Source: Candidatus Stoquefichus massiliensis AP9 (GTDB lineage Bacteria > Bacillota_I > Bacilli_A > Erysipelotrichales > Coprobacillaceae). Taken from it: a stretch of 37,721 nt of DNA. The notes below the pieces were generated by a model, which was not told the DNA's origin, made no database searches, and saw nothing but the letters and a program-made list of their open reading frames with translations. The translations under genes were made by a program, and so were the position numbers. The stretch spans positions 390,853-428,573 of the forward strand of contig NZ_HG005284.1 of assembly GCF_000455285.1 (NCBI RefSeq), written 5' to 3'. Below, piece by piece: positions 1 through 37,721 of the stretch (positions within the stretch are counted from its first letter, which is position 1; each line of letters opens with the position of its first letter).

Positions 1-5
1 TTCAT
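1..5 (-). CDS. Start codon of the next gene of the BceRS operon (partial)
   Basis: Read on the minus strand, an ATG lies at 5-3, seven bases after AAGGA and 25 bases after the histidine kinase stop codon. This is normal spacing for the next gene of the same operon. Only the start codon and two further bases are in the window, so the product cannot be read. In BceRS-type loci the next gene is usually the ABC transporter ATPase; that identity is inferred from context alone. Confidence 0.45.
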
Positions 6-30
6 TTTATTATCCTTACATTTATGTAAG

Positions 31-1014
31 TTATTCAACTTGCAATTTATCCACATGAAAATCAATAGAAACAATTGTACCCTTACCAACTGTAGAATCA
101 ATATGAATTTTATATCCTAGATTACAAATAATTTGATAACATAAATATAATCCCAATCCACTTGCTTTTTTATCTACTCTCCCATTATATCCTGTGAATC
201 CTTTTTCAAACACACGGGGTAAATCTTCTGATTTAATTCCTATACCTGTATCTTCAATATACAAAACTTCATCTTTTTCATAAATATGAATGATTCCATC
301 TTTGGTATATTTCAAAGCATTTGAAAGAATCTGTTCTATAACAAATGATATCCATTTTTCATCTGTTAATATATGTCTTTCAATTGTTTCTTTTTTTAAT
401 TTAATTTTCTTTTGAATAAAAAATGTAGCTTGTTTTCTAATCACTTCATTGACAATAGAATCTAAAGAATATTCTTTGATTCTCATATCTGAAGACATAT
501 GATCTATTTTAATATAATGCAAGACCATATCCACATATTGTTCTATTTTAAAGACTTGCATAAGTAAATCGTTATGAGGTTCACTTTGTGATTGAATCAA
601 TAAACGCAAAGCAGATATAGGTGTTTTAATTTGATGAACCCACAAAGTAAAATAATCCAACATATCATGATAGTCTTCATCATCCTGATTTTTTAATTCT
701 TTATGTAAATGATCTACTTTTGTTAATAATTCATGATAATACTCTTCTATTGCAGTTCTAGGTAATGGTAAATCTGACATATATACATTTTCAAGTGATA
801 ATATATATTGGAGCTGCTGACTTTGCTTATAAAATTTATAAAAATCAATGACTGTATAAATGAAAAGTAATGTTAAACTTAAGATTGCTGCGTAATGAAT
901 AGCATCTATCAAAGCACCATATAAATATAATATCAGATAGAATATCCCTACAATTAAGAAAGTATAAATATAAAATTGTTTACGATAACACAAATAATTC
1001 CATAGTTTATTCAT
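31..1014 (-). CDS. BceS-type intramembrane-sensing histidine kinase
   Basis: A sensor kinase that autophosphorylates on His and passes phosphate to the response regulator encoded just upstream. Two membrane helices (about residues 14-33 and 37-58) are joined by only a few residues, so there is almost no extracellular sensor. This is the hallmark of intramembrane-sensing kinases that read out a partner ABC transporter, usually for peptide-antibiotic stress. The DHp helix carries HQIKTP with the phospho-acceptor at about H127. The ATPase domain has the N box (EQILSNALKYTKDG), DTGIGI and GLGLYL. At 327 aa the length is normal for the family. Its start overlaps the stop of the regulator gene by 8 bp, which implies translational coupling. 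The specific BceS role is inferred from architecture; no transporter is visible in the window. Confidence 0.88.
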   Translation of the reverse strand: MNKLWNYLCYRKQFYIYTFLIVGIFYLILYLYGALIDAIHYAAILSLTLLFIYTVIDFYKFYKQSQQLQYILSLENVYMSDLPLPRTAIEEYYHELLTKVDHLHKELKNQDDEDYHDMLDYFTLWVHQIKTPISALRLLIQSQSEPHNDLLMQVFKIEQYVDMVLHYIKIDHMSSDMRIKEYSLDSIVNEVIRKQATFFIQKKIKLKKETIERHILTDEKWISFVIEQILSNALKYTKDGIIHIYEKDEVLYIEDTGIGIKSEDLPRVFEKGFTGYNGRVDKKASGLGLYLCYQIICNLGYKIHIDSTVGKGTIVSIDFHVDKLQVE

Positions 1015-1684
1015 AAGATAATTTATATCCTAAACCTTTCTTTGTTTGAATCAAAGAATCAATTCCAAAATCATCTAATTTCTTTCTTAATCTATTCATA
1101 TTCACACTTAAAGTATTATCATCAACAAATTGATCACTTTGCCATAATGCTATCATTAAATCATCTCTAGAAACAAATGTTTCTGATTTTTCAAACAACA
1201 TTTGTATAATCTTTAATTCATTCTTTGTTAGTTCAATCGTTTGATTTTGATATGAGATGGTTGCTTCTAAAATATTTAAAACCAAATCTTTATATGTTAA
1301 AATATGGAATTGTTTTGAAAAGGAATATGTTCTTCTAAGTATAGCTTGTACTTTGGCAGTTAAAACATTCAAATCAAATGGTTTATTGATGAAATCATCA
1401 GCACCCATATTCATCGCCATTACAATATTCATATTTTCATTTGTTGATGAAATAAAGATAATGGGAATTTCTGAGACTTTACGCATCTCCTGACACCAAT
1501 GATAACCATTATAACAAGGTAATGATATATCCAATAAAACAAGCGCCGGCTGTTCTTTCATAAAGATATCCATAATATTCTCAAAGTCTTCGACAACATA
1601 GACTTCATAATTCCATTTTTCTAAATGCTTCTTTAATGTTGATGATATGATTTCATCATCCTCTACAATCATAATCTTTTGCAT
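1007..1684 (-). CDS. OmpR/PhoB-family response regulator (BceR-like)
   Basis: A DNA-binding response regulator of 225 aa. The receiver domain begins MQKIMIVEDDEI and has the acidic pair at residues 9-10, the phospho-acceptor D52 in LLDISLP, and the conserved Lys in INKPF. A winged-helix domain (about 125-225) ends with the usual DNNTLSVNMNRLRKKL recognition helix and GLGYKL wing. The frame is open further upstream to 1726. I chose the start at 1684 because an RBS (GCGAGGTG) sits seven bases before it and the receiver fold starts there. It is the first gene of the operon with the kinase and probably a transporter. A dyad next to its promoter suggests autoregulation. Confidence 0.9.
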   Translation of the reverse strand: MQKIMIVEDDEIISSTLKKHLEKWNYEVYVVEDFENIMDIFMKEQPALVLLDISLPCYNGYHWCQEMRKVSEIPIIFISSTNENMNIVMAMNMGADDFINKPFDLNVLTAKVQAILRRTYSFSKQFHILTYKDLVLNILEATISYQNQTIELTKNELKIIQMLFEKSETFVSRDDLMIALWQSDQFVDDNTLSVNMNRLRKKLDDFGIDSLIQTKKGLGYKLSYE

Positions 1685-1703
1685 AAGTTTCACCTCGCTA
1701 CCC

Positions 1704-1735
1704 ATTATATCATATTTATCAAACATATGATAAAT
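1704..1735 (-). promoter_or_regulatory. Extended -10 promoter and dyad operator of the two-component operon
   Basis: Minus-strand TATAAT lies at 1709-1704, preceded by TGA to give an extended -10 (TGnTATAAT). Just upstream, covering the -35 position, is an exact inverted repeat ATTTATCA-N6-TGATAAAT (1714-1735). A perfect 8-bp dyad at -35 is a natural site for the operon's own response regulator. The binding partner is inferred. Confidence 0.55.
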
Positions 1736-1950
1736 TTACATTCTTTAGTTGTTGTTTTTCAATTTTATCTTATGCTTTTATCATTATTTTATCTCTCTTT
1801 TATTACATTACAATTATTTATATGAATCATATTTTTTGTTTTCATTGAGAAAAATATATGAAACAAATTTATTAACAACTTGAGATTTTGCAGCCTTATT
1901 TTCATGTTACAATCTGTTTAGCATTTATTACCTCGAAAGGATGTGGTAGA

Positions 1951-2022
1951 GTGCTAGATATTTTAGCAACAATTGCCATTGCAGTGATAGGTGATGTGAT
2001 TTCGTATTTTATCATTTTATAA
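1951..2022 (+). CDS. Candidate 23-residue hydrophobic peptide
   Basis: A GTG-started frame of 23 codons encodes one almost wholly hydrophobic segment with two Asp residues (begins VLDILATIAIAVIG, ends SYFIIL). It is preceded by AAAGGATGTGG at RBS distance and by an extended -10 (TGTTACAAT, 1905-1913) with a weak -35. It lies alone in a 373-bp gap between the two-component operon and the WYL operon. The composition matches the very short single-helix membrane peptides of Firmicutes, some of which are type I toxins. I cannot assign a family. No antitoxin RNA can be demonstrated by eye. The rest of the gap (1736-1880, 2023-2099) shows no gene. Confidence 0.4.
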   Translation: MLDILATIAIAVIGDVISYFIIL

Positions 2023-2099
2023 CTTGAACAAGCACATTGTAGAAAACACTGAAAACCAGATTATATTATCATACTTCTCCTTATATTTTAATTAGTAAA

Positions 2100-3086
2100 C
2101 TATTCATATAACATAGCCATTTTATTTATACGTCTTTTCATTTCTTGCTGTAAACTTTCAGGTGTAATAACCTTCACTTGATCTTGTAACATCATTAACC
2201 AACCAATTAATCCATCAGAAATAGGCGTATCTGTAATGGTAATTAAATATTGTTGCTGATAGAGTTTTTGTACCTCAATTTCTGTTCCAAATCGAGAAAC
2301 TAATTCTCTTAATAATTTATAATGGCATTCTAATTGAATGGTTGCTCTTTGTTGTGATATGTACATATTGGTTGTTTTTTCTATTTCATCAGTGAGATCA
2401 AATTGCTCTCTAATATCTAAATAATGATAATGAACAGTTTGAATTAAACGCATACGATCAATACGGTATGTTGATAATTCATTTTTAAATTTATCATTAT
2501 ATCCTATGACATAATAATGATTATTTTGAGAAACAATCTGATATGGAGAAATGATATATTGGTTATTTTTATTACCATTTTGTGAAGGAACTTCTTTTAG
2601 ATGATTATATTGAACAGTATAATTAATATATTGAAAAGAAATAACAGATTTATTTTCTATAGCTTTCATAATTGTTGTAAGATTGAGAAACAAAGAAAAC
2701 TGTAATGTACGTTTTGATGGCTCAAAACGTACAAGACGAAGTTGTTGTGAGTATGATGATAATGATAGTAATTTATTCTGTAAAATATGCTTATCTTCAT
2801 TCTTTAAATCTTGATGAAAGACAATACTATCAAGAATAAATTGTAATTCACCATCCTCAAAAAAATCTGTTTGTATTCTATAGCCAATACTCTTAATAGC
2901 AACAACTATATTTCCATGTATCCATTCATAAAAGAAATCATTAATATTTTGAACACACGAACGAACTGTTTTAATATCTATATATATTTCATATTTTTTT
3001 AATTCCATCAAAATATCTTTAGCAGAAATCCCTTTACTTTGATTCTCTAATATGATTTTAAACACATAATACATCCTTTTCCCCAT
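2100..3086 (-). CDS. YafY-type transcriptional regulator with WYL domain
   Basis: A 328-aa regulator. The N-terminal winged HTH (about residues 5-70) contains ILENQSKGISAKDILMELKKY. The WYL ligand-binding domain (about 140-220) contains the ISPYQIVSQNNHYYVIGYN segment typical of this fold, followed by a C-terminal WCX-like extension. WYL regulators sense nucleic-acid or nucleotide ligands and often control stress or defence genes; the ligand here is unknown. AGGAGG precedes the ATG by six bases. The gene starts 9 bp after the stop of the upstream 201-aa gene, so the two are probably one transcript. No obvious target gene lies next to it except its own operon. Confidence 0.85.
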   Translation of the reverse strand: MGKRMYYVFKIILENQSKGISAKDILMELKKYEIYIDIKTVRSCVQNINDFFYEWIHGNIVVAIKSIGYRIQTDFFEDGELQFILDSIVFHQDLKNEDKHILQNKLLSLSSYSQQLRLVRFEPSKRTLQFSLFLNLTTIMKAIENKSVISFQYINYTVQYNHLKEVPSQNGNKNNQYIISPYQIVSQNNHYYVIGYNDKFKNELSTYRIDRMRLIQTVHYHYLDIREQFDLTDEIEKTTNMYISQQRATIQLECHYKLLRELVSRFGTEIEVQKLYQQQYLITITDTPISDGLIGWLMMLQDQVKVITPESLQQEMKRRINKMAMLYE

Positions 3087-3095
3087 ATAATCCTC

Positions 3096-3701
3096 CTAAT
3101 GACTTGTTGCTAATTGATATCCTTTTCTTTGTTTATTATAATGTCTCATTAATGAAACATAATCATAAACACTATAACTACATAATAAATCTAATAATTT
3201 TTCATCTTGACAGTCAGGTAATAATTTTAAATATTGATAGGCCAAATGATATTGATCTTCTAATAAACATATTTTTGCACATTCTTGAGGTTCTACTTCA
3301 TAACGTACATATAAAGTCTGAATAAACTTAGAGAATGACGTTGTTTGAAAATCTATTAAATGTCTGATAACACAATATTCATTAATTGTAATTGTCTTTT
3401 TAGATATTTTTGTAAACAATTGTTTTTTCAGATCAGTAAAACTTTGATAATGAAATAAAGCATTCATCATAATCAAATGATATTCTAACTGATCATAATC
3501 CGATGATTTGTATAGTGCATGTAATGCATATACAAATATTTTTTTATTCATTGTTCCATCATTAATGAAGTTTTCAAATGATTGTATAGTCATACAATCA
3601 TTAATCATCATTAAAATCTTTTGATCTTGAATAATTTTATTTAAATATTTTTTCTTTTGTCCTAATGTTACATGATTTAATGTTTGATAATCTTGTCTCA
3701 T
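3096..3701 (-). CDS. Uncharacterised helical protein encoded with the WYL regulator
   Basis: A soluble protein of 201 aa that I do not recognise. It is rich in Leu, Tyr, Gln and His, has no signal peptide or membrane segment, and looks all-helical with possible repeat-like helical pairs (for example EYHLIMMNALFHYQSF, QYHLAYQYLKLLPD). An in-frame ATG exists at 3725, but AAGGAGATGAG lies eight bases before the ATG at 3701, which decides the start. It is the first gene of a two-gene transcript with the WYL regulator, so a shared sensing or effector role is likely, but its function is unknown. Confidence 0.7.
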   Translation of the reverse strand: MRQDYQTLNHVTLGQKKKYLNKIIQDQKILMMINDCMTIQSFENFINDGTMNKKIFVYALHALYKSSDYDQLEYHLIMMNALFHYQSFTDLKKQLFTKISKKTITINEYCVIRHLIDFQTTSFSKFIQTLYVRYEVEPQECAKICLLEDQYHLAYQYLKLLPDCQDEKLLDLLCSYSVYDYVSLMRHYNKQRKGYQLATSH

Positions 3702-3752
3702 AATCTCATCTCCTTGTATTTTCATTATACTAAGTTTACGTATGAGACATCG

Positions 3753-3785
3753 ATTATATACCTATTTTAACACCGTTTTTTCGGT
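3753..3785 (-). promoter_or_regulatory. Possible promoter and operator of the WYL operon
   Basis: Minus-strand TATAAT lies at 3758-3753, with a small dyad ACCG-N6-CGGT (3772-3785) at the -35 position. A second TATAAT is at 3729-3724, very close to the RBS. Neither has a good -35 hexamer, consistent with a regulated promoter. The dyad could be an autoregulatory site but is short. Confidence 0.3.
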
Positions 3786-3888
3786 TTTGTTATACTTTTT
3801 AGTGATTTTTTAAAAATTACTGTTTTTAGATAGCTTTTCTCTCTGAATGTACAATGACAATTATAAATATATACTTTTTTCTTGTAAA

Positions 3889-3917
3889 CAAAAAAAACTG
3901 TAGATATGACTCTACAG
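3889..3917 (-). terminator. Intrinsic terminator at the end of the tail/lysis operon
   Basis: An inverted repeat CTGTAGA-N6-TCTACAG (3898-3917) is followed on the minus strand by a run of eight T. It lies 50 bp after the endolysin stop codon and ends the phage-derived transcript. It marks the approximate left limit of the island. Confidence 0.8.
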
Positions 3918-3966
3918 CTTGAATAAATATTTAACACATAACATCTCTTTTCCTATTGAATAAAGT

Positions 3967-4839
3967 TTATTCTATAGAAATCATAAGTTTTGTTATAGGA
4001 TGACTCATCATACCAGCATAACCATCTTGACCACTTATGGTTTCTGTATCATATTGCCAACCATAATTTGTTTTATATTTTGCTCGTAAATATGGACGAA
4101 TATTATCAGGTGTGTAATAGTAAATTTGTACAGCATCTATTTCTTTATGATTTCCTGCATACCCAGTTTGATAATTATGAATATCATAATCAGTTATCCA
4201 ATTTAGCCATGATCCACCCTTAATATGTACTCTATATTTTATATGACCATTATCTACTTTCATAGCAATTGCTATAATTGGACTATCTTGATAACCAGCA
4301 TAATCTTCCAAGTTTCTGACTTCAGGTAACCAATCATGTTTCTTTGTTTTGACACGATAATAGACATTTACTTTTTGTTTGTTATTTTGATTTTCAGTAT
4401 AATCAATATAACAATCTAACCTTCCACACTTACTCCACTTTCTTTCATGCAAATGAAAATGATTTATTATACCACAACCTTGACAATAGGTTTTCTGTAT
4501 ACCATTTTCCCATATTGGACTAGATTCTATTACAATACCATTACCAATATATATACCAATATGACCTTTCATCCAAACAAGCCATCCCTTTTGAATTTTA
4601 GAAAAATCTGATGTCACACGTGAACATTTTGAAATCATTGTATCAGCATTGATATCTAAAACACCATGACTTCCATATTTTCCATTTCCAGGATAACCCC
4701 AAAGTATTCCTTTGATTAATCCCGAACAGTCACACAATAAATATTTTCCATTTTGACTATTCATAAATTTCCCTAATTTGTAAAGAGTAGGTAATTTCTC
4801 AACCTCTACAGCTTTATTTATAAAATCCTGTACTTTCAT
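3967..4839 (-). CDS. Endolysin: NlpC/P60 peptidase with C-terminal wall-binding repeats
   Basis: A cell-wall hydrolase of 290 aa that opens the host wall at the end of the lytic programme. The N-terminal domain has the NlpC/P60 signature: catalytic C38 in CDCSGLIKG and H93 in KGHIGIYIG. From about residue 155 to the end lies a tryptophan/tyrosine-rich wall-binding region with repeated units (HDWLPEVRNLEDYAGYQDSP, then SWLNWITDY...GYAGN, then YGWQYDTETISGQDGYAG). This kind of tail is common in clostridial and gut Firmicute phage lysins. There is no signal peptide, as expected for holin-dependent export. In-frame starts also exist at 4848 (GTG) and 4845 (ATG, overlapping the upstream stop as TGATG). 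The ATG at 4839 has the better RBS spacing (AAAGGTG, about 7 bases). Confidence 0.88.
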   Translation of the reverse strand: MKVQDFINKAVEVEKLPTLYKLGKFMNSQNGKYLLCDCSGLIKGILWGYPGNGKYGSHGVLDINADTMISKCSRVTSDFSKIQKGWLVWMKGHIGIYIGNGIVIESSPIWENGIQKTYCQGCGIINHFHLHERKWSKCGRLDCYIDYTENQNNKQKVNVYYRVKTKKHDWLPEVRNLEDYAGYQDSPIIAIAMKVDNGHIKYRVHIKGGSWLNWITDYDIHNYQTGYAGNHKEIDAVQIYYYTPDNIRPYLRAKYKTNYGWQYDTETISGQDGYAGMMSHPITKLMISIE

Positions 4840-4844
4840 AAACA

Positions 4845-5132
4845 TCACCTTTCTTTTAATTCATCAATACGTTTCCATATTGTATTAATTTCTATTCTTT
4901 GTTTGATTTGTTCTTGATTTATTTTTTCTATTTGATTATTCATTGCTTTGATATCTGATCTTGTCTCATTTGTTATAGAACAAATTTGTTCTAATTTTAT
5001 ATTAGCTTTCATAAGTTCTCTGCTTTCTTCTTTTGTATCTTTCTTACGATTTGAAAAGAAGTTAATTGCATGAAAACAAAACAATATCACAGTCATCAAA
5101 AATGTAATACTTATTGTTGTTTCGGGTGCCAT
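4845..5132 (-). CDS. XhlA-like lysis-cassette membrane protein
   Basis: A 95-aa protein with one N-terminal membrane helix (about residues 7-25), a basic stop-transfer (NRKKD), then a long coiled coil (about 35-93) ending KRIDELKER. This plan, one membrane anchor plus a coiled coil next to holin and endolysin genes, is that of XhlA/haemolysin-type lysis proteins of Firmicute phages. AAGGTGAAGTC precedes the ATG. It sits between the holin and the endolysin with only a few bases on each side. Its exact role (holin partner, or envelope connector) is inferred from position. Confidence 0.6.
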   Translation of the reverse strand: MAPETTISITFLMTVILFCFHAINFFSNRKKDTKEESRELMKANIKLEQICSITNETRSDIKAMNNQIEKINQEQIKQRIEINTIWKRIDELKER

Positions 5133-5142
5133 GACTTCACCT

Positions 5143-5352
5143 TCATTCGTGATCTAATTCTGGCAACCCAGCAATACTTGTCAAAAAAGATGTGATTCCT
5201 GCAAGTAATGTTGCAGAAACTAAAATACTCCATGATACATCACTAATGACAACTGAAGTCCCGATCAATCCTACTGCAGTCTGAGCCATTGTCTTCATTG
5301 CTCTTATTCCTGCTGCTTTCATCCATTTCTTAAAATCATATTTTTTAATCAT
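5143..5352 (-). CDS. Phage holin (r1t-like)
   Basis: A small membrane protein of 69 aa that forms the pore through which the endolysin leaves the cell. Two hydrophobic segments (about residues 20-38 and 43-61: TAVGLIGTSVVI, SWSILVSATLLAGITSFLTS) follow a basic N-terminus (MIKKYDFKKWMKAAGIRAMK). The pattern resembles r1t-type holins. AGAGGAGG lies at proper distance from the ATG at 5352; the frame is open to 5379 but without an RBS. First of three lysis genes. Confidence 0.75.
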   Translation of the reverse strand: MIKKYDFKKWMKAAGIRAMKTMAQTAVGLIGTSVVISDVSWSILVSATLLAGITSFLTSIAGLPELDHE

Positions 5353-5390
5353 ATTATTCCTCCTCTTTACAAAAGGCACTCATAGAGTGC

Positions 5391-7934
5391 CTAGAATGAT
5401 TTTTTTAATTCAATCATTTCTTTTTTTAGATTATTAATTTCTTCTTGTTGCTGATCGACTTTTTTATATAGTTTTTGAATCATATATGTATTTAATGCAA
5501 TGAGTTCACTATAAGACACTCCATAAGAATCTTTTGAATTTCCATCATTATCAATATAATACTGATGCCCAACAAACTGTAATACTCCTTCTGTTATACC
5601 CAATTCTTCTAAACATCCAACAATATCTTGTGCTATAAATCCAAAATGTGTTTGATTGTCTTTTTCATCTTTTCTGCAATATGATACCGGCTTTAAACGA
5701 TGAAATATAAGTGAGTAAATATCATTTCCATATATTTGAATTTTATTTGCCTCATCCATGTAAATAATATCCCTTTTAACTCGTCTATCTGATTCATAAT
5801 TTGGTGCTAATTTTGTATACACATTATAAAATCTATTACCATATTTTCCTAAAGTACATTTACCATCATATTCTGGATGAACAAACATACTATAAGTTGA
5901 ACTGCCAGTGTCCGGATTAAAATATATATTTTCACCTGCCATTTTAAAATCTATAGCTCTTCCAAACACCCTCGTTGTTTTATTATTTACATAACTGCCA
6001 TATCCATAATCCAGTCCATTGGTTGTAGACCCAAAACTAATCGCATCAAATTCTCTTAATAGAAATCTGTAATCTGATCGTATGTCCCCACCTGTGTAAA
6101 TGCTTTTGTTGTTATATGAGCGTAACCATGATGAATCCTCCATATACCATCCACCACCATAACTTGCATTATACCATCCTTGATTACCATATGTATAAAG
6201 CCAGCCATTTGATAATACTAAGTCTGCTCCTGAAATATTAGTTCCACTACCTGTAGGTTTTAATGCCATTAATGACGTATTATTTCCATACCATGTAAAT
6301 TTACTTGTTGTATCATCACCTATTGTATTTCTTAATTCTATATCATCATTTCCATTGACAATCCATTGCATATTATACCAGTCTGTCTGACCATCAATAG
6401 ACATCAATGTTCTATTATTGGGTGAAGTTGGAAAATATAATTTATTAACTCTCAGTTCCCCATTTGAAGATGCAATATTAGACAAATCAAATACTTCCCC
6501 ATTACTCTTGATAATACGATTCCTTTCTGATTTTAAATCCCATATAAAATCAACAGTATTGTCAAAAAGCGAATATCCACCAAAAGCAATTCCTTTCTTA
6601 TTTGCCTTAACATTCATAATTTTCTCAGATGTTCCTATCTCTATTGTAACTTCTGCATAACCACCTAAGACATCAGTTACTTTGCCATAGATATTCCATT
6701 TTTTATCAGTACTTAAAGTTTCATTTCCTAAAATCACACTTGCTCCACTTGCACAGGTTGTATCGACATATGATGTTGTAAGAATTTGAAAAATTTTAGA
6801 TGCTATATAATTTTTTGAAGCAATGTTTTGAAATCCATATGTAGGCGTTACTTTTAAACATGTTCCAGATGTTGTAATATTTCCATTTTTATCACATCGT
6901 TCAACTGCAAGACTTAATGATGGTGATTCATAATCATAAATTGTTATTGTAACATCCTTTGAAGTACTTCTTCCTCGACTGTCTGTAACTGTTGCTGTAA
7001 ATGTTAGTGTAAAAGTTGTATGATTACCATCGCTCACAAAAGGTCCAAATGTTGCCGAATTGGCTCCAGAACTAAATCCAGCACCACTTATGTTATAACT
7101 TCTTATTGTCGATCCATAAATTCCAGCTGCACTTGTGATGTCAAGTTTAACTTTAGAATATCTTTCAACATATATTCCAAACCCACTAGGAACACCATTA
7201 TCAATTTTTGTTGCACCGAAATTAAAAGTAGGAATAGCACTTGCAGGTAAGTTAACAGTAAAATTAATATACTTATCTTCTCCTATCTGTGTAGAACCAT
7301 TAAAAGTTCTTAAAATAAGTGTGCCTGTTCCACTTGTTGCATTAGGAATCTGATTAGCCAATGCCCATGGCACTGTCCATGTTGTGGATGTTCCTACACC
7401 ACTTGCTATCCCTTGCCAACTCAAATTACCAAAAGAATACCATAATTGATGAGTAAATGATGAACTAGCTCTATTAATATTAATTGTCATAGCACTTCCA
7501 ATTGTATTTCCACTTATCGTACCAAATGAACTTGCTCTTGGGATTGTATCCAATGTTTGTGACCCACTCAAACTCATACTTGAAAGACTTGATCCACTCC
7601 ATGTAATTTTAATATTAAATGTTGAACTTACACTAAACGATTTGGTTCCATCTGCATTATGTCCAATTGTTGTAGAGCCACTTGCAATCTGTTTCTTACC
7701 AGAACTTCCGCTTGCTCCACCTGTATAATTTCCACTATATGATGAGCCATTGACATTAACTGACCAACTTTTACTAGCACTGAAATTTAAAGAAGCATTC
7801 CAGTTAAGATACAATTTCCATGAAATTGTACTTTTATTATTTGATACATCAACACTCGACCTTGACCATTCAAATGTTAGCCATAAATGATTGCCACCAT
7901 ATTTACCACCTGTTATTGTTCCACTTGTTGCCAT
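5391..7934 (-). CDS. Tail fibre/receptor-binding protein: DUF859-like body and S74 chaperone
   Basis: A structural fibre of 847 aa. The first ~550 residues are Ser/Thr/Gly-rich beta-structure beginning MATSGTITGGKYGGNHLWLT and resemble the DUF859 siphovirus structural family. The C-terminal ~130 residues are an intramolecular chaperone of peptidase family S74, with the signature SDRRVKRDI near residue 715. The Ser and Lys there are five positions apart, as in the self-cleaving endosialidase-type dyad, followed by HFGFIAQDI and YSELIALNTYMIQKLYKKV with a final trimeric coiled coil. The chaperone drives trimer folding and then cuts itself off, so the mature fibre should be shorter by this domain. 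AGGAGGGG precedes the ATG. Last structural gene before the lysis cassette, as expected for a receptor-binding protein. Confidence 0.85.
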   Translation of the reverse strand: MATSGTITGGKYGGNHLWLTFEWSRSSVDVSNNKSTISWKLYLNWNASLNFSASKSWSVNVNGSSYSGNYTGGASGSSGKKQIASGSTTIGHNADGTKSFSVSSTFNIKITWSGSSLSSMSLSGSQTLDTIPRASSFGTISGNTIGSAMTININRASSSFTHQLWYSFGNLSWQGIASGVGTSTTWTVPWALANQIPNATSGTGTLILRTFNGSTQIGEDKYINFTVNLPASAIPTFNFGATKIDNGVPSGFGIYVERYSKVKLDITSAAGIYGSTIRSYNISGAGFSSGANSATFGPFVSDGNHTTFTLTFTATVTDSRGRSTSKDVTITIYDYESPSLSLAVERCDKNGNITTSGTCLKVTPTYGFQNIASKNYIASKIFQILTTSYVDTTCASGASVILGNETLSTDKKWNIYGKVTDVLGGYAEVTIEIGTSEKIMNVKANKKGIAFGGYSLFDNTVDFIWDLKSERNRIIKSNGEVFDLSNIASSNGELRVNKLYFPTSPNNRTLMSIDGQTDWYNMQWIVNGNDDIELRNTIGDDTTSKFTWYGNNTSLMALKPTGSGTNISGADLVLSNGWLYTYGNQGWYNASYGGGWYMEDSSWLRSYNNKSIYTGGDIRSDYRFLLREFDAISFGSTTNGLDYGYGSYVNNKTTRVFGRAIDFKMAGENIYFNPDTGSSTYSMFVHPEYDGKCTLGKYGNRFYNVYTKLAPNYESDRRVKRDIIYMDEANKIQIYGNDIYSLIFHRLKPVSYCRKDEKDNQTHFGFIAQDIVGCLEELGITEGVLQFVGHQYYIDNDGNSKDSYGVSYSELIALNTYMIQKLYKKVDQQQEEINNLKKEMIELKKSF

Positions 7935-7945
7935 TTTATCCCCTC

Positions 7946-10900
7946 CTATTCTAATGAAAAGCTATCATTAACTTCTTTAATAAACCTAAAATACGCAGTT
8001 GGCGACCCAATTCTTAATGCTTTAACTGTATGAAGTTCCTGATTTGAAAACCATGCAATTTTTGTATTGCTATCATAGAATCCTAATTCGCTTGTTGTTA
8101 AGATAGCCTTAAAGTTTGATTTTGATGCCCCTAATTCAAGTGTTGACCCATTAAATCTAGCCCATTCAAGTAGTTCAATAACATTAACTTTGCCTTGATT
8201 AAGAGTATCAAGTGTTTGTTCAGTTGATTTAATAAATTCTGTATAATCTTTTGTGAGGACCATTTTATTTATAATTTCAGTTATTTTCGTATTGTAATCA
8301 GTTTTCAAGACTGTATTCTCATTCACAAATGCAGTTATACTATTTTGCAATAGTTCTATATCAGTATCATATTGTGTTCTAATTTCAACCTTTGCTCTCG
8401 CAATTAATTCTTCAACATCAACAGGAATATCCGTCATATCAAAGCAAGTTGCATAGGCTATATACCAATAGACAGGTACATCCGTCGTTCCAACTGTACC
8501 ATCAATATAAAAAAATCCAGTGCTTGAAAATGTTCCTGTATTTCCACAAACAAGCTTAAAAATATACTCTTCATATTTCCCAGTTCCTGTATTGCTTGTT
8601 AACCATTTTGTATTACCACCAGTTCCAGTAGCGTTTGTAGCCCACAAAAGTTTTCTTCCTGCAGGTATTTTTGCAATTATACGATAGATAAACACTGCAT
8701 TTGCTCGAGATGCATGTCCCCAATAAAATCCACCACATCCAGGGGATGATGTCCCAATATTTTTGATTCTTATTTGATAATCAGAGGCGCTAGGACAATC
8801 TGTTTCTCTTGCAATACGTTCTAATACCACATTTGAGTTACCACTATTATTGTAAACTTTAATGCTATTTACCTCATCAATAAAGGTTGAATCCTTAAAC
8901 AGTATTTTACCTTGTCCTAATGATTCTCCTATTGCTCCTTGTGGACCAGTTGCACCTGTATTTCCCTTGTTACCATAAACACCAATAACTCTTTTTGCAG
9001 TTTCCTTTGTTGTGTTATTTGTATACTTTATTACTTCATAGTTCCATAGATATTTGTTTGTTTCTGTCAATGTAGGAACGGCTGTTGCCCAGCTTGCTGG
9101 TGCTGCTATATTGCTTGTACTGACCTGATAATATTCTGTAATTGTACTTATTCCTACACCAGTTGCTCCTGGTGCTCCTATTGGACCCGTATCTCCATAG
9201 GCACCAATAATACAAGGGGCACTTGCTGTGGTAGAGTTGTCTGTATAAGTGATCACTTCATAATTCCATAGATATTTCTTGGATGATGAAACAGACTGTA
9301 CAGATGTTGTCCATCCTGATGTACTTGCTGTGATTCCACTACTGCTTGCAGTAGCTAAATAATAATTTGTGATTGACTTAATCCCTTTACCTGCATCTCC
9401 CTTGTCACCTTTAATAAGAGACCAAGTATAATCAGCAGCATTTGTTGATTCAGTTGGTGTTGTCTTATTATAAGCCAAACCAATATAAGTCTTTCCAGTT
9501 GGATCATCACTCATATTTGCTCCTAATGAAGATGTTGCATATTTAATCCATGTATAGAAAGTCTTTCCATCTGCTCCCTTACCACCTGCAACACCTTGAT
9601 CACCTTTTTCACCTTTGATGAGTGACCATGTGTAATCACTGTAGTTATTGCTTTCTGTAGATGTTTCCTTGTTATAGGCTAATCCTATATAGGCTTTACC
9701 AGTAGGATTATCTGACATACCAGTTGTTGGTGTATCAGCATATTTCAGCCATGTATAATACTGTTTACCATCTGTACCCTTTGGACCTTGAACACCTTGA
9801 GGGCCTTCGACCTTAACCCATGTATAATCATTGAATACTGAACTATCAGTCTCTGTAAAATCAACATATGTTCCAATATACTTACCTGGTGTTTCTCCAT
9901 TGTTGGATGTAAATGTTGTCCCATTATCACTATATTTGATATGCAGATATGAAGTCTTTCCATCACTTCCTTTAGGTCCAGCAGTTCCTGTTTCTCCCTT
10001 AGGTCCCACTTCACCTTTCATCTTAGACCAGCTATAAGAAGTGTAATTTGTAGGAGCTGTTGAATTTTCAGTGATTGCAACACCAATATAGATTGCATCA
10101 ACTGCACTATCACTCATTGGATTACCGTTAACATTCTGAGAATACTTCACATGAAAATAAGAGTTTCTTCCATTTTCACCTTTAGGACCTTGAATACCTT
10201 GTTCACCTTTTATTTTAGCCCATCTATATTGAGATGGATCAATTGAGGGTGTTTCCTGTGTTTTATTATAGGCAATTCCAATATAATTTTTATTTGTAGC
10301 TTCATTTGATATCCCAGTCCCATTTTCATTATCAGCATACATAATCCATGTATAATAAGTCGTTCCGGATATACCCTGTTGTCCTTGCTGACCATCTCTT
10401 ACTAAAGAAAATGACAACTGCTGAGAAATTTCATAACCCTTGTATATAACATAACACTTATATATGATATTTCTTGAATCAATGGAAGATAGCACATTTC
10501 CAGATACCTTTAGACAATGATTCTCTACAACTTCATTGTCTAAACACAAATCAGTTTCAATACCATCAACAATTCTTTTATATGTAATATCTAAATTTTT
10601 ATCATTAAGCATTATTTGATTCGCATTATTTCTAATATCTGGAGTAATAATCAACGGATTCCAAATAGGCCATATATTACCATTAGTATCAACTTGTTGT
10701 GTTGGCATATTTGAATCTAGATTCAATGAAAGTTTTGGTATATCAGTCTCATCTATAATTGTCATATAAGTTTCTTTAATAACATCTGTTAATACACAAC
10801 ATTCTAAAGAAAAGACTGCATATTTATCAACATCTTCACATGTAATAACAACATTTTTCATACCTTTATGGGCATTATTCCAAATAGTATCTGATGATTT

Positions 10901-12505
10901 ATTTTCACTTTCCCTTGTCCAATTAAATAACAATTCACTTGATTTTTCAGTAATATCTTCACCCTTATAAAAAAGCTGTGCATTTAATGAGATATTATCA
11001 CTTTCATTTTTTATAACATTTCCATTACCAACAATATTAAGTTTATAAAGTGAATTTGAAATTTGATTCACTTCATTTTCTATATTCTGAACTGCTAAAT
11101 GAATCTCTTTTAATCCATCAATTTTTAATCCTTCTTGATCCATTGATAAAAATGGTTCATTAATATGACCTTCATTATCACGCATTCCAAACTTCACTGT
11201 GCCCTGTTCTAAATCAAGTTCAAACATATCTCCACTTAATTGACCAGTGTTAATAGCATTTGCACTAAAATTCCCCTTTAAATCAAAAGCAAAGTTCCTA
11301 AATGTTTTTCCTCCATCTTCACTATAACCAAAACCACCCATAGACATTCTCCATAAGTGTGTATCATCTCTTAATGTTGGCGTATCCATAATGGTCCATC
11401 CTTTAGGATAACCATTTTCATCCATATCAACAGTATAATATCCACCCTTATGACCTAATATATTTTCAGATATATCTTTATAAGAATTTAAAAGAGTTCG
11501 ATAAAACTTCTTCAATAATATTTCACTAGGACTCTTAGACATCACAACTTCTTTTTCATTTTGTCCTAATGATTCAATAGAACTCTTCATTCCACCATCA
11601 AAACTCATTGTATTATCCATAATCACAATATTGTGATTATCAATACGAATTAAATCACTCACTTCAATAGATGGGTCACCACGCCATGTACAAGTACAAG
11701 GCAAATATGTGAAGCCATTTATTTTTTCAAATATCTTTTCTAGTCTCTCCTGCGTCATATAAGGATTATCAAAAGTGATTCCATAACCACTTCCACAAGT
11801 CAAGACATTCTCTTCATCTCCACTTGTTAATGAAGAAATCATTAATTCAGTATTTGTTTTCTTAAAACCACCCTGATATTGATCTTTCTCCTCAATAACA
11901 TAATCACTTGATTCATACCAAAAAAACTCCAACTGATTATAACGATTCATTCTCACATTCTGACCTAATAAAGAAGCCATATAACTTAACATCTCTTTAC
12001 ATGACACATCTAATGGCTTATCAATCATGATATCTTCAAACTCATCTGATTTTAATGTAATATGACATTGTTGAACAATGTCATGTACAACATCTTTAAG
12101 AGGAGCTGGATATTCGATTTGAGGTTGATAATCAATGTTGAGATTGCTTATGAAATCATAACCTTCCAGTTTCACTTCATATTGATTATCTTGACTGACT
12201 TCACTAACGATATAAGTTCCCATTGGAATCCACTCTATATCATTATCAATCATTAATCCTATAAATACCTCAAGAGAACTATTCATATATTGTATATTAT
12301 CTAAATAAGACATTGTTAATTGAATACTGTTAGAACAAATACTTCCTAAAGTTAATGTATCTTTTCCATTACTCACTTCATGAATTGTAACATTCTTTAA
12401 AGAATGACCGTCAATTTCTTGACGGCCATTAAAAATAATCTTCATTCTTAACTGACGTTCATCACTTAAGATTTGATCTTTATGTGTTTGTGTTGTTGTT
12501 ATCAT
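7946..12505 (-). CDS. Tail hub/fibre protein (Tal-like) with collagen-like modules
   Basis: A 1519-aa tail-tip protein. Residues ~1-330 resemble the baseplate-hub/prophage tail domain of siphophages (IIFNGRQEIDG start, WIPMGTYIVSEV, DLIRIDNHNIVIMDN). A linker (~330-690) contains GGFGYSEDGGKTFRNFAFD and a coiled coil. Residues ~700-1195 are a string of modules separated by short Gly-X-Y collagen-like stretches such as GPKGETGTAGPKG. The C-terminus (~1200-1519) has a jelly-roll-like part and a coiled-coil stalk with no S74 domain. It starts just after the Dit-position gene; GTAGGTGATGAT precedes the ATG, overlapping that gene's stop region. The order TMP, small protein, hub, fibre is the usual siphophage tail-tip order. 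Confidence 0.85.
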   Translation of the reverse strand: MITTTQTHKDQILSDERQLRMKIIFNGRQEIDGHSLKNVTIHEVSNGKDTLTLGSICSNSIQLTMSYLDNIQYMNSSLEVFIGLMIDNDIEWIPMGTYIVSEVSQDNQYEVKLEGYDFISNLNIDYQPQIEYPAPLKDVVHDIVQQCHITLKSDEFEDIMIDKPLDVSCKEMLSYMASLLGQNVRMNRYNQLEFFWYESSDYVIEEKDQYQGGFKKTNTELMISSLTSGDEENVLTCGSGYGITFDNPYMTQERLEKIFEKINGFTYLPCTCTWRGDPSIEVSDLIRIDNHNIVIMDNTMSFDGGMKSSIESLGQNEKEVVMSKSPSEILLKKFYRTLLNSYKDISENILGHKGGYYTVDMDENGYPKGWTIMDTPTLRDDTHLWRMSMGGFGYSEDGGKTFRNFAFDLKGNFSANAINTGQLSGDMFELDLEQGTVKFGMRDNEGHINEPFLSMDQEGLKIDGLKEIHLAVQNIENEVNQISNSLYKLNIVGNGNVIKNESDNISLNAQLFYKGEDITEKSSELLFNWTRESENKSSDTIWNNAHKGMKNVVITCEDVDKYAVFSLECCVLTDVIKETYMTIIDETDIPKLSLNLDSNMPTQQVDTNGNIWPIWNPLIITPDIRNNANQIMLNDKNLDITYKRIVDGIETDLCLDNEVVENHCLKVSGNVLSSIDSRNIIYKCYVIYKGYEISQQLSFSLVRDGQQGQQGISGTTYYTWIMYADNENGTGISNEATNKNYIGIAYNKTQETPSIDPSQYRWAKIKGEQGIQGPKGENGRNSYFHVKYSQNVNGNPMSDSAVDAIYIGVAITENSTAPTNYTSYSWSKMKGEVGPKGETGTAGPKGSDGKTSYLHIKYSDNGTTFTSNNGETPGKYIGTYVDFTETDSSVFNDYTWVKVEGPQGVQGPKGTDGKQYYTWLKYADTPTTGMSDNPTGKAYIGLAYNKETSTESNNYSDYTWSLIKGEKGDQGVAGGKGADGKTFYTWIKYATSSLGANMSDDPTGKTYIGLAYNKTTPTESTNAADYTWSLIKGDKGDAGKGIKSITNYYLATASSSGITASTSGWTTSVQSVSSSKKYLWNYEVITYTDNSTTASAPCIIGAYGDTGPIGAPGATGVGISTITEYYQVSTSNIAAPASWATAVPTLTETNKYLWNYEVIKYTNNTTKETAKRVIGVYGNKGNTGATGPQGAIGESLGQGKILFKDSTFIDEVNSIKVYNNSGNSNVVLERIARETDCPSASDYQIRIKNIGTSSPGCGGFYWGHASRANAVFIYRIIAKIPAGRKLLWATNATGTGGNTKWLTSNTGTGKYEEYIFKLVCGNTGTFSSTGFFYIDGTVGTTDVPVYWYIAYATCFDMTDIPVDVEELIARAKVEIRTQYDTDIELLQNSITAFVNENTVLKTDYNTKITEIINKMVLTKDYTEFIKSTEQTLDTLNQGKVNVIELLEWARFNGSTLELGASKSNFKAILTTSELGFYDSNTKIAWFSNQELHTVKALRIGSPTAYFRFIKEVNDSFSLE
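8925..10398 (-). repeat. In-gene array of fibre modules split by collagen-like linkers
   Basis: Five type-A modules of about 60-70 residues each share YxxWxKYA...YIGxAYNK...YxWSxIKG. They are followed by two type-B modules (KYLWNYEVI...Y at the end, with IGVYG/IGAYG). Each module ends in a short Gly-X-Y run. Two adjacent A modules (about 9420-9780) are close enough at DNA level to be a recent duplication. Such arrays change fibre length and exposure by recombination. Confidence 0.8.
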
Positions 12506-12513
12506 ATCATCAC

Positions 12514-12879
12514 CTACTTCTCAATAAAATCAATAGACATGCCTTGCCATATCCATTGTTTCAATGTTTTATCATACATATAAACAGGAACACTTCTATC
12601 ACTTACATAAACATTCATTGTGTTGCGTTTCCCCATTCTTGGATCAGGATATTCCAAATCAAAGAATAAAGGGCTAATGGCTTCTAATAAAGAAGCCATT
12701 TGTCCATCATTCATAGGTGGAAATGTGACAGATATTTTTCTCTTTGTTGTAATACGATCTCTAAACATATCTCCCAACTGATTTCTACCTGTACCCTCAC
12801 TTGAATCTAAATCTGATTCCTCCCATTGCAAAGCAACAGGATTTATAATTGCTTGACCATTAATTTTTAATACGTCCAT
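12514..12879 (-). CDS. Small tail protein in the distal-tail (Dit) position
   Basis: A 121-aa protein starting MDVLKINGQAIINPVALQWE, all-beta in look, with no membrane segment. It resembles the short uncharacterised phage proteins (DUF6711-like) found between tape-measure and tail-hub genes of Firmicute siphophages. Position makes a tail-tip adaptor role likely, although a classical Dit is about twice this length. GAGGCAAAT precedes the ATG; the stop codon lies 9 bp before the hub start. Confidence 0.65.
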   Translation of the reverse strand: MDVLKINGQAIINPVALQWEESDLDSSEGTGRNQLGDMFRDRITTKRKISVTFPPMNDGQMASLLEAISPLFFDLEYPDPRMGKRNTMNVYVSDRSVPVYMYDKTLKQWIWQGMSIDFIEK

Positions 12880-12888
12880 ATTTGCCTC

Positions 12889-15012
12889 CTAAATCATTAA
12901 TGGTGTTGTCCCAGTACGTTTAACAACACCATTATGATATTTAATCACTTGTTTTCCGACAACTTCACCATCCATAACAAACGTTGCATGAATGTTCATA
13001 TTACCATTACCACCTTTACCTTGCATTGCACTTCGCACTGCATTATAAACACCACTACTAATACCACTCACAATCTGATCATTATTAGCAACTGCAGTCT
13101 TTCCATTAATTCGACCAACTAACTCTGGTCCTGCTTCTCTTGCCACAAAAAGTTCTCCTGTTTCTGGGAAACCACCACATGCACGATATTTTGGATTAAA
13201 TTTATATGTAATTTCTCCTTCGCCACCTCTAATTTGCCAAGTTGTATATACATTTTTAGGAACTCTATCAAATTTATTCGTAGCATTTGTTATCTCACTT
13301 TCACTAGGTCCAATTAATTTAGCTATAACTTTAGGATCAACACTATCTAGTCCATTCGTAATAATATCAATGATTTGTTGCGTATCCTTATCTATTTTAC
13401 CGTTATTTTGTTGTAAAGACTCAGAAAGCTTTTCACATAATTGTAATCCCTCTTGACTTCCTGAATTTGCAAAATCAATAACACTTTGTGACAACATTTT
13501 TTGATCAGATAAACTCATTTCAGATAAAGCAGTTACTTTCATTAATTTCAATGCATCTAAACCTGTACTTTGAACTTTTTGTATTTCATCAGAAGACATT
13601 TTCCATGCATTATAACTATTTTGTAAACGCTTTTCCTCTTCTTCGCTCATTTGCAACCCTGAGTCCTTCAATTTTTGTATCATTTGATCATAACTCATTC
13701 CATAAACAAGTGCTTTATGAACCATTGAAGCTTCCAAAGCACCAGAAGTAAGTTGTATTGTTTGTAACTCTTCTTCATTAGCAGTTGTCATTCTATTTTT
13801 ACAATCTTCTGCTGCACCTGCTAAATTTCCCCAGGAACTTGTTCCTTTTTCTTCAATGTTTGTATATTCGTCTGACATTAAAATAGCCGAAGCAATAATT
13901 TTTTCATCAGATGCTGTTAATGCTTCTCTCCAAAGTTGTTGTCCCTTTCTATTGTTTTCATATGAGTTAGTTGCTGACTCAAGGATTTCGGCATATTCAC
14001 TTAAATGAACTTTTGAATACTCAAACTCTTCGTAATATTTATTTAATGATTCACGATCGGCACCAATTAAATCAGCATCTTTACGCCATTTGCTTTCTAA
14101 CTCATCAATTTTTTCTTTACATATTCTTTGTTTTTCTAATTCAGCATTATAATTAGCTTGAGCAGTTACTAAATCTGCTCTTAATTTTGCTTCATTTTTC
14201 AAACTTTCAACAAATCCATCATAATAAGCTTCTGTTTTAGCTTTTTGTTCTAATTTCTTTATATTATCCTCTATAGCCTGAGAATTTTTTATCCATTCTA
14301 ATCTACCACTTTCAGTCAATTTAACTGTATTTGGCATAGCACTATTAATTTTATCAACATAGTATTGAGCTTCTTCAAAGTTTTTAATATATCCATTTTC
14401 ATCTGCTAATCCACGTAAATTATCAACAAACACTCTCAAAGCTGCTGATTGTGTTTCTGCACTCTTAGCATTTTCTATTGAAGATTGAATATTTTTCTTA
14501 ATAGTTTCTTCAGTTTCTTCTAAAGATTTTCTTTTTTCATGTAAAGCTTCTGAAAACTCTCTTGATTGTTTAATTGAATCAGATTCTTCATAATTAAAAG
14601 CAATCAATGCAGTACTTAAGGTTAATAAGCCACCTACTACCATAAGAATTGGAGTAGAGGATAGAAAACTCAACGCTGCTGAGAATCCACCTGTTGCAAC
14701 TGATGCGGACGTGGCAGTTGTTGTTAATGTAGAAAACACATTTTCCAACATCCCTCCAGTATCTTTAAACTTAAATACTGTTTCATTTAAATATGCCAAA
14801 TTGTTTACTACAGACATAATAGTGTTAAATGAGTTTAAAAACTCTAATATGCTAGCTGAATCAAGCTCTGATGTTGTTTTTGATAATGCTAGACATGTTT
14901 CATTTAATTTGAGAATTTGATTAGTAAAATCACTAATATTTTTTGTATATATTTCAAGTTTCTTTAATGATTCAGATATTTTATCTAAACTTAATATTAA
15001 ATCATTTTCCAT
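12889..15012 (-). CDS. Tail tape measure protein
   Basis: A 707-aa protein that sets tail length. It begins MENDLILSLDKISESLKKLE and is mostly helical and coiled coil. It has a hydrophobic stretch (about residues 105-140, PILMVVGGLLTLSTALIAF) and a charged coiled-coil region from ~145 to 360. The C-terminal glycine-rich segment is typical for tape measures (GGFPETGELFVAREAGPE...GRINGKTAVANNDQIV). It is on the short side for the family, which predicts a short tail (roughly 100 nm by the usual ~0.15 nm per residue rule). CTAAGGAGGTG sits seven bases before the ATG. Upstream, where the GT gene should be adjacent, lies a 4.7-kb block on the opposite strand. Confidence 0.9.
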   Translation of the reverse strand: MENDLILSLDKISESLKKLEIYTKNISDFTNQILKLNETCLALSKTTSELDSASILEFLNSFNTIMSVVNNLAYLNETVFKFKDTGGMLENVFSTLTTTATSASVATGGFSAALSFLSSTPILMVVGGLLTLSTALIAFNYEESDSIKQSREFSEALHEKRKSLEETEETIKKNIQSSIENAKSAETQSAALRVFVDNLRGLADENGYIKNFEEAQYYVDKINSAMPNTVKLTESGRLEWIKNSQAIEDNIKKLEQKAKTEAYYDGFVESLKNEAKLRADLVTAQANYNAELEKQRICKEKIDELESKWRKDADLIGADRESLNKYYEEFEYSKVHLSEYAEILESATNSYENNRKGQQLWREALTASDEKIIASAILMSDEYTNIEEKGTSSWGNLAGAAEDCKNRMTTANEEELQTIQLTSGALEASMVHKALVYGMSYDQMIQKLKDSGLQMSEEEEKRLQNSYNAWKMSSDEIQKVQSTGLDALKLMKVTALSEMSLSDQKMLSQSVIDFANSGSQEGLQLCEKLSESLQQNNGKIDKDTQQIIDIITNGLDSVDPKVIAKLIGPSESEITNATNKFDRVPKNVYTTWQIRGGEGEITYKFNPKYRACGGFPETGELFVAREAGPELVGRINGKTAVANNDQIVSGISSGVYNAVRSAMQGKGGNGNMNIHATFVMDGEVVGKQVIKYHNGVVKRTGTTPLMI

Positions 15013-15038
15013 TAAATAACACCTCCTTAGTGTTTTTA

Positions 15039-15067
15039 TTGTTGTTTACTTTTTTATAAGGTATAAT
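15039..15067 (+). promoter_or_regulatory. Sigma-A-type promoter of the first cargo cassette
   Basis: TTGTTG (15039-15044), a 17-bp spacer and a perfect TATAAT (15062-15067) lie 29 bp before the first cargo start codon. They are only 27 bp from the divergent tape measure start. The cargo can thus be expressed independently of the tail operon. Confidence 0.75.
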
Positions 15068-15095
15068 TATCTTATAAAGAAAGCGAGTGAAAAAT

Positions 15096-15401
15096 ATGTT
15101 TGAAAAAAAAGATAATGAAACCATAGATCCTATTTTAGATCTTGGATTGGAAAAATTAGACAAATGCAGTTTAGATATTATCAGTAAAATGTTAAATCAA
15201 AGATTTTTAGAGTGTTGGAGATTTACGAAACATGCCAATAGTTGTAGTAGTAGTGTTATGGGTGTAACAACAACAACTGCCATTTATAATCAAAATTATA
15301 TTATTTTAAAACAACTTCTTAATCTTCAAGAACAAAACCAACAAATTATAGAACAGAATAGTAAAGTTATTGAGTTACTTACAACTCTTGTTGATAAATA
15401 A
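15096..15401 (+). CDS. Small cargo protein A1, function unknown
   Basis: A 101-aa soluble protein beginning MFEKKDNETIDPILDLGLEK. Its central segment is Ser/Thr/Cys-rich and its C-terminal amphipathic helix reads QNYIILKQLLNLQEQNQQII and on to LLTTLVDK. It is a paralogue of the next gene: both start MF.K, have a Leu-Asp-Asp/Lys N-terminal half and end in the same ILKQxLxLxE...II.LL..LV helix. The GTG at 15087 is in frame, but matching the leader to the next gene's (AAGAAAGYGAG then ATG) points to 15096. It lacks the SHOCT tail. Function not recognised. Plus-strand cargo inside the tail operon. Confidence 0.65.
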   Translation: MFEKKDNETIDPILDLGLEKLDKCSLDIISKMLNQRFLECWRFTKHANSCSSSVMGVTTTTAIYNQNYIILKQLLNLQEQNQQIIEQNSKVIELLTTLVDK

Positions 15402-15496
15402 CCATCGTATAAAAAATATTTATTTGTTCTATAATAACTTTATTTCAAATATAAATTTATGTTATATCAATTATAATAAGAAAGTGAGGATATCAT

Positions 15497-15805
15497 ATGT
15501 TTAATAAAAATTTAAGTCCAGAAGACAAAATAAATTTAATAGGTCTTGATAGCCTAGATGATATTGATAAAGATGCAATTATTGATATGTTTGAAAATTC
15601 CTGGAGTGGTAAAACCTTATATGGTAAGCCCTCTACTAATACTCTATCTTCATCTGCTGCAATAATATATTCATCTGCCTCAACTGCAGCTATCTTTACA
15701 CAAAATTTAATGATTTTAAAACAAATACTTCAATTGAAAGAAAATCAATACAAACAAAATCAGGAAATCATTGATTTACTTAAGCAATTAGTTATGCAAA
15801 ATTAG
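15497..15805 (+). CDS. Small cargo protein A2, cut off from its SHOCT tail by an amber codon
   Basis: A 102-aa protein beginning MFNKNLSPEDKINLIGLDSL, with a Ser/Ala-rich middle and a C-terminal helix (QNLMILKQILQLKENQ...IIDLLKQLV) paralogous to protein A1. RBS GTGAGGATATC precedes the ATG. It stops at TAG (15803-15805), but the same frame continues for 49 sense codons to TAG at 15953-15955. That extension encodes a SHOCT domain like those of the three larger cargo proteins. Either the gene is a recent nonsense allele of a ~152-aa protein, or the amber codon is read through at low level (its 3' context is CAA). Function unknown. Confidence 0.65.
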   Translation: MFNKNLSPEDKINLIGLDSLDDIDKDAIIDMFENSWSGKTLYGKPSTNTLSSSAAIIYSSASTAAIFTQNLMILKQILQLKENQYKQNQEIIDLLKQLVMQN

Positions 15806-15955
15806 CAACCTATACAAACAAGCAATACAGAACAATATAAAAACGTTAGTCAGTCCACTTTGGAGGAACTACAAAAGTTAGAAGAACTTGTCAGTTTAAA
15901 TATCTTAACTCAAGAAGAATTTGACAAAAAAAAGAAAGAATTATTTAATCAATAG
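15806..15955 (+). pseudogene. In-frame SHOCT-domain tail after the amber stop
   Basis: 49 codons in the frame of the preceding gene end with LVSLNILTQEEFDKKKKELF plus two residues. This matches the C-terminus LLDMGILSQEEFDKKKKELL of the downstream cargo proteins. There is no start codon or RBS of its own. It is therefore the severed 3' end of the 15497 gene. Confidence 0.75.
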
Positions 15956-15957
15956 TC

Positions 15958-15987
15958 AAAACACCACAGACTGTGGTGTTTTATTTT
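15958..15987 (+). terminator. Cassette A terminator
   Basis: AAAACACCACA-GAC-TGTGGTGTTTT (15958-15982) is a perfect 11-bp stem with T-rich flanks on both sides. It can therefore act in both directions. Three bases after its right arm comes the stop codon of a decayed GT gene end. Confidence 0.85.
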
Positions 15988-16021
15988 ATTGGTAACTATT
16001 TATAAGCAAACTAACCTAAAC
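15986..16021 (-). pseudogene. Scar 1: decayed 3' end of the GT tail-chaperone gene
   Basis: On the minus strand the last twelve codons align without gaps to the end of the intact gene at 19785-19820, 26 of 36 bases by hand count. They translate V*VSLLINSYQ* against VWMNSLVNSYQ*. The distance from the TGTGGTGTTTT terminator arm to the stop codon is the same as at the intact gene (three bases). An in-frame TAG shows it is dead. Confidence 0.6.
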
Positions 16022-16116
16022 ACTTATTTCATATTCTTTATCTTCCCATATCTATTAAATACATACTAATATACAAATATGCCTACATTGAAAAATATAT
16101 TATTCTTACAATCTTA

Positions 16117-16144
16117 TTGTTATTTTATCTCAATTCGTTATAAT
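16117..16144 (+). promoter_or_regulatory. Promoter of broken cassette B
   Basis: TTGTTA (16117-16122), a 16-bp spacer and TATAAT (16139-16144), followed by AGAAAGGATTGG as RBS. It is clearly homologous to the promoters at 17875 and 18883, but more diverged. Confidence 0.7.
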
Positions 16145-16170
16145 TTATATATACAGAAAGGATTGGTTTT

Positions 16171-16630
16171 ATGAGGAAAGAATATAATGGAGTTATAGGC
16201 TACAAAGTACAATTAAAGGATAATGAAAAAATATTCATAAAATCTAAACATTAGATATAAAACTTTAGATTTGGCACTTCTTGAATGGATTGAACTTGGT
16301 AGTGTTAATTTACAAGATCGTGGTATATTAACAATTCAAACATATGAAAAATCTCCTTTTCAAATCGTTTTTAAAAGGAACCAATACAATGAAATAAAAG
16401 AACTATATGATATTCTACTCCCTTACACAAAACGAATAAAAATTAATGATGACGAGAGTAAAATGACTATTTTCAACAAAGGTAATCCATATCAAATCGT
16501 CAATAATAAAAGAACACTCAGGCATTTTCAACCACATACCTATTTATCTTTGTATGATATCAATAGTTATGAAATTATTATTGATAATCAAATTCATAAT
16601 AAGGATACACTCACAAATATTTTAAAGTAT
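16171..16630 (+). pseudogene. Frameshifted, truncated copy of the SHOCT cargo family (copy B)
   Basis: The ATG at 16171 opens a frame reading MRKEYNGVIGYKVQLKDNEK, matching the start of the intact copy at 18936. It hits TAG after 27 codons. A single extra base near 16249 explains this: the next frame resumes with IRYKTLDLALLEWIELG against ITKENLHLAHLEWLDLG and runs on collinearly through FKRNQYNEIKELY and YLSLYDINSYEI. Similarity ends after about NKDTLTNI (near 16625), where the sequence switches to a remnant of a tape-measure start on the other strand. The frame itself stays open to 16690. It has both a frameshift and a lost 3' half, so it is a pseudogene. Confidence 0.8.
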
Positions 16631-16702
16631 TATTTATTTCTTCCAAAGATTGTGATAACTTTTCAAGATTACTTATATTTATATCCATAAAACCGCCTCC
16701 TT
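16611..16702 (-). pseudogene. Orphan tape-measure gene start with its RBS
   Basis: On the minus strand CTAAGGAGGCGGTTTT precedes an ATG at 16688. A 25-codon frame follows (MDINISNLEKLSQSLEEINN, then TLKYL and TGA at 16613-16611). The real tape measure starts with the same CTAAGGAGG leader and a similar peptide (LDKISESLKKLE against LEKLSQSLEEIN). No tape-measure body follows. It looks like the fragment left when a cassette taken from the same locus of another phage was joined in. Confidence 0.65.
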
Positions 16703-16714
16703 AGCATAAAAAGA

Positions 16715-16742
16715 TTTACTTGAAACCTTTTTTTAATATAAT
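16715..16742 (+). promoter_or_regulatory. Promoter of cassette C
   Basis: TTTACT (16715-16720), a 16-bp spacer and TATAAT (16737-16742). It is placed next to the orphan tape-measure start in the same way that the cassette A promoter abuts the real one. A shared TAATTATCTTA segment follows in both leaders. Confidence 0.5.
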
Positions 16743-16798
16743 TGAATATAGTTTAATGAGTAATTAATTTACAGTAATTATCTTAGAGAGGAGCTTAT

Positions 16799-17521
16799 AT
16801 GCAAACATTTGAACCAATGAGAAAAACAAAAATTACAATTGATATGGAAAATAAAGAAATTTATATTAAACAAAAATCCAAAGAATTGAAAACAAGTTTG
16901 TTAAATTTAGATTATATAGAAGCCGATTTTAGTGAGGCTGGAAGTAAATTATTTATAGATATCTTATCAAATGTTTTTAAAATTTATAGTGGTAATTGGA
17001 ACGATAAACAAATTACTGAATTATTTAACATCATCTCTCCTTTTGTAAACCGTATTGAAATAGATGAAAAAAGAGAGATTTTAACAATCATTAATAAATT
17101 TCCTAACAAGACTAAACTCTTAATTCAAGAAATCAATTTTAATGAAATTGTTGACTGCTCTTTAATAGAAAACAAACAGATGTTACATTCAAGTGTAAAT
17201 AAGGAATTTATTACCAGATTACAACTTCATATTAATCTAAAATCAAATATTCAACCTATTATTATTGACTACATCGTTACTAATGCATCTCTAATTACAA
17301 AAAAAATCTATACAACAAGTAAAAAATATTTATTTCTTTATGATATGTGTCAAAGAGATTTAGCATTAATTAAAAATATTTATAACAAAGTAAACTTACC
17401 CCACACTAATCAATTAACCGATCCCTTCTCCGAATTAAAAAAATATAAAGAACTGTTAAATATGGGAATCTTATCTCAGGAAGAATTTGATAAGAAAAAG
17501 AAAGAATTGTTAAATTTATAA
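16799..17521 (+). CDS. SHOCT-domain cargo protein C (divergent family member)
   Basis: A 240-aa protein. The N-terminal ~195 residues are mixed beta/helix and resemble, more distantly, the PH-like body of the two larger family members (for example NEIVDCSLIENKQML at the place of INSYEVICDKQVI, and YDMCQRDLALIKNIYNK for IKMCDEDLAKLEIILKK). The last ~35 residues are a SHOCT domain (LKKYKELLNMGILSQEEFDK and on to the end). No signal peptide or clear membrane segment. RBS AGAGAGGAGC. SHOCT is a short oligomerisation-type tail common in membrane-associated and mobile-element proteins. Function unknown. Confidence 0.7.
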   Translation: MQTFEPMRKTKITIDMENKEIYIKQKSKELKTSLLNLDYIEADFSEAGSKLFIDILSNVFKIYSGNWNDKQITELFNIISPFVNRIEIDEKREILTIINKFPNKTKLLIQEINFNEIVDCSLIENKQMLHSSVNKEFITRLQLHINLKSNIQPIIIDYIVTNASLITKKIYTTSKKYLFLYDMCQRDLALIKNIYNKVNLPHTNQLTDPFSELKKYKELLNMGILSQEEFDKKKKELLNL

Positions 17522-17533
17522 TGAAAATACCAC

Positions 17534-17747
17534 TTTTTAAACTGGTTCAAAAGTCAAGGACAATTTATTAACAGTTTAACCATAATTAAACGAAGGTAAT
17601 AAATCATATCATTTAGTGTGATTTATTCCTTCTTTTTTAGCGTTATTGATTATATTTTAGTAGCACTAAAAGAAGTGCAAGCACTTCAAAAAAATTTATG
17701 ATGTAATTATAAATTAGTAGATGGCAGGTATGTCAAAAACATAATGG
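17534..17747. mobile_element. 214-bp insertion that splits a cassette terminator
   Basis: Elsewhere in the block the cassette terminator reads ACCAC-AGATAGTGGTG. Here ACCAC (17529-17533) and AGATAGTGGTG (17748 on) are separated by 214 bp without coding potential. The insert contains a long hairpin and a perfect GAAGTGC-AA-GCACTTC palindrome. No clear terminal inverted repeats or target duplication could be read, so it is an unclassified insertion (IS remnant or MITE-like). Together with the flanks it accounts for the 406-bp gap 17522-17927. Confidence 0.45.
17592..17638 (+). terminator. Strong hairpin with T run inside the insertion
   Basis: A 14-15-bp stem (GAAGGTAATAAATCA paired with TGATTTATTCCTTC, one bulge), a 12-base loop and TTTTTT. 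It can replace the terminator that the insertion broke. Confidence 0.65.
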
Positions 17748-17763
17748 AGATAGTGGTGTTTTA

Positions 17764-17803
17764 TATTGGTAATAACTATTCATAAAATAAATTCATCTAA
17801 ACC
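17764..17803 (-). pseudogene. Scar 2: decayed GT gene 3' end
   Basis: Minus-strand GTTTAGATGAA...GAATAGTTAT matches GTTTGGATGAA...CAATAGTTAT of the intact GT end, with small indels. It lies directly after the terminator's right arm, as at the intact locus. It is more degraded than scar 1. Confidence 0.45.
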
Positions 17804-17874
17804 TTTTTATTTTTTACTCTACAATTCTAACTTATCCAACTCACGATAGCCTATATATAAAAATATCAATCTTA

Positions 17875-17903
17875 TTGTTATTTTCATTTTAATTCGCTAT
17901 AAT
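17875..17903 (+). promoter_or_regulatory. Promoter of cassette D
   Basis: TTGTTA (17875-17880), a 17-bp spacer and TATAAT (17898-17903), then AGAAAGGACTG as RBS 8 bases before the ATG at 17928. Confidence 0.8.
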
Positions 17904-17927
17904 TTATATATAGAAAGGACTGATTTT

Positions 17928-18743
17928 ATGGAAAAAGAATTTATTGGTGTTGGCGATAAAGTTATAGTTGATGGAGACAACTTATTCATCAAGTCTAATA
18001 TTCTTAAAGAAAAATGTTATTTACCTCATATTGAATGGTTAAAATTGGATGAAGTCAATTTTCAAGGGCGTGGCATGCTACACATCTATACTGATGTTAA
18101 AAGTAAAGGTATGAATGTTGTCTTTAAGCGTAATCAATATGAAGATGCTAAAAATATGTATTTGTTTTTGCTCCCTTACATGTCTAGAATCATATTCAAT
18201 CATGAAGAAAATAAAATAACAATTTATAATAAGGGTAATGATGATCCTTTAGAAAAACCAATTAATAAAGTCAATGTTTCAAATCCATATACCTATTTAT
18301 CATTTGATGACATTAACAGTTATGAAGTTATCTGTGATAAGCAAGTCATTAACAATGATATGCTTAAGAATACTGCCTCTGGCAAGTATGTAGCTGATGG
18401 TGTTGGTGCTTTAGTTGGTGCATTATCCTCTTTAAACTCTGGTGAATATATTACTAATCTACAGATTAAGCTAAATGTGAATAATTTTGATAATCCTTGT
18501 GTCTATGTTAATTATATTACTCGTAAAATCAAGTCTGATAGTCAGATGGCTAAAGACTTAATTAAGATGTGTGATGAAGATTTAGCAAAGCTTGAAATCA
18601 TTCTCAAAAAAGATGAACCTGTAGAAAAGAAAGTCACAAATGACCCAATAGAAGAAGTCAAGAAATTAAAAGAACTTCTAGATATGGGAATCTTGTCACA
18701 GGAAGAATTTGATAAAAAAAAGAAAGAATTATTAAATCTATAA
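17928..18743 (+). CDS. PH-like/SHOCT cargo protein D
   Basis: A 271-aa protein. Residues ~1-125 are beta-rich (IEWLKLDEVNFQGRGMLHIY, FKRNQYEDAKNMY, NKITIYNKGN) and look like a bacterial PH-type domain. A second beta-rich part follows (~126-215) with YTYLSFDDINSYEVICDKQV and a Gly/Ala-rich segment GVGALVGALSSLNSGEY. The SHOCT tail (~237-271) is NDPIEEVKKLKELLDMGILS and onward. From about PYTYLSFDD to the end it is almost identical to protein E, while the first ~110 residues are only moderately similar. Own promoter and terminator. Encoded against the tail operon, so it is probably made in the uninduced cell. Function unknown; superinfection exclusion or host-envelope modification are possible for such cargo. 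Confidence 0.75.
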   Translation: MEKEFIGVGDKVIVDGDNLFIKSNILKEKCYLPHIEWLKLDEVNFQGRGMLHIYTDVKSKGMNVVFKRNQYEDAKNMYLFLLPYMSRIIFNHEENKITIYNKGNDDPLEKPINKVNVSNPYTYLSFDDINSYEVICDKQVINNDMLKNTASGKYVADGVGALVGALSSLNSGEYITNLQIKLNVNNFDNPCVYVNYITRKIKSDSQMAKDLIKMCDEDLAKLEIILKKDEPVEKKVTNDPIEEVKKLKELLDMGILSQEEFDKKKKELLNL

Positions 18744-18744
18744 T

Positions 18745-18770
18745 GAAAGCACCACAGATAGTGGTGTTTT
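18745..18770 (+). terminator. Cassette D terminator
   Basis: AAAGCACCAC-AGATA-GTGGTGTTTT, a 10-bp stem including one G-U pair followed by a T-rich tract, begins 3 bp after the stop codon of protein D. Confidence 0.8.
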
Positions 18771-18771
18771 A

Positions 18772-18811
18772 TATTGGTAATGACTATTCATAAAATAAAT
18801 TCATCTAAACC
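18772..18811 (-). pseudogene. Scar 3: decayed GT gene 3' end
   Basis: Near-identical to scar 2 because it was duplicated with the cassette leader. On the minus strand it retains the GTTTAGATGAA motif of the GT terminal codons. Confidence 0.45.
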
Positions 18812-18882
18812 TTTTTATTTTTTACCCTACAATTCTAACTTATCCAACTCACGATAGCCTATATATAAAAATATCAATCTTA

Positions 18883-18911
18883 TTGTTATTTTCATTTTAA
18901 TTCGCTATAAT
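18883..18911 (+). promoter_or_regulatory. Promoter of cassette E
   Basis: TTGTTA (18883-18888), a 17-bp spacer and TATAAT (18906-18911), identical to the cassette D promoter. Confidence 0.8.
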
Positions 18912-18935
18912 TTATATATAGAAAGGACTGATTTT

Positions 18936-19754
18936 ATGGAAAAAGAATTTATTGGTGTAAGTGGATTCAAGGCCCAACTAAAAGATAATGAGGAATTATT
19001 TGTAAAATCAAGTATTACAAAAGAAAATTTACATTTAGCACATCTCGAATGGCTTGACCTTGGAAATATAAATTTTCAAGGACGTGGTATATTTAGAATT
19101 GTCACTGATGAAGAAGTACCTTTTCAAATCATTTTCAAAAGAAATCAATATGATTCAATGAAAGAATTATATAGCATTTTACTACCTTACACTAAAAGAA
19201 TAAGTATTGATAAAGATACTAAAAAGATAACTATTTTTAACAAAGGCAATTTAGATAAAACTGTGAGACCTATGAATAAAATTAATGTTTCTCCACCATA
19301 TACTTATCTATCATTTGATGACATTAACAGTTATGAAGTTATCTGTGATAAACAAGTCATTAACAATGATATGCTTAAGAATACTGCTTCTGGTAAGTAT
19401 GTAGCTGATGGTGTTGGTGCTTTAGTTGGTGCATTATCTTCTTTAAACTCTGGTGAATATATTACTAATCTACAGATTAAGTTAAATGTGAATAATTTTG
19501 ATAATCCTTGTGTCTATGTTAATTACATTACTCGTAAAATTAAGTCTGATAGTCAGATGGCTAAGGATTTAATTAAGATGTGTGATGAAGATTTAGCAAA
19601 GCTTGAAATCATACTCAAAAAAGATGAACCTGTAGAAAGTAAAGTCTCTAATGATCCAATAGAAGAAGTCAAGAAATTAAAAGAACTTCTAGATATGGGA
19701 ATCTTGTCACAGGAAGAATTTGATAAGAAAAAGAAAGAATTATTAAACCTATAA
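18936..19754 (+). CDS. PH-like/SHOCT cargo protein E
   Basis: A 272-aa protein, tandem paralogue of protein D. It shares MEKEFIGV with it, then diverges over about 110 residues (GFKAQLKDNEELFVKSSITK, IFRIVTDEEVPFQIIFKRNQ). From PYTYLSFDDINSYEV to the end it is virtually identical, including the SHOCT tail. Its N-terminal third is closer to the broken copy B (KVQLKDNEKIFIKS, FQIVFKRNQY) than to protein D. This means the N-terminal and C-terminal parts have different histories. Own promoter and bidirectional terminator. Function unknown. Confidence 0.75.
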   Translation: MEKEFIGVSGFKAQLKDNEELFVKSSITKENLHLAHLEWLDLGNINFQGRGIFRIVTDEEVPFQIIFKRNQYDSMKELYSILLPYTKRISIDKDTKKITIFNKGNLDKTVRPMNKINVSPPYTYLSFDDINSYEVICDKQVINNDMLKNTASGKYVADGVGALVGALSSLNSGEYITNLQIKLNVNNFDNPCVYVNYITRKIKSDSQMAKDLIKMCDEDLAKLEIILKKDEPVESKVSNDPIEEVKKLKELLDMGILSQEEFDKKKKELLNL

Positions 19755-19756
19755 TG

Positions 19757-19781
19757 AAAACACCACAATTTGTGGTGTTTT
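19757..19781. terminator. Bidirectional terminator between cargo E and the GT gene
   Basis: AAAACACCACA-ATT-TGTGGTGTTTT, a perfect 11-bp stem flanked by A on the left and T on the right. It serves the cargo on the plus strand. It lies 3 bp past the GT stop codon, so it should also stop tail-operon transcription before the tape measure unless it is overridden. Confidence 0.85.
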
Positions 19782-19784
19782 ACA

Positions 19785-20186
19785 TTATTGATAACTATTG
19801 ACAAGAGAGTTCATCCAAACCTTTGCTTTGGCTTGTTCTTCTTGCATTGTTAATTTTTGTTCTTGCTCCTTTTGCTTGCTAGTCATAGGATATGGCTTTG
19901 ATGGATATGACGATGCCCGTTGCCCAGATTTACGACAAAATACATTATACAATGATGTAGAAATAGCATCATAAATATATAATCCTTGTAACCACATATG
20001 ATTATTATGTCGATCTTCTTTAATTTCATAGGATTGTCTGTAGAACTTTGCCAGTTCTACATCTTGGAGATAGAACTCATCATAAGTCATTCCTATGGAT
20101 AAATAAAAGGGAAGAACTTCTTTAAATATTTCTGTATATGTTTTGTTGGAAAGAGAATCCTCAGTGTCTAAAAACTCGCCTTCCAA
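19785..20186 (-). CDS. Tail assembly chaperone, frameshift-encoded T part of GT
   Basis: An open frame of 133 codons (EGEFLDTEDSLSNKTYTEIF..., ending VNSYQ) lies in the -1 frame relative to the upstream G gene. Its first possible codon is a TTG without a convincing RBS. Translation most likely enters by a -1 shift on A AAA AAC at 20201-20195. That gives a 236-aa fusion: 100 residues from the G frame, then RNKLEGEFLD and the rest of this frame. GT chaperones coat the tape measure during tail assembly. The frame is helical and polar, with a Gln/Lys-rich C-terminus. Its 3' end is the sequence found decayed three times inside the cargo block. Confidence 0.8.
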   Translation of the reverse strand: MEGEFLDTEDSLSNKTYTEIFKEVLPFYLSIGMTYDEFYLQDVELAKFYRQSYEIKEDRHNNHMWLQGLYIYDAISTSLYNVFCRKSGQRASSYPSKPYPMTSKQKEQEQKLTMQEEQAKAKVWMNSLVNSYQ

Positions 20187-20494
20187 CTTATTGCGTTTTT
20201 TGAGGTGTCCTCTTCAAATAATGTATTTAATGTATCTGTTGCCATTTCTGATAACTTGTTATACATATCATTCTTATTTGTAAATAAATGGAAGATTTCT
20301 TCAACTTCCGCTTTTTTAATGCGTTTATGATGTGCATAGAATGCATATTCGAAAAGTTTTGGTAAGATTGTTACAGGTTTTTTATTCATATCTGCTAAGA
20401 CAATACCATCTGCTTCCATCTTTTCTAATGTTTTTCTTGTATACTCTAATGTATAGTTAACATCATTGTATGTAAATTGAATTGTTTTAGACAT
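20168..20494 (-). CDS. Tail assembly chaperone, G product
   Basis: A 108-aa protein (MSKTIQFTYNDVNYTLEYTR...) that resembles the small G-type tail-assembly chaperones of Firmicute siphophages. It sits between the tail tube and tape measure genes, where G/GT genes always lie. AGGAGGATGAATCA precedes the ATG. Its last ~8 codons follow a slippery heptamer, so a minor fraction of ribosomes should produce the longer GT fusion. Confidence 0.8.
   Translation of the reverse strand: MSKTIQFTYNDVNYTLEYTRKTLEKMEADGIVLADMNKKPVTILPKLFEYAFYAHHKRIKKAEVEEIFHLFTNKNDMYNKLSEMATDTLNTLFEEDTSKNAISWKASF
20195..20201 (-). promoter_or_regulatory. Slippery heptamer for -1 ribosomal frameshifting
   Basis: On the minus strand the codons TCA AAA AAC contain A AAA AAC in the correct phase. 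A slip by one base lets the ribosome continue with CGC AAT AAG TTG GAA, directly in the GT frame. The G frame ends 27 bases later. This is the classical slippery sequence at the classical position between two overlapping tail-chaperone frames. Confidence 0.85.
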
Positions 20495-20513
20495 TGATTC
20501 ATCCTCCTATCAA

Positions 20514-20993
20514 TTATTCAGCTGCCGCTGTAGATTTTGCTTCCCATGCTGGAGCATTTGTTGGTGTAATATATAAGTTTGTTTCAAGAACAGCATTCAC
20601 TGCCATAGCAGGTAATCCCATTGCACTTGGTTGTCCTGTAAAATAAACTGATTTATCTAAACCAGGATGTTTGATTTCAAACCATACATCTTTACCAGCT
20701 TCTTTAGCTGCTTTATAAGCTTCTACTAATGTGTTCCAAGCTGCTTCTAAATCAGTTGTAAAGTTAGCTAAGAAAGCTAATGCTCCACCTAAATCTTTTA
20801 ATCCTTCTACATAAGTCTTAAATTCTGTTTGACTTAAATCAGTTGTTTCTAATGTTTCTGGAGATGGATTCATCTCTGGAACACTTTTGATATTAGGGAT
20901 TTGAATATACCCTGCTGTTGGTCTTACTCCGGCAGTTGCTTCCACTGCATAATTCACTGTTACTCCTGCTGTACTCATAGCAATATTTGACAT
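20514..20993 (-). CDS. Major tail (tube) protein
   Basis: A 159-aa Ala/Thr-rich protein starting MSNIAMSTAGVTVNYAVEAT, with ETTDLSQTEFKTYVEGLKDL, which is the tail-tube pattern of siphophage/Firmicute major tail proteins. Location immediately before the G/GT chaperones and strong RBS (AAGGAGGAAAAG) fit a highly expressed structural protein. No capsid proteins accompany it. Confidence 0.85.
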   Translation of the reverse strand: MSNIAMSTAGVTVNYAVEATAGVRPTAGYIQIPNIKSVPEMNPSPETLETTDLSQTEFKTYVEGLKDLGGALAFLANFTTDLEAAWNTLVEAYKAAKEAGKDVWFEIKHPGLDKSVYFTGQPSAMGLPAMAVNAVLETNLYITPTNAPAWEAKSTAAAE

Positions 20994-21006
20994 AATCTTT
21001 TCCTCC

Positions 21007-21375
21007 TTATAGTGCAGTTTGATACTGCATCAATCTTTTTAATTCTGTTTCTTTGTCTTGTGTATCTAATCCACAATATGTTCTGATATATCCTAACTGT
21101 CTCATAGCATGATCAATATCAATCATAATCGATTTGATTTCATCCATTCCTGTTTGTGATTGAATTTCAATTTCGTATTCTTCTACATCAACTGTTCCTA
21201 AATCATTCAATGTCCGACTATCTTTGAGGACATAATTATTTGTTTGAACAAGTGATATAACAGGATAACTTGAATGATAGAATCTTAACTTTTGATTTGT
21301 TGTTTGAATTGTTTCATGCTTTTGTTTTAATACATCACCTACAAGTGTATAAACCTGTTGTTCATGATCTGTCAT
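21007..21375 (-). CDS. Tail completion/terminator-like protein
   Basis: A 122-aa protein starting MTDHEQQVYTLVGDVLKQKH, with the mixed alpha/beta pattern of tail-terminator (neck-side) proteins (LRFYHSSYPVISLVQ, DVEEYEIEIQSQTGMDEIKS, MIDIDHAMRQLGYIRTY). It directly precedes the tail tube gene, the standard place for the protein that caps the tail. AAAGGAGGTG precedes the ATG. Such a cap would be needed for a headless tail as well as for a virion. Confidence 0.65.
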   Translation of the reverse strand: MTDHEQQVYTLVGDVLKQKHETIQTTNQKLRFYHSSYPVISLVQTNNYVLKDSRTLNDLGTVDVEEYEIEIQSQTGMDEIKSIMIDIDHAMRQLGYIRTYCGLDTQDKETELKRLMQYQTAL

Positions 21376-21406
21376 TGATTAGACACCTCCTTTTATTCAA
21401 TTGTTT

Positions 21407-21545
21407 TTACATCTTTCTCTTTATGAGATGAATATCATAACCGTAGTTATCTGTTTGATGTAAGTTTTAGAATCTGCTTGGCCAATAGGATTCTCATCAA
21501 GAAGAAGTTTTTCTTTGCCCCTTTCTTGACACTACCATCTTAACA
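21407..21545 (-). pseudogene. Fragment of a lost head-tail gene
   Basis: In the 194-bp gap before the tail-completion gene, one minus-strand frame reads KLLLDENPIGQADSKTYIKQ. After a one-base shift the next frame continues NYGYDIHLIKRKM and stops at 21407. This looks like the C-terminus of a neck or minor head protein whose upstream part, together with the whole head module, has been deleted. I cannot name the family with certainty. Confidence 0.45.
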
Positions 21546-21569
21546 CTCTTATAAGGGGAATAACTAGGT

Positions 21570-22070
21570 TCAAGATAGGTCCATCTGCTGAATCATTTGT
21601 AAGTACTTTCTATTCATATCATCAAGGCTAGGTATTTGATGATAGTCGATATATTGAGAGAGTTGTAAACATATTTCTGGTAATTCTCGTTTATAAGTAC
21701 TTGTACTGATGTAATACTTGTCATTAAGGACATCTAACATTTCTTCATAACTCAAGGCTTCCATATAAACTTCTATAATGCATCTTTGACGTGTTGGTAA
21801 AAGAAATGTCATTAACATAAACTGATTAAGTTCTTGATCAAATAATTGAATCCTTTTCAGTAATAACTCTCTTCTTTGTGTATAATCATTAAATCTAACA
21901 ATTTGTGATACTGATGTTCCTTTGGTTTCATCAAAACGTGGAGAGTGTGGTGAAGGATCTTCATTATATTCTTCCAATAAATGAAATCTTTCTCTTTTTA
22001 ATGAACGTATTGCTTTAAGATATTCCTTAACTTCTTTAATAATGGTTTGTTGTTGCGCTGTATATTTCAT
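21570..22070 (-). CDS. ArpU/RinA-like late transcription activator
   Basis: A 166-aa protein. The N-terminal part is helical (MKYTAQQQTIIKEVKEYLKA...). The C-terminal sigma-70 region-4-like HTH (about 95-145) reads LLPTRQRCIIEVYMEALSYE and EMLDVLNDKYYISTSTYKRE. Members of this group switch on late genes in Firmicute phages. Here it is followed directly by the tail module, and its promoter is face to face with the repressor's. It is therefore the probable link between repressor release and tail synthesis. GAAAGGATGAG precedes the ATG. Confidence 0.75.
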   Translation of the reverse strand: MKYTAQQQTIIKEVKEYLKAIRSLKRERFHLLEEYNEDPSPHSPRFDETKGTSVSQIVRFNDYTQRRELLLKRIQLFDQELNQFMLMTFLLPTRQRCIIEVYMEALSYEEMLDVLNDKYYISTSTYKRELPEICLQLSQYIDYHQIPSLDDMNRKYLQMIQQMDLS

Positions 22071-22119
22071 ACTCTCATCCTTTCTCTAAGTTATGGTAAA
22101 TATTTCCGTTTCTATCTCA

Positions 22120-22148
22120 ATATTACTCTACGTTTTGTAGATATTCAA
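22120..22148 (-). promoter_or_regulatory. Promoter of the activator gene with a dyad in the spacer
   Basis: Minus strand TTGAAT (22148-22143), a 17-bp spacer and TAATAT (22125-22120). The spacer contains TCTAC-N5-GTAGA (22127-22141), well placed for repressor binding. Confidence 0.65.
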
Positions 22149-22156
22149 GCGTATTT

Positions 22157-22169
22157 CTAAGATTCTTAG
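22157..22169. promoter_or_regulatory. Palindrome between the divergent promoters (candidate operator)
   Basis: CTAAGA-T-TCTTAG is a perfect 6-1-6 palindrome between the two promoters. The related half site CTTAGAG occurs in both 5' leaders (22083-22089 on the minus strand and about 22211-22217 on the plus strand). It is the best candidate for the repressor operator. Confidence 0.5.
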
Positions 22170-22177
22170 AGTTTTGA

Positions 22178-22206
22178 TTGATTTTTTAAATTGAAAGGTA
22201 TAAAAT
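22178..22206 (+). promoter_or_regulatory. Promoter of the repressor gene
   Basis: TTGATT (22178-22183), a 17-bp spacer and TAAAAT (22201-22206), followed by GAGAGGTGAG as RBS. Confidence 0.6.
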
Positions 22207-22227
22207 CGGTCTTAGAGAGGTGAGTCT

Positions 22228-22596
22228 ATGTCAACACTAAGTTTAAACATTAAAAAATATCGAGAAATGAAACATTTGACACAAGATGAATTGGGTGACT
22301 TATTAGAGGTTAGCGGAAAAACAATCTCTTCATGGGAAAAAGCGAGAAGTGAACCAAAAATGGATATGATTGAAAAAATGTCAAAGATATTGAATTGTAC
22401 ACAATCACAACTTATTGGTGAAAAAGAAACTGATTTCTTTACTTCTCCTGAAGAAGCATTACAGTTTATATTAAAACAAGAAATGTTTGCTAAATTTGGT
22501 GGTTATGATTTAGAAATCATGAGTGATGAAGAAATTATTGATATGGCAAATGATATTGCTCAATTTATTAAAATGATTGCAAAGAGGCGTAAATAA
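22228..22596 (+). CDS. CI-like repressor (HTH_3/XRE)
   Basis: A 122-aa protein. An N-terminal XRE helix-turn-helix (about residues 7-60: IKKYREMKHLTQDELGDLLE and VSGKTISSWEKARSEPKMDM) is followed by a short helical domain (~70-122) with no autocleavage domain. Repressors of this size paired with an ImmA-type protease are inactivated by that protease rather than by self-cleavage, as in ICEBs1 ImmR/ImmA. It is divergent from the activator gene, with palindromes between. Confidence 0.85.
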   Translation: MSTLSLNIKKYREMKHLTQDELGDLLEVSGKTISSWEKARSEPKMDMIEKMSKILNCTQSQLIGEKETDFFTSPEEALQFILKQEMFAKFGGYDLEIMSDEEIIDMANDIAQFIKMIAKRRK

Positions 22597-22597
22597 A

Positions 22598-23047
22598 ATG
22601 AATGCAGCCTATTATGTTAATTGGGTTACAAATCAGTATCATACAAATAATGTAAGAGAACTTATTGACTATTGTAATATTTCTATTCAATACTGTGATA
22701 CACTTAATAAAGAATGTGATTCTAGCTTATTTGTTTTAAATAAACAGGCTTATATTACTTTAAAAACTGATTTGAATCCTTTATATGAAAATTTCTTACT
22801 TGCTCATGAGTTAGGACACTATATCATTCATTATGATGATCATATGTCATTTTCGTTTCTTATGAAAACCCGTAAGAATGCACTAGAAAGAGAAGCCAAT
22901 GAGTTTGCCTGTCGTCTTTTACTTAAAGATATTAATATAAAAGAAGTTGAAAATATTGAATTTATTGTACAAGAAAAAGGTATACCACTTCAAATATGGT
23001 ATACTGTTCATGAATTTATTTTTCCTTTACAAAATAACTCCTATTGA
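22598..23047 (+). CDS. ImmA/IrrE-type metallopeptidase
   Basis: A 149-aa protein with the zinc motif HELGH in LLAHELGHYIIHYDDH and a downstream Glu in REANEFACRLLL, the third zinc ligand of this family. ImmA-type enzymes cleave the partner repressor after DNA damage or another cue and so induce the element. The frame is open upstream, but the ATG at 22598, one base after the repressor stop and preceded by AGAGGCG, is the likely start. The two genes are translationally coupled. Confidence 0.88.
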   Translation: MNAAYYVNWVTNQYHTNNVRELIDYCNISIQYCDTLNKECDSSLFVLNKQAYITLKTDLNPLYENFLLAHELGHYIIHYDDHMSFSFLMKTRKNALEREANEFACRLLLKDINIKEVENIEFIVQEKGIPLQIWYTVHEFIFPLQNNSY

Positions 23048-23239
23048 TATATTATAATTTTTTATAGCATTCATTAATCTCGTTTACTAACACCTGCTTT
23101 ATAAATAATAACTCACTTTGATTATAAGAATAATTGTCACTTAGACAGTATGCAATGATAATAAGTAAGGTTTGATTGATGATGATATTAAATCTTTATT
23201 TGGTTTCTATTTGCTATAAAACAAGAATGTTGAATTTAT
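23048..23239. other. Right edge of the phage-derived island; no gene seen
   Basis: Non-coding. From about 23214 it carries a decayed duplicate of the 3' part of the ImmA gene (AAAAGGTATACC context, compare 22960-23005). No integrase, tRNA or attachment core could be read. Confidence 0.5.
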
Positions 23240-23279
23240 TATAGAAAAAGGTATACCATTTTCAATAGGGTATACCTTT
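23240..23279 (-). terminator. Terminator of the DegV operon
   Basis: AAAGGTATACC-N11-GGTATACCTTT is a perfect 11-bp stem, followed on the minus strand by TTTTTC. It lies just after the 90-aa gene. Part of it is built from the decayed ImmA-gene duplicate. Confidence 0.75.
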
Positions 23280-23292
23280 AATCATTGATTTA

Positions 23293-23565
23293 TTATTCAT
23301 CTATTTCTTTTTTGAGTTCATCTATTTCTGCATCATAATCATAAATACGTCTACGCATTTCAGAAACTTCTTCATCAATAGAATTCTGATCTTCTAATAA
23401 ATGAAAATAATATTTTCCTAAATCACGATAAACATCATCTCTATCAGATTCTAAATTCTTAATCTTTAATTTAATCTTTGCAGTCCCTGCAAGTTCCTGA
23501 GTCTTATCAATTGCTTCTTCAGTAAACTTTGCAGCTTTCTTTGTTAAATCATCAAATAAAGCCAT
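23293..23565 (-). CDS. Small coiled-coil protein, function unknown
   Basis: A 90-aa acidic, soluble protein (MALFDDLTKKAAKFTEEAID...). A long helical region (about 30-90) is probably coiled coil (KNLESDRDDVYRDLGKYYFH, RRRIYDYDAEIDELKKEIDE). No Cys pairs or membrane segment. It follows the DegV-family gene by 11 bp with a good RBS (AGGAGATGAAATT) and shares its terminator, so the two are one transcript. Family not named. Confidence 0.65.
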   Translation of the reverse strand: MALFDDLTKKAAKFTEEAIDKTQELAGTAKIKLKIKNLESDRDDVYRDLGKYYFHLLEDQNSIDEEVSEMRRRIYDYDAEIDELKKEIDE

Positions 23566-23576
23566 AATTTCATCTC

Positions 23577-24440
23577 CTATCCTTGATATTTTTTAATATA
23601 CTGAACACCAATACCACCAACACCCATATGAGCACCAACGACTGATGGTAATTCTCTTAATTCTATTTCTACTTCACCAATTTTATCTAATACCATTTGT
23701 TTGACTTCTAATGCAGAATCAACACACAAAACATGTTCAATAGTAATCTTATAATCTTTCGCATTAACGCCTAACTCAATCATTCGATTGACTAATGTGG
23801 CACGTGCTTTAGATAATGTTCTGACCTTAGCCAATGAATCTATTTTACCACCTAATTCATAATTTAATTCCATAACAGGAACTATTTTTAACATTCCTGC
23901 AAGCATTGCAACTGCTGGTGTAATACGACCACCTTTTTTTAAATGTTCTAAATTTGGTGCCATAATAATTGTTCCTGAATCTTCTACCAATGATTCCATT
24001 ATCTTTTGTATCTCTTGTACACTCTTCCCAGATTGAACAAGTTTTGCAGCTGTAAATGTTAAATACTTATGATTTCCTGCCGTTCCCTTTGTATCAATTA
24101 ATGTAATAGGAATATCTACCATATCAGCAGCAACCTTCATTCCATTTAAAGTTGAAGATAATCCTGTAGCAATTGGTAACCCTATGACCTCATCATAACC
24201 TGCATCTTTGATTCTCTGCAGAATATTAACCATCTCTCCTGTTGGTGGCTGAGAAGTCATGACCATAATATTCTCTTTTTCCATCGTTCTAAAAACTTCA
24301 ATACTTGTAATATCTTTTTGATCAAGATAAGTTTTTTCTTTCATTGTAATACATAATGGTACAATAAAAATCCCTTGATTTTCATACTTACCTAGTTCAA
24401 TCTGACATCCACTATCTGATAAAATAGCTATCTTATTCAC
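23577..24440 (-). CDS. DegV family fatty-acid-binding protein
   Basis: A 287-aa cytosolic protein of the DegV/FakB fold, which binds a fatty acid between two lobes. FakB members present the fatty acid to the kinase FakA for phosphorylation. Motifs: NKIAILSDSGCQI at the N-terminus, MTSQPPTGE (about residue 64), GLPIATGLSSTLNG and HLKKGGRITPA, and GAHMGVGGIGVQYI at the end. I start it at the GTG at 24440, which AAGAGGGG precedes at proper distance. An in-frame ATG at 24461 lies upstream of that RBS. First gene of a two-gene transcript. No fatty acid kinase gene is nearby. Confidence 0.85.
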   Translation of the reverse strand: MNKIAILSDSGCQIELGKYENQGIFIVPLCITMKEKTYLDQKDITSIEVFRTMEKENIMVMTSQPPTGEMVNILQRIKDAGYDEVIGLPIATGLSSTLNGMKVAADMVDIPITLIDTKGTAGNHKYLTFTAAKLVQSGKSVQEIQKIMESLVEDSGTIIMAPNLEHLKKGGRITPAVAMLAGMLKIVPVMELNYELGGKIDSLAKVRTLSKARATLVNRMIELGVNAKDYKITIEHVLCVDSALEVKQMVLDKIGEVEIELRELPSVVGAHMGVGGIGVQYIKKYQG

Positions 24441-24500
24441 TATGACCCCTCTTTTCTTCACTCTTAAGTTATGCTCATATTATAAATCATTCAGGACATT

Positions 24501-24528
24501 TTGACAATAAAATGAAATCATATATAAT
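24501..24528 (+). promoter_or_regulatory. Consensus promoter of the YigZ-family gene
   Basis: Perfect TTGACA (24501-24506), a 16-bp spacer and perfect TATAAT (24523-24528), then GAAAGGAATG as RBS. Confidence 0.85.
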
Positions 24529-24551
24529 AAAGAAAAGAAAGGAATGATATT

Positions 24552-25148
24552 ATGCTTTCTATTAAAGAATATACAACTCATACACTTATCATTAAAAAAT
24601 CTGAATTTATTTGTCATTTAATTCCATGTAGTGATTATCTTCTGGCTAATGAATTGATTCAAAAATATAGCGACTTACAAGCCAATCATAATTGTGTTGC
24701 ATATATCATTGATGGTCATGAACGCGCATATGATGATGGAGAACCATCAGGAACAGCTGGAATGCCTATGCTTAATGTCCTTAAAATGCAGGGATTAAAT
24801 CATATCATTGCTGTGGTGACAAGACATTTTGGTGGCATTAAACTTGGTGCTGGAGGCTTAACACGTGCCTATACACAAAGTGTATCGGAAGCTTTAAAAG
24901 AAGCACAGATTGTTGAAACCGAACCAGTTGATCTTTATTGCATCACAATTGACTATACTTATACAAGAAAATTTGAACATTTATTAAAACAACACAACAT
25001 AAAATGCATTTCTCAAGAATATAATGAACAAGTCTCATATCATTGTTATTTGAGAGATGATACGTTTTTACAACAGATTCAAGAACTCACAAATAACCAA
25101 TTCCAATATGAAAAAATAGGTTGTGATTACATAGAAAAAGTTGTTTGA
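24552..25148 (+). CDS. YigZ/IMPACT family protein
   Basis: A 198-aa protein. The N-terminal UPF0029/IMPACT domain has the family signature DDGEPSGTAGMPML (about residue 65), then VVTRHFGGIKLGAGGLTRAY (about residue 95). A C-terminal EF-G-V-like domain follows (~135-198). The family is widespread and linked to translation or ribosome-stress control in eukaryotes; its bacterial role is not settled. Strong constitutive-looking promoter. Its stop codon overlaps the -35 of the next transcription unit. Confidence 0.9.
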   Translation: MLSIKEYTTHTLIIKKSEFICHLIPCSDYLLANELIQKYSDLQANHNCVAYIIDGHERAYDDGEPSGTAGMPMLNVLKMQGLNHIIAVVTRHFGGIKLGAGGLTRAYTQSVSEALKEAQIVETEPVDLYCITIDYTYTRKFEHLLKQHNIKCISQEYNEQVSYHCYLRDDTFLQQIQELTNNQFQYEKIGCDYIEKVV

Positions 25149-25173
25149 CATTATTTGTCATTATTGTTATAAT
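25145..25173 (+). promoter_or_regulatory. Promoter of the riboswitch-mntP transcript
   Basis: TTGACA (25145-25150), a 17-bp spacer and TATAAT (25168-25173): a consensus promoter for an RNA whose output is set by the downstream riboswitch. Confidence 0.85.
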
Positions 25174-25179
25174 TTGCCC

Positions 25180-25296
25180 ATGATAAGGGAGTAGTTAGCA
25201 CATAATGTGTAATCATGTCAACATATCGATATAACTATCTGGCACGATTTTAAATGATGAGACTTGTCTGTGGATACCACAGCCATGTCTTTTTTT
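25180..25296 (+). ncRNA. yybP-ykoY (Mn2+) riboswitch with its terminator
   Basis: The leader holds the yybP-ykoY landmarks in order: AAGGGAGTAG (25185-25194), GTCAACATATCGAT, CTGGCA and TGATGAGACTT. An intrinsic terminator then follows (stem 25261-25273 with 25277-25289, loop ATA, T run to 25296). Aptamer-type RNAs of this class bind Mn2+ and prevent termination. The gene behind it is an Mn2+ exporter, which fits perfectly. Recognition is from motif order; a covariance search was not possible. Confidence 0.85.
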
Positions 25297-25313
25297 ATGG
25301 AGGAGGAAGCATT

Positions 25314-25877
25314 ATGGAATTTATTGAAATTGTTATTATAGGTGTTGGTCTAGCAATGGATGCATTTGCAGTCAGTGTCTGCAAAGGTTTATCTACAAGA
25401 AAGTTAGAATGGAAACATGCTTTTATTTGTGGTGGATATTTTGGATTTTTTCAAGGAATGATGCCTCTTATTGGTTATTTTTTAGGTATTCAGTTTAAAA
25501 GTAAAATTGAAAGCATTGATCATTGGATTGCATTTATCTTATTAGGTTTAATAGGTCTCAATATGATTAAAGAGGCTTTTGGTGATGAAGAATGTTGTGA
25601 TCCTGACTTTTCTTTTAAAGCTATGCTTCCTCTAGCCGTGGCCACTTCTATTGATGCTTTAGCTATTGGTGTGACTTTTGCTTTTTTAAATGTTAATATT
25701 TTCTATGCAGTGACTATTATAGCCATAACGACTTTCATTATATCTATGGCTGGTGTGAAAATTGGACATGTCTTTGGTTCTCGTTATAAATCCAAAGCAG
25801 AAATTGCTGGTGGCATTATTCTTATTTTAATGGGATTAAAGATTTTATTAGAACATTTAAATATTTTTATACTATAA
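25314..25877 (+). CDS. mntP: Manganese efflux pump MntP
   Basis: A 187-aa inner-membrane protein with six predicted helices and the twofold MntP repeat, marked by [15 protein letters not shown] in the first half and [15 protein letters not shown] in the second. These Asp-containing helices form the Mn2+ path. The frame is open from 25254, but GGAGGAGG precedes the ATG at 25314 and the upstream codons are riboswitch terminator. Expression should rise when Mn2+ binds the leader. Confidence 0.93.
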
Positions 25878-25928
25878 TTCAAACTCTATTCATATTCAAG
25901 GTGAATAATAGAACTTGAGGTGATAAAC

Positions 25929-26381
25929 ATGAATGATGTTTCTAAATTATATCAAGTCTATATTAATAGAGAATTACAAACAGCAAAAAATGAAGTATTA
26001 AATATTGAAAGATTGAATCAAAAAATATTATCTTTTTTACATGATTTAAGTGAAGTTTCTCAGGATTCAAGATGTTATTTATTTTGGGAAAAAGATGAAC
26101 CCATTAATCATCAGCAATTATTAGAACATTATCTTGAAGGTTTAACAATGCTGATGTCAATAGGTTATGAATTAAGAATTGATACAATCAAGAATCATAC
26201 AGAAATTCCTGATAAATTAGACATATACCAATTATTCTTTAAAATATATCATTCTATTCTTAAAGTACAAAGTCATTATTCTAGTGAAGAATATCAAAAT
26301 ACAATTGATGATTATTTTACTTTAGGTTTTAAACTCAATATTGATATTAATGAAATTATTAATAATTATCAAAATGATTAG
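25929..26381 (+). CDS. Dimeric dUTPase-like all-alpha NTP pyrophosphohydrolase
   Basis: A 150-aa all-helical protein that resembles the dUTPase_2/MazG-like group. The core contains DLSEVSQDSRCYLFWEKDEP followed by LLEHYLEGLTMLMSIGYEL, corresponding to the ELANETRCFKFW... and EEYVDGLHFLLSLG segments of the family. An EXXXE stands at the place of the usual EXXXD metal motif. It would hydrolyse dUTP/dUDP to dUMP. The GTG at 25920 is in frame, but GAGGTG is at the right distance for the ATG at 25929. Short intrinsic terminator directly after. Confidence 0.75.
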   Translation: MNDVSKLYQVYINRELQTAKNEVLNIERLNQKILSFLHDLSEVSQDSRCYLFWEKDEPINHQQLLEHYLEGLTMLMSIGYELRIDTIKNHTEIPDKLDIYQLFFKIYHSILKVQSHYSSEEYQNTIDDYFTLGFKLNIDINEIINNYQND

Positions 26382-26401
26382 TCCTCTTGTGAGGATTTTT
26401 T
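26380..26401 (+). terminator. Terminator of the dUTPase-like gene
   Basis: AGTCCTC-TTGT-GAGGATT with a TTTTTT run. The stem is short (about 7 bp with one G-U pair) and overlaps the stop codon. Confidence 0.7.
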
Positions 26402-26416
26402 CATTTTATGCAAAAG

Positions 26417-26455
26417 ATGGGAAAATCATGGGAAAAGTTGTATGATATAAATAGA
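26417..26455 (+). promoter_or_regulatory. Promoter region of the RpiR pair with a direct repeat
   Basis: ATGGGAAAA occurs twice (26417-26425 and 26428-26436, one helical turn apart), just before an extended -10 (TGATATAAA). An 11-bp-spaced direct repeat over the -35 region is a plausible regulator site. Confidence 0.4.
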
Positions 26456-26478
26456 AAATTATATAAGGAAGTGATGAT

Positions 26479-27222
26479 ATGTATATTATAGATAAACTGC
26501 AAAAGTTATACGATGTTGAAGGAAAATACCAATTAGATGGAGAATTAGCATGTTATTTTCTAAGTCATCTTAAAGATATGAAAAACATGACTCTACAAAA
26601 ATGTATTCATGAAACAGGCATTTCTAAAGCATCTATCCATAGATTCTACAGCAAAGCAGGTTTTATGAATTTTAAAGATATGACTTCCGAAATATTAAAA
26701 GAATATGCACTTCTTCCTATTTCACAAGAGTTTTCTTGTTATTCATCTTATGATCATACATTGTTTAATGATGAACAATTGATTCACTTTTCTCAATGCT
26801 TACTAAAAAGTCAAAATGTCTATTTCTATGGTTATCATCAAGATATAGAATCATTAACTTCAACAAAAAATGTATTAAGAAAAAAAGGAATTGTTGTAAG
26901 AGAATTATTAAGTTGGAATCGCCATGAATTATTAGAAAGTTTATATCATTTACAAGCCAATGATGTTTTCATTATTATTGATGTCTTTAAGAAACTACAA
27001 ATGTTTCATGAAGCTTCTATTAATCAATCCGATACATTGAAATTAAACGATCTTCAACAACTCCCATGTCATCAATATTATATTGGAGAATCCTCACAAA
27101 AAGAATATCATAACATTCAAGTCATTCAAATTAATAATCAAGAAAATGATTCAAGATTACTTGTGACATCATTATTGGATATGAAATTAAGTTATTATCT
27201 TCTACAAGGAGAATCACTATGA
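26479..27222 (+). CDS. RpiR-family transcriptional regulator, first of pair
   Basis: A 247-aa protein. The N-terminal HTH_6 (about 20-75) contains LQKCIHETGISKASIHRFYS and KAGFMNFKDM. The C-terminal part is SIS-like (~95-245: KSQNVYFYGYHQDIESL, NDVFIIIDVFK). The SIS domain normally binds a phosphosugar. Here its sugar-binding Ser/Thr loops are poorly conserved, so the effector may differ. AAGGAAGTGATGAT precedes the ATG. It overlaps the next gene by four bases (ATGA), so the two are co-translated and may act as a heteromer. Confidence 0.8.
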   Translation: MYIIDKLQKLYDVEGKYQLDGELACYFLSHLKDMKNMTLQKCIHETGISKASIHRFYSKAGFMNFKDMTSEILKEYALLPISQEFSCYSSYDHTLFNDEQLIHFSQCLLKSQNVYFYGYHQDIESLTSTKNVLRKKGIVVRELLSWNRHELLESLYHLQANDVFIIIDVFKKLQMFHEASINQSDTLKLNDLQQLPCHQYYIGESSQKEYHNIQVIQINNQENDSRLLVTSLLDMKLSYYLLQGESL

Positions 27223-27977
27223 ATACAGTACTATCTCTTATTATTATGATAAGTCAAAACACAATTAGAAAAGATAACTTTAATTCTATTGCATGCTATA
27301 TCATTGAACATTTATATGAGATTGAAACAATGAATATTAAATACTTAGCTGAAAATTGTTTTGTTTCAACAACATCTATTCTTAAGTTTTGTCAACTTAT
27401 TGGTTTTGACAGTTACACTGATTTCAAGAAAAACTTATTTACAAGTATTGATACACGAAAGGAACAACTCATTGCTAAATGTGAAAATTTAAATGAACAA
27501 GAATTGCTTCATAAGATTTCATTATTTGCTAAAGAACCATTTGATATAAAACAATTACAAGAACAAGTTCATCAATTGATTCAATTCATCAAAAATCAAA
27601 AGAGAATACATTTTTATGGTGCTGTTTTTCCTTTAGGATTATTAGAATCCTTTAGTGAAGATATGACAATTATGGGTGTACCTATTTATGTTCATCAAAC
27701 ACCATATAATCAAATTGAATTAAAAGCGAATAAAGGTATCCATGTTATTGTGACATTAACGGGTAGATTTATTGAACTCAATCAGGACGGTTATCTAAAA
27801 CTATGTCACAGTCATGAACATATTGTCCTGATATCTCAAATGATAGATTTAAAAAATGCAGAATTGAATATTCATATGCCTTATACGATCAGTTCAGATT
27901 ATGATGATATTATATACATACTCATATTAGATTTAATCAAGTATCTTTATTATCAAAGAGTAGGTCTCAAAATATGA
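27219..27977 (+). CDS. RpiR-family transcriptional regulator, second of pair
   Basis: A 252-aa paralogue of the preceding gene: HTH_6 (NIKYLAENCFVSTTSILKFC, then QLIGFDSYTDFKKNLF) and a C-terminal SIS-like domain (RIHFYGAVFPLGLLESFSED, HVIVTLTGRFIEL). It begins inside the previous stop codon. A terminator hairpin overlaps its last codons. A small dyad lies before the next gene and could be a target of the pair. Confidence 0.8.
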   Translation: MNTVLSLIIMISQNTIRKDNFNSIACYIIEHLYEIETMNIKYLAENCFVSTTSILKFCQLIGFDSYTDFKKNLFTSIDTRKEQLIAKCENLNEQELLHKISLFAKEPFDIKQLQEQVHQLIQFIKNQKRIHFYGAVFPLGLLESFSEDMTIMGVPIYVHQTPYNQIELKANKGIHVIVTLTGRFIELNQDGYLKLCHSHEHIVLISQMIDLKNAELNIHMPYTISSDYDDIIYILILDLIKYLYYQRVGLKI

Positions 27978-27985
27978 GACCTTTT
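27963..27985 (+). terminator. Terminator overlapping the end of the second RpiR gene
   Basis: GGTCTCA-AAATA-TGAGACC followed by TTTT. The stop codon TGA is inside the right arm. Confidence 0.75.
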
Positions 27986-28040
27986 CTACTATAAAAAATA
28001 TGTCTCATATTTCATTATCTTCTTTTCTTTTATAAAATAT

Positions 28041-28052
28041 GAAAGCACTTTC
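28041..28052. promoter_or_regulatory. Small dyad before the secreted MBL gene
   Basis: GAAAG-CA-CTTTC, a 5-2-5 palindrome 45 bp before the start codon and just upstream of TAAAAT. It could be the operator of the adjacent RpiR proteins; this is inference from position. Confidence 0.3.
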
Positions 28053-28096
28053 TTTAATGATAAAATAAAAATAGAAAAGAAAGAGAGGAAAAAAGG

Positions 28097-30148
28097 ATGA
28101 AAAAAAATCGTTTTACAAAAGTATTGGCAAAGACACTTCTTGCTTCTGCTTTAGCAGTCACGTTTATGCCAATGAATCAGGTTCATGCTGAAGAACTCAG
28201 TATCAAAGCCAATTATGAAGAGGCTATCAACAGTATTGAAATTCCTAGATATGAAGCTGATGGTAGTTATAAACAACAAAAAGTATCAAAATACTTAAAG
28301 GCACATCTTGATACGAAAGATTTAACTGCAATTAAGGATGATGTAGAGAAAACATTAACTGTAGACCTACAAATTAAAGATGTCTATCTAGCTTCTGATT
28401 ATTTAAACGGGGTCTCACTAGCAGGAAGAAGTTATTACAACATGCTTAACTATTACACTAGTATTTTACAAATTGATCAACTATTAAAACAAAACCAAGG
28501 ATATACTGTTATAGATAAAAATGGTGACAACATTGATGCTGATTATATTAGTCAATTATTAGATTTATTAAATCAAATTAATGCAATGGATCCTAAGACC
28601 AATCTTGTATATGATGTGAACTCTGCATATGACACACAAGCCTTCCAAAATAATCCAGCAATTGGTGGAACTGATGTCATTGCAACAAGTAATGATAATC
28701 CAAATGTTAAAATTAAATTCCATATTGATTCGCATGGTTATTGGGGTTATGATTTAGGTGCTCATGATTCTATTACTGGTACAGTTATGGGATATGATGA
28801 TAAGACTGCATTCGATAAACAAAGGGAATTAACAACAAAATATGCTAACTTCTTTACTATCAAAATGCCTAATGTAACAACAGCAAAATGCTATATGCTT
28901 AATGCTACTGATCTTGAAAATCCAATGATTTATGTAAGCAATGATGGGAAAGAAGCATTAATGATTGATGTTGATATGTATGGAGAAAACGTCATTAACA
29001 AAATCATTAAAGAAGTCATTGGTCCAAATTGTGAATCATTAAAGATTTTCTGTACCCATATGCATCCTGATCATGTGAATAATCTTGCTAAAATCTATGA
29101 AGATCAAAAATTAAGATCTATAACTACAGTTATTTGGCCAAAAAATGAACCACATACAGTACTAAATGGTAAAGATCTGACAACATTATTTGGTGAAGTT
29201 CAATATGTTGAAGATATGGAAAAATTCTCTGCTGCTGGAACTCAATTCCAATTTATTGAAATTCCTGATGAACATACAAAAGGTGGAGGTCAATTAGCAG
29301 ATTTAAATAATAAAATTAATTATGTTGGTGATACTCTTGGTGCTCAAGTCCATTTAGGCGGAACAAATGTGACTTTATCATCAATTGATTATTGGATTTC
29401 TGGTGCACAAAAAACTGAAAAATATACAAAAGATAATGGAATTAAATATTTTATAGGTGGTCATACGCCATATTTAAACAATCCTGCTTTTGCAACATGG
29501 GTAAAAACTGCATGTGAATATGCTAAAGAACAATATCTTGCTGATGCATCTTGGAAAGGTGGATTAGTGATTGTTGAAAAAGGCAAGGTTGTAAGTGGTG
29601 AACGTTTAGGTGAAATTTTTGCAAAAGGTTTAAGTGATCGTGAAGAATTAGATATTGCTTCTATTAATTTTAGAAATGATCTTGCTCCTAATGAATACAA
29701 AATAACTGAAGGAAGTTCTCAAGAAATCAAACAAGGAGAAGAAATAACATTTAAAACAGATGTTGATTTCAGTAAATTCCAAAAAGTTCTTATAGATGGA
29801 AAAGAAGTAGATGTTAAAAACTATACTGCTCAATCTGGAAGTACAATGATTACACTTCACAAAGACTATACAGATACATTAAAAACCGGTCAACACACAA
29901 TAACTCTTATTTTTACTGATGGAGAAGCAACTGCAGAATTCAATATCTTGGAAAACAAAGAAGTAGTAGTACCACCAGAAACACCTACGCAACCTGAGTC
30001 AACTTCCCCTGTACAACCCAAACCATCTCAACCTGTCGTCACTGATGACAATTCACAAGTCGTACTTTATACATTAACTGGAACAATGGCAATGTTAGCT
30101 ATTGCAGCTTATGTATATAAGAAATATTATTCTCATAATAAATCTTAA
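28097..30148 (+). CDS. Secreted, membrane-anchored metallo-beta-lactamase-fold hydrolase
   Basis: A 683-aa protein. A signal peptide (MKKNRFTKVLAKTLLASALA..., likely cleaved after VHA at ~31) is followed by a helical N-terminal domain, then an MBL fold from ~265 to 480. Metal motifs: THMHPDH at ~319-325, EIPDEH (~395), YVGDT (~412) and GGHTPY (~455), so all four binding motifs of the fold are present. A small beta-sandwich follows (~535-625), then a Pro-rich spacer (PPETPTQPESTSPVQPKPSQ) and a C-terminal membrane helix with a positive tail (YKKYYSHNKS). No LPXTG, so it is held by the helix itself. The substrate is unknown. AGAGAGGAAAAAAGG precedes the ATG. Confidence 0.82.
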   Translation: MKKNRFTKVLAKTLLASALAVTFMPMNQVHAEELSIKANYEEAINSIEIPRYEADGSYKQQKVSKYLKAHLDTKDLTAIKDDVEKTLTVDLQIKDVYLASDYLNGVSLAGRSYYNMLNYYTSILQIDQLLKQNQGYTVIDKNGDNIDADYISQLLDLLNQINAMDPKTNLVYDVNSAYDTQAFQNNPAIGGTDVIATSNDNPNVKIKFHIDSHGYWGYDLGAHDSITGTVMGYDDKTAFDKQRELTTKYANFFTIKMPNVTTAKCYMLNATDLENPMIYVSNDGKEALMIDVDMYGENVINKIIKEVIGPNCESLKIFCTHMHPDHVNNLAKIYEDQKLRSITTVIWPKNEPHTVLNGKDLTTLFGEVQYVEDMEKFSAAGTQFQFIEIPDEHTKGGGQLADLNNKINYVGDTLGAQVHLGGTNVTLSSIDYWISGAQKTEKYTKDNGIKYFIGGHTPYLNNPAFATWVKTACEYAKEQYLADASWKGGLVIVEKGKVVSGERLGEIFAKGLSDREELDIASINFRNDLAPNEYKITEGSSQEIKQGEEITFKTDVDFSKFQKVLIDGKEVDVKNYTAQSGSTMITLHKDYTDTLKTGQHTITLIFTDGEATAEFNILENKEVVVPPETPTQPESTSPVQPKPSQPVVTDDNSQVVLYTLTGTMAMLAIAAYVYKKYYSHNKS

Positions 30149-30156
30149 TATATAAC

Positions 30157-30196
30157 AAAACGATTGAGTTCTCATCAAAGAATTCAATCGTTTTTT
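30157..30196 (+). terminator. Terminator of the MBL gene
   Basis: AAAACGATTGA paired with TCAATCGTTTT (30157-30167 and 30184-30194) around an A/T-rich loop, ending in TTTTTT. It can also serve the Rpn gene on the other strand. Confidence 0.8.
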
Positions 30197-30225
30197 ACTT
30201 GATAACGACTAACCCAATAAAAACA

Positions 30226-31095
30226 TTAAACAACAAATCGCTTCATTAATTCATTATATGTATGACAATCATCAATCAATCCATCTATTTTATACAGTTC
30301 TTCTTCATTAAAATTTATTAACCAGTCACTTGCATCTCTATGATATTTTCTCTCAATTCTTCTTTGTACCATATTTCGTATTCCTTCAATTTTGCTTTCC
30401 TCCATTTCCATCTGTCTAAAAACCTCTTCTTCTCTTTCCTTAAGAAGTCGTTTCATCATTGTGACATCTGACCCAAAGATTTCATAATTTGCTTTCATAT
30501 AACTTACCATTCCTTCCTTTTCTTCATAGTCAATACCTTCTAGCGTATTGTTTGCCATTAAATAAATCACTGCTTCAAATTCACTCAGTTTTCTTTCCTT
30601 AGCTATTCTATCGATGTTTTTAAGATTCACAATATGCATATGTACAATGCAGTTGCTGATAAGGTCTCCATGTTCATATCTCAGTGATGCATAATCAATC
30701 ATCTTATCCTTATACTCACGATTAATAAACAATATCAGATGAAACTCTTTAATCTTTTGATAATCCTTTTGCTTATCCATCATCTGCAGAACAATATTCT
30801 TACATAGATAATACTGAAATCTCTTGCTTTGATAGATATTAAGGGTACTGTTCTGCATCTCCATATCCAGAAAATAATCATCATGTATAATAAAGGTATC
30901 CATAATGATTTTCTTATCACTAGATGTAAGAACGACCGGTTCCCCATTGCCTATTCTTATACCATCAGTATTGAGATGTGTAATGTTTTCTATCAGAAAC
31001 CTTCTAAAGTCCAAGCTTGCTTCACCTACCTTTCCACAGTAAAACTTAAAGAACAAATCATCTTTATAGTCCAGTTTTGTTTTTTCTTTTCCCAT
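30226..31095 (-). CDS. Rpn/PD-(D/E)XK nuclease (putative transposase) family protein
   Basis: A 289-aa protein of the widespread Rpn-like family. The nuclease core lies near residues 65-85 (IIMDTFIIHDDYFLDMEMQN, with the D...ExQ pattern of PD-(D/E)XK enzymes), then FQYYLCKNIVLQM. The C-terminal half is helical with a basic coiled region (RRIERKYHRDASDWLINF). E. coli Rpn proteins promote RecA-independent recombination and some restrict phages. Such genes are usually multicopy in these genomes. AGGAGGATAAATTTT precedes the ATG. No terminal repeats mark it as a mobile unit by itself. Confidence 0.8.
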   Translation of the reverse strand: MGKEKTKLDYKDDLFFKFYCGKVGEASLDFRRFLIENITHLNTDGIRIGNGEPVVLTSSDKKIIMDTFIIHDDYFLDMEMQNSTLNIYQSKRFQYYLCKNIVLQMMDKQKDYQKIKEFHLILFINREYKDKMIDYASLRYEHGDLISNCIVHMHIVNLKNIDRIAKERKLSEFEAVIYLMANNTLEGIDYEEKEGMVSYMKANYEIFGSDVTMMKRLLKEREEEVFRQMEMEESKIEGIRNMVQRRIERKYHRDASDWLINFNEEELYKIDGLIDDCHTYNELMKRFVV

Positions 31096-31204
31096 AAAAT
31101 TTATCCTCCTACTTCTTATATACGCATTTTTTTCGGATTTTTCTTTTTTTATGGAAACTTTTTACAATTTTATTATATAATTGCCTATAGCAATTGTCAA
31201 ATAT

Positions 31205-31237
31205 TAAAAACTCCAAACAATTTGACTTGTTTGAAGC
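31205..31237 (-). terminator. Terminator of the pulA-pth-mfd operon
   Basis: Minus strand CTTCAAACAA-N6-TTGTTTGGAG followed by TTTTT, about 10 bp after the mfd stop codon. Confidence 0.8.
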
Positions 31238-31244
31238 CTTTATA

Positions 31245-34200
31245 TTATTGCATTTTCTTTAATTCATTAAGTAGTTCTATGGCAAGAGGTAACCAATGAC
31301 CTTGTGTTGGAATAAGAATAACGATTTCATTTTTCATATACTTGAGCTGTGGTTTATCAAATAAGCGATTGACTAATTCAAATAAAACATCTCCTTGAAT
31401 ATGTTCAGTAAATTCTTGTGTTAGCATGATTTGCACAACATTACCAATTTCTTTCACTGAATCAATAAATGGTTCAGTACACATAATTTCATATTTACGT
31501 TTTAAGACAATATTGCTTACTTCTCTAGGTAATGTCCCATATAAATCTTTTAATTCTTTTTCCAATGAAACCATTTGTGATAAATGCTGAGCTTTATAAA
31601 TACGTTGATAAAGATTAAGTTTCTCTATATCACTCTCAACATAGTTTTCAGGAATATATCCTTCTACACTAATATTTTGAACAGGTACTTCTTTCTCATT
31701 ATTGATTTCACCTGTTTTTTCATCAATTGTATCCTGTAATATTTTCATATACATGTCAAATCCAACACTATCAATAAATCCAGCTTGTTCTCCACCTAAA
31801 ATATCTCCTGAACCACGAATAGATAAATCTCGCATTGCAATTTTATATCCACTTCCAAGTTGTGCAAATTCTTTAATTGCTTTTAAACGTTTAGAAGCCT
31901 CTTCATTCATTTGTTTATGCTTTGCATATAATAAATAAGCATAAGCCATTCTTTCACTTCTTCCAACACGCCCTTTAATCTGATAAAGTTGAGCTAATCC
32001 AAATTTATCTGCATCTTCAATAATAATTGTATTCGCATTAGGAATATCAATCCCTGTCTCAATAATTGTTGTACATACCAACACATCATACTCTTTATCA
32101 GTAAATGCCTGCATAACATCTTCTAACTGATCTTTTGTCATTTTTCCATGACCAATACCTACTCTAGCAGAAGGAATCATTCTGGCAATATGATTTGCGA
32201 CACTTTCAATATTTGATGTTTTATTATAAAGATAAAAGACTTGCCCTTTTCTTCCTAATTCTCTTTCAATAACTTGCTTGATTAATTGTTCGCTTTTTTC
32301 CATTACATAGGTTTGAACTGGTAAACGATTTAATGGGGGTGTTTCAATTTGTGATAAACCTCTAATTCCCATTAATGACATTTGTAAAGTTCTAGGAATT
32401 GGCGTTGCTGTTAATGTTAAAACATCAATTGTCTCTCTTATTTCTTTGATTTTTTCTTTTTGTTTAACACCAAAGCGTTGTTCCTCATCAATACACAACA
32501 ATCCTAAATCTTTAAATTCAACATCTTTAGATAAGATACGATGTGTTCCTACTAATAAATCAATTTTCCCATCTTTTAAATCAGCAAGAATCTGTTTTCT
32601 TTGTTTAACAGTTGTAAAACGATTTAACAAAGCAATACTCACTGGGAAATTTTCAAAACGTTTGATCATCGTATGATAATGCTGTGATGAAAGAATAGTG
32701 GTTGGACATAAGAAAGCAACTTGTTTATTTGCCAGAATTGCTTTGAAACATGCTCTTAAAGCAACTTCGGTTTTTCCAAAACCAACATCCCCACATAATA
32801 GTCTATCCATTGGTCTTGGTAATTCCATATCAGCTTTAATCTCTTTTACGGCACTCTCTTGATCAGGTGTTAAATCATAACCAAAACATTCTTCAAATTG
32901 AATTTGCAGTGCATCATCTTGAGGATATGCAAAACCTGGCTGTTTCATTCTTGCTGCATATAAAGCGATAAGCTTGTCAGCTAAATCATCTACCTTATTT
33001 TTAACTCTCTGCTTTGTCTTTTGCCATTCTGTACTATTCAAAGCATGAATTTTAGGGGCTTTACCATCTCTTGATGCATATTTTCTTACAAGTTTAAAAT
33101 TCTCTACAGGTATATATAAAGTATCATTACCTTTATATGCAATATATAAATAATCTTTTTTCGTTCCTTTGATTTCTAAAGTTTTAATCCCCATATATTG
33201 TCCAATACCATGCGTATCATGAACAACGTAATCACCAATATTTAATTCTGTATAATCATTAATAACTTTTGCATCTTTATACTTAATATAACCTTTTTTC
33301 TTTTGAGAATTGACTTTAAATAATTCAGTCTCTGTCAATAAAATAACATGCTCATCATAAAAATCAATCCCTGTTTTTAAATTACCTAAATAAATATTTA
33401 CACCATTATAAATATGTTCGTCATTTCCTACCATTGTATAAGAAATAGAATTTTCTTCAAGTAATTCAACCATCATTTGAATTTGATGACTATTATCTAA
33501 ACACATTAATATTTTATTTTGAATGAGATAATCTTTTAATTGCTGAATCAATTGTTTTTCATTCATTAATGACAATTGAATTTCTCTTGTTACAAAAGAT
33601 ATTTGAGAATCTTTTGTTCTAAACTCATAAAATTCAATTTGTTTTCTTTTATAAAGTGAATCAAGTTGCTGATAGAGAGATAAACCTCTTACCATTTTTC
33701 CAGTTTCTTGTAATTCATGCGTATAATAATAAGTTTCTTCTTCATAATGATGGAATGACTGTTGTAATCTTTCATAATCTGATGATATAAATAAAGCTTG
33801 AGAAAAATAAGAAAGAAGTGTTGTTGAAGTCGTAAAGAGTCCCATATATTGATAAAGTCGAGCAGAATATCCATATCCTTTTAAAGATTCAATATCTATA
33901 GAGATTTCTTCATCTAAATTATCTTTATATTCATCACATGGTGTATTCTCTTGTAATTCTTCTATTTTTTCAATAACATCCTTCAATTCTTCTTCTGGAT
34001 ATAAAAGATCCGTAGCTGGTAAAATTGTAACTTCTTCTACCTTTTCTAAAGATCTTTGTGTATCCTTATCAAAAAAACGGATACTTTCTATCTCATCATC
34101 AAAGAATTCAATACGAATAGGATTATCGTATTGAATAGAATAAACATCTATAACACCCCCACGTTTTGAATAATAGAAAGGTTCATCTACACGCTGAATC

Positions 34201-34670
34201 ATCTGATATCCACTCTGTATTAATTTTTCTCTTAATAATGATGGTTCAATAGTCATTGATATGTGCAATGAAATAGTGTGTTTTAAAAACAGTGATTTTT
34301 CTGGAATATATCGAACATAACTATGTACATGACCTATCACAACAATCGGTTCATTCTGACAAAGTGATGCTAAAGTACTAATACGTTCTCCCATAATTTC
34401 TTGAGAAGAAGCAAGGGCTTCTACTCTTAATGATTCATCACATGGGAAAAAACTAACTTTGTTTTTTAATATGGGATAGAGTTCCTGATAAAGGAGCTGT
34501 GCCTGATATAAATTTTCTTTAACAACCAGCATTGGCTTAGGCGAACTGAAAAAAGCACTAGCAATGAGGATAGCCTCATCACTAGCGTGAGATACAATAA
34601 TCTCGCCTTTTTCTTTCATCAAAGCAAGATAAGCTGGATTATTTTTTAATATTTCAATAATCTTCTTCAT
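31245..34670 (-). CDS. mfd: Transcription-repair coupling factor Mfd
   Basis: A 1141-aa protein that removes RNA polymerase stalled at DNA lesions and recruits UvrA. Domains in order: an N-terminal UvrB-like part (~1-330); the RNA-polymerase interaction domain near residue 480 (GDYVVHDTHGIGQYMGIKTL); the RecG-like helicase with Walker A GDVGFGKT (~628), DEEQ box (DEEQRFG, ~730) and TATPIPRTLQMS; motif VI GRVGRSERMAYAYLL; and a C-terminal TRCF domain (~990-1141). Full length for the family. Last gene of a three-gene operon, 12 bp after pth. Confidence 0.97.
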   Translation of the reverse strand: MKKIIEILKNNPAYLALMKEKGEIIVSHASDEAILIASAFFSSPKPMLVVKENLYQAQLLYQELYPILKNKVSFFPCDESLRVEALASSQEIMGERISTLASLCQNEPIVVIGHVHSYVRYIPEKSLFLKHTISLHISMTIEPSLLREKLIQSGYQMIQRVDEPFYYSKRGGVIDVYSIQYDNPIRIEFFDDEIESIRFFDKDTQRSLEKVEEVTILPATDLLYPEEELKDVIEKIEELQENTPCDEYKDNLDEEISIDIESLKGYGYSARLYQYMGLFTTSTTLLSYFSQALFISSDYERLQQSFHHYEEETYYYTHELQETGKMVRGLSLYQQLDSLYKRKQIEFYEFRTKDSQISFVTREIQLSLMNEKQLIQQLKDYLIQNKILMCLDNSHQIQMMVELLEENSISYTMVGNDEHIYNGVNIYLGNLKTGIDFYDEHVILLTETELFKVNSQKKKGYIKYKDAKVINDYTELNIGDYVVHDTHGIGQYMGIKTLEIKGTKKDYLYIAYKGNDTLYIPVENFKLVRKYASRDGKAPKIHALNSTEWQKTKQRVKNKVDDLADKLIALYAARMKQPGFAYPQDDALQIQFEECFGYDLTPDQESAVKEIKADMELPRPMDRLLCGDVGFGKTEVALRACFKAILANKQVAFLCPTTILSSQHYHTMIKRFENFPVSIALLNRFTTVKQRKQILADLKDGKIDLLVGTHRILSKDVEFKDLGLLCIDEEQRFGVKQKEKIKEIRETIDVLTLTATPIPRTLQMSLMGIRGLSQIETPPLNRLPVQTYVMEKSEQLIKQVIERELGRKGQVFYLYNKTSNIESVANHIARMIPSARVGIGHGKMTKDQLEDVMQAFTDKEYDVLVCTTIIETGIDIPNANTIIIEDADKFGLAQLYQIKGRVGRSERMAYAYLLYAKHKQMNEEASKRLKAIKEFAQLGSGYKIAMRDLSIRGSGDILGGEQAGFIDSVGFDMYMKILQDTIDEKTGEINNEKEVPVQNISVEGYIPENYVESDIEKLNLYQRIYKAQHLSQMVSLEKELKDLYGTLPREVSNIVLKRKYEIMCTEPFIDSVKEIGNVVQIMLTQEFTEHIQGDVLFELVNRLFDKPQLKYMKNEIVILIPTQGHWLPLAIELLNELKKMQ

Positions 34671-34682
34671 CTTTCTCTCCCT

Positions 34683-35237
34683 TTAATTAAATCTATTCAT
34701 TGCAGTTACAAAATCTTTTTCTAAAAAGACTTCTACAGCCTTGACTGCATTTTCAATACCTTCGTCAATCAATGGCTGTTCATCCTTATGAAAACGCCCC
34801 AAAACATAATCAATGACTTTTATACGAGGATGCTTATCAATCCCCACACGAATACGTTTAAAACTCTGTGTACCAACATGAGCAATTATGCTTTTCACTC
34901 CATTATGCCCACCAGCACTACCACTTTCTCTTAAACGCAACTTACCAACTGGCATATCCATATCGTCATAAATAACCAATAAATCACTGACATTAATCTT
35001 AAAATAATTCATCATCTGAATCACAGATTCACCTGAATTGTTCATATATGTCATTGGCTTCAACAAAATAACATCTTCTCCCTGATATTTGAATTTAACA
35101 TATTCACCATTAAATTTCTTCATATCAATAGAAACATTCATAACATCAGAGATACGATCCATAACCATAAAACCAACATTATGTCTTGTCTTTTCATATT
35201 CCCTTCCAGGATTTCCCAAACCAACAATCAATTTCAT
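34683..35237 (-). CDS. pth: Peptidyl-tRNA hydrolase
   Basis: A 184-aa enzyme that frees tRNA from prematurely released peptidyl-tRNA. Signatures: VGLGNPGREYEKTRHNVGF with the catalytic His (H20), MTYMNNSGESV, YDDMDMPVGKLRLRESGSAG and GGHNGVKSI. Normal length. The arrangement pth-mfd is conserved in Firmicutes; pulA upstream is the less common partner, 9 bp away. Confidence 0.97.
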   Translation of the reverse strand: MKLIVGLGNPGREYEKTRHNVGFMVMDRISDVMNVSIDMKKFNGEYVKFKYQGEDVILLKPMTYMNNSGESVIQMMNYFKINVSDLLVIYDDMDMPVGKLRLRESGSAGGHNGVKSIIAHVGTQSFKRIRVGIDKHPRIKVIDYVLGRFHKDEQPLIDEGIENAVKAVEVFLEKDFVTAMNRFN

Positions 35238-35246
35238 ACAAAACTC

Positions 35247-37337
35247 CTATCTTGCTAACACAACAAAACATATTCCATCAATATGCAACTTACCATTTAG
35301 AATATTACCTTTTTCACTATGACATAAAACACTAAATCCTTCTTCAACATCAACATCAATAGAATCAGAAGAAGCATTAAAATAAACAATATAATCTTGA
35401 TGTTCTCCATCTTCCTGATGTAATGAGTATTTTATCATACGATGGTCAATGTTTTCTGTTTTTACATTTTCTCGTATCATATCATAATTATCATACCTAA
35501 AACAAGGATTATTTTTTCTTAAATGAATTAAAAACTGAACAAATTGAATTGTATCAATTTCACAATCTTTTCGATTCCAATCTAATGCATTGACCTGGTC
35601 ACCAGCATTATACGTATTATGCTGACCACCCTTCGTTCTAAAGAATTCTTGTCCACTATGAATAAATGGAATTCCTTGAGAAAGAATAACAGCTGCTAAT
35701 AATAAACGTAATCTCTTTTTCTTTGTTTCTTCATCTTCATCATAATTAGAAATCAATAATTTATCATAACAAGTTGCATTATCATGGCACTCAACATAAT
35801 TAATAGATTGAGAAATATTCTCAAACATATCTAAATTACAAATTGCTTTCATTGCATCATTTGTTTTATAAGTATCACCAGAAAAATATCCTTTTGTTTC
35901 CATTTGATTTGTTCCCCTTAATGTATCTCTAAAGAAATCATTAAAGAAACCAATATGTGGAACCTGACGATTATTCTGAATCGTTGTTCTTTTATTTTCT
36001 GGTAAGGCTGTCATCATATTCCATCCTTCACCATAAACCATAAAAGATGAATCCAAAGCTTTACCCTGGGCATCAACTAACTTCATTGTTTCAATATCAA
36101 TAATTCCCATTAAATCAAAACGATAACCATCAATACCATAAAGAAGCTGCCATCTCTTACACATATCTAAAATATATTTACGACACATTTTAGCAGTTGT
36201 GTTCAAATCATTTCCACACCATGAGCCATTGGATAAACTACCATCATTATTTCTTCTAAAGAAATAATGAGGTACTGTTTTTTCTAAAGCATTCATATTA
36301 ACATCATGCATATGATTATAAACGACATCTAAAACCACTCTCAATCCTCTTGAATGGAGAGCCTCAATCATTTGTTGTGCTTCCTGTATACGTTTATATC
36401 CATTATCAGAATCACTTACATAACTTCCTTCTGTTACATTATATGCAGCAGGATCATAACCCCAATTATATAACTCGAATGGATTCTTTTCATCAACAGT
36501 CGCAAAATCATTAATTGGCATTAACTGAACATGCGTAATACCTAAACACGATAAATAATCTAATCCTGTTGGATTGCCACTATCAGTCGATGTATGAGGT
36601 TCAGTAAAAGCTAAGAATTTTCCTTTATTCTTCATACCACTTGTAGAAGACATTGAAAAATCTCTTACACTCGTTTCATAAATAATGGCATCTGTTTTAT
36701 GTTCTAATGGCTGTAAAGGATATTTCTTTAATGGCACTTTATTAAGATCAACAACAATATTTGTACGTCCATTCGATGAAGATGCATAAGCATATGGATC
36801 CATAGAAATATCATAATTACCTGCATGCTTAACTAAATAAAAATAATGTGCACATTCTAAATCACCTTTGACTTCAACACTATAGACACCTTTTAAGCCT
36901 CTTTCCATTGGATAAAGATAATCCTTACCATCTTTAACAACCTTTAATATAACACCTGTAGATAAAGGCGCCCAAACCTTAAATATTGTTTTTTCCTTAG
37001 TATAAGTACTTCCTAAATCATTTCCATCATAAAAATAAAGTTCATCAAATTCCTTACACATTGATAACTTAGAAAAATCTAAAAAACAAGTTAAGCCATA
37101 AGCATCAACAATTTTATAAACCTTTCCCATATTAAAGGTAACATGAAAAGCATACTCTTGAAAATCAGAATTTTGACTTTCAAGTGCATCTCCACTTAAT
37201 AATACCAATTCATCAGTTTCTAAATTCTTTAAATAAAATTTACTGCTTATACCATTATAATAGTTTTTAGAAAGATATACTCTAATTTCATTAAAATTAA
37301 CAGCATACGCTTTCATTCTCACTGCAGTCTGTTCCAT
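35247..37337 (-). CDS. pulA: Type I pullulanase (GH13 family)
   Basis: A 696-aa debranching enzyme cleaving alpha-1,6 links in pullulan, glycogen and limit dextrins. An N-terminal beta domain and a CBM48-like domain (~95-190: FKVWAPLSTGVILKV) precede the GH13 barrel. The type I pullulanase signature YNWGYDPAAYNV (~295) is present. The four GH13 regions are VVLDVVYNH, GYRFDLMG (nucleophile Asp), VYGEGW (acid/base Glu) and VECHDN. There is no signal peptide, so it acts in the cytoplasm on imported oligosaccharides or glycogen. I start at the ATG at 37337, preceded by GAGAGGAAGAG; the frame opens at 37379. The promoter region has an extended -10 (TGTTATACT on the minus strand, near 37400). Confidence 0.95.
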   Translation of the reverse strand: MEQTAVRMKAYAVNFNEIRVYLSKNYYNGISSKFYLKNLETDELVLLSGDALESQNSDFQEYAFHVTFNMGKVYKIVDAYGLTCFLDFSKLSMCKEFDELYFYDGNDLGSTYTKEKTIFKVWAPLSTGVILKVVKDGKDYLYPMERGLKGVYSVEVKGDLECAHYFYLVKHAGNYDISMDPYAYASSSNGRTNIVVDLNKVPLKKYPLQPLEHKTDAIIYETSVRDFSMSSTSGMKNKGKFLAFTEPHTSTDSGNPTGLDYLSCLGITHVQLMPINDFATVDEKNPFELYNWGYDPAAYNVTEGSYVSDSDNGYKRIQEAQQMIEALHSRGLRVVLDVVYNHMHDVNMNALEKTVPHYFFRRNNDGSLSNGSWCGNDLNTTAKMCRKYILDMCKRWQLLYGIDGYRFDLMGIIDIETMKLVDAQGKALDSSFMVYGEGWNMMTALPENKRTTIQNNRQVPHIGFFNDFFRDTLRGTNQMETKGYFSGDTYKTNDAMKAICNLDMFENISQSINYVECHDNATCYDKLLISNYDEDEETKKKRLRLLLAAVILSQGIPFIHSGQEFFRTKGGQHNTYNAGDQVNALDWNRKDCEIDTIQFVQFLIHLRKNNPCFRYDNYDMIRENVKTENIDHRMIKYSLHQEDGEHQDYIVYFNASSDSIDVDVEEGFSVLCHSEKGNILNGKLHIDGICFVVLAR

Positions 37338-37516
37338 ATTCTCTTCCTCTCTCAAATGAAAAAAGTGAGATAAAGCCAACGCTTTTCTCTTCCATACCTA
37401 GTATAACATACTCAAAGTTAAAAAACTATCAAAGAATGTCTTTTTCTTATAATCATCTTCATTGTGAATCATTATTCATAGGCATATAATGCAAGTGATA
37501 AATGAAGGTGAAAGTT

Positions 37517-37648
37517 ATGAAGAAACTTTTTATTATTAGTGGTGCAAATGGTCACTTAGAAAAGAATATTATTCGTATTCTTCTTAAACAGGATGTCTTG
37601 ATTCGTCGTTTTATACTTTCATTAGATCAGGTACAAACCCGTCTTTAG
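37517..37648 (+). pseudogene. N-terminal fragment of a Rossmann-fold oxidoreductase
   Basis: An ATG with GAAGGTGAAAG leader opens 43 codons starting MKKLFIISGANGHLEKNIIR, the nucleotide-binding start of an NmrA/epimerase-type SDR protein, then stops at TAG. The third glycine of the GxxGxxG loop is replaced by Glu. No continuation is found in other frames. A terminator follows 50 bp later, so most of the gene was deleted. Confidence 0.65.
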
Positions 37649-37694
37649 AAGTTAGCACCATGAATGTTTAGAACCTTTTATATATTATGATTTT

Positions 37695-37721
37695 AAAAAG
37701 TCTTGATTATATAAGACTTTT
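37695..37721 (+). terminator. Terminator after the oxidoreductase fragment
   Basis: AAAAGTCTT-N8-AAGACTTTT at the window edge: a 9-bp stem with a T tract that runs to the last base. Confidence 0.7.

Follow-up and report, generated by a model that had tools for sequence, protein, structure and literature searches.

Relic start of a displaced tape-measure gene in the cargo block of a candidate headless-tail locus

A short frame within a block of accessory genes of the gut bacterium Candidatus Stoquefichus massiliensis AP9 is almost certainly the relic start of a displaced tape measure protein (TMP) gene with its ribosome site undamaged. The window (the whole stretch of DNA that was analysed, 37,721 nucleotides) contains a set of tail and lysis genes in which the resident TMP gene is separated from the tail chaperone genes by genes on the opposite strand, referred to here as cargo, and the relic lies among these. 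We lean slightly towards an overall explanation in which the relic is what remains of a TMP that was exchanged, and in which the cargo genes would be TMP-matched protection genes of a headless tail.

The relic start and the junction that cuts it

The relic is located on the minus strand from 16690 to 16620 and consists of ~23 codons (MDINISNLEKLSQSLEEINNTLK). It reads ...tttatgCTAAGGAGGcggttttATGGATATAAATATAAGTAATCTTGAAAAGTTATCACAATCTTTGGAAGAAATAAATAATACTTTAAAATATTTGTGA, which is translated as MDINISNLEKLSQSLEEINNTLKYL followed by a stop, with the ATG at 16690 and the stop ending at 16613. Starting from 16702, its leader is CTAAGGAGG-cggtttt-ATG, after which come 25 codons and the stop. The ribosome site (16694 to 16702, minus strand) has the same nine bases as the one preceding the resident TMP gene, whose leader is aacaCTAAGGAGGtgttattta with its ATG at 15012, and the leaders of other TMPs in the group are AAGGAGGTGTT or near variants.

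The encoded peptide also falls among TMP starts. When its first 23 residues were compared with 12 related TMP starts the mean score was 34.8, a mean that was reached by none of 1000 shuffles. Among 82 ATG-plus-strong-Shine-Dalgarno peptides from seven loci, scores of at least 31 were restricted to real TMP starts, the next best being 22.9, and a wider scan of 855 starts again placed the relic within the TMP group. Its best partners are the TMP of the sister species G001 (score of 49; LEKLSQSLEEINNTLK against IDKLTSSVNELNNALSK) and the first of two TMPs on contig V2734 (TMP1; 48), with the resident TMP scoring lower (34). The first-pass annotation was thus right that the relic resembles the resident start in both leader and peptide, and related TMPs do begin with sequences of this kind. 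That the frame is open by chance behind a Shine-Dalgarno site is extremely improbable; the region is A+T-rich and coiled-coil-like peptides do look alike, but the shuffles did not attain the score, no non-TMP start of the loci comes near it, and the position of the relic relative to cargo C fits the spacing of TMP and cargo genes. Start codons of cargo C and the relic are 111 bases apart as compared to 75-96 bases in seven intact cargo/TMP pairs, and divergent cargo and TMP genes are the normal unit in relatives. As judged from the sequence, the relic and cargo C form a back-to-back unit (cargo <- promoter -> TMP start), as do the resident TMP and cargo A, in agreement with how the two adjacencies had been described at first pass.

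The junction lies immediately beyond the relic. Cargo B (16163 to 16619, plus strand) is a PH-type pseudogene whose frame is broken near 16250. At the DNA level it resembles cargos D and E as far as 16619, where its last ~120 codons are lost, in line with the first-pass description of B as truncated. Because the similarity ends there, ~23 codons of the short frame are TMP-derived, while its last codons and stop, reached as the open frame continues to 16613, are the antisense of B. The relic is therefore cut after ~23 codons by the junction into cargo B, and the earlier count of 25 codons holds for a TMP-like start after which nothing follows but not for the origin of its final codons. It is also highly improbable that the 25-codon frame is itself functional, for example as a small peptide or as a translated leader in the late transcript: its ribosome site and frame are intact, but a free-standing peptide of this kind occurs in no relative, and its end is borrowed from the B antisense strand.

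The SHOCT tail of cargo A2 through B is collinear with the tail of D through E (15902-16607 versus 18690-19371; 72% over 715 bases). From these collinear stretches it follows that E-D-C-TMP(old) and B-A2-A-TMP(resident), arrays whose beginnings are similar, were joined, with the segment B-A2-A-TMP placed after E-D-C-TMP(old). Such a junction could result from a single crossover that joined separate elements as well as from a deletion within a tandem, and either side could be the older. Consequently, the description of the relic as a junction fossil giving the direction and order of the insertions is supported as regards the junction, with direction and order readable only in part.

A donor with cargo C upstream of a relic-type TMP start, as envisaged at first pass, was found in none of the viral contigs, phage records and 309 genomes of the order. 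In the viral contigs and the 309 genomes the relic start pattern occurred in the window's own locus and in unrelated genes only, and phage records contained nothing that matched the 25-residue peptide. The DNA of the relic matched three short stretches of other genomes, each lying inside another gene and similar by chance. The N-terminal half of cargo C has no close relative outside the window.

The tail locus and its cargo genes

On the minus strand the locus encodes an endolysin (NlpC/P60; 3967 to 4848), a holin (r1t type; 5143 to 5379), a tail fibre (5391 to 7934), a Tal-like tail-associated protein (7946 to 12505), a Dit-like tail protein (DUF6711; 12514 to 12879, the Dit role being assigned by position), the resident TMP (12889 to 15012), a pair of overlapping genes for tail assembly chaperones (20168-20494 and 19785-20186, with their role assigned by position and overlap), the major tail protein (20514 to 20993) and a tail terminator (21007 to 21375). 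An HTH repressor (22228-22596) and an ImmA/IrrE-type protease (22577-23047) are located on the plus strand. From repressor and protease to holin and endolysin, this gene set is that of a complete, non-contractile siphovirus-type tail with its own lysis genes. The resident TMP has 707 residues and one strong membrane segment at 121-139, after its variable N-terminus. Its identity follows from the long TMP of cargo-free relatives, which is homologous to it, lies between the same flanks and matches a PHROG of tail length tape measure proteins (5e-78).

No terminase, portal, capsid, replication or integrase genes were found between the host flanks in the window or in G001, and no head, packaging, replication or integration genes were found in the other cargo-bearing loci as far as their contigs reach. 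The sister species G001 carries this gene set at the corresponding chromosomal position, flanked by host genes that match those of the window: DegV/YigZ/MntP at one end and, at the other, a WYL regulator with an adjacent gene (79% identity). The loci of Thomasclavelia genomes have another site in common, and those of V10280/V10261 and V6213 run directly into host-type genes. Tail and lysis genes that lack head genes, at a shared site between host genes, led us to drop the reading of an ordinary prophage, and the locus is probably a headless-tail bacteriocin locus and a candidate F-type tailocin. Cargo adjoins the TMP in all ten headless loci (window, G001, V2734, V6213, V10163, V10280, G021, G027, G042 and the partly deleted G040) and in neither of two related true phages (L128 and L140, which have a long TMP together with terminase, portal and major head genes); as the loci are related, with four coming from one genus, these counts are not independent, and the head-bearing relatives compared number two. 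Speaking against a tailocin with protective genes is the damage seen in some loci, for example the loss of the major tail gene in G040 and a TAA at codon 30 of the V10280 TMP.

The cargo genes all lie on the plus strand. Cargo A (15087 to 15401; 104 aa, helical) is back-to-back with the resident TMP gene and is followed by A2 (15497 to 15805; 102 aa), in which a SHOCT tail continues in frame past a TAG stop to 15955. Beyond pseudogene B are cargo C (16799 to 17521; 240 aa), a divergent PH/SHOCT protein back-to-back with the relic start, and the PH-SHOCT cargos D (17928 to 18743) and E (18936 to 19754). SHOCT (Pfam PF09851) is above cut-off in C, D and E. In the model of E (mean pLDDT of 73.9), an N-terminal PH domain (1-87) is followed by what is probably another PH-like domain, carrying a helical insert, and by the SHOCT; residues 3-89 match a PH-containing structure (Z of 10.6, rmsd of 2.2 over 83 residues) as well as numerous other PH domains. 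Cargo A gave a poor model, with a mean pLDDT of 65.6. No membrane segment was found in A, A2, C, D or E, where no 19-residue segment scored above 1.6. For the cargo, no convincing defence match came from PADLOC, and a PDB sequence search yielded only weak hits to human CD58.

Cargos D and E are 53% identical in their N-terminal halves and the two copies of G001 are 59% identical, with C-terminal halves that are 99% identical in both pairs. In both pairs dN is well below dS, and D, E and their relatives are by this measure under purifying selection. These paralogous pairs of two species (window 17928-19754; L037:8948-10757) look as if their C-terminal halves had been homogenised by gene conversion. 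Promoter-like sites precede B, C, D and E, although the site total hardly differs from that in shuffles (43 versus 41); terminators number 5 versus 1.1 in shuffles.

Several features of individual cargo genes are recorded here in their own right. The A2 gene looks cut short by a nonsense change (15803-15955), and a related cargo of V2734 has a coiled coil and SHOCT in one frame. Behind cargo C, ~205 bases (~17534-17745), single copy in the genome, split a terminator hairpin that can be recognised by comparison with the terminator of D. A nearly full-length PH-SHOCT homologue is present in another genus (G006, L200:6200-6931) with no match to tail genes nearby. Additionally, a "partial tail tape measure protein" of Clostridioides phage CD1801 (MW512570.1, L195:4001-4753) encodes a SHOCT protein and not a TMP, and is probably misannotated.

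Pairing and exchange of cargo and tape-measure starts

The first ~110 residues of the TMPs fall into groups, each of which has its own kind of adjacent cargo. PH-SHOCT cargo adjoins the TMPs of G001, V10280 and G027 (N-termini 40-55% identical), MKLFRSE-type coiled-coil cargo adjoins those of G021, G040 and G042 (43-78%), and A-type cargo adjoins two smaller TMP pairs, one made up of the window and V2734 TMP2 and the other of V2734 TMP1 and V6213. The class of the TMP N-terminus equals that of the adjacent cargo in 10 of 10 TMPs, which by counting happens in 2 of 4200 label arrangements of loci that are not independent; among interior cargo the classes are mixed. Parts of the central region of the resident TMP are 50-70% like TMPs that are paired with PH-SHOCT, but the start of the protein is unlike theirs, which indicates that the N-terminal region carries the pairing. 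Since the relic adjoins the PH/SHOCT cargo C, this rule predicts the G001 type for it, and its highest score is in fact with G001, by a narrow margin.

The major tail and chaperone genes of the window are highly similar in DNA to those of relatives, and this similarity is back toward the TMP end and Dit. It is absent over the first ~450 TMP bases in all relatives but V2734 (67% over 215 bases). Flanking chaperone genes and the TMP C-terminus are conserved, while the cargo and the first ~110-150 TMP residues vary. The V2734 locus contains a chaperone, A-type cargo and a TMP1 that breaks off around residue 583 in window numbering, where it is joined in frame to chaperone residues 15-93; more cargo and TMP2 come after it. 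The G040 locus, at a site shared with relatives, is a chimera of two sister arrays: its left part (relic cargo and PH-SHOCT cargo, ending at the start codon of the latter) shares 84% identity with G027, and its right part (cargo plus TMP start) 83% with G042. This has left the PH-SHOCT cargo, which is TMP-adjacent in G027, as an orphan in G040. With the V2734 fusion and the G040 chimera alongside it, the relic of the window is one case of an exchange of cargo plus TMP start that recurs among these loci, and exchange in the form of such cassettes is very probable. Cargo gaps of ten relatives held no other TMP relic except V2734 TMP1, and none was present in the chimera G040.

Some of these loci show further change. 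In V2734 (L144:4057-9836) codon 48 of TMP1 is a TAG, a relative encoding Q at this point, and the TMP2 frame is lost after residue 411. The G040 locus (L039:8311-9196) is decaying, with the tail terminator and first chaperone also missing while TMP and cargo remain. A lipoprotein gene is found on the late strand in three loci (L127:10847-11659, L144:6177-7037 and L146:1522-2268), two of them in the cargo slot, and these genes are possibly another accessory type comparable to Ltp.

Orphan cargo copies are present in the window, in G040 and in G019. In the latter (L158:11405-13435), three A-type cargo genes lie next to the remains of two chaperone genes, TMP and Dit gave no match, and such retention of cargo where there is no tail is as expected if cargo is useful alone. 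This bears on the reading that the cargo genes are unrelated selfish or regulatory passengers that hitch-hike with the TMP start between conserved recombination flanks, so that pairing would reflect linkage only. The distance between cargo and TMP starts is indeed ~100 bases, and recombination could use the flanking chaperone and the TMP C-terminus, which are sufficiently conserved for it. We nevertheless regard passengers as unlikely given the strong purifying selection on D, E and relatives, the survival of cargo in G019 and its absence from head-bearing relatives.

A proposed protective role and known systems

The headless nature of the locus, which the first-pass annotation had not recognised, changes what the cargo is likely to do. 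Whether the cargo genes are matched protection genes, with orphan copies kept after swaps, we consider evenly balanced. The fuller version, in which the block would be the immunity-gene array of a headless-tail bacteriocin, each gene matched to one type of TMP N-terminus, with orphans kept after a weapon swap and the relic as the remains of the former weapon, is held more tentatively. The element would be an F-type tailocin, namely a siphovirus tail without a head that leaves the cell by means of the holin and endolysin of its own locus, and such tails would kill by opening the target membrane, aided by the TMP. With no predicted membrane segment, the cargo would act inside the cell, where it may recognise the N-terminal part of the matching TMP next to its membrane helix and by binding stop the matching tail from opening a channel. 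An incoming cargo plus TMP start would then change weapon and shield together. The old TMP would be cut away as only one can serve, and the old cargo would be kept since it still protects against rival tails of its type. The array of E, D and C (once also B and A2) would thus be a record of earlier TMP types, with the relic as the remnant of one.

The TMP N-terminus is usually seen as a ruler. If the protective role is correct, tailocins would have their first known immunity genes in the cargo, a killing determinant would lie in the TMP N-terminus, and one tailocin could be exchanged for another and defended against in the manner of colicins or CDI toxins. Cargo that is tied to the TMP start and retained as orphans after exchange provides concrete candidates for such genes. 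Against this role, physical linkage alone could give the pairing, the producers of studied tailocins are spared as the particle does not bind them, and a Pseudomonas screen found no co-located immunity. In published work no immunity genes are known for tailocins, and producer survival is ascribed to receptor mismatch.

An alternative that draws on phage biology is that the cargo encodes superinfection-exclusion proteins of the HK97 gp15 kind, which would keep phages with related TMPs from injecting; the genes would then be anti-phage morons for which the headless tail locus is no more than a parking place, and the relic would still mark a TMP exchange. The gp15 gene occupies exactly the slot that separates tail chaperones from the TMP gene, as a moron with its own putative terminator, and HK97 hybrids with the tail tube and TMP genes of another phage escape its exclusion. 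Related PH/SHOCT genes are furthermore located near integrase or repressor genes in Enterococcus and Staphylococcus phages. We consider this alternative improbable, as the two true phages checked, which would gain from exclusion, are without cargo while the ten headless loci have it, and as the cargo proteins have no membrane segment, unlike gp15, a predicted membrane protein. Additionally, gp15 is encoded on the same strand as the late genes of a true phage, whereas cargo is on the opposite strand of a headless locus.

The slot of gp15 and its dependence on tail tube and TMP, together with the TMP-targeting prophage defence proteins TP-J34 Ltp and JBD26 Tab, can also be adduced for cargo acting on a TMP under the protective role that we favour. 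Both Ltp and Tab are accessory proteins that act on the TMP of another element, but they are linked to the TMP C-terminus while the variable, cargo-linked part here is the N-terminus, which counts against that role. In CDI, Rhs and T6SS systems, orphan immunity genes are retained after module exchange. Their orphan toxin/immunity modules include displaced effector fragments, to which the relic is comparable, although there it is the toxin end of the protein that is exchanged and here the TMP start. The SNIPE defence (PMC13190303) also recognises the TMP during injection, and TMP clade correlates with sensitivity to it, but SNIPE is a membrane-bound nuclease acting on injected DNA and a headless tail brings no DNA. 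A further comparison is with the Listeria monocin, an F-type tailocin, whose account (PMC6872733) in the portions consulted describes no accessory array between chaperone and TMP, where the present loci have one to several cargo genes; the present locus is known from its genes, with particle and killing as predictions from these. The same portions describe in the monocin, as is found here, stand-alone regulatory, tail and holin-endolysin modules with no capsid genes, and a CI-like repressor accompanied by a DUF955 metalloprotease.
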